NCBI RefSeq assembly: GCF_020181615.1
Contig: NZ_CP084029.1
Span: 1,923,397 to 1,987,396 of the forward strand
Reading direction: 5' to 3'
From: [Mycobacterium] crassicus
GTDB lineage: Bacteria; Actinomycetota; Actinomycetes; Mycobacteriales; Mycobacteriaceae
DNA length: 64,000 bases
The notes under the pieces: model-generated
What the model was told of the DNA's origin: nothing
The model's input: the letters and a program-made list of their open reading frames with translations, nothing else
Database searches by the model: none
Part shown: one piece after another, positions 1-64,000 of the stretch
Position numbering within the stretch: the stretch's first letter is position 1
How the letters are laid out: every line of letters starts with the position of its first letter
Program-made: the position numbers and the translations under genes

Positions 1-138
1 GGTATGTGCTGCATCGAAGACGATCACCTCGGCGTCATCCCCAACAATCCAGATGTTGTTGTCGACGTCCCAACTGCCGCCGTCGAGTTCGAAAGTGCCG
101 CTGGTCACGACCCGCTGGATCGGATCACCCGAGCTCAC
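1..138 (-). CDS. MBL-fold metallo-hydrolase, N-terminal part (cut by window edge)
   Basis: Only the first 46 codons are present; the gene runs off the left edge. The start is a GTG that overlaps the mscR stop by 4 nt (GTGA), so the two are translationally coupled. The peptide opens with a segment rich in Gly, Asp and Trp followed by IWIVG and VIVFDAAHT, which is the usual N-terminal strand pattern of the small metallo-beta-lactamase-fold proteins found next to mscR in mycobacteria (Rv2260 position). The family binds two metals through an HxHxDH motif, but that motif lies outside the window and cannot be checked. A role with MscR in formaldehyde or mycothiol-thioester metabolism is inferred from position only. 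Confidence 0.8.
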
Positions 139-1220
139 AGCACCACCACCGAGCGCAGCACCGCCCCGCCGTGCATCTTGTCGAACGCCGCCTCGACTTC
201 GGCCAGCCCGATACGTTCGGTGACGAACTTCTCCAGCGGCAGGCGGCCCTGCAGATACAGGCTGATCATCGTGGGGAAATCGCGTTCGGGCAGGCAGTCG
301 CCGTACCAGGACGATTTCAAGGATCCGCCGCGGGAGAAGAAGTCGACCAGCGGCATCTCCAGGCGCATGTCCGGGGTCGGAACACCCACCAGCACCACGG
401 TTCCGGCCAGATCCCGGGCGTAGAACGCCTGCTTCCAGGTTTCGGGGCGCCCGACCGCGTCGATCACCACGTCGGCACCGAACCCATCGGTGAGCTCCGC
501 GATCGCCTCGACCACATCCTGGGTGCGGGCGTTGACGGTGTCGGTGGCACCGAAGTCGCGGGCCCAGGCCAGTTTGGTGTCGTCGGTGTCCACGGCGATG
601 ATCCGGCGGGCACCGACCAGGGCCGCCCCGGCGATCGCGGCATCACCGACCCCACCGCAGCCGATCACCGCCACGGTGTCATCACGGGTGAGGGCGCCGG
701 TGTTGATCGCCGCACCCAGACCGGCCATCACCCCGCAGCCCAGCAGCCCGGCCACCGCCGGATCGGCCGTGGCGTCGACCTTGGTGCACTGCCCCTCATG
801 CACCAAGGTCTTGTCGGCGAACGCCCCGATACCCAGCGCCGGGGTGAGCTCGGTGCCATCGGTGAGGGTCATCGGCACCGAGGCGTTGAAGGTGTCAAAA
901 CACAGGTGCGGGCGGCCGCGCTTGCAGGCCCGGCACTGCCCGCACACCGCACGCCAGTTCAGCACCACGAAATCACCGGGGGCCACCGCGGTCACCGCCG
1001 AACCCACCGCCTCCACCGTGCCGGAAGCCTCATGACCCAACAGGAACGGATAGGAGTCGTTGATACCCCCGTCCCGATAGGTCAGATCGGTATGGCACAC
1101 CCCGCAAGCGATCACCTTGACCACCACGTCGTGGGGTCCGGGGTCCGGGATCACGATCTCGGTCACCTCGACCGGTTGGCCCTTTTCCCGGGAGATCACG
1201 CCGCGCACAGTCTGACTCAT
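135..1220 (-). CDS. mscR: S-(hydroxymethyl)mycothiol dehydrogenase (class III-type alcohol dehydrogenase)
   Basis: Zinc-dependent medium-chain dehydrogenase of 361 aa that oxidises the formaldehyde-mycothiol adduct (and acts as nitrosomycothiol reductase) with NAD in the cytoplasm. Visible landmarks: catalytic-zinc ligands in GVCHTD (Cys42) and GHEASG (His63), a structural-zinc Cys cluster [15 protein letters not shown] around residues 90-105, and a Rossmann motif GCGGVGDAA near residue 185. Length equals the mycobacterial MscR/AdhE2 family. The start ATG has GAGG a few bases upstream. It lies 10 nt downstream of the amidohydrolase stop and overlaps the following MBL gene by 4 nt, so the three probably share a transcript. 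Closely related MDR alcohol dehydrogenases are the only realistic alternative. Confidence 0.9.
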
Positions 1221-1230
1221 GGCCTCAACC

Positions 1231-3042
1231 CTAGGTGGCCGCTGCGGTGCCCTGCGCCGGTACCTCTGCTTGCGTGGCCGCCATGTTCGGGGCGGGAGTG
1301 CGGGTATCGGCGCGCAGGAAGCCTCCGGTGCGCTGCACCCCGAGCACCTCGGTGGGCTGTCCGTCGCGAACCACGGCCTGCCCCGAGATGAAGACCGCGG
1401 TGACCGCGTCGTCGTTGCGGTTCACCATGCGCGACAGCCCGCCATACGGCGCGAAGGACTCCTCGGCGTAGTCCTCCAGGGTGGCGTCGAGGTGCTCGGG
1501 GTCGAGCACCAGGACGTCGGCGCGGTCGCCGACCCGCAGGTGGCCGGCGTCGATCCGGTACCAGTCAGCCAGCTCGCCGGTCAGCCGGTGCACCGCCTGC
1601 TCGACGGTCAGGAACGGCTGACCGTCCCGTTCCGCGTCGACGACGTGGCGCAGCAACCGCAGGCCCATGTTGTAGAACGCCATGTTGCGCAGGTGGGCGC
1701 CGGCATCCGAAAAGCCCATCTGGATACCCGGTTCCGCGGCGATCTTGCGGAGCATCTCGGGCCGGTGGTTGGAGATCGTGGTGCGCCACCGCAGCGCGGT
1801 GCCGTGTTCGAGCACCAGGTCGAAGAACGCGTCGACCGGATGCACCCCGCCGCGGTCGACCCCGACCTGACCGAAGGACTTCCCGATCACCGTCGCGTCG
1901 GGGCAGTCGACGATCTCGGCGTCGAAGAAATCGCGATGCCAGACCCGCGGACCGTACTTGTTCTCGTAGTCCTTGCGGAAGCGTCGCCGGTAGTCCTCGT
2001 CACGCATCAACTCGTCGCGTTCGACGTACTCCCGCAGGTGCAGCGCCTCAGCGCCCGAGCCGAACTCTTCGAAGATCACCAGGTCGATTCCGTCGGCGTA
2101 CACCTCGAACGGCACCGGCAGGTGCTGCCAGCGGAAGTCGGCGCCCAGCTTGTTCAGCGCACGCGCCGCCTTGGTCATCAGCGGGACGGCCGCCGGGTTG
2201 GCCTTGACGTCGGCAGCGGCCAGCAGGCTGGTCTTGAGCGGCCGGCGGAAGATCCCCAGCGCCTGAGCCAGCTGGGACACCAGGTCGAAGGGGTTCTTGA
2301 CGTCCGGCCCGGCCTGCAGGACGCGCCCGCTGCGGCGCAGCTTGGACTTGAGACGGCGAAGTTCCTTGGCCTTGGCATAGGTCGACGGCAGAGTGCGTGA
2401 CCGACAGGTCTCCCCGTCGAGCTTGTCGAAAAGCAGTTGTTGGGAAGACATTCCGACGAACCCGGCCTGCAGCGCCTCGTCCAGCATGGCCTCCATTCGG
2501 GCCTGTTCGGCCGCCGTCGGCCGGACATCGGCTCGGGTGGCGCGATCCAGGCCCATGGTCGCGGCACGCATGTCCGAATGCCCGATGAAGGCGCTCACAT
2601 TCGGGCCGAGCGGGAGTCGCTCCAACGCGGCGATGTAGTCCGCACAGCTCGACCACGTCTTGAACTCATTGATGGTGTCGACCACATATTGGCGTGGGAT
2701 GGCCTCCACCCGCCCGAAGATATCGCCGGCGTCGGAGCCGTCGACGTGGATGGTCGACAGCGAGCAGGAGCCCACCAGCACCGTCGTCACGCCGTGCCGC
2801 ACGGACTCCGACAGGGCGGGAGCTGCGAGCACCTCCACGTCGTAGTGGGTGTGGATGTCGATCAGCCCGGGCAGCACCCACTTTCCGGCGGCGTCGATCA
2901 CCTGATCGCAGCCCGTCTCGTCGAGGGGTTCGGCGGTGATGGCGGCGATGTGCCCGTCGCGGATACCGATGTTGCGGATCGCCGAGGCGGCGCCGGTGCC
3001 GTCGAACCACCGGCCGTCGCGGATGACGGTGTCAAAGCTCAC
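1231..3042 (-). CDS. Amidohydrolase family protein (N-acyl-D-amino-acid deacylase-like)
   Basis: About 603 aa if started at the GTG at 3042, which has AAAGGAA five bases upstream; a GTG at 3057 in the same frame lies upstream of that site and is less likely. The N-terminus ([15 protein letters not shown]) and the metal motif IDIHTHYD around residue 60 are typical of the D-aminoacylase/dihydroorotase-like amidohydrolases, and the C-terminal part carries the [11 protein letters not shown] strand that closes the composite beta-sandwich. The family hydrolyses N-acyl-D-amino acids or cyclic amides; the substrate here is unknown. It is divergent from an AraC-type regulator with two direct repeats between them, which suggests inducible control. 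It looks like an insertion next to the otherwise conserved mscR pair. Confidence 0.8.
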
Positions 3043-3100
3043 GGGAGTTCCTTTCACGCTGGATGCTGCTCACAGCATGGCCCGCGGCGTCGGCGAAGTC

Positions 3101-3138
3101 TTGACTTCTGCGGACATTTCTTTGACAGTTGCGGACAT
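3101..3138. promoter_or_regulatory. Direct-repeat operator candidate for the AraC regulator
   Basis: Two copies of TTGACnnnTGCGGACAT, at 3101-3117 and 3122-3138, lie in the same orientation with a 21-bp period (two helical turns). They sit between the divergent amidohydrolase and AraC-type genes, and the second copy overlaps the proposed ATG of the regulator. Paired direct repeats about 21 bp apart are the normal arrangement of AraC-family binding sites. Binding by this particular protein is inferred. Confidence 0.6.
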
Positions 3139-4183
3139 GTCGGTGGTACGTGGGACGGCGCTGTCGGGTTACCCGGAACTGGTCGCCGAACTCGGCGGCG
3201 ATCCGGCGGAGTTGTTGGCCACTGCCGGGGTACCGCCCGCGGCGGTCGGAACACACGAGGTGTTCGTGCCGTACCGCGCGGTGATCCTGGCTGTCGAGAA
3301 CGCCGCGAGTGCGACCTCGTGTCCGGATTTCGGGCGACGGCTGGCACTGCGCCAAGACATCGGAAACTTCGGGCCGCTGGGGGTTGCGGCGCGCACCGCC
3401 GCCACCGTCGGCGGCGCGTTCGCGATCGTGGAACGGTTCTTGTCCGCCTACAGTCCGGCGATCTCGGCGCGTATTCAACCGGGGGGCAGTAGCACCGAGT
3501 CGTTCTATGCCTTCGAGGTGCTGATCGAGCGGTCACCGCCGCACCCGCAGACCACCGAGCTGTCACTGGGGGTGTCGCTGGGCATCATGCGGATGATGTT
3601 CGACGCCCCGTACGCACCGCTGTCGGTTCACCTTCCACATGAGCCGTTGACCCCGGTGCGTGATTACCTGACCTACTTCGGCTGCCGGCCCTACTTCGCC
3701 CAACCGGTCGCGGGTTTCACGTTTCGCACCGCCGATCTGGACCGGCCAATACACCGTTCACCGCACCATGAGCCCTACGCCCATCAGGCCATCGTGCAGT
3801 ACCTGCACGGTATCGCCGCCGAGTCGCCCGGCCTGGCCGCGTCCGTGCGCGCCATGGCCCGCCAACTGCTTCCCACCGGCACGGTGACCCTGGAGTTGAT
3901 CGCGGACGAGCTGGGTCTGCACCCCAAGGCGCTGCACCGGGGGCTGGCCGCCGAACAGACCACGTTCGCCGCCCTGGTCGACGGTGTCCGCCGCGACGCC
4001 GCCGACCGCTACCTGCGCGACACCGATATCAGCCTGGCCCATCTGACCCGCGAACTCGGGTACGCCGAGCAGAGTGTGCTCAGCCGGTCCTGCCAGCGCT
4101 GGTTCGGGTGCAGCCCGACCAGTCATCGCAAGGCGGTTCGCGCCGCTATCCGGACGGAAGCCGGGCTCGGCGGCCGCGGCTAG
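3137..4183 (+). CDS. AraC/XylS-family transcriptional regulator with arabinose-binding-like sensor domain
   Basis: 348 aa from the ATG at 3137. Residues of about 25-200 resemble the Arabinose_bd-type N-terminal sensor domain of OruR/VirS-like regulators (GNFGPLGVAARTAATVGGAF; YFGCRPYFAQPVAGFTF). The last ~90 residues form the two AraC helix-turn-helices (LELIADELGLHPKALHR and ISLAHLTRELGYAEQSVLSRSCQRWFG). Regulators of this type are usually activators of neighbouring catabolic genes responding to a hydrophobic or amino-acid-like ligand. It is divergent from the amidohydrolase, with a direct-repeat operator candidate between them. The reading frame stays open upstream to 2936, inside the amidohydrolase, so the start is a judgement based on family length; the second operator copy overlapping the ATG leaves some doubt. 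Confidence 0.82.
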   Translation: MSVVRGTALSGYPELVAELGGDPAELLATAGVPPAAVGTHEVFVPYRAVILAVENAASATSCPDFGRRLALRQDIGNFGPLGVAARTAATVGGAFAIVERFLSAYSPAISARIQPGGSSTESFYAFEVLIERSPPHPQTTELSLGVSLGIMRMMFDAPYAPLSVHLPHEPLTPVRDYLTYFGCRPYFAQPVAGFTFRTADLDRPIHRSPHHEPYAHQAIVQYLHGIAAESPGLAASVRAMARQLLPTGTVTLELIADELGLHPKALHRGLAAEQTTFAALVDGVRRDAADRYLRDTDISLAHLTRELGYAEQSVLSRSCQRWFGCSPTSHRKAVRAAIRTEAGLGGRG

Positions 4184-4194
4184 GCTGGCCTGCG

Positions 4195-5055
4195 ATGTCT
4201 GCTCTCGACGCCCGCCCAGCCCGCCCAACCCGCCCAGCCCTCGCCGCCCTCGACGACTGGCCGGTCGCTAACGCAGCTGCCGCGGTGATCGGTCCCGACG
4301 GGGTGTTGGCCACCCACGGCGACACTGCCCGGCCGTTCTATCTGGCGTCGGTGACCAAACCGCTGGTTGCCCGCGCGGTGCAGGTCGCGGTCGAGGAGGG
4401 GGCCATCGAGCTGGATACCCCGGCCGGCCCGCCAGGGGCCACCGTGCGGCATCTGCTCGCGCACGCCTCCGGGCTGTCGGCGGACTCCGATCGGGTGCTG
4501 GCCAAGCCCGGCACCCGAAGGGTGTACTCCAACCACGGCTTCGCGGTGCTGGCCGCCGCGGTGCAGGAGGCCTCGGAGATCGAGTTCGGTCGCTACCTGG
4601 CCGAAGCGGTGTTCGAGCCGCTGGGCATGTCGGCCAGCCGGTTGGACGGTGGCGCCGCGGCCGCCGGCTTCGGGGGTACCTCGACGGTCGCCGACCTGGC
4701 CGCCTTCGCCGGGGACCTGCTCACGCCGGTCACGGTGTCGCCGCAGCTGCATGCCGAGGCCACCGCTGTGCAGTTTCCCGGTCTGGACGGCGTATTGCCT
4801 GGCTACGGGCCGCAGCGGCCCAACGACTGGGGGCTGGGCTTTGAGATTCGCGACGGTAAAACCCCGCACTGGACGGGTGCGGCGAACTCGGCGCGGACAT
4901 TCGGCCATTTCGGCCAGTCAGGCACTCTGATCTGGGCTGATCCGGTGATCCAGCGGGCTCTGGTGGTGCTCACCGACCGTGACTTCGGGGACTGGGTGAC
5001 GCCCCGATGGCCGGAGCTGGCGGATGCGGTCGTGTCGGCGTACGGCCGGGACTAG
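4195..5055 (+). CDS. Serine hydrolase of the beta-lactamase/penicillin-binding-protein-like family
   Basis: 286 aa starting at ATG 4195, just after the AraC gene. The SxxK motif is in ASVTKPL (around residue 52), the second motif YxN in VYSNHGF (around residue 105), and a C-terminal GHFGQSG probably provides the third motif, so the class-C beta-lactamase/esterase fold and Ser nucleophile look intact. Position and size match Rv2257c of M. tuberculosis. Family members hydrolyse esters, peptides or beta-lactams; substrate is unknown. No convincing signal peptide is seen, so it is probably cytoplasmic. The N-terminus contains a short run of Arg-Pro/Ala-Arg-Pro repeats, encoded by a CCCGCCCA-like local repeat. 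Confidence 0.8.
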   Translation: MSALDARPARPTRPALAALDDWPVANAAAAVIGPDGVLATHGDTARPFYLASVTKPLVARAVQVAVEEGAIELDTPAGPPGATVRHLLAHASGLSADSDRVLAKPGTRRVYSNHGFAVLAAAVQEASEIEFGRYLAEAVFEPLGMSASRLDGGAAAAGFGGTSTVADLAAFAGDLLTPVTVSPQLHAEATAVQFPGLDGVLPGYGPQRPNDWGLGFEIRDGKTPHWTGAANSARTFGHFGQSGTLIWADPVIQRALVVLTDRDFGDWVTPRWPELADAVVSAYGRD

Positions 5056-5180
5056 CCAAACAGGCGTCTCACAAGGCACAATAGACACATACGACACTAA
5101 ATAAACAGCAGTATCAGTGCTCTAGGACTCCACCAGGTCGCTTGGGGAAGACGTCCCTCGTGGATCCGAAGGAGCAACTG

Positions 5181-5702
5181 ATGCGCGCGACGAATCAATT
5201 CGCCGACGTGACCAGCGGTGTGGTGTACATCCACGCATCGCCCGCTGCGGTGTGCCCGCATGTCGAGTGGGCACTGACGTCGACCTTGGGGTCTCGTACC
5301 GCACCGGCGAAGCTGAACTGGACGCCGCAGCCGGCGATGCCGGGGCAGTTGCGTGCGGTCATCAACTGGGTCGGCCCGGTGGGCACCGGCGGTCGGCTGG
5401 CCAGCGCACTGCGCTCGTGGTCGGTGTTGCGTTTCGAGGTCACCGAGGATCCCAGCGCCGGGGTGGACGGCCAGCGGTTCAGCCACACCCCGCAGCTGGG
5501 TTTGTGGAGCGGTGCGATGAGTGCCAACGGTGACGTGATGGTCGGGGAGATGCGGCTGCGCACCATGATGGCGGCCGGCGCCGACGCGTTGGCCGCGGAG
5601 CTGGAAACGGTGCTGGGCACCGCCTGGGACCAAGCGCTGGAGGCCTACCGCGACGGCGGCGACGGCGCGGAGGTGGCCTGGCTCAGCCGCGGCGTCGGCT
5701 GA
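5181..5702 (+). CDS. DUF3145 domain-containing protein
   Basis: 173 aa, starting at ATG 5181 with AAGGAG six bases upstream. The conserved opening segment (TSGVVYIHASPAAVCPHVEWAL) and the internal stretch around WSVLRFEVTEDPSAGVDG mark the actinobacterial DUF3145 family; the M. tuberculosis counterpart by position is Rv2256c. No catalytic motif is visible and the function is unknown. It stands alone on the plus strand, converging with the diacylglycerol kinase gene. The 125-bp upstream region is comparatively AT-rich (ACACTAAATAAACAGC) and probably carries its promoter. Confidence 0.85.
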   Translation: MRATNQFADVTSGVVYIHASPAAVCPHVEWALTSTLGSRTAPAKLNWTPQPAMPGQLRAVINWVGPVGTGGRLASALRSWSVLRFEVTEDPSAGVDGQRFSHTPQLGLWSGAMSANGDVMVGEMRLRTMMAAGADALAAELETVLGTAWDQALEAYRDGGDGAEVAWLSRGVG

Positions 5703-5709
5703 GTTCCCG

Positions 5710-6621
5710 CTACTGGGGCCGCAGGATCTGCAGCGCGCCCGGTACCGCTGACACCGTGACCGGCAGCGGCGCGACGTAGTCCCCGTCGGCATAGGCGTTG
5801 ATCCCGGGACACTCGACCCGAATCGCTTTGGCCCGCCGGGTGCTCACCTCGTCAAGGTTCACGTGGGTGCCCTTGAACACGGTGGGGAACAGCCGGATCA
5901 GCTTGGTGCGGGAACCCGAGTGCACCATGGTGACGTCGAGCAGGCCGTCGGAGTGATCGGCGCCCGGGCAGATCAGCATCCCGCCGCCATAGCTGCGGGT
6001 GTTGCCGAACGCCGCCATGGTCAGTTCGATGTCCAACGGCTCGTCGTCGTCGAATGTCAGCCGGAAGGGCAGCAGCCGTAGCTTGGAGAGCTCGGCCACC
6101 ATGGCGACGTTGTAGCGCATTCGGCCGTGCGGCCAACGCATCCGGTTGACCCGGTCGCTGACCAACGAGTCGAATCCGGCCGCCATCACGGTGCCGAACC
6201 AGTTCGGTGCGGCACCGTCGCCGACGATGCGGCCCAGGTCCACCGTCGTGGTCCGGCCGTCGGCGACGATGTCGGCGGCCGCCTCGGGATCGCCGGTGGG
6301 CAGGCCGTATTCGCGGGCATGGTCGTTGCCGGTGCCGGCCGGGATGATCCCCAGCGGTATGTCGCCCAGTGCCAGGACCTGCAGTGCCAGCGAGATCACG
6401 CCGTCGCCGCCGGCGACGACCACCGCGTCGGTACCGGCGGCCAGGGCCTCGTCGAGCAGCTGTCGCGCGTGCTGCGGGTCGGAGCCGACGAGGTGATTGA
6501 CGTCGACGCCGCGCCGCTGGAACTGTGCGAGGGCCCGTTCGGCGGCGTGCCGGGAATTGCCGTGCCCGGCGGCCGGATTGGTCAGCAGCGTGACCCGGCT
6601 GATCTCGCGGTGGGGGTTCAC
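5710..6621 (-). CDS. Diacylglycerol kinase-family lipid kinase
   Basis: 303 aa from a GTG start that overlaps the upstream oxidase stop by 4 nt (GTGA). It phosphorylates diacylglycerol or a related lipid alcohol with ATP. The DAGK catalytic signature is clear: TNPAAGHG near residue 15, VVAGGDGVISLALQ near residue 75 and IPLGIIPAGTGNDHAREYG near residue 95. The C-terminal beta-sandwich contains GGGMLICPGADHSDGLLDV. The position corresponds to Rv2252, for which a phosphatidylinositol-mannoside-related lipid kinase role has been described. The open frame extends about 130 codons upstream but that part lies inside the oxidase gene and is not used. Confidence 0.88.
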   Translation of the reverse strand: MNPHREISRVTLLTNPAAGHGNSRHAAERALAQFQRRGVDVNHLVGSDPQHARQLLDEALAAGTDAVVVAGGDGVISLALQVLALGDIPLGIIPAGTGNDHAREYGLPTGDPEAAADIVADGRTTTVDLGRIVGDGAAPNWFGTVMAAGFDSLVSDRVNRMRWPHGRMRYNVAMVAELSKLRLLPFRLTFDDDEPLDIELTMAAFGNTRSYGGGMLICPGADHSDGLLDVTMVHSGSRTKLIRLFPTVFKGTHVNLDEVSTRRAKAIRVECPGINAYADGDYVAPLPVTVSAVPGALQILRPQ

Positions 6622-8246
6622 GGGATCAGTTTGCCGGGGTTGAGGATTCCCGCCGGGTCCAGCGTGGCCTTCACCGCGCGCAGCACCTGTACGCCCAGCT
6701 CGCCGACCTCGTCGCGCATCCAGGGCCGGTGATCGGCGCCGACGGCATGGTGGTGGGTGATGGTCCCGCCGGTGGCCATGATCGCTTCGCCGGCAGCGGT
6801 TTTGGCGGCACGCCACTGCTCGATCGGGTTGCCGCGCTGCCCGGCGACAACAGTGAAGTACAGCGACGCGCCGGTGGGGTAGACGTGCGAGATGTGGCAC
6901 ATCACCAGGGCGGGGGTGCCGCTGTCGGCCAAGGCGGTGGTGAGTGCCTCGGTGACGGCGGTCTTCAGGGCGGCGATGTTGGACCAATTGGTGGCGGTTT
7001 CCAGTGTTTCGCACAGCGCGCCGGCGGCCAGCAGTGCATCGCGCAGGTAGGGCGCGGCGAATCGTCCGTGCTCCCAGGCCCGCGCCGGCTGTTCGCCCAG
7101 CGACACGCCGCCGTGGGCGGTCAACAGTGCCCGGGTTTCGGTGTGGCGGCTCTCGGTGTGCTCGGCGGTGCCCTCGAACAGCGTGACCGCCAGGCAGCCG
7201 CCGGTGATCTGCTGCTCGCCGATCTGCTCGGTGCTGGCCAGGTTGACGCCGGTCTCGGCCTCATCGGAGAGGCGGACGACGGTCGGGCCGGTGCCGGTCT
7301 GGGTGATCGCCCGCAGGGCCGCAGCGCCGGTGGCGAAGTCCGGGAACGACCACGCCTCATAGCGGGTCGTCGCCGGGACCGGGTGCACCCGCACCCGTAC
7401 CCGGGTGATGACACCGAACACACCCTCGGAACCGACCAGCAACTGGCGCAGGTCCGGGCCGGCGGCCGAGGCCGGGGCGCGGCCCAGGTCCAGCACGCCG
7501 GCCGGGGTGATCGCCCGCAGCCCCCGGACCATGTCGTCGAACCGGCCGTAGCCGGCCGAGTCCTGGCCGGACGACCGGGTGGCGGCGAACCCGCCGAGGG
7601 TGGCGAACTGGAAGCTCTGCGGAAAATGCCCCAGCGAGAACCCCCGCTCACCGAGCAGGCGCTCGGCGTCCGGCCCGGTGACCCCGGCGCCGAACTCGGC
7701 CTCGCCGGAGACCTCGTCGAGACTCAGCAGTTGATCGAACCGGCGCAGGTCCAGCGACACCACGGCAGTGAAGTCGCCGCGGATCGGATCCAGCCCGCCG
7801 ACGACGCTGGTACCGCCACCGAACGGGACGACGGCGATGCCGTGCCGGCTGCAGTAGTCCAAGATGGCGGCGACCTCGGCCTCGCCATCGGGGCCACCGG
7901 GAAGCAGCACCGCGTCCGGCGCATCCTGGGGTCCGGAGCTGTTGCGGCGCAACAGGTCCGGGGTCGATTTTCCTCCGGCGCGCAGCAGTCTTCCGGGCTG
8001 GTCGACACGACAGAACTGTTCGCCGACGATGGCTGTCAGCGCCTCCCGGTGGGTGTCGGCCAGCGCCGACGGCGTCAGCTGCACCTGACTCGGATCGGCT
8101 TCGGCGGCGGCGATGCCCTCGACGCCGAGCGCGGTCTTGAGCAGTCCGCGGATGCCGTCGGACAGCGGTTTGGCCGCCGCGGGGTCACCCCAGGCGTTCC
8201 ACTTCATCGGAGGGGTCAGGGAGTCCTGCGCATCGGGCGGCGTCAT
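6618..8246 (-). CDS. FAD-binding oxidase (alkyldihydroxyacetonephosphate synthase-like)
   Basis: 542 aa protein of the FAD_binding_4 / vanillyl-alcohol-oxidase type. The FAD-binding PP-loop segment is VVPFGGGTSVVGGLDP near residue 140, and the C-terminal half has the FAD-oxidase C region ending in LDPAGILNPGKLIP, the usual end of this family. Sequence pattern and position match Rv2251, annotated as an alkyl-DHAP-synthase-like flavoprotein; whether it makes ether lipids in mycobacteria is unproven. The first ATG (8246) is 17 bp from the divergent TetR start, so both genes may be leaderless; an internal ATG 14 codons later (MKWNAWGDP) is a possible alternative. It forms a coupled pair with the lipid kinase. 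Confidence 0.85.
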   Translation of the reverse strand: MTPPDAQDSLTPPMKWNAWGDPAAAKPLSDGIRGLLKTALGVEGIAAAEADPSQVQLTPSALADTHREALTAIVGEQFCRVDQPGRLLRAGGKSTPDLLRRNSSGPQDAPDAVLLPGGPDGEAEVAAILDYCSRHGIAVVPFGGGTSVVGGLDPIRGDFTAVVSLDLRRFDQLLSLDEVSGEAEFGAGVTGPDAERLLGERGFSLGHFPQSFQFATLGGFAATRSSGQDSAGYGRFDDMVRGLRAITPAGVLDLGRAPASAAGPDLRQLLVGSEGVFGVITRVRVRVHPVPATTRYEAWSFPDFATGAAALRAITQTGTGPTVVRLSDEAETGVNLASTEQIGEQQITGGCLAVTLFEGTAEHTESRHTETRALLTAHGGVSLGEQPARAWEHGRFAAPYLRDALLAAGALCETLETATNWSNIAALKTAVTEALTTALADSGTPALVMCHISHVYPTGASLYFTVVAGQRGNPIEQWRAAKTAAGEAIMATGGTITHHHAVGADHRPWMRDEVGELGVQVLRAVKATLDPAGILNPGKLIP

Positions 8247-8263
8247 GCGTTACAGTATTACAT

Positions 8264-8842
8264 ATGTTGTCAACCAGTAATGACGAACAGGTGGATGTCG
8301 GGGAGCGAATCCTCGAGGCCGCCGCGAGCTGCCTGCTCGCATTGGGGGTCGAACGGGTGACACTGGCGGCCATCGCGCGTCGCGCCGGGGTCAGTCGCCC
8401 CACCGTCTACCGGCGCTGGCCCGACAGCCGGTCGGTGATCGCCGCGTTGCTCACCGCACGGGTCACCGACGCCTGGGTGCAGGCACCCGACTCGGGGACC
8501 GGGCGAGTGGCATTGGTGACGCGGATGGTCGCGGTGGCTGCGCGGTTGCGCCGCGACGAAGTGGTGATGCAGGTGCTGTATCACGCACCGGATCTGGCGA
8601 TGGTCTACATCGCCGAGCGGTTGGGCTCGAGCCAGCGGCGCCTGATCGACGTCGCGGAGGTCGAACTGGCGGCCGCCCAGGCTGACGGCAGCGTCCGGTC
8701 GGGGGATCCGCGCCAACTGGCCGCGATGTGCCTGCTGATCACCCAATCGACGATTCAGTCGGCACAGGTCGTGGCACCGATCCTGGGCGAAGACGCGCTG
8801 GCCGCCGAACTGACCTACACACTGAACAGGTACCTGTCGTGA
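8264..8842 (+). CDS. TetR/AcrR-family transcriptional regulator
   Basis: 192 aa. The N-terminal TetR helix-turn-helix is clear (ILEAAASCLLALGVERVTLAAIARRAGVSRPTVYRRWPD, split here over residues 16-54). The C-terminal ligand domain has no specific recognisable family. The position corresponds to Rv2250c. It is divergent from the FAD oxidase with only 17 bp between the starts and overlaps glpD1 by 4 nt, so it may control itself, the oxidase-kinase pair and glpD1. The start codon lies in an 8-bp palindrome ACATATGT, which is too short to call an operator. Confidence 0.88.
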   Translation: MLSTSNDEQVDVGERILEAAASCLLALGVERVTLAAIARRAGVSRPTVYRRWPDSRSVIAALLTARVTDAWVQAPDSGTGRVALVTRMVAVAARLRRDEVVMQVLYHAPDLAMVYIAERLGSSQRRLIDVAEVELAAAQADGSVRSGDPRQLAAMCLLITQSTIQSAQVVAPILGEDALAAELTYTLNRYLS

Positions 8843-10377
8843 TTGCCGATGCGGCCCTCAACGCCGCCCGCCGCACCGCCGAACTGACCGCCCTGGCCGA
8901 GGAGCCGGCTGTGGATGTCGTCGTGATCGGCGGCGGCATCACCGGCGTCGGCATCGCCCTGGACGCTGCCACCCGCGGACTGCGGGTGGTGCTGGCTGAG
9001 AAACATGACCTGGCGTTCGGCACCAGCCGGTGGAGCTCCAAGCTGGTGCACGGCGGCCTGCGCTACCTGGCGACCGGCAATGTGGGCATTGCGCGACGCA
9101 GCGCCATCGAACGCGGAATCCTGATGACCCGCAACGCTCCCCACCTGGTGCGGGCGATGCCGCAGCTGGTGCCGCTGCTGGGTTCGATGCCCCGGCGCGA
9201 CCGGGCCCTGGTGCGCACCGGGTTTCTCGCCGGTGACGCGCTGCGCCGGTTGGCGAACACGTCGGCGGCGGTGCTGCCCCGGTCGCGGCGGATCTCGCCG
9301 GAACAGGTCGTCGACCTGGCACCGACCGTTCGCCGGGACGGCCTCGACGGCGGGCTGCTGGCTTATGACGGGCAGCTGATCGATGACGCCCGCCTGGTGG
9401 CGGCGGTGGCCCGGACCGCCGCCCAGCACGGCGCGACGATCCTGACCTACACGGCGGCATCGGACGCCACCGCGGAGTCGGTGCAGCTGACCGACCAGCT
9501 GTCCGGGGAGACTTTCGGGGTCGCCGCGCGGGCCGTGATCAACGCGACCGGCGTGTGGGCTGCCGATCTCGACCCGGCGTTACGGCTGCGGCCGAGCCGG
9601 GGCACCCACCTGGTGTTCGACGCGGCCGCCTTCGGCAACCCGACCGCCGCGCTGACAGTGCCGATACCGGGCGAGCTCAACCGGTTCGTGTTCGCCATGC
9701 CCGAACAGCTCGGCCGGATCTATCTGGGGCTCACCGACGAAGAGGCTCCCGGGCCGATTCCCGATGTTCCGCAACCCACTTCGGCAGAAGTCTCCTTCCT
9801 GCTGGACACCGTCAACACGGCGTTGGGCACCGCGCTCGGCATCGGTGACGTCATCGGCTCCTATGCGGGCCTGCGGCCGCTCATCGACACGGGGGAGGGC
9901 CGCACCGCCGACGTCTCGCGCAACCACGCCGTCGTCGAATCGGAATCCGGGGTGCTCAGCGTGATCGGCGGCAAGCTGACCGAGTACCGGTACATGGCCG
10001 AGGACGTGCTGAATCGTGCGGTGCGATTGCGGGGGCTGGGGGCCGGACCCTGCCGGACCCGCGACATGCCGCTGGTCGGTGCGCCGGACAACCCCGGGTC
10101 GCCGGTGTCTTTGACAACTCACCTGCCCGAATCGCTGGTGCTGCGCTACGGCGCCGAGGCGGCCAACGTGGTCGCCGCCGCCACCTGCCGGCGGCCGGAA
10201 GAGCCGGTGGCCGACGGCATCGACGTGATCCGAGCTGAGTTCGAGTACGCGGTCAGCCACGAGGGTGCGCTGACCATCGAGGACATCGTGGATCGCCGGA
10301 CCCGGATCGGCCTGGTGGCCGCCGACCGGGAGCGTGTCGTCGAGGTTGCGCGCGAGTTCGTCCCTGCGGCCGGTTGA
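8839..10377 (+). CDS. glpD1: FAD-dependent glycerol-3-phosphate dehydrogenase
   Basis: 512 aa from GTG 8839, which overlaps the TetR stop by 4 nt. It oxidises sn-glycerol 3-phosphate to dihydroxyacetone phosphate and passes electrons to the quinone pool at the membrane. The FAD dinucleotide motif VIGGGITGVGIALDAATRG is near residue 25, followed by the family signature FGTSRWSSKLVHGGLRYL near residue 55; further conserved blocks are RGTHLVFD, RIYLGLTDE and VIGGKLTEYRYMAED. A C-terminal alpha-glycerophosphate oxidase domain is present (EFEYAVSHEGALTIEDIVDRRTR). Length and sequence agree with mycobacterial GlpD1 (Rv2249c position). It is the last gene of the conserved left block before the accessory region. 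Confidence 0.92.
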   Translation: MIADAALNAARRTAELTALAEEPAVDVVVIGGGITGVGIALDAATRGLRVVLAEKHDLAFGTSRWSSKLVHGGLRYLATGNVGIARRSAIERGILMTRNAPHLVRAMPQLVPLLGSMPRRDRALVRTGFLAGDALRRLANTSAAVLPRSRRISPEQVVDLAPTVRRDGLDGGLLAYDGQLIDDARLVAAVARTAAQHGATILTYTAASDATAESVQLTDQLSGETFGVAARAVINATGVWAADLDPALRLRPSRGTHLVFDAAAFGNPTAALTVPIPGELNRFVFAMPEQLGRIYLGLTDEEAPGPIPDVPQPTSAEVSFLLDTVNTALGTALGIGDVIGSYAGLRPLIDTGEGRTADVSRNHAVVESESGVLSVIGGKLTEYRYMAEDVLNRAVRLRGLGAGPCRTRDMPLVGAPDNPGSPVSLTTHLPESLVLRYGAEAANVVAAATCRRPEEPVADGIDVIRAEFEYAVSHEGALTIEDIVDRRTRIGLVAADRERVVEVAREFVPAAG

Positions 10378-10423
10378 GCCGAGCCGGAACGGAACTACGC
10401 CGTATCGACTAAACTGGCGCGGC

Positions 10424-11053
10424 ATGGGAACCGAGGGGTCCGCGCCCGTATCGCGCCCGAGCCGGAGCCCGGGCCGCCTCGATCGATCTCGTGACCCCGC
10501 CATCCTCGACGCGGCTCTGCAGGGTGTGGCCGAGGTCGGATATGACCGGCTGACCATGGACCACATCGCGGCCCGCGCCGGCGTCGGAAAGGCCGCGATA
10601 TACCGGCGCTGGCCGTCGAAGGCCGTAGTGGTCGCCGATGCCATCGCCCACTGGCGGCGGCGACAGGGGCCGGTCGAACCGCCCAACACCGGCAGCCTGC
10701 GCGGCGACATCGAGGCGCTGGTTGCGACGGCGCCTGAGTTCGATGAATCCGGCATGGACACAATGCAAGTCATTGTCGGCGTGGCGACAGCGGCGATGCA
10801 CAATCCGGTCCTGGCGGCCGCCCTTGACGACCTGGTGCTCGACCCGCCGCGTCACGTGGTCCGGGTACTGCTGGATCACGCGCTGGCGCGTGGTGAGATT
10901 CCGGCCGGCCGCGACCTGAGCCTGATTCCCGACGTCGCGTTGGGTCTCAACGTGCTGCGGGTGATGACCGGACGGCCGGTCGACCGGGTCTTCGTCCGGC
11001 GGGTGCTGGAAGACGTCATCCTGCCGCTGGCCGGCACCGCCCCCACACGCTGA
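10424..11053 (+). CDS. TetR/AcrR-family transcriptional regulator (candidate repressor of the flavin monooxygenase)
   Basis: 209 aa from ATG 10424. A TetR helix-turn-helix lies at about residues 26-66 (ILDAALQGVAEVGYDRL, then HIAARAGVGKAAIYRRWPSK), followed by a C-terminal domain of the TetR_C_16-like type found with many RRWPSK-type regulators. A TAAACT hexamer at 10410-10415 is placed eight bases before the ATG, which fits a leaderless -10 promoter. The open frame extends further upstream into glpD1 but is not needed. It is followed 37 bp later by a perfect palindrome and then a flavin monooxygenase gene, the typical arrangement of a local repressor and its target. Confidence 0.85.
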   Translation: MGTEGSAPVSRPSRSPGRLDRSRDPAILDAALQGVAEVGYDRLTMDHIAARAGVGKAAIYRRWPSKAVVVADAIAHWRRRQGPVEPPNTGSLRGDIEALVATAPEFDESGMDTMQVIVGVATAAMHNPVLAAALDDLVLDPPRHVVRVLLDHALARGEIPAGRDLSLIPDVALGLNVLRVMTGRPVDRVFVRRVLEDVILPLAGTAPTR

Positions 11054-11090
11054 GCGGTTGCACGGAGCGTCGACGCGTGCCACATTGGTT

Positions 11091-11116
11091 TAGACGGAAC
11101 TAATCAGTTCCGTCTA
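11091..11116. promoter_or_regulatory. Perfect palindromic operator, TetR type
   Basis: TAGACGGAACT (11091-11101), a 4-bp spacer AATC, and its exact reverse complement AGTTCCGTCTA (11106-11116). It lies between the TetR gene and the monooxygenase, ending 14 bp before the proposed GTG start, where a bound TetR dimer would block transcription or sit on the promoter. No other copy was noticed in the window. Confidence 0.75.
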
Positions 11117-11130
11117 GGGTGGAGGTGGCG

Positions 11131-12717
11131 GTGAACGACAGTCGAGTTCCGGTACTGATCGTCGGCGCGGGCGCCGCCGGGTTGACCACCGCCGCCCTGC
11201 TCGCCAAGCATGGAGTCCGGTCGCTGCTGGTCGAAAAGCGCCGGGAGACCTTCATCTACCCGAAGGCCCGCAACCTGAGCTTCCGCAGCCTGGAGATCCT
11301 GCGTGGCCTGGGCCTCGCCGATGAGGTGCACGCGGTTGCCGACGGGGTTTCGAACATGCTCACCAAACCGGCGCTCAACAGCACCGAAGTGCGGCAGGCC
11401 TTCGACGTCGACGCCATCTTCTCACCGTTCGACGGCCTGAGTCCCGAACCGTCAGGCCAGTACTGCCCGCAGAGCGCCCTTGAGCCCATGCTGCTGGCGC
11501 ACATCCGCCGGCACGACAGCGAGGTGCGCTACGGGACCGAGCTGTGTTCGTTCGAGCGGGACGAAACCGGCGTCACCGCCGTGGTGCGCGACCTGGATTC
11601 GGGTGACTGGGAGACCGTGCGCGCCGACTATCTGGTGGCCGCCGACGGCGTGCACAGTCCGGTCCGGGATGCCCTGGGAGTGCCGACCTCGGGCCACGGG
11701 GTGCTGCCGATCTACGTGGTGTTCATCTACTTTCGGGGGCCGTGGCGGCAATTCGCCCCAGAACTCGGTGACGGCGACGCGATCCAAGTCGACAACGACG
11801 ACGTGAACGGCATCATCCTGCCGGTACGCGGCGACTTCGGCATGCTGGTCACCACTTACGTTCCCGGCCGGGGGGAGCCGGCCGTGCAGTTCACCTCCGA
11901 GCGGTGCCGCGAGGTGCTCATCAAAGCGATCGGCGAGCCTATCGATGTGGAGGTGCTCGAGGCCACACCGTGGCAGCCCTACGAGCGGGTTGCAGACCAG
12001 TTCCGCTGCGGCAGGGTGTTTCTCGTCGGGGACTCGGCACACGCCATGCCCCCGTTGAAAGCAGGCGGCGCCAACTGCGCCATCCAGAGCGCACACAATC
12101 TGGCCTGGAAGTTGGCGGCGGTGCTGACCGGCATCGCCGGTCCAGGCCTGCTGGACACCTACCAGGCCGAGCGGCACCCGATCGGGCGATTCAGCGCACG
12201 CCAGTCGTTGACCGGGCCGTCGCTGCACCTGTTGCGGCTCGCTGACAGCGGACCGGGATTGCCCACCGACGAGGAGGCGCCGATGTTCGCACTGCTCATC
12301 GGTCACCAATACCGCTCGGCCGCAGTGATCTCCGACGAACCGGGTCCGGCTGACCCGGACGCAGTGGCCTTGGTGGCGGAGTTGCACGGTCAACCCGGCA
12401 CCCGGGTTCCGCATGTGTGGGTTGGTGCGCAACGGGTCTCGACGCTCGACCTGCTCGGGCCGGGCTTCTCGTTACTGATCGGGGCCGACGACGCACGCTG
12501 GCAGCGTGCCGCGTCGCGGGCGGCGACCGCTCTGAACGTCCCCGTGGCCGTACATGCGATCGCCGACGTCGGTTGGGCACGTGCCACCGGCCTCGCCCCG
12601 GAAGGGGCGTTGCTGATCCGTCCGGATGATTTCGTCGGATGGCGTGCCGATGCGCGGCCGACCGATCCCGAGGCCGAGCTGCAGCGGGTGCTGTCGGAGA
12701 TCCTCGCCTGCGGATGA
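11131..12717 (+). CDS. FAD-dependent monooxygenase (PHBH-type aromatic/polyketide hydroxylase)
   Basis: 528 aa from GTG 11131, chosen because GGAGG at 11121-11125 is at proper spacing; in-frame GTGs at 11119 and 11125 are too close to that site. Class A flavoprotein hydroxylase: GXGXXG in LIVGAGAAGLTTAALLA near residue 10, YLVAADGVHSPVRDALG (the DG motif) near residue 165, and the second FAD motif VFLVGDSAHAMPPLKAGGANCAIQ near residue 300 (split: GDSAHAMPP). The C-terminal ~130 residues form a thioredoxin-like extension usual for polyketide and phenolic hydroxylases. It would hydroxylate an aromatic or polycyclic substrate with NAD(P)H and O2. The palindrome upstream suggests substrate-induced expression. 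Confidence 0.85.
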   Translation: MNDSRVPVLIVGAGAAGLTTAALLAKHGVRSLLVEKRRETFIYPKARNLSFRSLEILRGLGLADEVHAVADGVSNMLTKPALNSTEVRQAFDVDAIFSPFDGLSPEPSGQYCPQSALEPMLLAHIRRHDSEVRYGTELCSFERDETGVTAVVRDLDSGDWETVRADYLVAADGVHSPVRDALGVPTSGHGVLPIYVVFIYFRGPWRQFAPELGDGDAIQVDNDDVNGIILPVRGDFGMLVTTYVPGRGEPAVQFTSERCREVLIKAIGEPIDVEVLEATPWQPYERVADQFRCGRVFLVGDSAHAMPPLKAGGANCAIQSAHNLAWKLAAVLTGIAGPGLLDTYQAERHPIGRFSARQSLTGPSLHLLRLADSGPGLPTDEEAPMFALLIGHQYRSAAVISDEPGPADPDAVALVAELHGQPGTRVPHVWVGAQRVSTLDLLGPGFSLLIGADDARWQRAASRAATALNVPVAVHAIADVGWARATGLAPEGALLIRPDDFVGWRADARPTDPEAELQRVLSEILACG

Positions 12718-12721
12718 GCGT

Positions 12722-13288
12722 CTACAGGTAGCGGCGGACCCGGCCGCAGTAGTCCGCATACTCCCGGCCGTAGTGCCCACGCATGAAGGCTTCCTCCCGC
12801 AGCACCTGACGGTTGAACAGCCACATCGCGGCCAGCAGGTAGATCAACGGAATCCAGCTGGGAAACACCAGGAACTCGCCGAGCAGCACCAGGCCGAATC
12901 CGACATAGATGGGGTTGCGGCTGATCGCGAACACGCCAGAGGTCACCAGCTTGTCCGGATGATCGGCGTCGATGCCGACCCGGAAACTGGTGCCGAAGGC
13001 GACCAGGCTCACCGCCACCAGCAGCAGGCCGGCGAAGCAGGATGCCACTCCGATCCACGCGATGGCAGCGGAGTCGAAGAACCGTTCGGAGCCGACCAGC
13101 GGCCAGCCGAAGGCCCCGGCGAAGATCGCGTAGAAGTAGATCAGTGCGAACGGCGGAATCAGGTAGTCCTTGTTGTCCATGCTCGCGAAATGCAGTCCGC
13201 GGGTTCCGCCGCGTCGCAGCACGATGAGGCGGGCGATGACCAGGATCGGGCACAGCGCGATCGCCAGGGTGGCCAGATAGGCAGGCAT
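12722..13288 (-). CDS. Membrane methyltransferase of the isoprenylcysteine carboxyl methyltransferase (ICMT)/PEMT-like family
   Basis: 188 aa integral membrane protein with about five hydrophobic segments (near residues 2-22, 44-64, 78-100, 120-137 and 145-160). The SAM-binding signature of the family is present: TSGVFAISRNPIYVGFGLVLLG, then a C-terminal EEAFMRGHYGREYADYCGRVRRYL, where the E and RVxRYL are conserved in bacterial ICMT-like enzymes. Substrate is unknown; bacterial members methylate lipids or small carboxylates. It converges with the flavin monooxygenase (4 bp between the stops). A palindrome lies 34 bp upstream of the start. Confidence 0.78.
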   Translation of the reverse strand: MPAYLATLAIALCPILVIARLIVLRRGGTRGLHFASMDNKDYLIPPFALIYFYAIFAGAFGWPLVGSERFFDSAAIAWIGVASCFAGLLLVAVSLVAFGTSFRVGIDADHPDKLVTSGVFAISRNPIYVGFGLVLLGEFLVFPSWIPLIYLLAAMWLFNRQVLREEAFMRGHYGREYADYCGRVRRYL

Positions 13289-13321
13289 GGGACCCCCTTC
13301 GGTCCAGGCGGTTAGCCAGAT

Positions 13322-13341
13322 AATTCATCGATGGATGAATT
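13322..13341. promoter_or_regulatory. Inverted repeat upstream of the ICMT-like gene
   Basis: AATTCATC (13322-13329), spacer GATG, GATGAATT (13334-13341): an 8-bp perfect dyad in otherwise GC-rich surroundings, 34 bp from the start of the minus-strand methyltransferase gene. Likely a dimeric-repressor operator (TetR or MarR type); the cognate regulator is not evident. Confidence 0.5.
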
Positions 13342-13829
13342 GTCACGGCCGAGGTGCCGGTTGTCAAGATTTGTCGACGAAATAAGGATCGCCCCGAGGC
13401 GTGGGCCGGAGCGCGCGGTTACCGGGATTCCAATGACTCGATTTAATTTTATCCAATCTCAAGACGCGTGACAGAGCATGGACTCGGCAGGAGGTCCAAC
13501 GCTGCACTTGGCGTGGAGAATCGAAAAATGGTGGTACTCAACATTTAATAAGTTGAGTGGAGATGAGTCCCGACCGCATGTGAACGACGCATCCGGCAGC
13601 TCTTGCGGAGGTTGCACAAATCTAGTTTAATCTTGATTCGAACGACGAGACACGTCGCTGGACCGCAGCGACACAGGCTGTCAGACGGCTGGGGGAAGTG
13701 GCTTGTACGCTCCGAATCCTGCGATGCGGCAGACATCGCCGTGCGCCAAGGCGGTCTTCTCCACGGGCCGACGCACTGCGCACCCGATCCTTGCTCAGGT
13801 CACCTTGCTCGACCTGCCGGGAGCGTGCG
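13342..13829. other. Gene-free intergenic region upstream of the mce operon
   Basis: About 490 bp without a supportable gene. It is noticeably more AT-rich than its surroundings, with patches such as TTTAATTTTATCC near 13443 and TAGTTTAATCTTG near 13623. It contains the dyad at 13536-13558. Short open frames here (for example 13603-13842) lack a ribosome site and sensible composition. The region is the natural place for the mce operon promoter and a long 5' leader. Confidence 0.6.
13536..13558. promoter_or_regulatory. Inverted repeat upstream of the mce operon
   Basis: ACTCAAC (13536-13542), nine-base AT-only spacer ATTTAATAA, GTTGAGT (13552-13558). It lies about 270 bp before the first yrbE gene. 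Mce operons are commonly controlled by a local GntR or TetR repressor; the nearby regulator genes do not identify which would bind here. It does not match the KstR consensus. Confidence 0.45.
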
Positions 13830-14597
13830 ATGCGTGACGTGATGGCCGTCGGCAAACCGATGCGCGCACTTGGCGGGTTCTTCGCAATGGCGCTCGACAC
13901 CTTTGCTCAGATGTTCCGATCCCCATTTGCCTGGCGAGAGTTCCTCTTACAGGCCTGGTTCGTCGCGCGCGTCTCACTCGTGCCCACCATGGTGCTGTCG
14001 ATCCCGTTCACGGTGCTGGCGGTCTTCATGTTCAACATCTTGTTGAGTGAACTTGGGGCAGCAGACTTCTCGGGCACCGGCGCGGCGCTCAGCGCGGTGT
14101 TGCAGATCGGACCCGTCGTGACGGTATTGGTGGTGGCAGGCGCAGGAGCAACCGCGATGTGTGCGGACTTGGGAGCGCGCACTATCCGGGAAGAACTCGA
14201 CGCACTCCGGGTGATGGGCATTGACCCGATCCAGGCACTGGTGGTGCCCCGGGTGTTGGCGGCGACCCTGGTCGCGTTCCTGCTGTCCCCACTGGTGGTG
14301 TTGGTCGGATTGGCGGGCGGGTTCGTGTTCTCGGTCTACTTCCAGCACGTCACGCCCGGGGCCTTCGTGGCCGGACTCACCTTGATCACCGGGCTCGCAG
14401 ACGTGGTTGTTTGCCTGATCAAAGCCACATTGTTCGGTCTCACGGCCGGCCTGATCGCGTGTTACATGGGCATCTCCGTTGGGGGTGGTCCCGCGGGAGT
14501 CGGTAACGCGGTGAACGAAACCGTCGTGTTCTCGTTCTTGGCGCTCTTTGTGATCAATACGGTGGTCACCGCGGTCGGATTCCGGGTGACGTTATGA
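13830..14597 (+). CDS. yrbEA: YrbE-family permease, first subunit (MlaE/PF02405) of the Mce importer
   Basis: 255 aa integral membrane protein, permease of an ABC-like lipid import complex working with Mce proteins and the MceG ATPase. The family core is obvious: WREFLLQAWFVARVSLVPT, then ADFSGTGAALSAV, MCADLGARTIREELDALRVMGI (the coupling-helix EExDAL motif that contacts the ATPase), and GISVGGGPAGVGNAVNETVV near the C-terminus. Five to six hydrophobic segments are visible. The ATG at 13830 gives a length slightly under the usual 265 aa; an ATG at 13842 is an alternative. It overlaps yrbEB by 4 nt (ATGA). Confidence 0.9.
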   Translation: MRDVMAVGKPMRALGGFFAMALDTFAQMFRSPFAWREFLLQAWFVARVSLVPTMVLSIPFTVLAVFMFNILLSELGAADFSGTGAALSAVLQIGPVVTVLVVAGAGATAMCADLGARTIREELDALRVMGIDPIQALVVPRVLAATLVAFLLSPLVVLVGLAGGFVFSVYFQHVTPGAFVAGLTLITGLADVVVCLIKATLFGLTAGLIACYMGISVGGGPAGVGNAVNETVVFSFLALFVINTVVTAVGFRVTL

Positions 14598-15445
14598 ACC
14601 GCGTGGCACGATTCGGCTCTACCGGTCTTGAGCGAAAGTACAAACAGTGGGTTTCCGGCTGGGATCGTCTGGGCGACCAAATACGATTCCACGTGAAGAC
14701 GCTCACCTCCATCCGGGATGTGTTTCTCTACTATCGCGTCGAGTTGATCCGCCTCGTTGCTCAAATGAGCATGGGCGTCGGGGCTTTGGCGATGATCGGC
14801 GGCACCGTCGCGGTTATCGCGATTCTGACGTTGTCCACCGGCGCACTCATCGCAGCGCAGGGTTTCAGTCAGCTCGGCCAAATCGGTGTGGAAGCGCTGA
14901 CCGGGTTCGCTTCGGCCTACTTCAACGTGCGGATCCTTGCTCCACTGACCGCCGAATTCGCCTTGGCAGCGACCATCGGAGCCGGCGCAACGGCACAGCT
15001 CGGAGCGATGCGCATCAATGAGGAGATTGACGCGCTCGAGGTTATCGGAGTGCGGGCCATAGCGTATCTGGCATCGGCACGAGTTTTGGCGGGCCTTGTC
15101 GTTGTGGTGCCTTTCTACTGCGTTGCCGTGGTCATGACCTTTTTTGCCGCTCGTTTCGGAACAACCGTGGTCTACGGCCAGTCCTCCGGCGTTTATGACC
15201 ACTATTTCCATACGTTCCTGAACCGCACCGACCTGATCTGGTCGTTCGCGCAAGTCTCCATAGCAAGCGTCGTGATCATGGTCATCCATACCTACTACGG
15301 GTTTACCGCGTCGGGTGGCCCGGCCGGTGTGGGCGAGGCGGTCGGGAGGGCTACGCGAGCATCGGTGCTCGCGGCGGTGCTGGTGACTGTGGCGATCACT
15401 TTGGCCGTCTACGGCCAATCTGGCAACTTCCATCTGGCGGGATAG
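14594..15445 (+). CDS. yrbEB: YrbE-family permease, second subunit of the Mce importer
   Basis: 283 aa, translationally coupled to yrbEA through an ATGA overlap. Conserved MlaE-family features: FYRVELIRL-like YYRVELIRLVAQMSMG near residue 48, LGAMRINEEIDALEVIGV (EExDAL coupling motif) around residue 140, and GFTASGGPAGVGEAVGRATRAS near the C-terminus. Multiple membrane spans. It should pair with YrbEA as a heterodimeric permease in the cytoplasmic membrane and use the shared MceG ATPase encoded elsewhere. mceA follows after 2 bp, confirming a single operon. Confidence 0.9.
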   Translation: MNRVARFGSTGLERKYKQWVSGWDRLGDQIRFHVKTLTSIRDVFLYYRVELIRLVAQMSMGVGALAMIGGTVAVIAILTLSTGALIAAQGFSQLGQIGVEALTGFASAYFNVRILAPLTAEFALAATIGAGATAQLGAMRINEEIDALEVIGVRAIAYLASARVLAGLVVVVPFYCVAVVMTFFAARFGTTVVYGQSSGVYDHYFHTFLNRTDLIWSFAQVSIASVVIMVIHTYYGFTASGGPAGVGEAVGRATRASVLAAVLVTVAITLAVYGQSGNFHLAG

Positions 15446-15447
15446 CA

Positions 15448-16818
15448 ATGGCGACCGGGCGCGACCAATCTCGTATTCACCCACGTTGGTGGACACTGAT
15501 ATTCATCATCGTCGTGATTCTCGCGGCATGGCTGGTGGGGCAATCCTTCAACCGATCTTTCCGGGCCTATATGCCGGTGACCCTGATCTCGGATCGGACC
15601 GGCCTGGTCATGGAGACCGGCGCCAAGGTGAAGATGCGCGGTGTCCAGGTGGGCCGCGTCGGCCAGATCTCCGGCGGTAGGCAACCGGCGAGCTTGAAGC
15701 TTGAAATCGATCCGGACAAGGCATCCCTCATCCCCGCCAATGTCGGGGCGAAAATCGCCGCCACGACCGCGTTCGGGGCGAAGTATGTCGAACTCGTCTA
15801 CCCGCCGGACCCGAGCCCGGAGCCGTTGACACCCGGGTTCGTACTCAGATCGGAAAACGTTACGACGGAGGTCAATACGGTTTTCGAGAACCTGGTCGGA
15901 GTCATCCGGCAGGTGGACCCGGCCGAACTGAACGGGGTTCTGTCGGCGCTCGCCGAGGGCTTGGGCGGCCAGGGCGCACGTCTCGGTGAGGCGATCAGCG
16001 GTGCAAACAGTGTTCTGTTGGCGGTGAACGCGCGCAGCCACGTGATTCGCGGAGACTGGCGGGCGTTGAAGGGCGTCAGTGACACCTACGACTCCGCGGC
16101 CCAGAACATCGTGAACATTCTGTCGTCGGCGAGTACGACCGGCACCACGATCGTCGACAACTCGCGGGATCTGGATGCGCTGTTGCTCACGGTCGCCGGC
16201 TTCGCCAACAGTGGGATAAGTCTGATCGGGCCCAACCGGGAGAATTTCATCCGGTCGGTCAACGATCTCGAGCCGGCCACGAGTCTGCTGATGAAGTACA
16301 ACCCGCAACTCACGTGCACGCTGGTGGGTGCGAAGACGGCCCTGGATGATTACGGGTTGGCCGACTACATGGGCGGTGCCAACGGTTCGTCGCTGATCGT
16401 CGACGTCGCACTGCTTCTCGGCGACGATATCTACAAGTATCCGGATAACCTGCCGATTCATGCCGCTAAGGGCGGCCCCGGCGGAAAACCGGGTTGCGGA
16501 TCTCTACCCGATGTGGCCGACAACTTCCCGGTGCGCCATCTGATCACGAACACCGGTTGGGGCACTGGTCTGGATGTGCGGCCGAATCCGGGTATCGGAC
16601 AATCCTGCTTCGCCGACTGGTTCCGGGTCACCCGCGGGGTGCCGTTGCCGCCGGCCATCCGGCAGTGTCTGCCCGGACCGGCGGTGGGACCGCAGCCCGA
16701 ACTCGGATTCGGGACACCACCGTATGGAGCGCCGCAGTACGGCCCGGGAGGTGTGCCGCTGTTTCCGGGTGTGCCTCCAGCACCGCCCCCACCGCCGCCC
16801 ATGCCGCCGGAGCCCTGA
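15448..16818 (+). CDS. mceA: Mce-family lipid-transfer protein A
   Basis: 456 aa with an N-terminal membrane anchor (residues about 15-36), an MlaD/MCE domain (residues about 40-120; ISDRTGLVMETGAKVKMRGVQVGRV is the typical first half), then the long helical Cholesterol_uptake/DUF3407 region and a proline-rich tail ending with a run of prolines. Mce A-F proteins form a hexameric channel or tube carrying hydrophobic molecules across the periplasm. The C-terminal part contains the Cys-containing CTLVGAKTALDDYG and GCGSLPDV segments usual in MceA. It is the third gene in the operon. The substrate of this particular Mce system is not known. Confidence 0.9.
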   Translation: MATGRDQSRIHPRWWTLIFIIVVILAAWLVGQSFNRSFRAYMPVTLISDRTGLVMETGAKVKMRGVQVGRVGQISGGRQPASLKLEIDPDKASLIPANVGAKIAATTAFGAKYVELVYPPDPSPEPLTPGFVLRSENVTTEVNTVFENLVGVIRQVDPAELNGVLSALAEGLGGQGARLGEAISGANSVLLAVNARSHVIRGDWRALKGVSDTYDSAAQNIVNILSSASTTGTTIVDNSRDLDALLLTVAGFANSGISLIGPNRENFIRSVNDLEPATSLLMKYNPQLTCTLVGAKTALDDYGLADYMGGANGSSLIVDVALLLGDDIYKYPDNLPIHAAKGGPGGKPGCGSLPDVADNFPVRHLITNTGWGTGLDVRPNPGIGQSCFADWFRVTRGVPLPPAIRQCLPGPAVGPQPELGFGTPPYGAPQYGPGGVPLFPGVPPAPPPPPPMPPEP

Positions 16819-16880
16819 TCCGCCGTGCCGACGTGCCGCAGTGATGGAACAACGAGACAGTCAGGAAGGGGTCGATCGCG

Positions 16881-17909
16881 ATGAAAGTCAATCTGAAACA
16901 CACCGTGTGGCGACTCGGCATCTTTGTGATTGTCACCATGCTGGGCATGTTCGCCCTGCTGACGATTTTCGGCCAGTTCCGGTTCGACACGGCGCGCAAC
17001 TACCGGGCCGAGTTCATCGACGTGACCGGGCTGGCCAACGGAAACTTCGTCCGCATCGCAGGGGTCGAGGTCGGCAAGGTCAGGAACATCTCGCTGAAAA
17101 GCGATGGGAACGTGGAAGTCGAGTTCAGCGCCGATGATTCGGTGGTGCTGACCGAAGGCAGTAGGGCAGTGATCAGATGGGGCGACGTGATCGGTGGCCG
17201 CTATCTTGCGCTCGAGGAGGGGGCCGGCGGCACGAAGATATTGGGCGCGGGCGCCACTATCCCAGTGGAGCGAACCGAACCGGCATTGGACTTGGATGTT
17301 CTGATCGGCGGTTTCCGGCCGCTCTTCCGGGCCCTCGACCCTGAGCAGGTCAACGCACTGGCGGGTCAGTTGATTGCGGCGTTCCAAGGGCAGGGCGGCA
17401 CGATCGGCTCATTTTTGAGCCAGACCGCCGCATTGACCGATACGTTGGCCGACCGCGACACGCTGATCGGTCAGGTGATTGCCAACTTGAGCACCGTGCT
17501 GGGGTCGCTGGGGGATCGTAGCGATCAGTTCGCGACGGCGGTTGATTCGCTGTCGGAGCTCATGAGCGGGCTGGCGGCCCGGAAGGAAGACATCAGCAAC
17601 GGTATCGCGCATATCAACGCCGGTTCGGCCTCGATCGCCGATCTGTTGCAGCAATCGCGCCCACACCTGAAAAAGGCTGTCCAGGAAGCGGATCGCACCG
17701 CTGCCACCGTGTTGGCCGATCAGCAATATCTCGACCATGTGCTTGAGAATCTTCCTACGGCCTTGCGAATCCTGAACCGGCAGGCGCTTTACGGCGACTA
17801 CTTCACGTTCTACTTCTGCGAGGTCGCCCTCAAGCTGAACGGTAAAGGCGGGCAGCCGATGTACGTCAAAGTGGCCGAACAGACTTCGGGGAGGTGCACA
17901 CCGAAGTGA
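16881..17909 (+). CDS. mceB: Mce-family lipid-transfer protein B
   Basis: 342 aa; ATG 16881 is preceded by AGGAAGGGG at suitable distance. N-terminal anchor helix at about residues 10-30, MCE domain with YRAEFIDVTGLANGNFVRIAGVEVGKV (split: YRAEFIDVTGLANG, then VRIAGVEVGKV), followed by helical repeats of the DUF3407 type (LSQTAALTDTLADRDTLIGQVI). The C-terminal Cys pair (FYFCEVALKL and SGRCTPK) is typical of MceB. A 62-bp gap separates it from mceA, the only sizeable gap in the operon; it overlaps mceC by 4 nt. Confidence 0.9.
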   Translation: MKVNLKHTVWRLGIFVIVTMLGMFALLTIFGQFRFDTARNYRAEFIDVTGLANGNFVRIAGVEVGKVRNISLKSDGNVEVEFSADDSVVLTEGSRAVIRWGDVIGGRYLALEEGAGGTKILGAGATIPVERTEPALDLDVLIGGFRPLFRALDPEQVNALAGQLIAAFQGQGGTIGSFLSQTAALTDTLADRDTLIGQVIANLSTVLGSLGDRSDQFATAVDSLSELMSGLAARKEDISNGIAHINAGSASIADLLQQSRPHLKKAVQEADRTAATVLADQQYLDHVLENLPTALRILNRQALYGDYFTFYFCEVALKLNGKGGQPMYVKVAEQTSGRCTPK

Positions 17910-19273
17910 AGCCATTCCAAGAACGCAATCTGGTGACCATCGGGATCGTCGGGTCGTTGTTGACCGCAGGTATCGCGGTCGGGGCGTGGTACTACGAAGA
18001 ACTTCCGTTCGTCTCGCCGGCTCACTCCTACTCGGCGTATTTCGCCGAAGCGGGCGGCTTGACGCCCGGTGCCCAGGTGCAGGTGTCGGGCATGCAAGTC
18101 GGCAGCGTGAACAGTGTCGCGCTCGACGGAGGGCGAGTGCTGGTCAAGTTCAAAGTCGACAGCAGTATCCGGCTCGGCGATCGAACCGAGGCTGCGGTGA
18201 AGACGAAAAGCCTGCTGGGCACCAAGATGCTGGGGGTAACCCCACGCGGCGAAGGCCGGCTGTCGGAGACGATTCCCTTGGAGCGCACCACACCGGCCTA
18301 TCAGTTGCCTGACGCACTAGGAGATCTGACTGCGACCATCAGCGGCCTTGACACCGAGCAGCTGTCCGATTCGCTACAGACGCTGGCTCAGACGTTCCAG
18401 GACACCCCGCCTGACCTGAAGATCGCCGTCGCCGGCGTTGGGCGGTTGTCCAAGGTACTCAACAAACGTGACGCACAACTTCGGAGCCTGCTGGCCAATG
18501 CCCGGAAAGTGACCTCGGTGCTGTCTGCGCGTAGTGACCAGATTGTGCATCTGGTCAACGACACCAACAACCTGCTGAGTCAGCTCAACAGCGAAAGTGC
18601 TGCACTGGATCAGATCTCGAGCAATATCTCGCACCTCAGCCGGCAACTCAGCGGAGTGGTCGCTGACAACGGCCAGACCCTCAAGCCGGCGCTGGACAAA
18701 CTGAACGGCGTACTGGCCACTGTCGACAACCGAAAGTCGGAGGTGCAGGAGTACCTCAAGCGGTTCAGCTGGTACGTGATCGGGTTGGGGGAGTCGCTGT
18801 CCTCGGGACCGTTCTTCAAGGCCTATGTCGCGAACCTGGTTCCGGGACAGTTCATCCAGCCCTACATCGACTCGGCCTTCTCCGATCTGGGCCTCGATCC
18901 GAACGTGTTGCTGCCCTCCGAACGTACCGACCCACAGATCGGCCAGCGGGGGACGCCGGCGCTGCCGGTGCCTTATCCGCGGACCGGACAGGGGGGCGAA
19001 CCACGGCTGTATCTCCCGGATGCGATCACCGGGAACGCCGATGACCAGGTGTGCGGTTCACCGGGTGCTGCACTGCCCGGCACCGGGTGCTACCCATATC
19101 GGGAGCCGCTGCCCGCGCCGCCGCGCGGCGGACCGCCCCCGGGACCACCGGCGCAGGCTCCGGTTGGGGCGGTATCGGTTCCCGAACCCACACCGAGTCC
19201 GGTGTTCGTCCCGGCGCCCGGTGAAGTGCCTGCGGCCGGAGGGGCGCACACCGAATCGGGGGCGGGCCGATGA
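17906..19273 (+). CDS. mceC: Mce-family lipid-transfer protein C
   Basis: 455 aa if started at GTG 17906, which overlaps the mceB stop as GTGA and has GGGGAGG upstream; a GTG at 17894 in the same frame sits on that ribosome site and is less likely. N-terminal anchor, MCE domain with YFAEAGGLTPGAQVQVSGMQVGSV, then an extended helical region and a proline-rich C-terminus (PPRGGPPPGPPAQAP). Part of the same Mce tube as MceA and B. It overlaps mceD by 4 nt. Confidence 0.88.
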   Translation: MKPFQERNLVTIGIVGSLLTAGIAVGAWYYEELPFVSPAHSYSAYFAEAGGLTPGAQVQVSGMQVGSVNSVALDGGRVLVKFKVDSSIRLGDRTEAAVKTKSLLGTKMLGVTPRGEGRLSETIPLERTTPAYQLPDALGDLTATISGLDTEQLSDSLQTLAQTFQDTPPDLKIAVAGVGRLSKVLNKRDAQLRSLLANARKVTSVLSARSDQIVHLVNDTNNLLSQLNSESAALDQISSNISHLSRQLSGVVADNGQTLKPALDKLNGVLATVDNRKSEVQEYLKRFSWYVIGLGESLSSGPFFKAYVANLVPGQFIQPYIDSAFSDLGLDPNVLLPSERTDPQIGQRGTPALPVPYPRTGQGGEPRLYLPDAITGNADDQVCGSPGAALPGTGCYPYREPLPAPPRGGPPPGPPAQAPVGAVSVPEPTPSPVFVPAPGEVPAAGGAHTESGAGR

Positions 19274-20592
19274 CCGTCGACCGAACCCTGAAGCGGTGGT
19301 TGGCCGTGGCCCTGGTGGCCATGCTGGCCGTCGGTGCCGTTGTGGTGACCCAGCTGGGTATCGGCGTAGGTCGGACGCACGTGGTCGCCTACTTCGAGAA
19401 CAGCAACGGCATCTTCGTCGGTGACGAGGTGCGGATCCTGGGGGTGCGCGTCGGGGAGATCGACGCGATCGAGGCGCAACCCGAGCGGGTGAAGATCAGC
19501 TTCTGGTTCGACGATCACCACCGGGTACCGGCCGATGCGAAAGCAGTTGTCCTGTCGCCATCGCTGGTGACCGCCCGCGCCATCCAGCTGACACCGGCTT
19601 ATGCCGGTGGCCCGGTGCTGGCGGACGGCGGGACCATCCCACGAGAGCGAACCGCCGTACCCGTCGAGTGGGACGATTTTCGCACCCAACTGCAGCACCT
19701 CACCGAGATGCTGCAACCCACCACACCGGGCGGCGTCAGCACACTGGGGCAATTCATCAACACCTCGGCGGACAACCTGCGGGGGCAGGGCGCGAGCATC
19801 CGTGAGACGCTTCTCGAAGTCTCCGGAGCGATCTCAGCGCTGGGCGATCACAGTGGCGACATCTTCAGCACGGTGAAAAGCCTGTCGATGCTGGTTTCGG
19901 CGCTTCAGGGCAGCGACGCGGTGTTACGACGGCTGAACCTGAACCTCGCCACCGCATCCAAGTCATTGGCCAACAGCCCCAATGAGGTTGCCACCGCGGT
20001 CGTGGACCTCAACGCCGCGATCCGGGAGGTCAAGGCGTTCATTGCCGACAACCACGAGGCGGTGGGTACCACATCGGACAAGCTGGCATCGGTGTCGCAG
20101 GCACTGGTGGACAGTGTCGATGACCTCAAGCAGATCCTGCACGTGATCCCCACCGCCGCACAGAACTTCGTCAACATCTATCAGCCCGCCCAGGGGACCC
20201 TGACCGGTGCGCTGTCGACGAACAACCTGAGCGATCCGATTTCCTTCGTCTGTGGAGCCATCCAGGCGGCGTCGCGACAGAACGCCGCGCAGTCGGCGAA
20301 GCTCTGCGTGCAGTACCTCGCGCCGATCGTGAAGAACCGCCAGTACAACTTCTTCCCGTTGGGCGAGAACCTGTTCGTCGGGGCCAGTGCGCGTCCGAAT
20401 GAGGTCACCTACAGCGAGGACTGGATGCGTCCGGACCATGTCCCTGCGCTACCCGAAGAACATTCACCCGCCGGAGGCCCGCCGGATGCCGCGGTGCCGG
20501 CGCCGGCGGTAGGCGGACAGGCGGCAGCGCAGGCGACCGATCCGGGTGCGGGCCTCCCCGGACTCATGCTGCCGAGCGGGGCGGGATCATGA
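19270..20592 (+). CDS. mceD: Mce-family lipid-transfer protein D
   Basis: 440 aa, ATGA overlap with mceC. N-terminal anchor (LAVALVAMLAVGAVVVT), MCE domain with AYFENSNGIFVGDEVRILGV then RVGEIDAIE, helical middle region, and a C-terminal low-complexity tail rich in Ala, Gly and Pro. The order anchor - MCE - helical - tail is that of MceD proteins. It overlaps mceE by 4 nt. Confidence 0.9.
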   Translation: MTVDRTLKRWLAVALVAMLAVGAVVVTQLGIGVGRTHVVAYFENSNGIFVGDEVRILGVRVGEIDAIEAQPERVKISFWFDDHHRVPADAKAVVLSPSLVTARAIQLTPAYAGGPVLADGGTIPRERTAVPVEWDDFRTQLQHLTEMLQPTTPGGVSTLGQFINTSADNLRGQGASIRETLLEVSGAISALGDHSGDIFSTVKSLSMLVSALQGSDAVLRRLNLNLATASKSLANSPNEVATAVVDLNAAIREVKAFIADNHEAVGTTSDKLASVSQALVDSVDDLKQILHVIPTAAQNFVNIYQPAQGTLTGALSTNNLSDPISFVCGAIQAASRQNAAQSAKLCVQYLAPIVKNRQYNFFPLGENLFVGASARPNEVTYSEDWMRPDHVPALPEEHSPAGGPPDAAVPAPAVGGQAAAQATDPGAGLPGLMLPSGAGS

Positions 20593-21743
20593 GCCGGTGG
20601 TGCCGCCGGGCGGCGGCTGTCATGGCGCTGGTGGTCCTGGCCGCCACGTCTTCGGGCTGCGGATGGCGTGGGCTGAACACCCTGGGGCTACCGGGCACCG
20701 AGGGGCGAGGCCCCGGGGCATACACGGTTCTCGCGCAGCTGCCCGAGGTGAATCGCCTCGAACCGAACTCGCGGGTGCGGGTCGGTGACGTCACGGTGGG
20801 CACCGTGACCAAGATCGAGCGCCAGGGCTGGCACGCACTGTTGACGATCAGGCTCAACGGCGACGTCGACCTGCCGGCCAACGCCACTGTGGCGCTGGGC
20901 CAGACCAGCTTGTTGGGATCACTGCACATCGAGCTGGCTGCTCCGGCGATTGTGGCACCGGAAGGCAGACTCCGAGAGGGCTCCCTGATCCCGCTGTCGT
21001 CCGCGGGCAGCTATCCGACAACCGACCAGACACTTGCGGCGGTCTCGATGTTGCTCAACGGAGGTGGGATCGGCCGAATTCAGGAGATCACCACGGCTCT
21101 CGGCACCGCCTTCGCCGGGCGAGAAAAGGATCTGCGAAGCCTGATCGCCCAGCTGGACACGTTCATCGCCGACACCAACGACCAAAGTGACGACATCATC
21201 GCGGCCACCGACAGTTTGAACAACGTCGCCCGCAAGTTCGCCGAACAGAAGCCGGTGGTGGACAAGGCGCTGCAGACGCTGCCCAAGGCGCTGGCGGTGC
21301 TCAAGGATGAGCGTGATCAGTTGGCGGACGCCGCAGACCGGCTCGGCAAGTTCGGTGCCTTGGCCACCGACTCGATCAATCGGACCAAACACGCGCTCGT
21401 CCAAGAACTGAAAGACATCGGGCCGGTGCTGGAGTCGTTGGCCAACGCGGGACCGGCGCTCACCCGCGCTCTGGGCCTGTACCCGACGTATCCGTTCGCG
21501 ACCGAGACGATCCCCAAATGGTTCCGCGGGGACGCCGCCAACCTCACGGCGGTCATCGACCTCACCTTGAGCAGATTGGACTCGTCGTTCTTCACCGGGA
21601 CGAAGTGGGAATGCGATCTGACCGAACTCGAAATGCAATGGGGCCGAACCATCGGTCAGTTCCCCAGCCCGTGTACGGCGGGCGGACCGTTCAACCCCGG
21701 CAATCCACTGGTGATTCCCTACCGCTTCGATCAGGGGCCGTGA
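20589..21743 (+). CDS. mceE: Mce-family lipoprotein E (LprK-type)
   Basis: 384 aa. The signal sequence ends in a lipobox-like SSGC (Cys about residue 24: LVVLAATSSGCGW), so this subunit is predicted to be a lipid-anchored protein, as in all MceE members. The MCE domain follows (LPEVNRLEPNSRVRVGDVTVG), then helical repeats (LIAQLDTFIADTNDQSDDII). C-terminal Cys residues at KWECDLTE and SPCTAGG are usual. It overlaps mceD by 4 nt and ends 1 bp before mceF. Confidence 0.9.
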   Translation: MSRWCRRAAAVMALVVLAATSSGCGWRGLNTLGLPGTEGRGPGAYTVLAQLPEVNRLEPNSRVRVGDVTVGTVTKIERQGWHALLTIRLNGDVDLPANATVALGQTSLLGSLHIELAAPAIVAPEGRLREGSLIPLSSAGSYPTTDQTLAAVSMLLNGGGIGRIQEITTALGTAFAGREKDLRSLIAQLDTFIADTNDQSDDIIAATDSLNNVARKFAEQKPVVDKALQTLPKALAVLKDERDQLADAADRLGKFGALATDSINRTKHALVQELKDIGPVLESLANAGPALTRALGLYPTYPFATETIPKWFRGDAANLTAVIDLTLSRLDSSFFTGTKWECDLTELEMQWGRTIGQFPSPCTAGGPFNPGNPLVIPYRFDQGP

Positions 21744-21744
21744 C

Positions 21745-23202
21745 ATGTTGAGCAGGCGGATACTCAGTCAGTTGGCGATCTTCATCGTCATCAGTGTGAT
21801 CGGCGGCTCGATCATGGCCTTCCGCTACATGGAACTGCCGAACCTGATGTTCGGTGTCGGGCGGTACGAAGTGATCATGCGACTGCCCGATACAGGTGGC
21901 CTGTACAAGAATGGCAACGTCACCTACCGCGGCGTCGAAGTCGGTCGCGTACACGACGTCGTACTGACCCGTGACGGGGTCGACGCGGTGCTGGCGCTGA
22001 AATCCGGTATCGACATTCCCGCCGATCTCGACGCACAGGTGCACAGTCAGAGTGCGATCGGCGAGCAGTTCGTGGCGCTGGTGCCACGCAACGGTGACGG
22101 TCCGCCGCTGAAGCACGGTGATGTCATCCCGATCGAGCGGACGGTCATCCCACCGGACATCAGCGACCTACTGGACGCAACAAACACTGGGCTGCAGGCG
22201 ATTCCGGGTGACAATTTGCGTACGGCGGTCGGTGAGGCGTTCGTCGCGGTCGGAGGGCTCGGCCCGGAGATCGCCCGCATGGTGAAGGGATCGAACAGCC
22301 TGGCCATCGAGGCCGGCAAGAACGTCGAGTCGCTGACCACCCTGATCGACGGGTCCAAACCGTTGCTCGACAGCCAGATCGATACCCGAGACGCGATTCA
22401 GGGGTGGGCCGCGAACTTGGCGGCCGTCACCGAACAACTGCACACTCAGGACGCCACGGTCGCCGAGCTGATCAGAACCGGCTCCTCGGGTGTCGATCAG
22501 GCGCGCCGACTGTTCGACGACCTGCAGCCCACCCTGCCGATCGTGTTGGCGAATCTGGTCAGCGTCGGCGACGTTGCCGTGACCTACCAGCCCAACCTGG
22601 AGCAGCTGCTGGTGCTCCTGCCGCCGCTGACCGAGATCCTGCAAGGGGCGGGACTGGCCAATCGGAACACGAAACAGGGCTACCGAGGTGCGTACCTGAG
22701 TTTCAACTTGAACGTGAACCTGCCACCGCCGTGCCTGACGGGATACCTGCCGGCCCAGCAGGTGCGAGCGGCCAGCCTGGAGGACTTCCCCGAACGCCCG
22801 GAAGGAGAGCTGTACTGCCGGATTCCGCAGGACGCCATGTTCAACGTCCGTGGCGCGCGCAATCTGCCCTGCGCCACCCGACCGGGCAAACGTGCGCCGA
22901 CGGTGAAGATGTGCGAGAGCGACGAGGAGTATGTGCCGCTCAACGAGGGATGGAACTGGAAAGGCGACCCGAACGCCACCATCACCGGCCAGGACATCCC
23001 GCAGCTGCCGTCGGGCGCGCTCGCGTCCACCGCGGCACCGCCGCCCGAACCACCTGCACCGATGGTTGCCGCTGAATACAACCCGAGTACCGGACGTTAT
23101 ATCGGCCCCGACGGGCAGGTATACACCCAAACCAATCTTTCCCGTCCCGCGAACCAGGAGCAGACATGGCAATCAATGATGATGCCCCCGAACGCCAACT
23201 GA
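21745..23202 (+). CDS. mceF: Mce-family lipid-transfer protein F
   Basis: 485 aa, last of the six Mce subunits. N-terminal anchor (LAIFIVISVIGGSIMAF), MCE domain with IMRLPDTGGLYKNGNVTYRG and VEVGRVHDV, helical region, and the conserved C-terminal segment NVNLPPPCLTGYLPAQQVRA then CATRPGKRAPTVKMCES typical of MceF. The last 37 bp overlap the next gene, a longer overlap than elsewhere in this operon. Confidence 0.9.
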   Translation: MLSRRILSQLAIFIVISVIGGSIMAFRYMELPNLMFGVGRYEVIMRLPDTGGLYKNGNVTYRGVEVGRVHDVVLTRDGVDAVLALKSGIDIPADLDAQVHSQSAIGEQFVALVPRNGDGPPLKHGDVIPIERTVIPPDISDLLDATNTGLQAIPGDNLRTAVGEAFVAVGGLGPEIARMVKGSNSLAIEAGKNVESLTTLIDGSKPLLDSQIDTRDAIQGWAANLAAVTEQLHTQDATVAELIRTGSSGVDQARRLFDDLQPTLPIVLANLVSVGDVAVTYQPNLEQLLVLLPPLTEILQGAGLANRNTKQGYRGAYLSFNLNVNLPPPCLTGYLPAQQVRAASLEDFPERPEGELYCRIPQDAMFNVRGARNLPCATRPGKRAPTVKMCESDEEYVPLNEGWNWKGDPNATITGQDIPQLPSGALASTAAPPPEPPAPMVAAEYNPSTGRYIGPDGQVYTQTNLSRPANQEQTWQSMMMPPNAN

Positions 23203-23762
23203 ACACGGTGCCCGAATCGGGGAGCGACGACGAAAAACGCTGCTCCGCAGAGGATTCCACACCCACCCTGACGAAGGCGGCATCGCCCGTGCGGGCCGCG
23301 ATGCTGGTCGGCCTGGCGTCGGTGGTGGCGTTCGCGGGACTGGGGGGCTGGTTGGGAATCCGGGCCTACCAGTCACATCAGACCGAGTTGCAGCGCGCGC
23401 GGCTGCTGCAGGTCGTGCGGCAGGGTGCGGTGAATCTCACCACGATCGACTACGACCACGCCGAATCCGATGTCCAACGTGTCCTGGACTCGGCGACCGG
23501 AAACTTCTACGACGACTTCAGCCGGCGTTCACAGCCGTTCATCGAGGTGGTCAAGGCGGCGCAGGCCAAGTCGGTCGGAACGGTGACCGAGGCCGGTATC
23601 GAATCCGCTGGTGCCGATGAGACGCATGTCCTTGTCGGCGTCACCGTCAGGACCACCAACGCCAGCGGGGCAGACCAGGTTCCGCGATCGTGGCGAATGC
23701 GCATCTCGCTGACGCAGGTCGACGCCCAACCGAAGATCTCGAATGTCGCGTTCGTGCCCTGA
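23166..23762 (+). CDS. Mce-associated membrane protein (first)
   Basis: 198 aa with one membrane helix at about residues 48-68 (LVGLASVVAFAGLGGWLGI) and a periplasmic NTF2-like domain containing QGAVNLTTIDYDHAESDVQRVL and FYDDFSRRSQPF, the signature of Mce-associated (Mas/Mam) proteins. These proteins stabilise or assist the Mce complex. ATG 23166 has CAGGAGCAG just upstream even though it lies within the end of mceF. The acidic cytoplasmic N-terminus is poorly conserved in the family. Confidence 0.85.
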   Translation: MAINDDAPERQLNTVPESGSDDEKRCSAEDSTPTLTKAASPVRAAMLVGLASVVAFAGLGGWLGIRAYQSHQTELQRARLLQVVRQGAVNLTTIDYDHAESDVQRVLDSATGNFYDDFSRRSQPFIEVVKAAQAKSVGTVTEAGIESAGADETHVLVGVTVRTTNASGADQVPRSWRMRISLTQVDAQPKISNVAFVP

Positions 23763-23836
23763 CCAGGGCACGGCGAGCTGTTGAGCCCCATCCGTTTCAC
23801 CTATCAGCACACCGACAGTACAAGGAAGTGATTACC

Positions 23837-24478
23837 GTGGCGGTCCTCACCGACATCGCGCCCGACGGCACCGGCTTGGACTCTGCGGCGCAGGATCCGG
23901 CCGAGAAGGACGAATCCGGCGACGGCGCCGCGCCGGCCGCAGCCCTCGAGGAGGAATCGGACGCGGCCGATCCGGTCGACCGGTCGCGCCGCGCGCACGG
24001 GCGCCGTCAGGCACTTGCCTACGGCGTTCTTCCCGCGCTGGTGATCCTGCTCGCGATGGCAGCGGGGTTGCTCAAGTTCTGGGACGCATCGGCCCGTGCA
24101 TCGGAGGTGGCGCGCACTGAATCCGTTCAGGCCGCCAAGGATTCCACCGTTGCGATGCTGTCGTACCAGCCGGGCAGCGTCGAAGCGGATCTGGCGGCGG
24201 CCCAGGATCTGCTTACCGGGGAGTTCCGCGATGCCTTCATCGAATTGACCAACAATGTCGTGATTCCGGGCGCCAAGGAGAAGCGGATCTCGACGGTGGC
24301 CAGCGTTCCCGGTGCCGCCTCGGTGACCGCCACCCCCAACCACGCCGTGGTCGTGGTGTTCGTCAACCAGTCCGCGATCGTCGGCAGCGACGCTCCCACC
24401 GATACCGCGTCCAGCATCCGGGTGACGTTGGACAAGATCGACGGCCGGTGGCTCATCTCCGGTTTCGACCCGATCTGA
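23837..24478 (+). CDS. Mce-associated membrane protein (second)
   Basis: 213 aa from GTG 23837, placed eight bases after AAGGAAG; the frame is open further upstream but without a better site. An acidic N-terminal segment is followed by one membrane helix (LPALVILLAMAAGLLKFW, about residues 62-80) and a periplasmic NTF2-like domain with STVAMLSYQPGSVEADLAAAQ and GEFRDAFIEL, as in its neighbour. The two Mas proteins probably form a heterodimer with the Mce machinery. Confidence 0.85.
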   Translation: MAVLTDIAPDGTGLDSAAQDPAEKDESGDGAAPAAALEEESDAADPVDRSRRAHGRRQALAYGVLPALVILLAMAAGLLKFWDASARASEVARTESVQAAKDSTVAMLSYQPGSVEADLAAAQDLLTGEFRDAFIELTNNVVIPGAKEKRISTVASVPGAASVTATPNHAVVVVFVNQSAIVGSDAPTDTASSIRVTLDKIDGRWLISGFDPI

Positions 24479-24487
24479 CCCGCCGTG

Positions 24488-24904
24488 ATGAGGCCTAACC
24501 GGTTGACACCACACCGTGCACCGCAGACCCGGCCGCCGGGATCGGTAATCATCGGCGCTGTGATGCTCGGCGCGTTGATGGTAGGCGGCGCTCCTTTCGC
24601 TCGGGCCGATGTGCAGCCGGACAAGAAACTGGCGTACCTGATCGGTGTCACGACCAGACCGGGTTACAACTTCGCCAGCGCCGACGAGGCATTCGAGTAC
24701 GGGTATGGCATCTGTGCGAAGGTGGCCCGCGGTGTGGGCTATGCCCAACTGATGGCCGAGGTGCAGGCGGACTTCAACACCTCGGATGACTACCAGGGCT
24801 CATACCTGATCTCCCAGGCGGCCAACGAACTGTGTCCCGAGTTGATCTGGCAGCTGAGGAATTCGGCCGCGCATTACCGCCCGCCGGCCGGCACAGGTCC
24901 CTAG
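24488..24904 (+). CDS. DUF732-domain secreted protein
   Basis: 138 aa from ATG 24488 (a GTG directly precedes it at 24485). A signal peptide ending around FARAD (residue 38) precedes a DUF732 domain with AYLIGVTTRPGYNFASADEA, YGYGICAKVARG and NELCPEL; two Cys residues likely form the disulfide usual for this mycobacterial family. Exported, function unknown. It starts 10 bp after the second Mas gene and so belongs to the mce transcript. Confidence 0.78.
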   Translation: MRPNRLTPHRAPQTRPPGSVIIGAVMLGALMVGGAPFARADVQPDKKLAYLIGVTTRPGYNFASADEAFEYGYGICAKVARGVGYAQLMAEVQADFNTSDDYQGSYLISQAANELCPELIWQLRNSAAHYRPPAGTGP

Positions 24905-24921
24905 GCATGAGGAGACGCGTT

Positions 24922-25665
24922 ATGTCCTTACGAACTCGTCGCGGCATCGATTCCGGTCGATCGACAACGGATCCGGTGGCCCGCCCGGTCAGTGGCCGGA
25001 CGCTGCGACCGCGCCGGCGCGACGGCATGCCGGTCTTGGGGCTGGTGGTGGCCGTGGCGCTGCTGGCAGCGCCCACCGTTCGGGCCGACAACGACAACAA
25101 CACCCTGATACCGAACAACAAGCGACTCAACGACGGGGTTGTTGCCAACGTCTACACCATGCAGCACCAGGCGGGGTGTACCAATGACATCAGGATCGAC
25201 CCGGGCCTGCAGCGTGCGGCCCAGTGGCACACCGAGGATCTGCTGAACAACCGGGATCTCAACGGAGATATCGGCTCAAACGGGTCCGGTCCGCAGGAGC
25301 GTGCCAACGCCGCCGGATTCCGCGGCCGGGTGGCTCAGACGGTCGCCATCCATCCCGCCCTGGCCATCAGCGGTATCGAACTGATCAATCTGTGGTACTA
25401 CAACCCCGCCTATTTCGACATCATGACGAACTGCGCCAACACCCAGATCGGTGTGTGGTCGGCAAACGGATTGGACCGAACGGTTGTGGTGGCGGTCTAC
25501 GGTCAGCCACAGGATCCGATCGACATGTCGCAGCGGGGTACCCATCCGGTGCCGCTCGATCCCAGTCCCGACTATGACGCCAGCGACGAGATCGAGTATG
25601 GGAACAACTGGTGGGCGTGGATTCTGCGGGGGGTCTACCCTCCGCCCGGCTATTCGCCGAATTAG
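24922..25665 (+). CDS. Secreted CAP-domain (SCP/PR-1-like) protein
   Basis: 247 aa from ATG 24922, seven bases after GAGGAG. An N-terminal Arg-rich region and hydrophobic helix ending near APTVRAD form a signal or anchor sequence (about residues 38-58). The CAP domain shows YTMQHQAGCTNDIRIDPGLQ, the hydrolase-like AAQWHTEDLL with its His, and FDIMTNCANTQIGVW near residue 180. CAP proteins bind sterols or act in cell-envelope maintenance; the role here is not known, but the location inside an mce operon fits a lipid-binding partner. Family membership is an inference from these patterns. Confidence 0.72.
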   Translation: MSLRTRRGIDSGRSTTDPVARPVSGRTLRPRRRDGMPVLGLVVAVALLAAPTVRADNDNNTLIPNNKRLNDGVVANVYTMQHQAGCTNDIRIDPGLQRAAQWHTEDLLNNRDLNGDIGSNGSGPQERANAAGFRGRVAQTVAIHPALAISGIELINLWYYNPAYFDIMTNCANTQIGVWSANGLDRTVVVAVYGQPQDPIDMSQRGTHPVPLDPSPDYDASDEIEYGNNWWAWILRGVYPPPGYSPN

Positions 25666-25736
25666 CGGGTCTGCGCGGCACTCCGCAGCGGACCGGACGG
25701 CGCCGCGCAGCCCGTCCCTGATCGCCCGGATCACTA

Positions 25737-25765
25737 TTGAAGATTGATTAAAAAATAGGTACTGT
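25737..25765 (+). promoter_or_regulatory. Sigma-70-type promoter candidate before the MPT51-like gene
   Basis: TTGAAG (25737-25742), a 17-bp AT-rich spacer, and TACTGT (25760-25765). The transcript would start near 25772, about 45 bp before the ATG at 25817. This would allow the MPT51-like gene to be expressed separately from the mce operon. Confidence 0.55.
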
Positions 25766-25816
25766 CGTCGGAGCAGATGCAGCGGCGACGAGCAGCGTTC
25801 GCGGACAAGGGAAGTC

Positions 25817-26806
25817 ATGGCTCTTCAGAATGTGGATCACCCGGAGACGGCCGAGGTAGTTTGCCCGCATCCCGGCGCGAACAGCGATTCGCCGCGGTGG
25901 ATTCGGCTGCTTGCCGATGCGGGAACTCGGCGGGTGCGCAGCCTGCGTTTCGTCCTGGTGCTGATGCTTGCTGCCTGCCTGTGTACCGTGGCGCCGGCTC
26001 GGGCGACGGCCACCGAGTATCTGATGGTGCCCTCGGCGGCGATGGGCCGTGACATCCCGGTGGCGTTTCTCGCCGGTGGCCCGCACGCGGCGGTCCTGTT
26101 GGACGCCTTCGATGCCGGTGCCGAGACGAGCAATTGGGTCACGATCGGCGGCGCCATGAACAGCCTGGCGGGCAAGGGGATCTCAGTTGTCGCACCCGCC
26201 GGCGGCGCATGGTCGCTCTACACCGATTGGGAGCAGGACGGCAGTCGTCAGTGGAGGCGCTTCCTGGCTCACGAACTGCCGGATTGGCTGGCGTCCAACA
26301 AGGGTCTGGCCCCCGGTGGGCACGGTATCGTCGGGGCCGCCCAAGGCGGGACCGGTGCCCTCGCCATGGCGACGTTCCACCCCGACCGATACCGCTACGC
26401 GGGCTCGCTGTCGGGAATCCTGACCCCGTCCAAAACCAATGTGTCCGGTGCGATCGCCGCGGGTCTGGCTCAGTTCGGCGGCGTGGATACCCAGAGAATG
26501 TGGGGGCCAACGCAATTGGGTCGGTGGAAGTGGCATGACCCGGACGTCCACGTGGCGACGCTGGCGGCCAACAAGACCAGGCTGTGGGTGCACAGCCCGG
26601 CGACGCCGATCTGCAGCAACCCCGCCGCGATGATCGGCTACTGCGATCAAGCCCACGGCAGCAATCTGACCTTTTATCGGCACTATCGCGCCGTCGGCGG
26701 CGACAACGGACATTTCGACTTCCAGGAGGGTGGGGACCACGACTGGTCGACGTGGGGTCAGCAGCTGCGGGCCATGTCGGGCGACCTGAGTGCCAGCATC
26801 AGGTGA
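25817..26806 (+). CDS. MPT51-like protein: antigen-85/esterase-fold paralogue lacking the nucleophile serine
   Basis: 329 aa. A long N-terminal segment leads into a signal-like hydrophobic stretch ending APARATATEY (about residue 70). The mature part matches the MPT51/FbpD group of the antigen-85 family: MVPSAAMGRDIPVAFLAGGP, NWVTIGGAMNSLAGKGISVV, PDRYRYAGSLSGILTPS and LGRWKWHDPDVH. Antigen-85 mycolyltransferases have a Ser nucleophile in GLSMAGSS; here the equivalent is GAAQGGTGA, so the catalytic Ser is absent as in MPT51, although a His is kept in GDHDWSTWG. A non-catalytic, probably fibronectin- or carbohydrate-binding role is known for MPT51. It follows the mce genes with its own promoter candidate. 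Confidence 0.85.
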   Translation: MALQNVDHPETAEVVCPHPGANSDSPRWIRLLADAGTRRVRSLRFVLVLMLAACLCTVAPARATATEYLMVPSAAMGRDIPVAFLAGGPHAAVLLDAFDAGAETSNWVTIGGAMNSLAGKGISVVAPAGGAWSLYTDWEQDGSRQWRRFLAHELPDWLASNKGLAPGGHGIVGAAQGGTGALAMATFHPDRYRYAGSLSGILTPSKTNVSGAIAAGLAQFGGVDTQRMWGPTQLGRWKWHDPDVHVATLAANKTRLWVHSPATPICSNPAAMIGYCDQAHGSNLTFYRHYRAVGGDNGHFDFQEGGDHDWSTWGQQLRAMSGDLSASIR

Positions 26807-26859
26807 ACGTTCCATGCTCGGAGATCAGCTCGCCGTAGTCCACTGTCGCCCAAGGCATA

Positions 26860-26898
26860 TCTGAAGTTCAGACGATCAACCGGCGGCCGAAGGCCGCC
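26860..26898. promoter_or_regulatory. Short dyad and GC hairpin upstream of the thiolase operon
   Basis: TCTGAA-g-TTCAGA (26860-26872) is a perfect 6-bp dyad. It is followed by GGCGGCC-gaa-GGCCGCC (26882-26898), a stable 7-bp stem with a 3-base loop ending 27 bp before the thiolase ATG. The hairpin could end the upstream transcript or act as a 5'-UTR structure; the dyad could be an operator. No T-tract follows. Confidence 0.4.
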
Positions 26899-26925
26899 CC
26901 GGTCACAGCAAGGAGTTGAGCACAC

Positions 26926-28110
26926 ATGAGTTCTTCGGTATTGGTCGCGGGAGTCGGGATGATCCCGTTCAGTACCCCGCGAAACACCCAGACCTACGAG
27001 GTGATGGGGGAGTTGGCGACCCGGGCAGCCTTGGCGGATGCGGGTCTGTCCTACGAATCGGTGCAGCAGGCCTATGTCGGTTACGTCTACGGTGACTCGA
27101 CGTCCGGTCAGGCTGCGCTGTACCGGGTTGGGACGACGGGGATTCCGGTGGTCAACGTCAACAACAACTGCGCCACCGGCTCCTCGGCGCTGTTCTTGGC
27201 GCGTCAGGCGATCGAGTTCGGTGTTGCCGACGTCGTGGTGGCACTGGGCTTCGAGCAGATGCAGCGCGGCGCTCTGGCGATGTCCTACACCGACCGGCCG
27301 ACGCCGTTCGCCAGCTTCGACGAGGTGGTGCACGGAATTCAGGGTGACAGCGACGCACCTTTCGCCGCGCAGTACTTCGGCGGAGCCGGCCGTGAGTACT
27401 GCGACCGATACGGTATGGACCCGGCTGTGTTCGCCCGGATCGCCGTGAAAGCGCGGGCGCACGCCGCACACAACCCGTATGCGGTGTTCCGCGACCCGGT
27501 ATCGGTCGAGGAGGTGCTCGCATCTCCGGTGATCTACGGACCGCTGACCCGGCTGCAGTGCTGCCCGCCCACCTGCGGCGCGGCCGCCGCCGTTCTGGTC
27601 AGCAGGAGCTACGCCGAGCGGCACGGAATGGATCCCACGGTCGCGATACGCGCTCAGGCGATGGCCACCGACCCGGTCTCGACGTTCGAGGACCGGTCGA
27701 TGATGAAGATCGTCGGCTACGACATGGCCAAACTGGCTGCCCAGCAGGTGTATGAGACGGCCGGTGTCGGCCCGGAGGACATCGCGGTGGTGGAGTTGCA
27801 CGACTGCTTCACGACCAACGAACTGCTCAGCTATGAGGCGCTCGGACTCACTCCGGAGGGCACCGCGGAGAAGTTCATCCTCGATGGGGACAACACCTAC
27901 GGCGGTCGGGTGGTCACCAATCCGTCGGGCGGCCTGCTGTCCAAGGGACACCCACTCGGCGCGACCGGCCTGGCGCAATGCGCGGAGCTGGTCTGGCAGC
28001 TGCGCGGGACTGCGGGCCCGCGCCAGGTCGACGGAGTACGTCTCGCTCTGCAACACAACATCGGCCTCGGCGGTGCAGCCGTCGTCAGCCTGTACGAGAA
28101 GGTGGGCTGA
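26926..28110 (+). CDS. SCP-x/lipid-transfer-type thiolase (acetyl-CoA acetyltransferase-like)
   Basis: 394 aa, ATG after AAGGAG. Thiolase-superfamily protein of the SCP2-thiolase group, which cleave or process CoA thioesters of branched or sterol-type acyl chains. The nucleophile Cys82 lies in NNNCATGSSAL; the second conserved region is VVELHDCFTTNELL (about residue 285) and the third GGLLSKGHPLGATGLAQ (about residue 335), together covering the Cys-His-His set of this subfamily. First gene of an operon with two MaoC-type proteins, SDR, enoyl-CoA hydratase and FadD, so it likely performs the last step of a beta-oxidation-like cycle. Confidence 0.85.
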   Translation: MSSSVLVAGVGMIPFSTPRNTQTYEVMGELATRAALADAGLSYESVQQAYVGYVYGDSTSGQAALYRVGTTGIPVVNVNNNCATGSSALFLARQAIEFGVADVVVALGFEQMQRGALAMSYTDRPTPFASFDEVVHGIQGDSDAPFAAQYFGGAGREYCDRYGMDPAVFARIAVKARAHAAHNPYAVFRDPVSVEEVLASPVIYGPLTRLQCCPPTCGAAAAVLVSRSYAERHGMDPTVAIRAQAMATDPVSTFEDRSMMKIVGYDMAKLAAQQVYETAGVGPEDIAVVELHDCFTTNELLSYEALGLTPEGTAEKFILDGDNTYGGRVVTNPSGGLLSKGHPLGATGLAQCAELVWQLRGTAGPRQVDGVRLALQHNIGLGGAAVVSLYEKVG

Positions 28111-28112
28111 TC

Positions 28113-28571
28113 ATGGCGGTGGACACGTCCGCGATCGGGACCGAGCTTTCTGCCACACGGTTGGTGGTCGATGAGGGCCGCCTGAGGTTCTTTGCCAAGT
28201 CCATCGGTGAGTGCAATCCGATCTTCACGGATCGCCAGGCGGCCGAGGCGGCCGGCTATCCGGCGCTTCCGGTGCCGCCGACCTTCCTGTTCGCGATCGA
28301 GCTCGATCGGCCCGACCCGTTCGACTGGGTGGCCGACCTCGGGATTGATCTGCGTCATGTCCTGCACGGCGAACAGCGATTCGGCTACCGAACCCAGGCA
28401 TACGCCGGTGATGAGTTGATCGCCCGGCCGAGAATTGTCGACGTCTATGCGAAGAAGGGCGGCGCCCTCGAGTTCGTGGTCAAGGAGACCAGTGTGGTCC
28501 GGGCTGATGGCGAGTTGGTCGCCGATCTGAAATCCGTTCTCGTGGTGAGGCATCCGGAGGTGGGACAATGA
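28113..28571 (+). CDS. MaoC-like dehydratase, FAS1-type N-terminal domain protein
   Basis: 152 aa from ATG 28113, 2 bp after the thiolase stop; the open frame upstream lies inside the thiolase. It has the hot-dog fold pattern of the MaoC_dehydrat_N group (RFFAKSIGECNPIFTD, then PALPVPPTFLFAIE, HGEQRFGYRTQAYAGDEL). By analogy with HadA/HadC-type proteins it lacks the catalytic Asp-His pair and would pair with the following MaoC protein as a heterodimeric enoyl-CoA hydratase or 3-hydroxyacyl dehydratase. Overlaps its partner by 4 nt. Confidence 0.82.
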   Translation: MAVDTSAIGTELSATRLVVDEGRLRFFAKSIGECNPIFTDRQAAEAAGYPALPVPPTFLFAIELDRPDPFDWVADLGIDLRHVLHGEQRFGYRTQAYAGDELIARPRIVDVYAKKGGALEFVVKETSVVRADGELVADLKSVLVVRHPEVGQ

Positions 28572-28978
28572 CGACAGGCATGCTCGTCGAAGTGGGGAAC
28601 GAACTTGAGCCATTGGAGCTCGAGACGATCAGCCGAACCACGCTGGCGCTGTTCGCCGGCGCATCCGGCGACCACAATCCGATCCATATCGACCTCGATG
28701 TGGCACAGTCCGCCGGATTGGCCGACGTCTTTGCACACGGAATGCTCTCGATGGCGTACCTGGGCCGTCTGCTCACCAACTGGGTGGCACCCGAGTCGAT
28801 TCGGGACTACGGCGTGCGGTTCGCCGCGGTGACCCCGGTGAACGCAACGCCCACGGCACGAGCACGGATCGTCGCGCTCGACACGGTCGACGGCGAACGC
28901 CGGGCCACGCTCGAGCTCTCGGTCACCCTGGCCGACGGCACCGTCACATTGGCGGGCGACGCCGTCGTCGCGCTCTGA
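28568..28978 (+). CDS. MaoC-family (R)-specific enoyl-CoA hydratase/dehydratase subunit
   Basis: 136 aa; ATGA overlap with the preceding gene. The hydratase-2 motif is complete: LFAGASGDHNPIHIDLDVA (Asp and His near residues 39 and 44), then FAHGMLSMAYLGRLLTNW. It is the catalytic half of a heterodimer with the protein encoded just upstream, an arrangement known for mycobacterial steroid and fatty-acid enzymes. It would hydrate an enoyl-CoA produced within this operon's pathway. Confidence 0.87.
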   Translation: MTTGMLVEVGNELEPLELETISRTTLALFAGASGDHNPIHIDLDVAQSAGLADVFAHGMLSMAYLGRLLTNWVAPESIRDYGVRFAAVTPVNATPTARARIVALDTVDGERRATLELSVTLADGTVTLAGDAVVAL

Positions 28979-29002
28979 CATACCAAGCAGGAGGAGAACA
29001 TC

Positions 29003-29833
29003 ATGGGAAAGCTGAACGGCAAAGTAGCGATCGTCACCGGGGCCGGTCGCGGCATCGGCAGCCACATCGCAATGAAACTGGCTGCGGAGGGCGCGGCCGT
29101 CGTCGTGAACGACTTGGACGACGGCCCGGCAGCCGCTACGGTCGGCGCCATCACCGATATCGGTGGTCGTGCTGTTCCGCTCTCGGGCAGCGTCACCGAG
29201 GAGGGTTTTCCGGAACGGTTCGTCGGTGCGGCAGTGGACAACTTCGGTGGGCTCGACATCATTGTCAACAACGCCGGCTACACCTGGGATTCGGTTGTCC
29301 AGAAGATGAGCGACGAGCAGTGGGACGCCATTCTCGATGTGCACCTCAAGGCGCCGTTTCGGATCCTGCGTGCAGCGCAGCCGGTGATCTCGCGACTGGT
29401 CAAGGCCGCGAAAGACGACGGTCGGGCGATTCCCTGCCGCAAGGTGGTCAACATCTCCTCAGTGGCCGGACTGGGCGGGAACCCAGGGCAAGCCAACTAC
29501 GCCGCCGCCAAAGCCGGTGTCAGCGGCCTGACCAAAACGCTGTCCAAGGAATGGGGGCGCTACAACGTCACCGTGAACACCGTCGCCTTCGGGCTGATCC
29601 GAACTCGCCTCACCAGCACCGCCGGAGACCAGGACGGCAGCATCGACATTCAGGGCAGGGAGATCAAGGTCGGAGTGAATCCGGATCTCCTGGCCCAGAT
29701 GGAGAGGACGATCCCCTTGGGCCGCAGTGGCACTCCTGACGACGCGGCCGGCGCCGTGTACCTGTTGTGCACACCGGAGTCCGACTACATCAGTGGGCAG
29801 ACGCTGGTCTGCTCCGGCGGGTTCAACATCTGA
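29003..29833 (+). CDS. SDR-family oxidoreductase (3-hydroxyacyl-CoA dehydrogenase-like)
   Basis: 276 aa, ATG 29003 after GGAGGAG. Classical short-chain dehydrogenase: TGAGRGIG at residues 12-18 for NAD(P) binding, NNAG at 89-92, catalytic Ser152/153, Tyr166 and Lys170 (NYAAAKAG). It resembles the SDR half of peroxisomal multifunctional enzyme type 2 and FabG-like hydroxyacyl-CoA dehydrogenases. Following two MaoC subunits, it probably oxidises the 3-hydroxyacyl-CoA. It has a short insertion KVGVNPDLLAQMERTIPLGR before the C-terminus, usual in this group. Confidence 0.87.
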   Translation: MGKLNGKVAIVTGAGRGIGSHIAMKLAAEGAAVVVNDLDDGPAAATVGAITDIGGRAVPLSGSVTEEGFPERFVGAAVDNFGGLDIIVNNAGYTWDSVVQKMSDEQWDAILDVHLKAPFRILRAAQPVISRLVKAAKDDGRAIPCRKVVNISSVAGLGGNPGQANYAAAKAGVSGLTKTLSKEWGRYNVTVNTVAFGLIRTRLTSTAGDQDGSIDIQGREIKVGVNPDLLAQMERTIPLGRSGTPDDAAGAVYLLCTPESDYISGQTLVCSGGFNI

Positions 29834-29834
29834 C

Positions 29835-30638
29835 ATGGTCGGCACCGCGGTCGACGCCGGGATCGCCACCATCACGCTGCAGCGTCCGGAGCGGCTCAAC
29901 GCGCTGACCTGGAGCATCATGGACGGGATCCGGGCGGCGATCGCTGAACTGGCCGGGCGTGACGACGTACACGCACTGGTGATCACCGGATCCGGTGACG
30001 GCTTCTGTGCCGGATACGACCTGATCGACCTGGACTCCGATGGCGGGGACCTGACCGAATCGGTGCAGCGTGGAATGGCGTCCAGCCTGAACCCGTTGTG
30101 CCAGGCCATCGTCGATGCTTCGGTTCCGGTGGTGGCCGCGGTCAATGGTCCCTGCGCGGGCGGCGGATTGGGTCTGGCCTTGCTCGCCGACATTGTGGTC
30201 GCCGCCGAATCGTCGTACTTTCTGGTACCTCAGGTGAGCTCCCTCGGCATTGTTCCCGACGCCGGTGCGACATGGATCCTGCCTCGTGTCCTCGGGCGGT
30301 CGAGGGCGCTCGGAATGTTGTTGACCGGCTGTCGGGTCGGTGCGGCGCAGGCCGAGCAGTGGGGACTGATCTGGCGTTGCGTGCCCGACGAGGAGCTGAT
30401 GGGGGAGGCCTACGCGTTGGCCGGGCAGCTGGCCCGCCGGCGCAGTCCCGCGGTGGCAACCCGGAAGCTGGTCGACTCGGCGGTGGGGTCAACACTCGGC
30501 GAACAACTTCACGCCGAGGAGCGGGAACAGTCGATCGCTCTGGCTGACCCAACGGTCTCGGAGCGGATTCGACGATTCGCGACACGGTCCCACCGGGGCG
30601 GACGGCCGGACCGCTCCGCGGACGTCACGCGGAGTTAG
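29835..30638 (+). CDS. Enoyl-CoA hydratase/isomerase family protein
   Basis: 267 aa from ATG 29835, one base after the SDR stop. Crotonase fold: oxyanion-hole segment GSGDGFCAGYDLIDLD (about residue 50-65) and AAVNGPCAGGGLGLALLADIV (split: NGPCAGGGLG near residue 103), and the third region VPDAGATWILPRVLG near residue 130. The Glu expected in the second catalytic position of true hydratases is replaced by Asp in PDAG, so an isomerase or PaaG-like reaction is possible. Last gene of this co-directional group before a 183-bp gap. Confidence 0.83.
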   Translation: MVGTAVDAGIATITLQRPERLNALTWSIMDGIRAAIAELAGRDDVHALVITGSGDGFCAGYDLIDLDSDGGDLTESVQRGMASSLNPLCQAIVDASVPVVAAVNGPCAGGGLGLALLADIVVAAESSYFLVPQVSSLGIVPDAGATWILPRVLGRSRALGMLLTGCRVGAAQAEQWGLIWRCVPDEELMGEAYALAGQLARRRSPAVATRKLVDSAVGSTLGEQLHAEEREQSIALADPTVSERIRRFATRSHRGGRPDRSADVTRS

Positions 30639-30728
30639 CTTGGAAAGACGGTATGGACACGCCAATTGTGCAGTCCGCCAAAGTGATGTTCGAGTGTCCG
30701 ACGCCTGCACAGCGTTGCGGGATCACCG

Positions 30729-30745
30729 CCAGAACCCGTTTCTGG
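30729..30745. promoter_or_regulatory. Inverted repeat upstream of the FadD gene
   Basis: CCAGAA (30729-30734), spacer CCCGT, TTCTGG (30740-30745), in the 183-bp gap between the enoyl-CoA hydratase and the acyl-CoA ligase. Possible operator giving the ligase its own control. Short dyads of this size occur by chance, so the call is tentative. Confidence 0.35.
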
Positions 30746-30821
30746 TCATCTATGGTTCGTTTGAGACATTGATCCGTCATTCGCACGAGGCCCCTCGGCG
30801 ATGGGGTCGGGAGGCCGCAAC

Positions 30822-32372
30822 ATGTACTTGACGCAGGGACTTCATCGCGGGCTTCAGCAAACGCCTGACTCGACGATGATCGTCGGGGGCGCCCAAGCCC
30901 AGACGTTTCGTCAGGTGACTCGGCGAGTCGAGAAGCTGGCCGGTGGATTGCGTGAGCTCGGGGTGGAAGCCGGCGACCGGGTCGCCATCCTGGCGTTGAA
31001 CTCGCACCGGTATCACGAATACCTGCTCGCTGTCCCATGGGCCGACGCCGTGCTCAATCCACTCAACATTCGATGGAGTGCATTTGAGATCGGCTATGCG
31101 CTCAGAGATTCCGAGACCAAGGTGCTCATCATCGATGACGCCCACCGGGACATGCTCGCCGCGATCCGGGCGGAGTGTGAACACCTTTCGACCGTGATCT
31201 ACTGCGGCGACGATGCGCCGCCCGAGGGAACCGTCTCGTATGAACAGTTGATTGCCGACGCCGGGGGAGTGCCGGACGCGCGCCGAAGCGGCGGCGAGCT
31301 CGCCGGGATCTTCTATACCGGAGGAACTTCCGGGGAACCCAAGGGCGTGATGCTGTCGCACGCCGCCATCATGACCTCTTGGCTCGGCGCGGCGGCATCG
31401 GGCCATGTTTTCCGGCTGGGTCAAAGGAGTCGCTGTCTGCATGCCGCTCCGATGTTCCATCTGGCGGGATTGTCCGCCTGGGGGCTGACGACATTGCTCG
31501 GCGGCACCCATGTGGTGGTACCGCGATTCGAACCGGGTGCGGTGTTGGCTGCCGTGGAGTCCCATCAGGTGACCGACATGGCGCTCGTGCCGATCATGGT
31601 TCAGGCGATCGTCGACTACCCGGGGTTGTCCGCACACGATCTGGCCAGCCTCCGGGCGATCCTGTATGGCGGATCGCCGATACCCAAGCCGCTGCTCGAG
31701 CGCGCCGGTGTCGCAATGCCGCAGGTGGCGTTCACACAGGCGTACGGCATGACCGAGCTGGCCCCGATCGCAACGCTGCTCGGGCCCGAGGATCACACCC
31801 GAGAGGCGTTGCTGCAGTCGGCCGGCCGTGCGGCACCCAACTGCGAAGTTCGCATCGTCGACGAGGCCGGCGCGGAAGTCCCGCGGGGAACAGTCGGCGA
31901 GATCGTCGTCCGCGGCGGAAACGTCATGCTCGGCTATTGGAACAAGCCGAAGGAGACGGCAAGTGCGGTCCGCGACGGCTGGATGCACACCGGGGACGGC
32001 GGACGCATGGACGAACACGGATACGTCTTCGTGGTCGACCGGATCAAGGACATGATCGTCACCGGCGGAGAGAACGTGTACTCGGTCGAGGTCGAAAGTG
32101 CGATTGCCCGGAATCCGGCCGTGGCGCAGTGCGCGGTGATCGGCGTGCCCGACCCGGAGTGGGGTGAACGCGTCCACGCCGTGGTCGTGCTGCGACCGGG
32201 TAGCGAGGCAACGCCCGAGGGGATCCGCGAACACTCCAAGCAGTACATCGCGGGTTACAAAGCTCCGCGCAGCGTCGATTTCGTCGACGCACTGCCCACC
32301 TCCGCGGCCGGCAAGGTCCTCAAACGTGAGCTGCGCCAACGGCATCGGGTTGGCGGCGACCGCGAAGCGTAG
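30822..32372 (+). CDS. Acyl-CoA synthetase (AMP-binding, FadD type)
   Basis: 516 aa from ATG 30822, with GGGAGG eight bases upstream. It activates a carboxylic acid to its CoA thioester with ATP. Adenylation motifs: P-loop YTGGTSGEPKGVMLSH (about residue 165-180), AYGMTE (about 310), GWMHTGDGGRMDEHGY (about 388, Asp for ATP ribose), and the C-terminal catalytic Lys segment TSAAGKVLKREL (about 495). Long- or medium-chain/steroid-acid substrate cannot be told. It is the natural entry enzyme for the thiolase-MaoC-SDR operon immediately upstream. Confidence 0.88.
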   Translation: MYLTQGLHRGLQQTPDSTMIVGGAQAQTFRQVTRRVEKLAGGLRELGVEAGDRVAILALNSHRYHEYLLAVPWADAVLNPLNIRWSAFEIGYALRDSETKVLIIDDAHRDMLAAIRAECEHLSTVIYCGDDAPPEGTVSYEQLIADAGGVPDARRSGGELAGIFYTGGTSGEPKGVMLSHAAIMTSWLGAAASGHVFRLGQRSRCLHAAPMFHLAGLSAWGLTTLLGGTHVVVPRFEPGAVLAAVESHQVTDMALVPIMVQAIVDYPGLSAHDLASLRAILYGGSPIPKPLLERAGVAMPQVAFTQAYGMTELAPIATLLGPEDHTREALLQSAGRAAPNCEVRIVDEAGAEVPRGTVGEIVVRGGNVMLGYWNKPKETASAVRDGWMHTGDGGRMDEHGYVFVVDRIKDMIVTGGENVYSVEVESAIARNPAVAQCAVIGVPDPEWGERVHAVVVLRPGSEATPEGIREHSKQYIAGYKAPRSVDFVDALPTSAAGKVLKRELRQRHRVGGDREA

Positions 32373-32389
32373 CTGCGATCGACCGCCCG

Positions 32390-33697
32390 TCAGACCGGTT
32401 CGATGGGACTGATCGCGGGCTCATCCGCTTCGGCACCGGATTGTGCGTCGAACGGGGAAGCAGGCGGCAGCATCTCATCACCGAAGGTGTCGATGAACAG
32501 CAGTGCGACCTCCACGGCCAGTCGCCGTTTGGCCAGCGGAACACCGATCAACTCCTCGGCTCGGCGCAACCGGTACAGCACGGTGTTGCGGTGCATGAAA
32601 AGTCGTTCGCTCGCCTGGCGAGTGTTGCCGCCCTCCTGAAGGAATACCCGTAGGGTCTCGCGTAACTGCGCTGCGACGGTGGTTCGGTAGGCGAGGTTAC
32701 CGAGCGTCCGGCTGACGAACCGCCGGGCCTCGTCGTAATCGTTGGCCAGCAACGCGACGGTGGCGACGTCCGCGTGCAGGGTGAGCGGCGCCGGAGAGGT
32801 CATGTGAGACGCGACGTGGCGGGCGCGTAAGGCCTGCTCGTGGCTGATCCGGAATGCGTCGTCGCCGTGTATGGTCTGTCCGGCCGCGACCAGGACCTCG
32901 GGGCCGCCGCGGTTGGCGTCGCCGTCGGAGAGCTGCTCGGCGTCGAAATTGCCGGCGATCCATGCCCACATCGTGCAGGTGCCGGCCGGCAACATCAGCA
33001 TTCGGGCAACACCGGCGGCGGATGCTATTGAGTTCAGGCGTGTTTCGAGTGCAGCCAGCTGTAGGTCGACCTCACCGTGCGAGGCCGTCCAGGCGACCAG
33101 AGCCGTCTGCGGAGCACGCAGGTCATGGTCCAGCTGGCGGCTCGCATGGTCGATCGGTATCCGATCGCCGCGTAGCAGTCGACCGACCAGTGCAGTCCGG
33201 CGTGCCGCTTCGCCACGCAGCCAGCGTTCGCGCTCCCGCTCGTAATCGCCGACCAGCTGCGCCACGACGCGATCAAGATAGATGTTCAGTTCGTCGAAGC
33301 TGCGGTGCAATGCTGCGATGAACACGTCCTGATCGGCGATGTGTCCGGCGAGGGCATCCATCCACAGTCGTGAGAACAGCGTCTGCCCCACCCGGTAGGC
33401 CTGGATGAGTGACTCCAACGGGATCTGCCGGCGGGCGACGGCGGTGGCGAATGCGGTGACCTCGGCGCGGATCGGCACGTCTTCTGCGGAGTTCTCGGCC
33501 CGGAACACCGACAACATCGAAGCGACATTGCCGTAGGCACTGGCCTCGACCTCACGTACCAGGTCCTCGTCCTCGAAGAACTCGGGCACCGATCCGGCGA
33601 GTTGCTTGGACAGATGCACGGTCACATCGTCGAGACGCGCCAGGAGATCTTGTGCGCAAACGACGATGGCCTCGTTCGCGGTGAGCCGGTCGACCAC
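32390..33697 (-). CDS. PucR/CdaR-family transcriptional regulator
   Basis: 435 aa from a GTG start; no strong ribosome site is visible and an alternative start cannot be excluded. The C-terminus carries the PucR-type helix-turn-helix (RQASERLFMHRNTVLYRLRRAEELIG, split around residues 370-395), and the middle resembles the GGDEF-like RsbT/PucR regulator domain. It lies 35 bp downstream of a flavin monooxygenase in a minus-strand operon and converges with FadD, so it is a good candidate for the local regulator of the catabolic genes. It is a distant relative of MabR, encoded at 47736-49067. Confidence 0.82.
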   Translation of the reverse strand: MVDRLTANEAIVVCAQDLLARLDDVTVHLSKQLAGSVPEFFEDEDLVREVEASAYGNVASMLSVFRAENSAEDVPIRAEVTAFATAVARRQIPLESLIQAYRVGQTLFSRLWMDALAGHIADQDVFIAALHRSFDELNIYLDRVVAQLVGDYERERERWLRGEAARRTALVGRLLRGDRIPIDHASRQLDHDLRAPQTALVAWTASHGEVDLQLAALETRLNSIASAAGVARMLMLPAGTCTMWAWIAGNFDAEQLSDGDANRGGPEVLVAAGQTIHGDDAFRISHEQALRARHVASHMTSPAPLTLHADVATVALLANDYDEARRFVSRTLGNLAYRTTVAAQLRETLRVFLQEGGNTRQASERLFMHRNTVLYRLRRAEELIGVPLAKRRLAVEVALLFIDTFGDEMLPPASPFDAQSGAEADEPAISPIEPV

Positions 33698-33732
33698 CGA
33701 GTTGATGTTACCGGCCCGGGCATCGCTGTCGG

Positions 33733-35109
33733 TCAGGTTGAACGGGTTGTCGTCGCTGCCAGGCGCCGGACTTCTCCGGTGTTCCGGGTTGTGCGCAACC
33801 GGCGTGCGCGCCGCCTGCCCTCGCCGATCTCGCGGCGCAACGACTTCAGATAGTGATTGTGGTCGACCTGAACCGTGTGCCGCGTGGACGCGATGAAGCG
33901 CTTACGCAGCGCGGTCTGGTCGGCCTCGATGGCCCGGCACATATCCTGCGGACTCGGCAGAGCACACGTTCCCGACAGCAGTGCGCCGACCCATTTGCCC
34001 TGCAGTTCTGCCAGCGGCTGGATGGCGCCCAGGGGCTGGCAGAGCCCGATGAAGAACAGTCCGGGCCGATCGGGGTGAACCACTCGGTGGTAGAGCGCGA
34101 TCTGATTGTCCGGTGCACAGAAATACGATTCGTCGAAGAACGGGAAGGTGATGTTGTAGCCCGTAGCGCAGACGATCATGTCGACCTGCTCAACCGAGCC
34201 GTCGACGAACCGAACCCGATCACCGAGGAGTTCGGCGATCCTGGGTTTGGGTTGGATCCTGCCCATCCGCAGTTCGTCCATGATGCTCGCCGACATCGTC
34301 GGGTGTGCGTTGCCGAACGCGTGATCGGGAACCGGAAGGCCGTAGTCCTGACCGCGTCCGTTCGCCAACCGCATCAGTGCCCCGAGCGCTATCCGTCCGA
34401 GTTTGTAGGATGCGGAGTCCAACAGCCAATTCGGCGGCGCCATCCCGAAGACATACTTGGGCATGATGTGGGCACCGCGCCGAACCGACAGTATCGTCTT
34501 GTCGGCGACGTGGGCTGCCTCGCAGGCGATGTCGACCGCGCTGTTGCCGATTCCCACCACCGCGACCCGCTTGCCCGCCATGAATGCGGGGTCGCGGTAC
34601 TCACGAGAATGCATGATCGTGCCGTCGAAGGTCCCGGGAAACATCGGTTCCGGCATGCGCGGATCCCAGTGGTGACCGTTTGCCACCAGCACGTAGTCGT
34701 AGTCCTGGGTGCTGCCATCGGACAGCTCGACCGCGAAGCCTCCGCCGGTACGGGGTGTCACACGGGTGACCTCGGTTTGGAACCTGATGTGCTCGTGCAG
34801 GCCGAAGTGTCGGGCGTAGTCGTCGAAGTAGCGGGCGAAGTCCCAGTGGCTCGGGTAGGACGGCAGGTCCGCGGGCATCGGAAAATCGTGATACCCCATG
34901 TAGGCCTTGGGCGCATTGGAGTTCAGCGTGCGGTAGGCGGCAGCCGTGCCGCTGGGATTGTCGAAAACCCACAGGCCACCCACGCGGTCACTCTTCTCGT
35001 AACAGTCGAAGGCGATCCCGGCCCCCTTGAGGCCTGCGCACGCGGCCAGGCCGGCCGAACCGGCTCCGATCACGCAGGCACGGGGAAGACCGTTGGTCGA
35101 GTCGGTCAT
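33733..35109 (-). CDS. Flavin-containing monooxygenase (FMO type)
   Basis: 458 aa. FAD motif GAGSAGLAACAGL near residue 16 and NADPH motif VVGIGNSAVD near residue 190. The FMO fingerprint FxGxxxHxxxY is present as FDGTIMHSREYR around residue 165; the Tyr (not Trp) marks it as an FMO rather than a type I Baeyer-Villiger enzyme. ATG at 35109 overlaps the preceding hydrolase stop by 4 nt. It would oxygenate a heteroatom or carbonyl group of the pathway substrate. C-terminal ~30 residues are Arg-rich, unlike typical members. Confidence 0.87.
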   Translation of the reverse strand: MTDSTNGLPRACVIGAGSAGLAACAGLKGAGIAFDCYEKSDRVGGLWVFDNPSGTAAAYRTLNSNAPKAYMGYHDFPMPADLPSYPSHWDFARYFDDYARHFGLHEHIRFQTEVTRVTPRTGGGFAVELSDGSTQDYDYVLVANGHHWDPRMPEPMFPGTFDGTIMHSREYRDPAFMAGKRVAVVGIGNSAVDIACEAAHVADKTILSVRRGAHIMPKYVFGMAPPNWLLDSASYKLGRIALGALMRLANGRGQDYGLPVPDHAFGNAHPTMSASIMDELRMGRIQPKPRIAELLGDRVRFVDGSVEQVDMIVCATGYNITFPFFDESYFCAPDNQIALYHRVVHPDRPGLFFIGLCQPLGAIQPLAELQGKWVGALLSGTCALPSPQDMCRAIEADQTALRKRFIASTRHTVQVDHNHYLKSLRREIGEGRRRARRLRTTRNTGEVRRLAATTTRST

Positions 35110-36008
35110 GATGCTGTCCTTTCGGTGAGAGACGCCAGGAACGAAATCTGGTCGGTGACCACGGCATCGAAAGCCGAGCCGGTGTCGTAGACGTCGAAAT
35201 GCCCGGCGCCGGCGTACTCATTCACCAGGGCATCGGCGCGCCGGGCCGCCGCCTTGGCCAGGTCGGGTGGTGCGTTGCGGTCGGCCGCGGCGATCTGCAC
35301 GAGCATGCGGCAGCTGATGCGGTCGGCGTGCAGGCCCGGCCGGTACCGCGGCACGTCGAGCAGCACGCGGGCCGCGAATTCGTTGCGCCACAACGGCGCG
35401 TCCTGCGCGATGGCCAGATAACCGGGCAAGGCGTCGGGCGTGGTGAGCATCGCGGCACTCCGGGGCGGTCCGGCGGCGGGCACCAGAACCGGCGGCCGCC
35501 CCGCGCGGGCCCTGATCGCATCTCGGATCGCGCTCGCCCCCAGACGAATCGCGGCGTAGGGCCGAATGGACCGGCTCATCCGCAGCACCGACTTCCGCCC
35601 ATCGACGATAGGAGTCAAGGCGATGGCACCGATGAGATCTGGGCGTTGGGCTGCGAGGGCGAAAACGTGGCCGCCCGACAGCGAGGTGCCCCAGACCGCA
35701 ACGCCGTTGACGTGCGGCAGTTGTTGGGCGGTGTCGATGGCAGCGTGGTAGTCCCGGAGCTGACCGGGGAAGTCGACGACCTGCCGTGTTCGGCCGCCGG
35801 AAGCACCGAACCCGCGGTAGTCGAAGCACAGGGTGTCGATCCCGGCTTCGGCGAAACGCTCGCCGAAACCGGCCAGCCCGGCATCCCGGGTGCCGCAGAA
35901 TCCGTGGGCCATCACCACGCACGGTCGCGAATCCGAACCGGCTGCGGCGTAGTGCCAGGCGGCGATTGTGACTCCGTCCACCGGGATCTGGATCTCGGAG
36001 CGCTTCAT
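35106..36008 (-). CDS. Alpha/beta hydrolase (dienelactone-hydrolase/S9-S15-like)
   Basis: 300 aa. The nucleophile elbow GTSLSGG (Ser about residue 103) and the oxyanion segment VVMAHGFCGTRD (about residue 32) are clear, with an acidic residue and the terminal His in NEYAGAGHFDVYD (about residue 272). Proteins like this hydrolyse esters or lactones. It sits between an enoyl-CoA hydratase and a flavin monooxygenase, overlapping each by 4 nt, which suggests that it opens an ester or lactone formed in the same pathway. Confidence 0.85.
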   Translation of the reverse strand: MKRSEIQIPVDGVTIAAWHYAAAGSDSRPCVVMAHGFCGTRDAGLAGFGERFAEAGIDTLCFDYRGFGASGGRTRQVVDFPGQLRDYHAAIDTAQQLPHVNGVAVWGTSLSGGHVFALAAQRPDLIGAIALTPIVDGRKSVLRMSRSIRPYAAIRLGASAIRDAIRARAGRPPVLVPAAGPPRSAAMLTTPDALPGYLAIAQDAPLWRNEFAARVLLDVPRYRPGLHADRISCRMLVQIAAADRNAPPDLAKAAARRADALVNEYAGAGHFDVYDTGSAFDAVVTDQISFLASLTERTAS

Positions 36009-36787
36009 CGCCGCGCCTGAGGGGTATTGGCGCCCGGGGCGGCCAGGAATCGGTGACAGGCCGCGCTGAACTCGGGGGTTCCGATGCAGTGCAGTTGGGC
36101 GTCCAACTCGGCGTCGAGGGTGTCATCCCATGTCGGGCGCGCGGAGCGGTCGATGATGCGCTTGGCCAGTCCATTCGCGGTGCGCGAACAGGCGAGCAAC
36201 TCGTCGGTCAATGCTGCGGTGACGGCCGCGAGCTTGGCGACGGGTGCGACGCGGTTGGCGATACCGAGGCGGCCGGCGCGCGTCCCGTCGATCATCGCCG
36301 AAGTCAGGATCAGCTCCTTGGCCCGCCCCGCCCCGACCAGCGATGTCAGCCGGCCGGTGCCACCGACGTCGGGCACCACGCCCATCCGGGTCTCGGGCAG
36401 TCCGAGCGTCGCGTCGGCGGCGACCACGCGCAGGTCGCACGCCAGCGCAAGCTCGAACCCTGCGCCGATCGCCCAACCGTGCACGCTTGCAACGGTCGGA
36501 ATCGGCAGTTGTTCGAGCCGGTCGTAGGCCGCCACAAAGGCGGAACGAATCCGCTTGAGACCCTCGGGGGTGGAAAGCCTTGTCAACGTGGATGCGTCGA
36601 TCCCCGCACTGAACCCAGGGCCATCGCCCCGGACCACGACGCAGCCGACCTCACCGTCGGTTTCCAGATCGGCCACCGCCGCAGTGAGATCCTCGATGAG
36701 TTCCTCGTCAAGGGCGTTGCGCCGCTCGGGGCGGGCGAGCACCAGGTGCGCGACACCATCGCTGCGTTCTAACCGGACATGAGCCAT
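36005..36787 (-). CDS. Enoyl-CoA hydratase/isomerase family protein
   Basis: 260 aa from ATG 36787 (MAHVRLERSDGVAHLVLARP, the usual crotonase start); the open frame extends 16 codons upstream but without family similarity. Crotonase-fold segments: GDGPGFSAGIDAS (oxyanion hole) near residue 60, SVHGWAIGAGFELALACDL near residue 98, and GVVPDVGGTGRL near residue 130. First gene of the minus-strand operon with hydrolase, FMO and PucR regulator; divergent from the mycofactocin-type SDR with 188 bp between the starts. Confidence 0.85.
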   Translation of the reverse strand: MAHVRLERSDGVAHLVLARPERRNALDEELIEDLTAAVADLETDGEVGCVVVRGDGPGFSAGIDASTLTRLSTPEGLKRIRSAFVAAYDRLEQLPIPTVASVHGWAIGAGFELALACDLRVVAADATLGLPETRMGVVPDVGGTGRLTSLVGAGRAKELILTSAMIDGTRAGRLGIANRVAPVAKLAAVTAALTDELLACSRTANGLAKRIIDRSARPTWDDTLDAELDAQLHCIGTPEFSAACHRFLAAPGANTPQARR

Positions 36788-36975
36788 GAGAGCAGCTAAC
36801 CGAGGAACTCCGCTCCAGGCCATGTCATTCGGCACAGAGACCGGCGGCAGGCTTGTGCAGCCTCAACGAAGGCCCCGGTTGGTCTTCCGATCCCGGCATT
36901 CGTCACCACAATGGGGCAGGGGAATGGCCAAAGTGGTTTGGCGGCAGTTTCTTCCGTTCTGCGAGAGGTGACACG

Positions 36976-37809
36976 ATGAATCGCCGATTCGAAGGCAAGG
37001 TGGCATTCATAACCGGTGCCGCCAGGGGGCAAGGCCGCGCCCATGCCGTGCGCTTCGCCGAAGAGGGAGCCGACATCATTGCGCTGGACCTGTGTCGGCA
37101 GCTGGACAGTGTCGCGTACGCGATGAGCACACCGGAGGATCTGGACGAGACGGTCAATCTCGTCGAGAAGACCGGGCAGCGGATCGTCGCGGAACAGTGC
37201 GATGTACGAGACCTCGAGCAGTTGACGGCGCTGCTGGACAACGCCGTCGGCGAGTTGGGCCGGATCGACTACGTACTGGCCAACGCCGGTATCGGACCGG
37301 TCTTCGGCGATCGATCACAGCAGCTGTCCGCCTACCTGGACGCTATCGGTGTGATGCTCAACGGGGTGTACTTCACCATCGAGGCGACGTTGCCGGCATT
37401 GCTGCGGCACGGCGACGGGGGTGCCGTCGTGATCACCAGTTCCGTGGCCGGACTGAGATCGGTCGGGCGCGGCTTTGCGACGAAGAGTCACGGTGGAGCC
37501 GGATACACCGCTGCCAAGCACGGCGTGGTCGGGTTGATGCGTTACTACGCAACGACACTCGCCGAACATGGTATTCGAGTCAACTCGGTGCATCCGACCG
37601 GCGTCGCCACGCCGATGATCCAGAATCCCGAGGTCGAGCGGTACATCGGCGAGCACCCCGAGTTCGGTGCGGCGTTGGAGAATCTGCTCCCCGCGCCCGT
37701 GGTGGAGTGCCTCGATGTGACCGAGGCGATGGTGTACCTCTGCGCGGACACCGGCCGCTACATCACCGGCGTCACGCTGCCGGTGGATGCAGGACTGACG
37801 GTGAAATAG
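36976..37809 (+). CDS. Mycofactocin-coupled SDR-family oxidoreductase (carveol-dehydrogenase-like)
   Basis: 277 aa from ATG 36976; upstream in-frame codons are not needed. The N-terminal TGAARGQGRAHAVRFAEEGAD followed by IIALDLC is the hallmark of mycofactocin-associated SDRs, which hold NAD tightly and need the redox cofactor mycofactocin to be recycled. NAG at 103-105, catalytic Tyr177 and Lys181 (YTAAKHG). Family members oxidise secondary alcohols of terpenes and similar compounds. It is followed by aldehyde and alcohol dehydrogenase genes, forming an alcohol-oxidation module. Confidence 0.85.
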   Translation: MNRRFEGKVAFITGAARGQGRAHAVRFAEEGADIIALDLCRQLDSVAYAMSTPEDLDETVNLVEKTGQRIVAEQCDVRDLEQLTALLDNAVGELGRIDYVLANAGIGPVFGDRSQQLSAYLDAIGVMLNGVYFTIEATLPALLRHGDGGAVVITSSVAGLRSVGRGFATKSHGGAGYTAAKHGVVGLMRYYATTLAEHGIRVNSVHPTGVATPMIQNPEVERYIGEHPEFGAALENLLPAPVVECLDVTEAMVYLCADTGRYITGVTLPVDAGLTVK

Positions 37810-37851
37810 GTGTCCGATCGAGTATCGACCAAAGAAGGTGGAGCAGCAGCG

Positions 37852-39330
37852 ATGACCGTTTTTGCTCGTCCGGGTTCTGCAGGTGCGCTTATGGGTTTTG
37901 AGGCGCGTTACGGGAATTTCATCGGTGGTCAGTGGGTGGCGCCGGTTGGTGGGGAGTATTTCGAGAACACCACGCCGGTGACCGGTGCGGTGTTCTGTGA
38001 GATTCCGCGGTCGACGGCGGCGGATATCGACATGGCTTTGGATGCTGCGCATGCGGCCGCCCCGGCGTGGGGTAAGACGGCGCCGGCGCAGCGGGCGGAG
38101 ATTCTGGGCAAGATCGCCGATCGTATCGATGCGAACCGTGAGGCGCTGGCGGTGGCTGAGGTGTGGGATAACGGCAAGCCGATCCGGGAGTGTTTGGCCG
38201 CTGATATTCCGCTGGCAGCGGATCATTTCCGGTATTTCGCGGCGGCGATCCGCACCCAGGAGGGGGCGTTGAGCCAGCTTGATGAGGACACGGTGGCGTA
38301 TCACTTCCATGAGCCGCTGGGGGTGGTGGGTCAGATCATTCCGTGGAATTTCCCGATCCTGATGGCGGCCTGGAAGCTGGCGCCGGCGCTGGCCGCCGGC
38401 AATGCGGTGGTCTTAAAGCCCGCCGAGCAGACCCCGGCCTCGATCCTGTTCCTGATGAGCTTGATCGGTGAGCTGTTGCCGCCGGGTGTGCTCAATGTGG
38501 TCAACGGATTCGGTGTTGAGGCCGGCAAACCGCTGGCCTGCAGTAATCGGATCGCCAAGATCGGTTTCACCGGGGAGACCACCACGGGGCGGTTGATCAT
38601 GCAGTACGCCAGTCAGAACATCATCCCGGTCACGCTGGAGTTGGGTGGCAAGAGCCCGAACGTCTTCTTCTCTGATGTGTTGGCGGCTGGTGATGATTTC
38701 CAGGACAAGGCCCTGGAGGGGTTTGCGGGGTTTGCGCTTAATCAGGGTGAGGTGTGTACCTGTCCGTCGCGGTCGCTGGTGCAGGCCGACATTTATGACG
38801 AGTTTTTGGAGTTGGCGGCGATCCGTACCAAGGCGATCCGTCAGGGTGATCCGCTGGATGCGACCACGATGATCGGGGCGCAGGCCTCCAATGATCAGTT
38901 GGAGAAGATCTTGTCCTATATCGAGATCGGCAAGGGCGAGGGTGCCCGGGTGGTCACCGGTGGGGAGCGTGCCGAACTCGGGGGGGAGCTCTCGGGTGGT
39001 TTCTATGTGCAGCCGACGATTTTCGCCGGTCATAACAAGATGCGGATCTTTCAGGAGGAGATCTTCGGTCCGATCGCCAACGACACCCTTTATGGCCTGG
39101 CTGCCGGGGTGTGGAGCCGTAACGGCAACACCGCCTATCGGGCCGGCCGTGACATCCAGGCCGGCCGGGTGTGGGTGAACTGCTATCACGCCTATCCCGC
39201 GCATGCGGCGTTCGGCGGCTACAAGCAGTCCGGGATCGGCCGGGAGAACCACAAGATGGCGCTGGAGCATTACCAACAGACCAAAAACCTGCTGGTCTCC
39301 TACTCCCAAACCGCCACCGGCCTGTTCTGA
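37852..39330 (+). CDS. Aldehyde dehydrogenase (ExaC/AldA type) with a 15-residue internal deletion
   Basis: 492 aa from ATG 37852. NAD-dependent ALDH resembling Rv0458 and other acetaldehyde dehydrogenases of about 507 aa. Conserved parts: [14 protein letters not shown] (162-175), Glu263 in [10 protein letters not shown], catalytic Cys302 in [11 protein letters not shown], and [16 protein letters not shown] near the end. At residues 407/408 the sequence reads EEIFGP directly joined to IANDTLYGL; relatives have about 15 more residues here (a beta strand and short helix after FGPV). The frame is kept, so this is an in-frame 45-bp loss at 39072/39073. The nucleotide composition is less GC-biased at third positions (many GGT, GTG, GAG/GAT) than neighbours. 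Activity is uncertain. Confidence 0.85.
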
Positions 39331-39381
39331 CCTCGATCCGATGAGCCGCCAACCCAGACCCCGCAAGATTGGAATGAAGAG

Positions 39382-40446
39382 ATGACTGACACCCTTGACA
39401 CCACCGCAGCATCCGCCGAGGTCATGCGCGCCGCCGTGGTCACGGAATTCGGTGCACCCCTGCAGATTTCCGAATTGGAGCTACCTGAGCCCAAGCATGG
39501 TCAGGCATTGGTCAAACTGGAGACCTCTGGGGTATGCCACACCGACCTGCATGCGGCACACGGTGACTGGCCCGTGAAGCCGCACCCGCCCTTCATCCCG
39601 GGTCATGAGGGGTGCGGCATCGTTGTCGCTCTCGGCGAAGGAGTCGACGACCTTCAGATCGGTGACAGGGTCGGCAATGTCTGGCTGTGGTCGGCCTGCG
39701 GCGAGTGCGAGTACTGCCGCACCGGCTGGGAGACGTTGTGTGAGAGCCAGCGCAACGGCGGTTACAGCGTCAACGGCAGCTTCGGGACCTACATGCTGGT
39801 CGACACCGCCTACGCGGCGCGAATTCCGGATGGCTGCGACCCGCTGGAGGTGGCGCCGATCTTGTGCGCCGGTGTCACCGTCTACAAGGGCTTGAAAGAA
39901 ACCGAGGCCAGTGCTGGTGAGTGGGTGGCCATCTCAGGTATCGGCGGTCTCGGCCATATCGCCGTGCAGTACGCCCGGGCGATGGGGTTGCGCGTGCTGG
40001 CTGTCGATGTGGATGACTCCAAGCTGGCGCTGGCCACCGAGCTGGGCGCTGAGGTAGCCCTCAATGCGCGCACCACCGACCTGGCGGTCGAAGCACGTAA
40101 GGCCACCGGGGGAGTGCACGGTGTCCTGGTCACCGCTGTGCACCCGGACGCGTTCGGCCAGGCGGTCGGGTTGGTGCGACGCGGCGGCACCATCGTCTTC
40201 AACGGTCTGCCACCCGGAGACTTCCCGGCACCGATCTTTGACATCGTGCTCAAGCGCCTGACCATCCGGGGCTCCATTGTGGGTACCCGCCAGGACCTGG
40301 CCGAGGCCCTGGACTTTTATGCCCGAGGCTTGATCAGGCCGAAGGTGACACCTGCCAAGCTCGACGACGTCAACGACATTCTCGGGCGCATGCAGCGCGG
40401 TCAGATCGACGGCCGCGTCGTCATCGACTACCGCGAGGGCTCCTAG
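39382..40446 (+). CDS. adhP: Zinc-dependent alcohol dehydrogenase (AdhP type)
   Basis: 354 aa, ATG 39382 after GAAGAG. Medium-chain Zn alcohol dehydrogenase of the AdhP/AdhA group, converting primary alcohols to aldehydes with NAD. GVCHTDLHAAHGDW (about residue 50, catalytic Zn Cys), GHEGCGIV (about 74), structural Zn cluster CGECEYCRTGWETLC (about 105-120), and GIGGLGHIAVQYA (about 190) for NAD. It follows the aldehyde dehydrogenase by 51 bp; together they would oxidise an alcohol to a carboxylic acid. Confidence 0.88.
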   Translation: MTDTLDTTAASAEVMRAAVVTEFGAPLQISELELPEPKHGQALVKLETSGVCHTDLHAAHGDWPVKPHPPFIPGHEGCGIVVALGEGVDDLQIGDRVGNVWLWSACGECEYCRTGWETLCESQRNGGYSVNGSFGTYMLVDTAYAARIPDGCDPLEVAPILCAGVTVYKGLKETEASAGEWVAISGIGGLGHIAVQYARAMGLRVLAVDVDDSKLALATELGAEVALNARTTDLAVEARKATGGVHGVLVTAVHPDAFGQAVGLVRRGGTIVFNGLPPGDFPAPIFDIVLKRLTIRGSIVGTRQDLAEALDFYARGLIRPKVTPAKLDDVNDILGRMQRGQIDGRVVIDYREGS

Positions 40447-40464
40447 CTGCGGAGGATTATTTTA

Positions 40465-40476
40465 CGATAGATATCG
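40465..40476. promoter_or_regulatory. CGATA-GA-TATCG palindrome downstream of adhP and the TetR gene
   Basis: CGATAGATATCG lies in the 57 bp between the convergent adhP and TetR genes, in an AT-rich patch (TTATTTTACGATAG). A related palindrome CGATCATATCG lies upstream of the same TetR gene at 41171-41181. Possible second binding site of the regulator, or chance; an RBS-like GGAGGA just before it does not lead to a gene. Confidence 0.3.
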
Positions 40477-40503
40477 GGACTTGCTCACGGTCAGAGGACC
40501 GGC

Positions 40504-41166
40504 TCAGCCCGCAGCGCGGCCCTTGGCCCGACGTCTGGCCGGCTTTGCGGCGGGGGCCAGGCTGTGGCGGATGAACGCCTGTGCGTTGGTCACCAGCGTG
40601 TCAACTGAATTCCGGCGGGGGTCCCACCACTCAGCGCTCCAGTTGAGGGCGCCGAGGATGAGTGACTGCGCGATTTTGGGATCGAGGTCACCGCGGATCT
40701 GGCCGTCGGCCGCGGCGGCAGCGATCAACCTCTGCCAAATGCGGTGATAGGCGGTGAGCTCCTTCTTCTGGCGGGCGCGCAGTCGATCCGGGATCTGACC
40801 GGAGTTGCGGATGGAGGCGCGAGCATAGTCCGAGAGATCGAGTCCATGGCGAAGGTGTACCTCTGCCGCAGTGAGGATTCGGTCCATGGGCGTGGTATCG
40901 GTCGGCAGGGCGTCAAGGGCTCGTTGCAGGTGATCACGAAGGTCGTTGATCCCGCGGAACATCGCCTCCTCGATGAGGTCTTCGCGCGATGCGAAGTAGT
41001 AATAGATTGCGGGAGCCTGTAATTCCGCATGTTTGGCCACATCGGTCAGCCGGGTTCCGGCGAAGCCTTTGGTGCTCAAGACGTGGGCGGTCGCGTCCAG
41101 GATGCGGGAACGGGTGCGTTCCGATTTGGACGGGTCCTTGACGGAGGCCTCTGATTTGCGGGGCAC
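40504..41166 (-). CDS. TetR/AcrR-family transcriptional regulator
   Basis: 220 aa with the TetR helix-turn-helix at about residues 17-60 (RILDATAHVLSTKGFAGTRL, then VAKHAELQAPAIYYYFASRE). The C-terminal domain contains ILGALNWSAEWWDP, a feature shared with the KstR2/FadR-like TetR regulators of lipid catabolism. It is clearly paralogous to the divergently encoded regulator at 41444-42094. The C-terminus is very basic. It converges on adhP and is a likely repressor of the alcohol-oxidation or CoA-ester genes. Confidence 0.87.
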   Translation of the reverse strand: MPRKSEASVKDPSKSERTRSRILDATAHVLSTKGFAGTRLTDVAKHAELQAPAIYYYFASREDLIEEAMFRGINDLRDHLQRALDALPTDTTPMDRILTAAEVHLRHGLDLSDYARASIRNSGQIPDRLRARQKKELTAYHRIWQRLIAAAAADGQIRGDLDPKIAQSLILGALNWSAEWWDPRRNSVDTLVTNAQAFIRHSLAPAAKPARRRAKGRAAG

Positions 41167-41170
41167 TGTT

Positions 41171-41181
41171 CGATCATATCG
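41171..41181. promoter_or_regulatory. CGAT-CAT-ATCG palindrome just upstream of the TetR start
   Basis: CGATCATATCG begins 4 bp upstream of the ATG of the minus-strand TetR gene. It may act as an autoregulatory operator. A similar palindrome is found beyond the 3' end of the gene. Confidence 0.35.
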
Positions 41182-41443
41182 AGTGTGACCTGCTTGACAG
41201 CGACCATGAAAGGACCTGCGATGGCCGGAGCTGAGGATTGTGACCTGCGGTAGGGGTGGTCGACGTGCCGATTCATCACCGTTCGTCCCCCGTCCGGGTC
41301 TGTTTTTTATGATAGATTAACCTGCGTGTGGCGCATCGGTGGTGACGGATCTTGCGACGTTGATCTTCGCCGTATCCACACAACGGACGTGCAGGACGCC
41401 GCTGGCGACCTCGATTCCGCGGCCTCGCGCTTATCATCGCTCT

Positions 41444-42094
41444 GTGGTTCAACAACGACGGCGCGCTACAGCGATCAGCGAGCCCGCGGGCGAGGGCGAA
41501 ACGTCCTCTGAAGCGATGTCGACACGGGAGCGGATCCTCGATGCGGCAGCTCATGTGCTGTCCGTGAACGGCTATGCCGGACTTCGCCTGACCGACGTGG
41601 CTGCTGAAGCCCGGCTGCAGGCCCCGGCCATCTACCACTACTACGCGTCGCGTGACGAGTTGGTAGAAGAGGTGATGTGGTCGGGAATCGTGGGAATGCG
41701 TGAGTATGTCGCGGCCGTGCTCGACGAGCTGCCTGATGGAACGCCGCCGCTGACGCGTTTGCTGACCAGCGTCGAGGCGCACCTGTGCCACGTGCTGCAG
41801 GCCTCCGACTACGCCACCGCGTGGATCCGCAATGCCGGTCAGGTGCCGCTGGCGATTCGGAAACGGCAGATCGTCGAGGAGGAGCGCTACGGCGAGATCT
41901 GGCGTCGACTCATTAACGATGTGGCCCGCGAGGGCCTACTGCGACCCGAACTGGACCTGTACATCGCACAGATGTTGGTCCTCGGCGCGTTGAACTGGGC
42001 CGTGGAGTGGTGGACACCCAGCCTCGGGTCCATCGAATCGGTTGTGGTGAACGCGAAGTCCTTGATCCGCCAAGGCCTTACCGACGACGCGTGA
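41444..42094 (+). CDS. TetR/AcrR-family transcriptional regulator, paralogue of the divergent neighbour
   Basis: 216 aa if started at GTG 41444, which is six bases downstream of TATCAT (41432-41437), an ideal leaderless arrangement; ATG 41516 would give 192 aa and also keeps the whole helix-turn-helix (RILDAAAHVLSVNGYAGLRL, VAAEARLQAPAIYHYYASRD). The C-terminal WAVEWWTPSLGSIESVV and the overall pattern mirror the TetR encoded at 40504-41166, so the pair arose by duplication. A TTTATGATAGATTA patch lies in the divergent region at 41306-41319. Confidence 0.83.
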   Translation: MVQQRRRATAISEPAGEGETSSEAMSTRERILDAAAHVLSVNGYAGLRLTDVAAEARLQAPAIYHYYASRDELVEEVMWSGIVGMREYVAAVLDELPDGTPPLTRLLTSVEAHLCHVLQASDYATAWIRNAGQVPLAIRKRQIVEEERYGEIWRRLINDVAREGLLRPELDLYIAQMLVLGALNWAVEWWTPSLGSIESVVVNAKSLIRQGLTDDA

Positions 42095-42142
42095 GGTCGC
42101 GGATACGGTAGCCGCACCACGCGGTAACCCCGCCGAGCAGAC

Positions 42143-42183
42143 ACTGAAGCCCCCTTTTCTTACCGGAAAAAGGGGGCTTCAGT
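42143..42183. terminator. Strong bidirectional hairpin between convergent TetR and accD6
   Basis: ACTGAAGCCCCCTTTT (42143-42158), a 9-base loop, and its exact complement AAAAGGGGGCTTCAGT (42168-42183): a 16-bp perfect stem, with T-rich and A-rich inner ends. It lies between two convergent genes, as expected for an intrinsic terminator working in both directions. Two smaller hairpins (CCCGC-tt-GCGGG and CTGC-tcgc-GCAG) follow within 42190-42220. Confidence 0.8.
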
Positions 42184-42226
42184 TGGGGGTACCGCCCGCT
42201 TGCGGGGGACTGCTCGCGCAGCGAAG

Positions 42227-43648
42227 CTACAGCGGGATGTTCTTGTGGCGGCCGCGGCGGGCGGGTGCCTCGGCCAGGGCTTGGGTGATCTTGCCGCGGG
42301 TGTGCGACGGGTCGATCTTCTCGTCGACGACGCCGATGTCGATGGCGCTGTCCACACCGCCGGCGATCCGCTCGTGCTCGGCCGCCAACTCGTCGTGCAG
42401 CGCTTCGCGCTCGTGCTCGGCTGCGGCAGCCAGCTTCTTCTTGTGCAGGATGCCGACCGCGGCCTTGGCGCCCATCACCGCGACCTCGGCGTCCGGCCAG
42501 GCGAACACCTTGGTGGCGCCCAGCGACCGGGAGTTCATCGCGATGTAGGCGCCGCCGTAGGTCTTGCGGGTGACCAGGGTGACCCGCGGAACGGTGGCCT
42601 CACCGAACGCGTGCAGCAGCTTGGCGCCGCGGCGCACCACGCCGCCCCACTCCTGGCCGACACCGGGCAGGTAGCCCGGCACGTCCACGATCACGATCAG
42701 CGGAATGCCGAACGCGTCGCACAGGCGCACGAAACGCGCAGACTTCTCGGCGCTTTCGGAGTTCAGGCAGCCGCCCAGCCGCAGCGGGTTGTTGGCCAGC
42801 ACCCCGACGGTGCGTCCGGACAGCCGGCCCAGCCCGACCACCATCGAGGGGGCCCACTTGGCCTGGAGCTCATCGAACGGCGCGTCGTCATCGAGCAGCG
42901 CATGCACCAGCGGGTGCACGTCGTAGGCACGCCGCGCCGACTCCGGAAGCAGCGCGTGCAGGTCGATCTCGCCGGCCTCGGCCTTGTTGCGGTCGAAATG
43001 ACCCTGCTGGCAGAACAATCCGACCAGGCGACGCCCCCGCTCGTACGCGTCGAGCTCGTCGTCGGCGACGATGTGGCACACCCCGGACTTCTTGTGGTGG
43101 GTGTCGGGGCCGCCGAGCGCGGCCATGTCGACGTCCTCACCGGTCACACTGCGAACCACGTCCGGTCCGGTGACGAACACCCGGCCCTCCGGCGCCATCA
43201 CGATGACGTCGGTCAGTGCCGGACCGTAGGCGGCGCCACCGGCCGCGAAACCGACCACCACCGAGATCTGCGGGACATAGCCCGAGGCCCGGATCATGGC
43301 CTCGAAGACCAGTCCGACCGCGTGCAGGGCGCGCACGCCCTCAGCCAACCGTGCACCACCGGAGTGCCACAGGCCCACAATCGGGCTCTGCTCGGCGATC
43401 GCCGTGTCGTAGGCGTGGACGATGTGGTCGCAGCCCTCGATGCCCATCGCACCGCCCATCACGGTGCCGTCGGTGCAGAACGCGATGGTTCGCACGCCGT
43501 TGACGGTGCCCCCGGCCGCGAGCACGCCGGAACGGTCGCGCTCATGCAGCAGTTCCACCGTGCCGTCGTCGAAGAACGTCGACAGACGCAGCAGGGGGTC
43601 GCGCGGGTCGAGTGATTCGCCCACCGTCTCGGGAGCCATGGTCGTCAT
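42227..43648 (-). CDS. accD6: Acyl-CoA carboxylase carboxyltransferase (beta) subunit
   Basis: 473 aa. With AccA3 (encoded elsewhere) it carboxylates acetyl-CoA to malonyl-CoA for fatty-acid and mycolic-acid synthesis. Carboxyltransferase domain features: HSGGARLAEGV and GFAAGGAAYGPALTD for the N-terminal half-site, FVTGPDVVRSVTGE, and in the second half IVDVPGYLPGVGQEWGGVVR and RKTYGGAYIAMNS. ATG 43648 has AGGAGA upstream. It is the last gene of the FAS-II operon fabD-acpM-kasA-kasB-accD6, as in all mycobacteria. Confidence 0.95.
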   Translation of the reverse strand: MTTMAPETVGESLDPRDPLLRLSTFFDDGTVELLHERDRSGVLAAGGTVNGVRTIAFCTDGTVMGGAMGIEGCDHIVHAYDTAIAEQSPIVGLWHSGGARLAEGVRALHAVGLVFEAMIRASGYVPQISVVVGFAAGGAAYGPALTDVIVMAPEGRVFVTGPDVVRSVTGEDVDMAALGGPDTHHKKSGVCHIVADDELDAYERGRRLVGLFCQQGHFDRNKAEAGEIDLHALLPESARRAYDVHPLVHALLDDDAPFDELQAKWAPSMVVGLGRLSGRTVGVLANNPLRLGGCLNSESAEKSARFVRLCDAFGIPLIVIVDVPGYLPGVGQEWGGVVRRGAKLLHAFGEATVPRVTLVTRKTYGGAYIAMNSRSLGATKVFAWPDAEVAVMGAKAAVGILHKKKLAAAAEHEREALHDELAAEHERIAGGVDSAIDIGVVDEKIDPSHTRGKITQALAEAPARRGRHKNIPL

Positions 43649-43699
43649 CGCGCGTCTCCTTAATCGATTCTTGTGTCGCTACTGATCCGTGAATGACCG

Positions 43700-44968
43700 T
43701 TAGTACCGGCCGAAGACGAGCGCGACATTGTGCCCGCCGAATCCGAACGAGTTGTTGATGGCGTACTGGTAATTGCCCGGACGCGGCGCATCGGCCACCA
43801 CATCCAGGTCGATCTCGGGATCGAGGTTCTTCAGGTTCAGCGTCGGCGGGATCACCTGATCGCGCAGGGCCATCACGGTCAGGATGGACTCCACCGCACC
43901 CACCGCGCCGACCGAGTGGCCGAGCGCGCTTTTCGGCGCGTACACCGCGGCGTCGCCGCCGTGCTTGCCCAGTGCATGGTTGATGGCGTGGCCCTCGGCC
44001 ACGTCGCCGACCGAGGTGCCGGTGGCGTGGGCGTTGACGTGGTCGATGTCGCCGGGTGTCAGGCCGGCGACCCGGATCGCCCGTGACATCGCCCGGCCGG
44101 CACTCTCGCCGTCCGGGTCCGGCGCCACGATGTGGTAGCCGTCGGAGGTGATCGACGCACCCATGATGCGCGCGATGATGTTGGCACCGCGGGCCTTGGC
44201 GTGCTCCTCGGTCTCGATCACCATCAGCGCAGCCGCCTCGCCGAACACGAAGCCGTTGCGGTCGCGGTCGAAGGGGCGACAGGCTCCCGCCGGGTCGTCG
44301 TTGGTGTTGGACAGCACGATGCGCATCTGGGCGAAACCGGCGATCGGCACCGCCTCGATCCGGGTCTCCACACCGCCGCAGATCGCCATGTCGGCCTCAC
44401 CGAGCACGATCTGCTGCCAGGCGTGGGCGATGCCCTCCGAGCCGGATGCGCACGCCGAGATCGGGGTGATCACCCCGCCCTTGGCCTTGCGGTCCAGTCC
44501 GATGGTGGCGGCCGCACCGTTGGGCATGTACTTCTGCACGGTCAGCGGGGACACGGCCCGAAAGCCGCGTTCCCGCATCGCGTCGTAGGCGTAGACCAGT
44601 TCCTCGGTGGAACCCAGCCCGGTGCCCACCGACACCAGCAGGCGCCGCGGGTCGATCTCCGGTGTTCCGGTGTTCTCCCAGGCCCGCCGGCTCAAGACCA
44701 GCGCCATCTTCTGCAGGTACGACAGCCGCCGCAGTTCGGTGCGGGTCAGTCCCTCGTCGAAGCACTCCGGTGTCTCCACCAGGTGCCCGCCGATGCGGAC
44801 CGGCAGGTCGTATTTGGTGATGAAGTCGTCGGTGAGCGTACGAATGCCGCTCTGGCCGTCGAGCAGACCCTTCCAGGTGTTCTCTGCATCGGCGGCCAGA
44901 GCGGTCGTCATGGCAAAACCGGTGACGACGACGTTGGGTAAACCGTTGCCAGTAGCCAGTGTTGACAT
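43700..44968 (-). CDS. kasB: 3-oxoacyl-ACP synthase II, KasB
   Basis: 422 aa beta-ketoacyl-AcpM synthase that elongates meromycolate chains to full length in FAS-II. Active-site Cys in SACASGSEG (about residue 170), His in [11 protein letters not shown] (about 320) and [16 protein letters not shown] (about 355). The longer N-terminus ([29 protein letters not shown], given in part) and the substitution of KasA-type HGTAT by HATGT distinguish it from the adjacent KasA. A 33-bp gap separates it from kasA. Confidence 0.94.
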
Positions 44969-45001
44969 GGGTGTTGCGAACTCCTCTTCCCCGTTGGAGT
45001 G

Positions 45002-46252
45002 TCAGTACCGCCCGAAGGCGAGCGCGACGTTGTGCCCACCGAACCCGAATGAGTTGTTGATCGCGTACTGGTACTCGCCGTACCGGGGTGCACCCGCGAC
45101 CACGTCGAGGTTGATCTCCGGGTCCGGCGTCTCGTAGTTCAGCGTCGGCGGGATGACCCCGTCGCGCAGTGAGAGCACCGTCAGCACCGATTCGAGCGCA
45201 CCGACCGCTCCGATGGAGTGGCCGAGCGCCGACTTGGGTGCGTACACCGCGGCGTGCTCGCATCCGGCTTCCCGGATGGCGTTCGCCTCGGCGGTGTCAC
45301 CGATCGGGGTGGCGGTGCCGTGGGCGTTGATGTGGTCGATGTCCTTGGCGGAGATACCCGCCAGCTCCATCGATCGCTTCATCGCGAAGCCTGCCCGCTT
45401 GCCGTCGGGACCGGGAGCCACCATGTGGAAGGCGTCGGAAGTGATTCCGGCACCCATCAACCGGGCCAGCGGCTTGGCGCCGCGAGCCTTGGCGTGCTCT
45501 TCGGTCTCGATGATCATCAGCGCGCCGGCCTCGCCGAACACGAAGCCGTCGCGGTCCTTGTCGAACGGCCGCGACGCCTTCTCGGGCTCGTCGTTGCGGG
45601 TCGACATCGCGCGCATCATCGAGAACGCCGCGATCGGCAGCGCCTCGATCATGCCTTCCACGCCGCCGCAGACGACCATGTCGGCGTCACCCATGACGAT
45701 GTGCCGCCAGGCGTGGGCGATGGCCTCAGAGCCCGACGAACACGCCGAGACCGGCGTGACCACCCCGGCGCGGGCGCCGAGGGCCAGCCCGGCGACTGCG
45801 GCCGCGCCGTTGGGCATGACCATCTGCACGGCGAGCGGCGACACCTTGCGGGGGCCGCCCTCGTTCATCAGGTCATAGGTCTCGACGATCTTCTCGCCGC
45901 CGCCCAGCCCGGTGCCGATGACGACCGCGAGGCGGTCCTTGTCGACGTCCGGAGTGCCGGCGTTCGACCAGAGCCGCTCGCTGAGCAGTTTGGACATCCG
46001 CTGGACGTAGGACATGCGGCGCAGGTCCAGGCGGCCCATGTGGTCGTCGACCGGGTCCTTGAGCTGACCGCCGATCTTGACCTGCAGGTCCCATTTCTCG
46101 GTGAAGTCACCGGTGAGGGTACGGATGCCGCTCTCGCCGGCCAGCAGACCCTTCCACGTGCCGTCGATGTCCGCCGCGATTGAAGTGGTGGCCTCAACGG
46201 CGGTTACCACAACACTTGGGTAACCGCCGTTGGCCGTGGAGGGCTTGGTCAC
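45002..46252 (-). CDS. kasA: 3-oxoacyl-ACP synthase, KasA
   Basis: 416 aa from a GTG that immediately follows the acpM stop. Condensing enzyme of FAS-II and the target of thiolactomycin. Catalytic Cys in SACSSGSEA (about residue 171), His in [11 protein letters not shown] (about 311) and [16 protein letters not shown] (about 345). It shares high similarity with KasB throughout, including the EEHAKARGA segment and the terminal [15 protein letters not shown]. Confidence 0.95.
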
Positions 46253-46552
46253 TTAGCTCTCCGAACCGAACTTCTCGCGCAGGGCCGCGGCGGCCTCGGG
46301 GTTCTCGGCCTCGAGCTTCTGGATGTAGCCGACCACGTCACCCACGGTACGCAGACCAGCGAGGTCCTCGTCGGGGATCTTCACGCCGTACTTGTCTTCG
46401 GTCTGAACGGCGATCTCCACCATCGACAGCGAGTCGATGTCCAGGTCGTCGACGAAGGACTTCTCGACGGTGACCTCGCTCGGCTCGATACCGGTCACCT
46501 CTTCGATGATCTCGGCGAGACCGGCGATGATTTCATCCTGACTTGCAGGCAC
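46253..46552 (-). CDS. acpM: Meromycolate extension acyl carrier protein
   Basis: 99 aa starting at GTG 46552 with GAAGGGAAA upstream; nine extra in-frame codons at the 5' side are outside the family. The 4'-phosphopantetheine Ser is in VDDLDIDSLSMVE (about residue 41). It carries growing meromycolate chains between FAS-II enzymes. The C-terminus stops at REKFGSES, about 15 residues shorter than the M. tuberculosis protein, which has a longer tail; the short form is known in fast-growing mycobacteria. It abuts kasA with no gap. Confidence 0.94.
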   Translation of the reverse strand: MPASQDEIIAGLAEIIEEVTGIEPSEVTVEKSFVDDLDIDSLSMVEIAVQTEDKYGVKIPDEDLAGLRTVGDVVGYIQKLEAENPEAAAALREKFGSES

Positions 46553-46641
46553 TGTGTTTCCCTTCGGTTGGATCCGCACGGGGTGTGCGGGTGATTACTG
46601 CGTATCTGGTTGTGCAGGTTGGAGCGGGCTTGAAAAGGGGT

Positions 46642-47562
46642 TTAGAACTCGGGCAGCCCGTCCAGATCTGCGGGGGACTTGACGGCGTGCGTCGGGGTCC
46701 CCCGAAGTTCACGTTTGGCGATTCCGGCCAGGGTTCCCGCGGGCGGGAACTCCACGATCGCGGTGACCTCGCGGGCCCGGAGTGTCTCGGTGCACAGGTC
46801 CCAGCGCACCGGCCGGGTCAGCTGTGCGACCAGCTGTTCCATCGCGACGGCCGCCGAGGTGACCGGTTGCCCGTCGCGGTTGGACAGCAGTGTCGCGGTG
46901 GGTTCTGCGGTGCTGACCTGCTCGGCAGCTGCGGCGTAGGCCTCCAGCGCCGGGGCCATGAACTGGGTGTGGAAGGCGCCGGCGGTGGCCAGCTTGCGGA
47001 CCCGGGCCTTGGCGGGCGGGTCTTCGGCGAGCTTGTCCAGCGAGGTCAGCGGGCCGGCCGCGACGATCTGGCCGACGGCGTTGCGGTTGGCGGGGATCAG
47101 GTCGAGCTGCTCGAGGCGGGCCAGCACCTCGGCCTCGTCGCCGCCCAGCACCGCGGCCATGCCGGTCGGCTCGAGCGCGCAGGCCTTGGCCATCTCGCGG
47201 CCGCGGGTGGCGGCCAGCATGACGGCGTCGTCGGGGGAGATGACGCCCGCGATGGCGTACGCGGCGATCTCACCGACCGAGTGGCCGGCCACGATCACGT
47301 CTTGGCTCAGCGGGCCGTTGCGGCGCTTGGACAGCTCGGCGTAGGCCAGCAGGGTGGCGGCCACCACCAGCGGCTGGGTGACCGCGGTGTCGGTGATCTC
47401 CTCGGCGGTGGCGGTGGTGCCCAGCGTGACCAAGTCCAGGCCGCTGACCTTCGACCACGCGGCCAACTGGGCTCCAGCTTCGCCGGCAGCCGGGCCATCG
47501 AGCCACGGCGAGAGCATGCCGGGGGTCTGGGATCCCTGTCCGGGAGCGAGCAACGCAATCAC
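46642..47562 (-). CDS. fabD: Malonyl-CoA:ACP transacylase
   Basis: 306 aa, first gene of the FAS-II operon. GTG start at 47562. LAPGQGSQTPGM at the N-terminus, nucleophile Ser in AGHSVGEIAAYAIAG (about residue 91), and the His in GAFHTQFM (about 200) are the usual acyltransferase elements. It loads malonyl groups onto AcpM for KasA/KasB. Promoter and repeat elements lie in the 173-bp region upstream, between it and mabR. Confidence 0.94.
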   Translation of the reverse strand: MIALLAPGQGSQTPGMLSPWLDGPAAGEAGAQLAAWSKVSGLDLVTLGTTATAEEITDTAVTQPLVVAATLLAYAELSKRRNGPLSQDVIVAGHSVGEIAAYAIAGVISPDDAVMLAATRGREMAKACALEPTGMAAVLGGDEAEVLARLEQLDLIPANRNAVGQIVAAGPLTSLDKLAEDPPAKARVRKLATAGAFHTQFMAPALEAYAAAAEQVSTAEPTATLLSNRDGQPVTSAAVAMEQLVAQLTRPVRWDLCTETLRAREVTAIVEFPPAGTLAGIAKRELRGTPTHAVKSPADLDGLPEF

Positions 47563-47735
47563 GTCTTTAAGAGAACATTGTGAAGCGCCGTTTGCAGGAT
47601 GTCCTAGATTATGAACATTGTCTTATGTTTTTGTGGAGACCCTACAAATCTGCCATCCGATGCGACGTGTTTGATACCGTCCCGCGACAACCTGCTGGTT
47701 AACGCTCCTTCTGGACGAGCGTCCGGCGGCCCGTC
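47563..47735 (-). promoter_or_regulatory. FAS-II operon promoter region with two ACAATGTTC repeats
   Basis: On the coding strand the 9-mer ACAATGTTC occurs at 47613-47621 and again at 47573-47581, in the same orientation 40 bp apart (about four helical turns), ending 11 bp before the fabD GTG. A TAATCT hexamer lies between them near 47605. The flanks are AT-rich (ACAAAAACATAAG). MabR-type regulators are known to bind the fasII promoter, so the repeats are good candidates for its site or for tandem promoters; this is inference. Confidence 0.6.
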
Positions 47736-49067
47736 TCACCCGATCTGCTGATCCCCGGCGGCGGTACCGGTCACCAGCGAAGTGGCGTAGGTCACGTCTG
47801 CGCTGCTGAAGCTGGCGCGTTGCGCCTGATTGGCCAACCTGCCCACCGTGGCGGCGACCCGCAGCACGTAGGCGTCACGCGGCTGGGTGGGGTCGCGTCC
47901 GGTGAAGTCGGCGATCCGCTTCAGTCGGTAGCGGACGGTGTTTGGATGAACGAACAACTTGCGGGCGCAGGCCTCAATAGCACCGCCACAGTCAAGGTAG
48001 GCGTCCAGGGTCTCGGTGAGCGCCGGGCCGGCCTCGGCCAGTGGCCGCATCACATCGGTGTGCAGGGCCGCGATCGCCGAGGGGTCCCCGATCAGCGCCC
48101 GCTCCGGCAGCAGTTCGCGGGCCAGCACCGGGCGCGGGGCCCCGGTCCAGCCGATGACCGCGTTCATGCCGGAGATCGCCTCGCTGGCGCTGTGGTAGGC
48201 CGCGGTCAGCGTCGGTGCGGTCGGGCCGATCACCACCGGTCCGTCGGAGAACGCGCCGAGCAGGTCGGCGAAGAACTTCTGGGTCGGTGAGAGCGGGCCG
48301 GACACGATCGCCACCAGCCAGGTGCCGTGCACGTCGGTCAGCGCCGCCCGACCGTGGCGTTCTGCGACGTCGCGCACGTCCTGGCTGGCCTTCTGGCCGG
48401 AGATCTCGTCGGGGCCGGCCGGCGCCATACCGACCACCACGGTCGCCGGCGCGGTGGTGTCCCAGTTCAGCGCCGCCGCCCGGCTCAGCAGTTCGGGCCC
48501 GGTGTCGCCGCGCACCACGGCATCCACCACGCTGGCCTCCATCCGGGAATCCCAGGTGCCCCGGGCCTCGGCGGCGTCGGCATAGGCCGAGGCGGCGGTG
48601 AAGGCCAGGTCGCGGCTGTACTTGAGGATGCCCACCGTCAGCGCCGTCACCTGCTCCTCGGAGCGGGCCAACAGGGGCACGACCTCCTCGAAGAACTCCA
48701 TGGTGACCCGCACCATGTCCACGGTGTGGCGCAGCGCGATGTGCCGGGTCAGCTCCTGGGGCACCAGCTCGAACGCCTGCGCCGTGTGGCTGACGTTGCC
48801 GTGCGGGTCGTGCATCCACTCGGCGAAGTTGACCACCGCGGCCTGCACCACCAAGGCAACGCTGGCCCGCTGGGACGCCTGCAGGTCGGCGAAGAACGGC
48901 AGGCGGTCGCCCATCGCCGACACCGCCTCGGTGGCCAGCCGGCCCGAGTAGTGCTTGAGCCTGCGCAGCAGGGTGTCCGGGACGGCGTTGAGCAGGTCCA
49001 AGGTGGAGCGTGGCAGGCCGGTACCGCTCGAGGCGCCAAGGGCGCTGTCAACGCCGTTGTCAGCCAT
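47736..49067 (-). CDS. mabR: PucR-family regulator of the FAS-II operon
   Basis: 443 aa. C-terminal PucR helix-turn-helix (ACARKLFVHPNTVRYRLKRIADFTG, split around residue 375-400), preceded by a GGDEF-like regulatory domain and an N-terminal helical domain (DLLNAVPDTLLRRLKHYSGRL). It lies directly upstream of fabD as Rv2242 does in M. tuberculosis; the M. smegmatis protein MabR is an activator of fasII transcription responding to long-chain acyl-CoA. The 173-bp gap between it and fabD contains direct repeats. It is co-directional with, and downstream of, aceE. Confidence 0.92.
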   Translation of the reverse strand: MADNGVDSALGASSGTGLPRSTLDLLNAVPDTLLRRLKHYSGRLATEAVSAMGDRLPFFADLQASQRASVALVVQAAVVNFAEWMHDPHGNVSHTAQAFELVPQELTRHIALRHTVDMVRVTMEFFEEVVPLLARSEEQVTALTVGILKYSRDLAFTAASAYADAAEARGTWDSRMEASVVDAVVRGDTGPELLSRAAALNWDTTAPATVVVGMAPAGPDEISGQKASQDVRDVAERHGRAALTDVHGTWLVAIVSGPLSPTQKFFADLLGAFSDGPVVIGPTAPTLTAAYHSASEAISGMNAVIGWTGAPRPVLARELLPERALIGDPSAIAALHTDVMRPLAEAGPALTETLDAYLDCGGAIEACARKLFVHPNTVRYRLKRIADFTGRDPTQPRDAYVLRVAATVGRLANQAQRASFSSADVTYATSLVTGTAAGDQQIG

Positions 49068-49133
49068 CCCTAAAACTTACGCCGTCCGTCTGGTCGATTC
49101 CAACAAAAGGCGTGGTGATTCGCTGGAGTCTCG

Positions 49134-51923
49134 CTAGGCGACACCCGAATCCGACGTCTGCTCCGGAGCTGCCATCACGTCGTCGATCTGGTAGCGGGTC
49201 GCCGCGGCGATCGCAGCCGACGCGTCGATCCTGCCGTCCCGGGCCAACGCCGCCAGCACCGCCACCACCACCGACTCGGCATCGGTGTTGAAGTAGCGAC
49301 GTGCCGCCGGGCGGGTGTCGGAGAAGCCGAACCCGTCGGTGCCCAGGGTGACGTAGTTGCCGGGTACCCACGGCCGGATCTGCTCGGGCACCGCACGCAT
49401 CCAGTCCGACACCGCCACGATCGGGCCGGTGGCGTCCGTCAGCGCCTGCGTCACATACGGGACCGCGGCCGGACGTTCCGGGTGGCGCAGCCGTTCGCGT
49501 TCGACCGCCACGCCGTCGCGGTTGAGCTCACCCCAGCTGGTCACCGACCACACGTCGGCGGCCACATCCCACTCGGCGGCCAGCAGGTCGGCGGCCCGCA
49601 GCGCCTCGGGCATCGAGACCCCGGAGGCCAGGATCTGGGCGGTGTGCGACCGCGGCTCCGCAGCCTGCCGGTAGCGGTAGATACCCCGCAGCAGGCCTTC
49701 GGGGTCGAAGCCTTCCGGCTCGCCCGGCTGGACGTACGGCTCGTTGTAGATGGTCATGTAGAAGTACACGTTCTCCGGGTCGGGCCCGAACATGCGCTTC
49801 AGCCCGCTTTCGATGATGTGGGCGACCTCGTAGGCGAACGCGGGATCGTAGGAGACCACCGCCGGGTTGGTGCTGGCCAACAGCAGCGAGTGCCCGTCGG
49901 CGTGCTGCAGGCCCTCGCCGGTCAACGTGGTGCGGCCAGCGGTGGCGCCCAGGACGAAGCCGCGCGCCATCTGATCGGCGGCCGCCCACAGACCGTCGCC
50001 GGTGCGTTGGAACCCGAACATCGAGTAGAAGATGTAGATCGGGATCATCGGCTCGTCGTGGGTGGCGTACGACGTCCCGACCGCGGTGAACGAGGCCGTC
50101 GAACCGGCCTCGTTGATGCCCTCGTGCAGGATGTGGCCGACTTCGCTTTCCTTGTACGCCAGCATGAGGTCGGCGTCGACCGAGGTGTACAGCTGTCCGT
50201 TGCGGTTGTAGATCTTCAAGGACGGGAACCACGAGTCCATCCCGAACGTGCGGGCCTCGTCGGGAATGATCGGCACCAGCCGATGCCCGATTTCCTTGTC
50301 CCGCAACAATTCCTTGAACACCCGCACGGTGGCCATGGTGGTGGCGACTTCCTGGTTGCCAGAGCCCTTCTTGACCGCCGCATAGGCGTCGGAGGCGGGC
50401 AGGGCCAGCGGCCGGGCCTGGGTGCGCCGGTGTGGAACGAAGCCGCCCAGGGAGCGCCGCCGGTCCAGCAGGTAGCGGATCTCCGGGGCGTCCTCGCCTG
50501 GGTGGTAGTACGGCGGCAGGTACGGGTTGTCCTCGAATTCCTTGTCCAAGATGGGAATTCGCATCTCATCGCGGAAGTCCTTGAGGTCCTGCAGCCGGAA
50601 CTTCTTCATCTGGTGGGTGGCGTTGCGGCCGGCGAAGTAGCTGCCCAGGCTGTAGCCCTTGATGGTCTTGGCCAGAATGACCGTCGGCTGGCCCTTGTGC
50701 TCGGTGGCCGCGCGGTAGGCGGCATGGACCTTCCGGTAGTCGTGGCCGCCGCGCTTGAGGTGCCAGATGTCCTGGTCGGACAGATCCTCGACCAGGGCTT
50801 TGGTGCGCGGGTCACGACCGAAGAAGTGTTCCCGCACGTAGCCGCCGTCGTTGGCCTTGTAGGTCTGGTAGTCGCCGTCCGGGGTGACGTTCATCAGGTT
50901 GACCAGGGCGCCGTCCCGGTCGGCGTGCAGCAGGGCATCCCACTCGCGGCCCCACACCACCTTGATCACGTTCCAGCCGGCGCCCCGGAAGAACGACTCC
51001 AGCTCCTGAATGATCTTGCCGTTGCCGCGGACCGGGCCGTCGAGACGCTGCAGGTTGCAGTTGATCACGAAGGTCAGGTTGTCCAGGCCCTCCAGCGCAC
51101 CGACATGCAGCAGGCCGCGGCTTTCCGGCTCGTCCATCTCGCCGTCGCCCAAGAAACACCACACGTGCTGGTCGGAGGTGTCCTTGATGCCGCGGTCATG
51201 CAGGTAGTGGTTGAACCGGGCCTGGTAGATGGCGTTCATCGGCCCCAGGCCCATCGACACCGTGGGGAACTCCCAGAAGTCGGGCATGAGTCGCGGGTGC
51301 GGGTACGACGGCAGGCCGCCCCCGGGGTGGCTGTGCTCCTGCCGGAAACCGTCGAGCTGGTGGGTGGACAGCCGGCCCTCCAGGAACGCCCGGGCGTAGA
51401 TGCCGGGGGAGGCGTGGCCCTGAATGAAGATGTGGTCACCGCCACCCGGGTGATCTTTGCCACGGAAGAAGTGGTTGAACCCGACCTCGTACAGCGTCGA
51501 CGACGACGCGTAGGTGGAGATGTGGCCGCCGACCCCCACGCCCGGCCGCTGGGCGCGGTGCACCATGACCGCGGCGTTCCAGCGGATCCACCGGCGATAA
51601 CGGCGCTCGGTGTCCTCGTCGCCGGGGAACCACGGCTCCAGTTCGGTCGGGATGGTGTTGACGTAGTCGGTCGAGGTGAGTGCGGGGATCGCCACCCGCT
51701 GCTCGCCGGCGCGTTCCAACAGCCGCAGCATCAGATAACGGGCTCGCGCCGAGCCGGACCGTGCCAGCAGTGCGTCGAAAGACTCCAGCCATTCGGAGGT
51801 TTCTTCCGGATCGATGTCGGGAAGGTAGGACGCCACGCCCTCCCGGATCACTCGTACCCGGTCGGCTTCGCCTGCGCCGCTTGGTTTTTTAGCCAGATCC
51901 TGGCTTGCCGCATCGATAGTCAA
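49134..51923 (-). CDS. aceE: Pyruvate dehydrogenase E1 component, homodimeric type
   Basis: 929 aa from a TTG at 51923, chosen because AAGGAG lies seven bases upstream; the longer ATG frame to 51950 would put that site inside the gene, and the family begins at this point. It decarboxylates pyruvate with thiamine diphosphate and feeds the dihydrolipoyl acyltransferase of the pyruvate dehydrogenase complex. The TPP motif [12 protein letters not shown] ... INCN spans about residues 235-275; the transketolase-like middle and C-terminal domains ([42 protein letters not shown]) are intact. It stands apart from E2/E3 genes, which is normal in mycobacteria. Confidence 0.95.
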
Positions 51924-51984
51924 CGCACTACTCCTTGGTTTGGAGGTCAAGTTGTGTCTCCCGGCTTGTGGCTAGGACGACACC

Positions 51985-52005
51985 GGACCGGTCTGCGAAC
52001 GGTCC
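51985..52005. promoter_or_regulatory. Inverted repeat in the aceE/lipoprotein divergent region
   Basis: GGACCG (51985-51990), 9-base spacer, CGGTCC (52000-52005), between aceE (minus) and the lipoprotein gene (plus). Possible operator controlling aceE expression; 6-bp arms are not strong evidence. Confidence 0.35.
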
Positions 52006-52112
52006 TGTCCTTTTTATCCTGCCTCACCGGGGGCGGAACCAGCGGTGGGTGAGTGACGGATGGGGGCGGGCTGATCTCGGCACGCCGTTCACTACCCGGT
52101 AACGTCTGTCGA

Positions 52113-52700
52113 GTGCTGACCGGATGGCGGACCGCCTCGCGCGAGCGTGCGCGGAGACACGCCCGGACAGGCGCGCTGGCGGTGGGTGGGGCCGCGGCGT
52201 TGGCGATGGGCGTCGTCGGTTGTACCAGCATCATCGGTGGCTCCCCGCAGGCGGACACCTCCGAGGCACCGGCGTACCGCTCCTCGGTGTCGGCGTCGGT
52301 GTCGGCCTCCGAGGCGACATCGAGCATTCGTGAGACGCAGCGTCAGCAGTCGATGACCACCCAGGCGGTGCGCGGTGCCTGCGGCAGGTTCGCATCGAGC
52401 AGCAGCGACGCCGTGGACACGGTGAACAAGTACGTGGAGGCGTTCAACAACGGCGGGGACATCCCCGGCACCGCCGGGCCGGCGATCGAAGCGCTCAACC
52501 ACAGCGCCGACGAAGTGACCGGAGCCGTCAACGAGAAGCTGTCGAGCGAGCTCCGGGATGCGTTCGGCACCTACGCCGAAGCCGCGCGCGGCGTGGCGAA
52601 CGCGATTTCCACCAAGGCGCCGATCTCGGTGTACAACGCCCGCAAAGATGAACTCAACCGGGCCAGGCAGAGGGGGATGGAGTTGTGCCGAGCATTCTGA
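52113..52700 (+). CDS. Conserved mycobacterial lipoprotein-like protein of unknown function
   Basis: 195 aa from GTG 52113. TAACGT at 52100-52105 is seven bases before it, which suits a leaderless start; the frame is open 20 codons further upstream. A hydrophobic segment with lipobox-like VVGC (LAMGVVGCTSIIGG, Cys about residue 37) predicts a lipid anchor, followed by a Ser/Thr-rich linker and a helical domain with two Cys (RGACGRF and GMELCRAF) that may pair. The position equals Rv2240c. Function unknown. Confidence 0.78.
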   Translation: MLTGWRTASRERARRHARTGALAVGGAAALAMGVVGCTSIIGGSPQADTSEAPAYRSSVSASVSASEATSSIRETQRQQSMTTQAVRGACGRFASSSSDAVDTVNKYVEAFNNGGDIPGTAGPAIEALNHSADEVTGAVNEKLSSELRDAFGTYAEAARGVANAISTKAPISVYNARKDELNRARQRGMELCRAF

Positions 52701-52704
52701 GCCC

Positions 52705-52818
52705 CGGTGGGTCAGCGAGCCTCGACGGAGGAGAGATGAAGCTGGAGCCGCCGCATGAACACGGTGGGTCAGCGAGCCTCGACGGAGGAGAGATGAAGCT
52801 GGAGCCGCCGCATGAACA
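52705..52818 (+). repeat. Two-copy 57-bp tandem repeat (MIRU/VNTR-like)
   Basis: Two identical 57-bp units, 52705-52761 and 52762-52818, each beginning CGGTGGGTCAGCGAGCC and containing a strong ribosome-site-like GGAGGAG followed by ATGAAGC. The match breaks three bases into a would-be third copy. 57 is a multiple of 3, so the repeat keeps frame and encodes a duplicated 19-residue peptide in one frame. Position between two genes and the embedded RBS-ATG recall the mycobacterial interspersed repetitive units used in VNTR typing. Confidence 0.85.
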
Positions 52819-52921
52819 CGGGATCGGGTTCTACCGGGTGATTCGCCGACGAGCGGCTCCCGGTGTTGTGCAACGATGATGCTCAACACAAGAGGCACTG
52901 ATGATTGAGGGAGGTCACACG

Positions 52922-53344
52922 GTGGTCGCGGCGGACAACGCCCCGAGCTTCGCCCGCAAGTTGGGCATCGAGAGCAAGCAGTTGGTCCAGGAGTTCGGCT
53001 GGGACGAGGACGCCGACGATGACATCCGCGTCGACGTCGAAGAGGCCTGCGGCAGCGAACTGCTCGACGAAGACACCGACGAGGTGGTCGACGTGGTGCT
53101 GCTGTGGTGGCGCGACGGTGACGGGGATCTGGTGGACACCCTGATGGACGCGATCACTGCGCTGGCCGACGACGGCGTGATCTGGGTGTTGACGCCCAAG
53201 ACCGGAAGGTCCGGGCACGTACAGCCCGCCGAGATCGCTGAAGCGGCGCCGACAGCGGGTCTGATGCCGACCTCGTCGGTGAATCTCGGTGACTGGAGCG
53301 CCAGTCGACTGGTTCAACCCAAATCACGGGCAGGGAAGCGCTGA
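52922..53344 (+). CDS. DUF3052 domain-containing protein
   Basis: 140 aa from GTG 52922, seven bases after GGGAGG; an ATG at 52901 in frame would be upstream of that site. A small acidic cytoplasmic protein with [18 protein letters not shown] and [18 protein letters not shown], then [20 protein letters not shown] and [10 protein letters not shown] segments typical of the actinobacterial DUF3052 family (Rv2239c position). No catalytic function is known. It overlaps ahpE by one base and the two are co-transcribed. Confidence 0.85.
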
Positions 53345-53805
53345 TGCTGGAAGTCGGTACCGAAGCCCCTGATTTCACGCTCAAGGATCAGGATCAGCAG
53401 CTGGTGACCTTGAGCGACTTCCGGGGCAAGAAGAACGTCCTGCTGGTGTTCTTCCCGTTGGCGTTCACCGGAATCTGCCAGGGCGAGCTGGACCAGTTGC
53501 GCGATCACCTGCCCAGCTACACAGGCGACGACAGCGTGGCCATGGCCATCTCGGTGGGACCACCGCCCACCCACAAGGTGTGGTCCGCCGAGAGCGGGTT
53601 CCTGTTCCCGGTGCTCTCGGATTTCTGGCCGCACGGCGCAGTCAGCCAGGCGTTCGGGGTGTTCAACGAGGACACCGGGTTCTCCAACCGCGGCACCTTC
53701 GTCGTCGACAAGTCCGGGATCATCCGGTTCGCCGAGATGAAGCAGCCCGGTGAGGCCCGCGACCAGCAGCTCTGGCTCGACGCCCTGGGCGCCCTCACGG
53801 CGTAG
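53344..53805 (+). CDS. ahpE: Peroxiredoxin AhpE (one-cysteine type)
   Basis: 153 aa. Reduces hydroperoxides and peroxynitrite through the peroxidatic Cys in [17 protein letters not shown] (about residue 45). There is no second conserved Cys, in line with the one-Cys AhpE group that is recycled by mycothiol/mycoredoxin-1. The rest ([46 protein letters not shown]) matches mycobacterial AhpE closely. It is followed by a small GC hairpin and tRNA-Val. Confidence 0.95.
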
Positions 53806-53830
53806 TTTTCGTTCCGCACGGTTTGAGGCG

Positions 53831-53846
53831 CCCGGCACCGGCCGGG
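53831..53846 (+). terminator. GC hairpin after ahpE
   Basis: CCCGGC-accg-GCCGGG, a 6-bp stem starting 26 bp after the ahpE stop and ending 17 bp before the tRNA. There is no T-tract; mycobacterial terminators often lack one. Confidence 0.5.
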
Positions 53847-53863
53847 TAACCTGCCCGAGGCAG

Positions 53864-53938
53864 GGGCGCGTAGCTCAGTGGTAGAGCTCTGGTTTTACAC
53901 ACCAGCGGTCGGCGGTTCGATACCGTCCGCGCCCACCA
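53864..53938 (+). tRNA. tRNA-Val (anticodon TAC)
   Basis: A 7-bp acceptor stem GGGCGCG/CGCGCCC, a D-arm beginning TAGCTCAGTGGTAGAGC, an anticodon stem CTGGT/ACCAG enclosing the loop TTTACAC (anticodon TAC), a T-arm with GGTTCGATACC, discriminator A and an encoded CCA at 53936-53938. It stands right at the left edge of the integrated element, so it is the probable attachment site. Confidence 0.95.
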
Positions 53939-54006
53939 GTGTTAATGCAGGTCAGACGTATATTTGAGGCTGACGATATAGCCCGCCCGGTTCGATGCGG
54001 CCTCGC

Positions 54007-54044
54007 AAGTTGCCAAGAAGTTGCCAGCCGTCCGGCAAGTTGCC
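54007..54044 (+). repeat. Three AAGTTGCC repeats between tRNA and integrase (arm-type site candidates)
   Basis: AAGTTGCC at 54007-54014, 54018-54025 and 54037-54044, all in the same orientation, with periods of 11 and 19 bp. Their position between the tRNA and the 3' end of the integrase is where the arm-type sites of tyrosine integrases or excisionase sites are found. One inverted copy, GGCAACTT, occurs at 61185-61192. Confidence 0.5.
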
Positions 54045-54069
54045 GCCGGCGCACCATGCGGCGGCGGGG

Positions 54070-55731
54070 TCACCCGAACAGCGCCGCGCTCGCCGCGCGC
54101 AGCTCGGCAGCCTTGGCGTCGGCGTAGATGGACAGCAGCACCGCCGGGTCGTGGCCGAGCCACGCGGCGACGACGTGCGGCGGGTGGCCCTGATCGAGCA
54201 TCAGCGTTCCCGCCGTGTTGCGTAGGCCGTGCAACTTGATCCGGCGCAGTCCCGCGCGAGCGCGTAGCCGCTGAAACTCATCGGTGTAGGACTCGGGCCG
54301 CAGCGGCTCGCCGTCCTCGCGCACCGCGATCAGGCGATCCTCGGACCATCCGCGACCGAGTTTCATCGCCTCGGTCTGCTGGCGCGTACGCAGCGCGCGC
54401 AGCGCCTCAGTTACGTCGGCCGGCAATGGCAGGTCTCGCCGAGACCGCCGTGACTTGGGGCCACCCTCGACGGTCTCGCCGCCGACGGCAACCCGGCCGC
54501 GCATGACCGACAGCGTGCCGCTATCGAGATCGACCGCGCTCCACCGCAGGCCGAGCACTTCCGACCGCCGCAGCCCGTAGCAGGACAGCAGCCAGCAAGC
54601 GACCAGGCGGTGATCGGCCACCGCGTCGCGGAACGCCTGGACCTCGGCCAGCGTCCATGATTTCGCCGTCGGCTCGGTGGCTGCGGCCGGTGCGGCGTCC
54701 GGGTCGGCGTCCTTGGGCCGCTCAACCAGCGCCATCACGTTGCGCGGTAGTACCCCCTGGTCGGCGTAGCTCTGGACCACCGCCCCGAACGTCGTCAGCG
54801 TCGAGCGCACCGTTTGCGGGCTGACGCCCCGCTTGGCGCGCTCGGCGCCGGCAGACGGCGGCGGGGGAGCGTAGACACCCCGGCGCACGCGCATCACGCG
54901 GCCGGATTTCAGCAGCGCCGCGAGGCATGAGTGAACATCACCGGGCAGTGCTGCGGTCAGCTCGGCGGCGGTGATGCCGTCGGGGTTCTCGGTCACCAGT
55001 GCGACCACCTGGCCCGCCAGCGAGCCGGCCCGGTAGTGCCTAGGTGAGGTGCGCGCCTCGGTCAGCATCCACTCGACCAGGCCATCACCGTCGGCCTTGG
55101 TGAGCTGCTGCAATTTCTTGGCGCCGAGGTAGCGCCGGACCGGTTTCAGGTCGTTCTCGTAGCTGTACGCCGTCACCTGCCGGATGCCGCGCCGGCCGGC
55201 CAGCCATTCGTCGCACGCCTCGTCAACGGTCAGCGAGGTGGGACGGTTGTAGGTGCCGGCCGCGACCTCGCTGGTGATGCGGCGCAGCTCGCGGCGCGCC
55301 TCGGCCTTGGTCCGGTACGTGAACTTGCGGCGGTCGCGGCTGCCGTCGGGTTTGGTGCCCACGTCGGCCTGAAACCAATAGCTCACGGTGCCGTTGCGCG
55401 CGGTGTGCGTGTTGATCGGCTCGGCGCGGCGGGTCCGTTTGGACTGCTCACCGTCGGTGCCCGGCTGGCGGTCCACCGGTGGCGGCGTGGCTGTTTCAGT
55501 CGCAGTGTCGCCGGCGCTTCGCATCTGACGGTCGGCGGGTGCGGTCACGCGCGCCAGCTCGGCGTCAACCCATTCCGCTGGGACGCGGACCCGACGACCA
55601 TCGCGGATCACCGGGCACTGCTCGGTCTTGATCCACCGTTGCACGGTGGCGGCGTCGACACCGAACCGGTCGGCTGCCTGGCCGGGTGTGAGCAGTCGCG
55701 GACCCGCTGGCTGATTGGTGGTGGTGGTCAT
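54070..55731 (-). CDS. Tyrosine-type site-specific integrase with N-terminal HTH and inserted winged-helix-like segment
   Basis: 553 aa from ATG 55731 (GGAG eight bases upstream; ATGA overlap with the upstream gene). Domains: residues about 12-58 an excisionase/MerR-like helix-turn-helix (LLTPGQAADRFGVDAATVQRW); about 115-180 an arm-binding AP2-like region; about 185-370 the SAM-like core-binding domain, interrupted by a segment of about 70 residues (VALVTENPDGITAAELTAAL ... GRVMRVRRGVYAPPPP) that looks like a winged helix; about 385-545 the catalytic domain with Arg in CYGLRRSEVLGLRW, HGLR in KLHGLRNTAGTLM, AWLGHDP, and the Tyr in LLSIYADAK. It should integrate and excise the element. The normal family length is about 380-400, so the extra domains are notable. 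Confidence 0.9.
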   Translation of the reverse strand: MTTTTNQPAGPRLLTPGQAADRFGVDAATVQRWIKTEQCPVIRDGRRVRVPAEWVDAELARVTAPADRQMRSAGDTATETATPPPVDRQPGTDGEQSKRTRRAEPINTHTARNGTVSYWFQADVGTKPDGSRDRRKFTYRTKAEARRELRRITSEVAAGTYNRPTSLTVDEACDEWLAGRRGIRQVTAYSYENDLKPVRRYLGAKKLQQLTKADGDGLVEWMLTEARTSPRHYRAGSLAGQVVALVTENPDGITAAELTAALPGDVHSCLAALLKSGRVMRVRRGVYAPPPPSAGAERAKRGVSPQTVRSTLTTFGAVVQSYADQGVLPRNVMALVERPKDADPDAAPAAATEPTAKSWTLAEVQAFRDAVADHRLVACWLLSCYGLRRSEVLGLRWSAVDLDSGTLSVMRGRVAVGGETVEGGPKSRRSRRDLPLPADVTEALRALRTRQQTEAMKLGRGWSEDRLIAVREDGEPLRPESYTDEFQRLRARAGLRRIKLHGLRNTAGTLMLDQGHPPHVVAAWLGHDPAVLLSIYADAKAAELRAASAALFG

Positions 55732-56306
55732 CGGATCTCCGATCCCTCGGTGCTGGTGCTGGTGCTGGTGGCCCAATCGCGGGGTAGGAACTTGCGCCGC
55801 TTGGCCTCGGCTATCCACCGGTCGACGGTGGGCACCGAGACCGGTTTGAACTGCTCGCGCACGAAATCACGCGGTGGCTCACCGATTTCGCGTGCCCATA
55901 GCAACAGTCGCGCGACCTGGCGATAGTGAACGTCATCGAGCTTGCGGCCGCTGCGGTGGTCAGGGCGCTCTAGGTCGGTCGCGTCGTAGACATCGCCGGC
56001 CACCCCGACGCCGCGCTCGGTGAGCGATACGAACCGGGCGGCAGCCTTGGTGAGGCGGCGCACCGGCACCGCTCGGATGGTCGCCGGGTCAATCTCGGCG
56101 ATGTCATCGCCCGGTACGAGGTGAAGCTCGACCAGGCGAGGGACCGGCCCGCTGCTGTCGATCCGCACCCGATAGCGGTGCGGGTGGCCGACAAGGGCCA
56201 GCTCAATCAGCCCGTTGTCGCTGCCCTTGCGTCCGCTGACGCGGCGGGTGTGTTCGGGGATGACATCGCCCTTAATGGCGTCCATGTCGGGGTTATCACC
56301 GTCCAT
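55728..56306 (-). CDS. Element-encoded putative DNA-binding protein
   Basis: 192 aa from ATG 56306, six bases after TATCGT (leaderless-type promoter). Upstream in-frame codons are excluded because they cross the divergent excisionase start. Middle region is a compact domain (HPHRYRVRIDSSGPVPRLVELHLVPGD, shortened here to its ends HPHRYRV and HLVPGD); the C-terminal part has VSVPTVDRWIAEAKRRKFLP, a helix-turn-helix-like segment seen in actinobacterial phage and island proteins. It ends in a Ser-Thr repeat encoded by a (GGTGCT)n microsatellite at 55751-55770. It is translationally coupled to the integrase; a role in integration control is inferred. Confidence 0.7.
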   Translation of the reverse strand: MDGDNPDMDAIKGDVIPEHTRRVSGRKGSDNGLIELALVGHPHRYRVRIDSSGPVPRLVELHLVPGDDIAEIDPATIRAVPVRRLTKAAARFVSLTERGVGVAGDVYDATDLERPDHRSGRKLDDVHYRQVARLLLWAREIGEPPRDFVREQFKPVSVPTVDRWIAEAKRRKFLPRDWATSTSTSTEGSEIR

Positions 56307-56374
56307 GCAAAGACGATAGCACGATAATAGCGAATTGCCTGGACAACTATCGCTGATTCCGACAGTGTGGACGC
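56307..56374. promoter_or_regulatory. Divergent control region of the element (int side / xis-replication side)
   Basis: 68 bp between the divergent regulator-integrase and excisionase-primase transcripts. It is AT-richer than the surroundings and holds related motifs CGATAG (56317 region), AATAGCGA and ACTATCGCTGATT, which are inverted with respect to each other across about 14 bp. This looks like an operator region for the lysogeny-type switch of the element. Minus-strand -10 TATCGT is contained in it. Confidence 0.5.
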
Positions 56375-56596
56375 ATGGCCCACATGACAACCACGACCAC
56401 CACCGCGACCGCTGACGACCTGCGCGCCGAGGGGATCACGACCGGAGTCCCGCGCGCTGCCGAATACCTCGGAGTCAGTAGGGCATTCGCCTACGAGATG
56501 GCAAAGAACGGCACCTTGCCCACGATCAAGCTCGGCCCTCGCCGGGTGCGGGTGCCCACCGCAGCGCTGGCGGACATGCTCGGCGTCGAGCTGTAG
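56375..56596 (+). CDS. Excisionase-like helix-turn-helix protein
   Basis: 73 aa (ATG 56375; a second ATG at 56384). After a Thr-rich N-terminus it has the MerR/excisionase helix-turn-helix: GVPRAAEYLGVSRAFAYEM followed by GTLPTIKLGPRRVRVPTAAL, the standard binding-wing pattern of the HTH_17 family. Such proteins act as excisionases or directionality factors, or as regulators of the replication module. It is divergent from the integrase operon and starts the plus-strand operon. Confidence 0.82.
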   Translation: MAHMTTTTTTATADDLRAEGITTGVPRAAEYLGVSRAFAYEMAKNGTLPTIKLGPRRVRVPTAALADMLGVEL

Positions 56597-56703
56597 CGGC
56601 CACCGGCCCGCGAAACCACCGGCCGCACAACAGAAAACGGTGCCGCCCCGCAATTTTCACCGAGCGCGGGGCGGCACCAACCGAGACGTAAGGATCACCG
56701 CAC

Positions 56704-59481
56704 GTGACCCAACAGGGCCAGAATACCCCGCTGCTGGACACCCGCACCGAGTTCGCCGAACTGCTGGAACTGCTCGGCATCGGTGCCGATGAACGGGTCT
56801 CGGTCTGTTCGCAGAAGCCCGGCGGGCGTTTCGAGGCCGTGATACCCGTCAACCGGGGCGATGCCGAGGCGGTGGCGCTGTCGACGCCCTACGCCGGCGC
56901 GCGCGATGTGTGGTTCGGCGTCAATCCGGTTGCACCGCCCGAGGGTTACCGGGGTCGGGGCACCGTCGAGCATGTGGCCCGGTGCTCGGCGCTGTTCGCC
57001 GATGTCGACCTCAAGGCGGGCGGCGTCGCTGACCCCGATGTCGCCGACGCGGTGTGCAATGCCCTCGCTGCCGCCCTCGGGCAACCGCCCGCCGCTGTGG
57101 TGTTCAGCGGGCACGGCGGACACCCGTATTGGACGCTCGACGCCGACGACCCCGCGTGGACGCTCGACACCGAGGCCAAACGCGGCGCCGCCGTGGCGAT
57201 CTTCCGGCGGTTTCATCGTCTCTGCGCCGATGTCGCCGCCCGTTTCGGCGGGCGGGTCGACAACGTGGGGGAGCTGTCGCGGGTGCTGCGCGTGCCTGGC
57301 ACCTACAACCGCAAAAACCCCGGCGCCCCGATCCGCGTCGAGCTGAGGGCGTGGCCCTACGGCACCGGCGGGCCGCTGACGTTCGCCGAGGTGGCCGAGG
57401 CGCTGGACGCCTACGGGGTGCCCGAGCAGCCCGAGGACCACGAACACCTCGGCGCGGTGGTCAGCGAGCCCGCCGGCTGGCAGTTCGGCGCCGAGACCGA
57501 TCCGTACGTCGCGGCGATGGTTGCCGGCTGGCCGGATGACCTGCCGGCTGCGCGTCACGGCTGGCTGACCGGCCAGGCCGTGCGGCTGGCCTGCGCTCGC
57601 CGGCTCGGTCTCATCACCGAGGCCGACCACGCCGAGGCCGTCGGGCTGCTCGGCGAGCGGTTCGACTGGCTGCTGACCCACCACGGCCAGCCGCGCAAGC
57701 CGACGCCGGCAAACGAGGTCGCATCGGCGCTGACATGGGGGATGCAACGCGCCGCGACGTTTACCGACGACCGCGCCGCCCGTGACCTCGGCGTCACTCT
57801 GTTGTCGTCACTCGCGGTCGATCACGGCGCCGGCATCGCCTCGGGCGCTTCACACCTGACGGCCGACCAGGGCAACGGCACCGACGGCAGTGCCGGTACC
57901 GATGCCGACGGCGACGACGCCAAGATGCCCGGTCAGGCGAGGTTCACCGATGCCGGCCTGGCCGAAATCGTCACCGACAAGGCGCTACGTGGGCGGTTCC
58001 TCAATGCGCGGGGTCTGGGGTGGCTGCACTGGACCGGGACGCATTGGCGCGAGTCTGGCGACGGTCCGCCGACCGAGGCGGTGCGTCGGTTCGTCATCGG
58101 GCGTATGCGGCTATTCGCCCGCAAGCTGGCCGCTAACCCGGCCGACGGCGATCTGCTCGACGCCATCGAGGCATGGAAGAAGGTCGCCAGCGCTGCGCGT
58201 ATCGCGGCCGTGCTCAAGCTGGCCGGCAACCTGATCGAGGTCGACGCCGACGCGCTCGACGCCGACCCCGACGTGCTGAACACCCCGAGCGGTGTTGTCG
58301 ACCTGCGGACCGGCGAGCTGCACGCGCACGACCCCGCGCGGTTGATGACCCGCATCACCGCCGGTGCTTATCGGCCCGGCTACCATCACCCCGACGTAGA
58401 CCAGGCCCTTGCGGCGCTGCCCGAGCCGGAACGTGGGTGGTTCCAGCGCCGGATCGGGCAGGCGATCACCGGCAGGCCGACCCCCGACGGTGTGGTGCCG
58501 CTGCTCTATGGCGGTGGCAGCAACGGGAAATCGGCCCTGTCGACCGGTGGTCTGGTGCCGGCGTTCGGCGGATACGGCCATGTGGCCTCGCACAAGCTGA
58601 TTACCGCCGACAAGGGCAACGACCACAGCACCGAACGGGCCGACCTGCGCGGGCGCCGGCTGGTCGTCGGCGAGGAGCTGACCGAGGGCCGGTCGCTGGA
58701 CATGACCGCGATCAAACGCATCATGGATACCCCCGTCATCACCGCGCGCTACTGCCGCCAAGACAACATGACCTTTGCGGCGACGCACTCGCTGTTCATC
58801 AACACGAATTACCGCCCGATCATCACCGAGACCGACCACGGAACGTGGCGGCGGCTGGCGCTGCTGCCGTTTCCGTACACCTACCGGACGACCGAGGCCG
58901 AGATCACCGACCCGGCAACCGAGTTCGTCGGGGATGCCACGATCAAAGAACGGATCAAGGACGGTGCCACAGGCCAGCATGACGCCCTGGTGACGTGGGC
59001 AGTCGACGGCGCGGTGGCCTGGTATGCGAGCCCCGAGACCGCACTGCTGCCCACGGAGACGGTCAAGGCGGCGACACTGGCATGGCGGGCCGATGCTGAC
59101 CGCATCCTCGGGTACTGGACCGAGCGGTTGGTGGCCGACCGTGACGGGAAGGTGCTGGCAACCGAGCTGCTGGCCGACTTCAATCGGTGGCTGACCGAGA
59201 ACGGCCACCGCGAATGGTCGAAAGAGACGTTCGGGCCGAGATTCGAGAACCACCAGGAAACCCACCGCAACGGTGTCGAGCGGGGCAAGCCGCGCAGCCA
59301 CGACGGGCTGTCACGGCCACAACTGGCAAACGATGCGTTCGGCACCATCGCCCCGCCCATCAAGGGCCGGCCCTGGCTGTGGCTCGGCGTCCGGTTCCGT
59401 ACAGACGCCGATGATGCGGCCGACGAACTGCGCCGCGCGCCCGAGGGTCATCGGCCTACGCATGAGGACGTGATGCTGTGA
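56704..59481 (+). CDS. Bifunctional primase/SF3-type helicase (phage/plasmid P4-like D5 family)
   Basis: 925 aa from GTG 56704. N-terminal half: an archaeo-eukaryotic-type primase region with LFADVDLKAG (metal-binding DxD, about residue 97) and VVFSGHGGHPYW (about 135; SxH motif), and RVLRVPGTYNRK near residue 198. C-terminal half: D5_N region, then a helicase with Walker A LLYGGGSNGKSAL (about 600), Walker B RLVVGEEL (about 655) and sensor-like HSLFINTNYRP (about 700). P4-type proteins of this build initiate replication of satellites and plasmids from a nearby origin. The 88-bp inverted-repeat region lies just downstream. Confidence 0.9.
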   Translation: MTQQGQNTPLLDTRTEFAELLELLGIGADERVSVCSQKPGGRFEAVIPVNRGDAEAVALSTPYAGARDVWFGVNPVAPPEGYRGRGTVEHVARCSALFADVDLKAGGVADPDVADAVCNALAAALGQPPAAVVFSGHGGHPYWTLDADDPAWTLDTEAKRGAAVAIFRRFHRLCADVAARFGGRVDNVGELSRVLRVPGTYNRKNPGAPIRVELRAWPYGTGGPLTFAEVAEALDAYGVPEQPEDHEHLGAVVSEPAGWQFGAETDPYVAAMVAGWPDDLPAARHGWLTGQAVRLACARRLGLITEADHAEAVGLLGERFDWLLTHHGQPRKPTPANEVASALTWGMQRAATFTDDRAARDLGVTLLSSLAVDHGAGIASGASHLTADQGNGTDGSAGTDADGDDAKMPGQARFTDAGLAEIVTDKALRGRFLNARGLGWLHWTGTHWRESGDGPPTEAVRRFVIGRMRLFARKLAANPADGDLLDAIEAWKKVASAARIAAVLKLAGNLIEVDADALDADPDVLNTPSGVVDLRTGELHAHDPARLMTRITAGAYRPGYHHPDVDQALAALPEPERGWFQRRIGQAITGRPTPDGVVPLLYGGGSNGKSALSTGGLVPAFGGYGHVASHKLITADKGNDHSTERADLRGRRLVVGEELTEGRSLDMTAIKRIMDTPVITARYCRQDNMTFAATHSLFINTNYRPIITETDHGTWRRLALLPFPYTYRTTEAEITDPATEFVGDATIKERIKDGATGQHDALVTWAVDGAVAWYASPETALLPTETVKAATLAWRADADRILGYWTERLVADRDGKVLATELLADFNRWLTENGHREWSKETFGPRFENHQETHRNGVERGKPRSHDGLSRPQLANDAFGTIAPPIKGRPWLWLGVRFRTDADDAADELRRAPEGHRPTHEDVML

Positions 59482-59509
59482 GCTGCGGAGATATTGCCTA
59501 CGCAGGGGG

Positions 59510-59597
59510 GTGGTCCATGTGGTCCGACACCTCCTGTTAACCCCTAGAAAATTCCTCGCGTAATGCTTATCCGAAGGTGTCGGACCACATGGACCAC
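59510..59597. other. Perfect 23-bp inverted repeat with 42-bp AT-richer loop: candidate replication origin
   Basis: The left arm at 59510-59532 (starting GTGGTCCATG and ending GACACCT) is the exact reverse complement of the right arm at 59575-59597. Each arm holds two TGGTCC hexamers 9 bp apart, giving four copies in a symmetrical iteron-like arrangement. The 42-bp spacer is AT-richer (GTTAACCCCTAG, AAAATTCC, TAATGCTTAT). It lies 28 bp after the helicase stop and before the next gene. An origin, a site for a dimeric initiator or a packaging site are the possibilities; a simple terminator is less likely with such a long loop. Confidence 0.65.
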
Positions 59598-59683
59598 TAC
59601 CCGCAACCGGCCGGTCAGCCGTCGGTGCGGTGGCGGTGGCAGCAAACCCCCGTGCGGCGTGTCCCCCGGACGGTTGCACCGTG

Positions 59684-59703
59684 TGCGTACAGGATTGCGT
59701 ACA
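59684..59703 (+). repeat. TGCGTACA direct repeat at the start of the packaging-type operon
   Basis: TGCGTACA at 59684-59691 and 59696-59703, with a 12-bp period, just before and touching the ATG at 59703. The whole stretch also has partial dyad symmetry (GTGCGTAC ... GTACATGCAC). Candidate operator controlling the genes that follow. Confidence 0.45.
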
Positions 59704-60230
59704 TGCACGTGATGCCGTTGACCGATTCCCGAGCCCGCGCCGAGCGGGCGTTTCTCCTGCGCTCGATAGGGCGATCTTGGCGCGAGGTTGCGGCCGAACT
59801 CGGCTACAGGTCGCGCAGCGCGGCACAGGTCGCCGTAGAGCGGCACATGGCCCGCAACCGGCCCGAGTCGCCCGAGCTGACCCGAGCGCAGGCGGTGGCA
59901 GCAGCGAGGGCCACTCACTCGATTCTGTTCGACCGGTTCGCCGCTGCCGTCGAGCGTGAGGACGACAGCACCGCCGCCGTGTTGTCGCGTGAAATGGTCC
60001 GCAACCGTGACCAGCTCGCCAAGCTGACCGGTGCGTATGCGCCGGCACGCGCCGAAGTCAGCCACGACGTTTCCGGCCTGACAGGGCCGGCGCTGGCCGA
60101 GGCGATCCGCACCCGCGCGCTGGAACTGCTGCCGGCCGCTGCCATTAACGCCGGCCCCGGCGCCGAGGTGATCGACGCGGAGCTGGTCGCGGCGCCAGCA
60201 CCGACCCCGACCGAGGAGACCGCCCGATGA
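59703..60230 (+). CDS. Putative terminase small subunit / helix-turn-helix phage protein
   Basis: 175 aa from ATG 59703 (another ATG at 59712; the longer frame from 59577 would start within the inverted repeat). N-terminal helix-turn-helix: ERAFLLRSIGRSWREVAAELG followed by SRSAAQVAVERHM. The remainder is helical (ARATHSILFDRFAAAVERED and REMVRNRDQLAKLTGAYAPA), like small terminase subunits and phage proteins that precede TerL in actinophages. It would recognise the packaging site. It has an ATGA overlap with the next gene. The assignment rests on the pattern and gene order only. Confidence 0.6.
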   Translation: MHVMPLTDSRARAERAFLLRSIGRSWREVAAELGYRSRSAAQVAVERHMARNRPESPELTRAQAVAAARATHSILFDRFAAAVEREDDSTAAVLSREMVRNRDQLAKLTGAYAPARAEVSHDVSGLTGPALAEAIRTRALELLPAAAINAGPGAEVIDAELVAAPAPTPTEETAR

Positions 60231-60655
60231 CCGACACCGCCGTGACCGCCGAGGATGCGGTGAACGCCGCCGCCGACCTGATTGCTGGCCTGACCTCGGG
60301 CACCCTGGCGCCGGCCGATGTACAGCGGCGGGCGGTCGACACTGCCCGCGAGCTGTTCGGCGTCGTCGGCGCCGGCCCGGCTGATCCGCTGTGGACGTTG
60401 CACGGCGACGTAGCCCGGCAGTACCTCGCCACCGGCGGCGTCGGTGCGGCCGAGCTGGTGGAATGGCTGGCTACTCAGCGGCGGCGTGAGGGCATCACCG
60501 AGCCCGAGCCCGCCAACAGTCCGCCGCCGGCGGTTTCGTCCGCCAGCGGCGCGCAGGGGGTCGGGAACGGGCAGCCCAACGCCGAGGCGCTGGCCCTGGC
60601 CCTCACTGACACCGAGGGCGACGCCGGCGCCGAGGTGGTGAGCGGCGATGCTTGA
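60227..60655 (+). CDS. Hypothetical element protein
   Basis: 142 aa, ATGA overlap with the preceding gene and 8-nt overlap with the next. The N-terminal ~90 residues are helical and Ala-rich (AEDAVNAAADLIAGLTSGTL, VEWLATQRRREG); the C-terminal ~50 are low-complexity (Pro, Ser, Ala, Gly). No recognisable family. Being in tight series with terminase genes, it likely belongs to the same function or regulates it. Confidence 0.65.
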   Translation: MTDTAVTAEDAVNAAADLIAGLTSGTLAPADVQRRAVDTARELFGVVGAGPADPLWTLHGDVARQYLATGGVGAAELVEWLATQRRREGITEPEPANSPPPAVSSASGAQGVGNGQPNAEALALALTDTEGDAGAEVVSGDA

Positions 60656-61106
60656 TCCCGAGACCGGCGAGCCGTACCGGCCGTGCCGCCCTCACCCCTC
60701 GCGGGCGGTGTGCCACGTCGACACCTGCGGATACGCCGACACCGTTGACGGACGGCTCTCGACAGCCGGCCGGCGAGCCCTGATGAAACACCTTGAGGCG
60801 GGACGCGAGCCCGAGCCGACGCCGCCCGGTCACTGCGACTGCCGGCGCTGCCGTGACCGTGGCCGCGATCCGTTGACGCCGGCCGAGATTGACGCCGTAC
60901 AGCATCACCTGACCGACCGGCTCGCGGTGTTGTTTCTGTTGAGCTACGCGGTGTACGACGGGTGCGAAATCTGTCCGCACTGCGGCGAACTGTTCGCGGT
61001 GTTCGCCGACCGCGTAGACACGCGGGGTCTCATCGCCTCGGGCGGCTGCCCCTATCACGGTCAGCACGCTGGTAGCCCGCTCGGTCTCGGCGATAGCGAT
61101 GGCTGA
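60648..61106 (+). CDS. Cys-rich, putative zinc-binding element protein
   Basis: 152 aa. Nine or more Cys arranged in pairs: CRPHPSRAVCHVDTC at the N-terminus, CDCRRCRDRG in the middle, CEICPHCGEL (about residue 110, a CxxCxxC zinc-ribbon-type knuckle) and a later CPYHG with His. It probably folds around one or two zinc ions and may bind DNA or another protein. The family is not recognised. It overlaps both neighbours by 8 nt, so it is a real part of the operon. Confidence 0.68.
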   Translation: MLDPETGEPYRPCRPHPSRAVCHVDTCGYADTVDGRLSTAGRRALMKHLEAGREPEPTPPGHCDCRRCRDRGRDPLTPAEIDAVQHHLTDRLAVLFLLSYAVYDGCEICPHCGELFAVFADRVDTRGLIASGGCPYHGQHAGSPLGLGDSDG

Positions 61107-61362
61107 CCGTCGTCGCCGGGCTGTTACTGATGTGGCTGATGTGGCGGCGGGTCGGCCGCGATACCGGTCGGTTGGCAATGTCTTGGCAACTTGGCGCCGA
61201 CGAACCGGCCGGCGACACAGCCAAATTGAAGCATCGTCGCAGGTCAAGGCGACAATACTGACGCCTCACCAAACCTGCGACCGGTTGATAGCCGATCAGG
61301 TCCGCAACGGTTTCACGCTCGGAACGGCGTTGACGACGACGACACGGGAGACCCGCCGATGA
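61099..61362 (+). CDS. Small hypothetical element protein
   Basis: 87 aa, basic and Arg/Thr-rich, starting at an ATG that overlaps the preceding stop by 8 nt and ending in an ATGA overlap with terL. No recognised domain. The close packing supports it; composition (many Arg, low hydrophobicity) and the presence of a GGCAACTT motif at 61185 that might be a DNA site leave room for doubt. Confidence 0.5.
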   Translation: MADRRRRAVTDVADVAAGRPRYRSVGNVLATWRRRTGRRHSQIEASSQVKATILTPHQTCDRLIADQVRNGFTLGTALTTTTRETRR

Positions 61363-62879
61363 CCACGACCGCAACCCCGGACGCCGACGGCCACCCCGCG
61401 CGCTGGCCGCGCGCCTTGATCGACCTCGACGCGCTGGCAGCGTCCCGCCGGCGTCAGCGCCCAACGACCCCGACCGCCCTCGGCCGGCGGCTGCTCGGCA
61501 CCCGCTACCGCACGACGCCGGCCGTGGCCCTGATCGGCGCGGCGGTGGCCGACGCGATCAGCCAGCCCGACGCCCGGCTGATTGTGACCGTGCCACCGCG
61601 CGAGGCGAAGTCGACCACGGTCGCCGTCCTCGGTACCGTGCTGGCCCTGGCGACCGACCCCGACGCCGAGGTGATCCTGGCGAGCTATGCCGACAACCTC
61701 GCCCATGAGCACAGCGCCCGTGCGCGAGCCCTGATCGCCGAGCACGGCGACGACCTCGGTATCCGGCTGGCCGACGAAAAAACCGCCGTCGGCCGGTGGC
61801 GCATCGCCGGCCACCGGGGCGGGCTGCTGGCAACCGGCATCATGGCCGGCATCACCGGCAAGGGCGCTGACCTGCTGATCCTTGACGACATCGTGAAGAA
61901 CGCCGCCGAGGCCGACAGCGACGCGCATCGCCGGCGGGTGCTGGCCGAATTTCGCGGAACGCTGATGACCCGCGTTCACCCCGGCGGGTCGGTGGTCATC
62001 ATCGGTACTCGCTGGCACCCCGACGACCTGATCGGGCACCTACTCGCCACCGAGCCCGAGCGGTGGGAACACCTGAACATCCCGGCGGTGGCCGAGGCCG
62101 GCATACCCGACGCGCTGCACCGCCCGCCCGGCCAGACGATGACCAGCACCGTCGGCCGGTCGCCCGAGCAGTTCGCCGACCTGCGCCGGTCCCTCGGTGA
62201 TCGGAGCTGGTACGCCGAATTTCAAGGGGTGCCGAACTCGCCCGAGGGCAACCTGATCCGCTCGACGTGGCTCGATTCATGGCGGCTGCCCTCGGCCCCC
62301 GTCGCGCCTGCGCTGACCGTCGTCGGCGTCGACCCGTCCGACAGCGGCGAGGGTGACGCGGCCGGCATCGTCGCGGCCAGCCTGACCCGTGACGGCGTGG
62401 TCGCGGTGATCGCCGACCAGTCGGCCCCGATGACCTCGGATCAGTGGGCACGGGCCGCTATCGAGCTGGCTATGAGCACCGGCGCCAGTGAAATCGCCAT
62501 CGAGGCATTTACCGCGCGGGCCACCTACGAGCGGGTTGTGCGCGAGGCGATGGCCCGCTACGACCTGCCACACCCGATTCGCGTCACGACGTGGCCCCCC
62601 AAGGGCGAGGGCGGCAACCGGGGTGATGCCTTGGCCCGCTCGGCTGCGCTGCTACAAGCGTTCGAGGTCGGTACGTGCCGGATCGCCGGCCACCTGCCGG
62701 AATTTGAACGGCGGGCCGTGACCTGGCAGGCCGGCACGCATCAGCCCGACGCCCTCGCTGCGCTGGTGGTGGCCCACGACGTGCTGATCCGCTCGGCCGG
62801 CTCACGCCTGACGTTCGGTGTGCCGGTGTCCGACCCGGTGAGTCTCGCGGCGTACCTCGGTCGACGTGTGAGCGGCTGA
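61359..62879 (+). CDS. Phage terminase large subunit
   Basis: 506 aa. ATPase domain: Walker A-type VPPREAKSTTVAV (about residue 78-90) and Walker B DLLILDDIVKN (about 170-180), with the coupling motif VVIIGTRWHPDDL (about 208). C-terminal RNase-H-like nuclease with acidic residues in VVGVDPSDSGEGDAAGI (about 320), IAIEAFTARATYERV (about 380) and HQPDALAALVVAHD (about 470). These are the full set for a working DNA-packaging motor. The gene is intact and overlaps the previous one by 4 nt. No capsid genes follow. Confidence 0.88.
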   Translation: MTTTATPDADGHPARWPRALIDLDALAASRRRQRPTTPTALGRRLLGTRYRTTPAVALIGAAVADAISQPDARLIVTVPPREAKSTTVAVLGTVLALATDPDAEVILASYADNLAHEHSARARALIAEHGDDLGIRLADEKTAVGRWRIAGHRGGLLATGIMAGITGKGADLLILDDIVKNAAEADSDAHRRRVLAEFRGTLMTRVHPGGSVVIIGTRWHPDDLIGHLLATEPERWEHLNIPAVAEAGIPDALHRPPGQTMTSTVGRSPEQFADLRRSLGDRSWYAEFQGVPNSPEGNLIRSTWLDSWRLPSAPVAPALTVVGVDPSDSGEGDAAGIVAASLTRDGVVAVIADQSAPMTSDQWARAAIELAMSTGASEIAIEAFTARATYERVVREAMARYDLPHPIRVTTWPPKGEGGNRGDALARSAALLQAFEVGTCRIAGHLPEFERRAVTWQAGTHQPDALAALVVAHDVLIRSAGSRLTFGVPVSDPVSLAAYLGRRVSG

Positions 62880-62989
62880 TGCGGGGGCGATGCCGTGAGG
62901 AGTACCAGCAGGTTCTCGCCGCACGCGCCGAGCGTGACCCCGATGTGCAAGCACGTAAAGAACTGCGACGGTTAGGAATTGACGCATGA
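62879..62989 (+). CDS. Small basic peptide gene after terL
   Basis: 36 aa (MRGRCREEYQQVLAARAERD and a further 16 residues), whose ATG overlaps the terL stop by one base. The helical, charged composition fits a phage-type protein, perhaps a fragment of a longer gene. Too short to classify. Confidence 0.4.
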   Translation: MRGRCREEYQQVLAARAERDPDVQARKELRRLGIDA

Positions 62990-63338
62990 CGATTACGGCG
63001 CGACCCGCGACGAAGTGCGGATCGAGACCGGGAAACGTGACGGGAAACGCCAACAGCAGCGTCGCCGGTTCGACAAACTGCAGGACGCCATCGACGCCTA
63101 CAACGGTGAGCGCGGCGACCGGTCCCGCGGCGTGCAGGTGACACCAACGAGTGTCACATTGAGGCAGGCGGTCGATGCCCACCTCAACGCCCTAGCCAGC
63201 GCGGCCCAACACCGTCAGCTGTATCAGGAGGAGTTGGCTGCCCGCGACCGCGGCGAGACGCTGCCGCCGGGCCGGGCACGATGCCCGATTGGCCGCCGGC
63301 CGAGTAACCCGCCCAACACGGGTGGGGCCGTGGTGTAA
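62979..63338 (+). pseudogene. Integrase-like N-terminal remnant at the right edge of the element
   Basis: An open frame of 119 codons with only a TTG start (62979) and a stop codon directly upstream. The translation has GKRDGKRQQQRRRFDKLQDA and SVTLRQAVDAHLNALA, which resemble the arm-binding and core-binding beginning of tyrosine recombinases, but it ends without any catalytic domain in a low-complexity Arg/Pro tail. Most likely a truncated integrase from an earlier or tandem insertion. It could alternatively be an intact small element protein. Confidence 0.4.
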
Positions 63339-63446
63339 CCGGAAACGACGCCGCCGGCCGTGCAACACGGGTGCCGCTGCAGCGTGTTGGCCGGGTGTGC
63401 AGCAGGGCTTGGGGCCGTGCTGGATGGTTGCGCCGGGAGTGGGTGC

Positions 63447-63806
63447 TCAGCGCCGTTGACGTGATTGCGGTGATGAATCGCTGTCGTCGGCAGCCCTGCG
63501 CAGGGCAGTGTTGGCGTCTTCGAGGTGCAGGATGCGGCCGATGCCGGCGATGTTCACTCCAGCGGCGACGAGGGTGATGATCCGTTCGACGCGGGCGAGG
63601 TCATCGGCGCTGTAACGGCGGGTGCCGCCGTCGGTGCGTGCCGGGGATAACAGGCCGTGGCGTTCCCAGAGGCGCAGTGATTGTGTTGGTGCACCGGATA
63701 ATTCGGCGGCCACCGTGATCCCGTAGACGCCTCGGTTCGCAGCTGGGGGTCGGTCCCCGCGTAACGGGTCGGGCAGGTGCATGCCATTGTCGTCGTTCGC
63801 GTCCAA
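63447..63806 (-). CDS. MerR-family regulator, HspR-like
   Basis: 119 aa. The MerR DNA-binding domain is clear: GVYGITVAAELSGAPTQSLRLWERHGLLSPARTDGGTRRYS (positions about 27-67, given here as landmarks YGITVAAEL and TRRYSADD), followed by a short helix VERIITLVAAGVNIAGI. It resembles the heat-shock repressor HspR rather than metal-sensing MerR: no metal-binding Cys and a short C-terminus. Divergent from an Hsp20 gene with two palindromes between them, it probably controls that gene and itself. The 3' end marks the first host gene to the right of the element. Confidence 0.8.
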   Translation of the reverse strand: MDANDDNGMHLPDPLRGDRPPAANRGVYGITVAAELSGAPTQSLRLWERHGLLSPARTDGGTRRYSADDLARVERIITLVAAGVNIAGIGRILHLEDANTALRRAADDSDSSPQSRQRR

Positions 63807-63825
63807 GATTTTCTCGCTTCGCTAC

Positions 63826-63851
63826 TTGCACTCGCCGCTGTCGAGTGCTAG
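63826..63851. promoter_or_regulatory. CIRCE-like element (HrcA operator)
   Basis: TTGCACTC (63826-63833), a 9-base spacer, and GAGTGCTAG (63843-63851). The canonical CIRCE is TTAGCACTC-N9-GAGTGCTAA; the core GCACTC-N9-GAGTGC is perfect and the right arm is complete but for its last base. HrcA binding here would put the Hsp20 gene or the regulator under heat-shock control. Confidence 0.7.
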
Positions 63852-63863
63852 ATAGAAAGTATA

Positions 63864-63889
63864 CCAACTGACATAGATAAGTCGGTTGG
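63864..63889. promoter_or_regulatory. Second palindrome in the regulator/hsp20 region (MerR-type operator candidate)
   Basis: CCAACTGAC (63864-63872), 8-base spacer ATAGATAA, GTCGGTTGG (63881-63889); eight of nine positions are complementary. The dyad of 26 bp with AT-rich centre fits a MerR-family operator placed over a promoter. It is not the HAIR sequence of HspR. Confidence 0.5.
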
Positions 63890-63934
63890 GAACGCACAGA
63901 TGGCAAAGTGAAAGGACAGACGGAGGTGGCCACG

Positions 63935-64000
63935 ATGCTGATGCGGACCGACCCGTTTCGGGAATTGGACAGGTTCACCCAGGAGGTTTTGGGGACCGCG
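63935..64000 (+). CDS. Hsp20/alpha-crystallin family protein, 18-kDa-antigen type (start only)
   Basis: The first 22 codons are present; the gene runs off the right edge. ATG 63935 follows GGAGG at 63922-63926. MLMRTDPFRELDRF is the typical N-terminus of the mycobacterial 18-kDa small heat-shock antigen. The alpha-crystallin domain is outside the window. The regulation by HrcA and the MerR protein is inferred from the operators upstream. Confidence 0.85.
   Translation, partial: MLMRTDPFRELDRFTQEVLGTA

Follow-up and report, generated by a model that had tools for sequence, protein, structure and literature searches.

The DNA analyzed here is a 64,000-nt window from [Mycobacterium] crassicus (assembly GCF_020181615.1, contig NZ_CP084029.1, positions 1,923,397-1,987,396 of the forward strand). 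Coordinates are given in window numbering, with values above 64000 continuing past the window end. Toward the right of the window a tRNA-Val (TAC) gene (53864..53938, + strand), detected by both ARAGORN and Rfam, is the integration target of a mobile element whose left attachment site, attL, is a 51-nt perfect repeat (53894..53944, + strand). With the tRNA end as query, a nucleotide search of the host genome identified the second copy, attR, identical at 51/51 positions, at 66927-66977 (genome positions 1990323-1990373; L098:14323-14373). The element thus extends from 53894 to 66977, a length of 13,084 bp counting both repeats, and is cut by the window, past whose end it continues for 3.0 kb. 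A preliminary description had placed its right end at 63446, a boundary we rejected because attR was found farther to the right; the position of attR also means that an hspR gene and an Hsp20 gene lie inside the element and are, therefore, cargo. In the relative G413 (L123) the tRNA-Val gene is followed, after 13 nt, by the gene that in crassicus sits 2.4 kb past attR, which indicates that the site is empty in that genome, although 2.4 kb more also differ there. As in satellites, the crassicus element is discretely integrated between att repeats and encodes an integrase.

On the minus strand at the left end are a tyrosine integrase with an N-terminal HTH (54070..55731, longest ORF to 55818; PF00589, 1.4e-17; phrog_1, 1.7e-49), which has a homolog in 5/5 other elements compared, and orf220 (55728..56306, longest ORF to 56390), a conserved element gene with no family assigned that has relatives in 4/5 of the other elements, one of them at 28%. 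The plus strand encodes an Xis/AlpA-like HTH protein (56375..56596; PF12728, 3e-9; TIGR01764, 1.3e-9), a P4-family primase/D5 helicase (56704..59481; TIGR01613, 1.8e-41; phrog_2478, 7.5e-142), a TerS-like protein with an HTH and a helical hairpin (59703..60230, ORF from 59577; phrog_645), the product of its partner gene orf142 (60227..60655; phrog_27872), which also has homologs in T46-type prophages, the Cys-rich protein orf152 (60648..61106), present in some relatives, and a large terminase, TerL (61359..62879; phrog_38, 1.9e-85). Two more ORFs on this strand, orf87 (61099..61362) and orf119 (62979..63338), have no relatives detected and may not be genes. The cargo consists of an HspR-like MerR regulator (63447..63806, - strand; PF13411, 6.6e-17) and the Hsp20 gene (+ strand, 63908..64000 in the window and on to 64426, L098:11304-11822; PF00011, 2.3e-20). 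The compact order of integrase, xis, D5/P4 primase-helicase, TerS-like and TerL genes noted previously was borne out by the ORFs and family matches, and from 59577 to 62879 the ORF coordinates imply the overlaps of 4 and 8 nt. Among the family matches of ten proteins from this region there was none to a portal, capsid or tail family. Elsewhere in the window, the GC content of positions 13001-34000 (~0.60-0.67, vs 0.67-0.73 in 1-13000) points to possibly another island.

The match of the crassicus TerL to Terminase_6N exceeds the cut-off, and the protein has both the ATPase and the RNase-H-like nuclease motifs of large terminases, with a change in Walker A. With the P-loop sequence PPREAKST, it has alanine in place of the glycine that normally precedes KS, as does L056; L066 has serine there. 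The motifs had been described as intact, which holds for Walker B and the three acidic residues of the nuclease motifs, all matching the relatives in the motif columns, but not for the glycine of the Walker-A GKS. Among the relatives, the TerL ORF of L073 (874 aa) contains extra sequence at the ATPase motif that ends in HN before S and by eye resembles an intein within a phage TerL, and in L061 and L062 TerL is situated at the far end, in the opposite orientation to the remaining element and beside a second copy of the F5 gene.

Small terminases combine an HTH with an oligomerising helical domain and select the DNA for TerL. The candidate for this role in the crassicus element, previously called terS, is a TerS-like HTH/helical-hairpin protein, the fold matches of its model being mostly two-helix hairpins, but its start, judged from homologs, is at 59703 and not 59577, and its role as a small terminase is putative, phrog_645 being its sole PHROG match. 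That family is labelled "RNase E", an annotation we rejected since it is a PHROG label only, and no Pfam or NCBIfam family was found for the protein.

Relatives of the crassicus TerL (E <= 1e-20) were found in 36 of 401 Mycobacteriaceae genomes. At 10 of 45 TerL-relative loci there were matches to the head genes (portal, protease or MCP) of Dori/prophiT46-2, and at the other 35, which include some short contigs and at least two regions present twice (L035/L046 and L031/L058), there were none. Exact repeats of at least 22 nt flank TerL at 13/49 loci, 12 of them capsid-less, most unflanked loci stopping short of both ends; L075, a repeat-flanked phage, was left out of the att-bounded count. Ten of these 12 att-bounded capsid-less elements, crassicus included, are 13.1-16.8 kb long and the two others 6.9 and 6.1 kb. 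At several loci integration is into a tRNA gene (Val, Pro, Leu or His), while L068 has a serine integrase and a site that is not a tRNA, and one genome, G342, carries two such elements (L058 and L066). The search of other mycobacteria for the same gene order without capsid genes, as proposed at the outset, recovered recurrent att-bounded elements of 13-17 kb, most of them at tRNA genes, in which neither a portal nor a hexamer capsid gene was detected. Based on the 35/45 loci without a Dori/T46-type portal or capsid gene and the ten full-sized elements, we conclude that the crassicus element is not a lone deleted prophage. Continuation into a head-tail module, which the preliminary description regarded as the mark of such a deletion, was not found for the nearest relatives (L056 and L066), although the TerLs of Dori and T46-2, which are more distant relatives, do adjoin head genes.

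Gene clustering defined a recurrent set composed of an integrase, xis, a replication gene (of several types), F3 (the phrog_645 TerS-like protein), F4 (orf142), F6 (a small serine resolvase), F5, F7, F8 (pentamer-like), F9, F2 (with a HEAGH motif) and F10/F18, with TerL in last or middle position. Among 34 capsid-less loci with gene calls, many of them truncated by the end of a contig or flank, F2 is present in 27, F3 and F4 in 22 each, F7 and F5 in 20 each, F6 in 16, and F8 and F9 in 13 each; in the stretches compared of eight portal-type loci the counts are four for F3 and F8, two for F4 and F6, and zero for F2, F5, F7 and F9. The F6 resolvase follows the TerS-like/orf142 pair in L031, L033, L035, L036, L048, L055, L062, L068 and others, and also in two portal-type loci, L052 and L067. 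Of 172 proteins predicted in 12 elements, 136 from 11 elements were scanned against PHROG, leaving out those matching the crassicus integrase, TerL, primase or orf220 and all of L106. No portal, major capsid or tail family was among the 25 listed of the 87 matched PHROG families, and ten of the largest unassigned proteins gave no portal or capsid family and one weak holin match (E 0.0074). As is expected of satellites, the 11 elements thus had no complete virion gene set, with no portal, protease, hexamer MCP or tail gene among the matches listed. Defence-type cargo was detected in the form of bSEFIR (1.2e-62), a PDC-S59 ATPase (3.4e-24) and type II R-M models. By eye, a short protein and an HTH/metallopeptidase-like protein at L064:4468-6107 resemble a toxin-antitoxin-like cargo pair.

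The F8 protein, for which structure prediction places an HK97 fold, is encoded by 13 of the 34 capsid-less loci (e.g., L066) and by 4/11 scanned elements, so that part of the family carries a capsid homolog in the manner of Ccm. In one case F8 shares 54% identity with a phage protein annotated "major capsid pentamer protein", pentamer being the GenBank label; comparison of the F8 sequence with the PDB matched no solved chain. In the crassicus element tblastn with F8 proteins found a C-terminal scrap only, at 65422-65649 (best match 36 residues, 58%, 8.6e-6). Its F2 (HEAGH-family) gene is frame-broken, as homology starts upstream of any start codon in its frame and an N-terminal-like piece sits in a different frame. 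In the relatives with the same TerL position (L064, L066 and L068), the place taken in crassicus by hspR-hsp20 and DNA without recognised genes is occupied by F5-F7-F8 or F7-F8. Because only a scrap of the pentamer gene and a broken neighbor are kept, with hspR-hsp20 in their place, the crassicus copy is, judging from its sequence, partly decayed and has lost its pentamer gene. The module had been described as neat throughout, which fails past the window end, where both damaged genes lie, and as capsid-less, which is correct in that the searches turned up neither a portal nor a protease nor a hexamer capsid gene, but overlooks the scrap of a capsid-pentamer-like gene beyond the window.

A sister class without TerL emerged from nine extra loci, taken from genomes with an F7 match and without a match to the crassicus TerL. 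Eight of the nine (L112-L119, of which L114 and L119 seem to be duplicates of a single element) have F3, F8 and F2 and no TerL, portal or MCP match, F7 itself not being called in L113; the ninth, L120, has F7 alone. Overall, F7 was detected in 26/401 Mycobacteriaceae genomes, in a few of them weakly or in pieces, and in 1/298 genomes of the order, that one being a same-genus genome. The existence of this class argues that TerL is a module of the family rather than its definition, and that TerL may be dispensable.

In a TerL tree of 42 rows, which was rooted at the midpoint and so gives no direction of change, a 35-row branch (100/100) comprises 29 rows from capsid-less loci and six from portal-bearing phages, the six phage rows forming a single nested group (100/98). 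The crassicus TerL groups with those of L056 and L066 (100/100), L066 being a long branch. On this tree 2 changes account for the label "capsid-less", against a mean of 11.3 in shuffles, none of 500 being as low; 2 also suffice on the F8 tree (20 rows), which is poorly resolved. NG86 dN/dS values for TerL were 0.034/0.252 (L039/L041), 0.034/0.233 (L032/L034, both loci from the same genome) and 0.248/0.676 (L098/L056), and for F8 0.052/0.224 (L039/L041), while the fast-evolving TerS-like gene gave no clear selection signal by this measure. These substitution patterns indicate that TerL is under purifying selection.

We interpret the crassicus element, with a probability of roughly 0.7, as a phage satellite in partial decay, one of a Mycobacteriaceae family that has its own packaging motor and borrows the rest from a helper. 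The original proposal of a satellite is upheld at the family level by the recurrence of the elements, the TerL lineage, purifying selection and the defence cargo. Its wording of a complete and capsid-less element does not fit, because 13/34 loci carry the pentamer-like protein and the crassicus copy lost its own.

Intact members would integrate, mostly at tRNA genes, by means of an integrase of the tyrosine or, in some, the serine type. Xis would serve for excision, and once a helper phage has infected or been induced the members' own primase/helicase would replicate the DNA. Intact members would also supply the motor, TerL, along with the TerS-like protein, and in part of the family also the HK97-fold vertex (pentamer) protein, while the hexamer capsid protein, protease, portal and tail would come from the helper, most likely one with the Dori/T46/Rosebush capsid type. 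TerL and the TerS-like protein would pack the satellite DNA through the helper's portal, and the family probably brings its own packaging specificity; dependence on a helper, the motor function of TerL and small capsids are all inferred. By analogy with Ccm, the pentamer, where present, may bias helper capsomers toward a small shell (T=3 to T=4). The LizLemon relative Rosebush combines a genome of 67.5 kb with a head of T=9, according to PMC7150772; if volume scales as T^1.5, these values predict ~20 kb at T=4 and ~13 kb at T=3, which brackets the 13-17 kb of the elements. Equally possible is that four to five satellite copies would be packed head-to-tail in a full head, which for members that lack F8, the crassicus element among them, would be simpler; having lost the pentamer gene, the crassicus element would, if mobilised, be wholly dependent on helper shells. 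No resident helper was seen, as the host genome had neither a Dori-type MCP, in a search without a positive control, nor a PF04860 portal, a family that the portal of the Dori phage type may not match. We suggest, tentatively and as something short of an even chance, that these elements represent a satellite class that replaces the vertex and motor of its helper, in which members with both genes would supply capsid pentamers and a TerL of their own, and the hexamers of the helper would close around satellite DNA as a small shell. The TerL-only, pentamer-only and combined forms would then be states of one modular lineage, in which crassicus slid from both to TerL only.

Three other explanations were weighed. 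Loss of the head, tail and lysis genes from a Dori/T46-type prophage of 60+ kb could have left the remnant seen here, and both the broken genes of the crassicus copy and the T46-2/Dori-type phage homologs of TerL, the TerS-like protein, orf142 and the pentamer are in keeping with such an origin. We regard it as very improbable, however, given that many elements of 13-17 kb share one gene set at different att sites, that the capsid-less label changes so rarely on the TerL tree (2 vs 11.3, 0/500), and that F7, F5, F9 and F2, found in 20, 20, 13 and 27 of the 34 capsid-less loci, occur in 0/8 of the portal type within the stretches compared. It is less improbable, although still rather unlikely, that the crassicus element is a remnant satellite in which TerL and the other phage genes are no longer used and the hspR-hsp20 stress genes account for the island's persistence. 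The pentamer scrap, the frame-broken F2 and the hsp genes where F5-F7-F8 would be all speak for such a remnant, as do the TerL copies of L059, L063 and L071, which are accompanied by few other element genes or by none. Against it, the crassicus element has open reading frames for integrase, xis, primase, the TerS-like protein and TerL, and its two att copies match at all 51 nt.

The third explanation concerns TerL itself, which might act mainly in interference, by occupying the helper's portal or by cutting DNA, while the helper's motor packs both genomes. Retention of the pentamer and TerS-like genes by the TerL-less class would agree with this, as would the replaced Walker-A glycine in the crassicus subclade; nevertheless, the conserved Walker-B and nuclease motifs and the low dN/dS of TerL make this role improbable.

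SaPIs encode their own TerS and use the TerL of their helper. The crassicus element has a TerS-like protein, but a TerL of its own too. The phages Dori and prophiT46-2 have TerLs 57-58% identical over 78-84% of the crassicus query and a pentamer homolog, T46-2 also having homologs of the TerS-like protein and orf142; what sets them apart from the present family is a portal, a capsid protease, a hexamer MCP and tail genes, in records of 64.6 and 65.3 kb. In SaPIbov5, the capsid homolog Ccm is described as filling the pentamers and converting the heads of phi12 from prolate to T=4 (PMC8569155). The SaPIbov5-type cos PICIs thus resemble our family as integrated satellites that bring an HK97-fold capsid homolog, but their host phylum differs, and the present family carries TerL and has the pentamer homolog in only part of its members. 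The cf-PICIs and the Streptomyces satellites MulchRoom and MiniFlayer, as portrayed in PMC10690885, encode MCP, portal and other head genes together with terminases, the large one shared with our family and a small one in addition. The present family has its own TerL, as they do, but none of the MCP, protease, portal and connectors of cf-PICIs is among the matches listed. Candidate PICIs of Mycobacterium, including the phiRv1/phiRv2-like ones, are defined in PMC10654092 by an integrase and a major capsid protein gene; they are integrated, often tRNA-borne and in some cases equipped with terminase and helicase, as here, but no hexamer MCP is among our matches listed. Among the titles and abstracts of CC-licensed PMC literature we found no description of satellites with TerL but without capsid and portal genes. 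Compared by published definitions, the present family fits none of the cf-PICIs, the SaPIs and the Mycobacterium candidate PICIs fully, and it points to a mycobacterial satellite family that a definition by capsid gene would overlook. It may also be a second case, outside staphylococci, of capsid redirection by a pentamer homolog. A satellite that has its own motor but borrows portal and hexamers would stand between the SaPI-like and the capsid-forming kinds, and could show directly whether motors and portals from different elements can be mixed.
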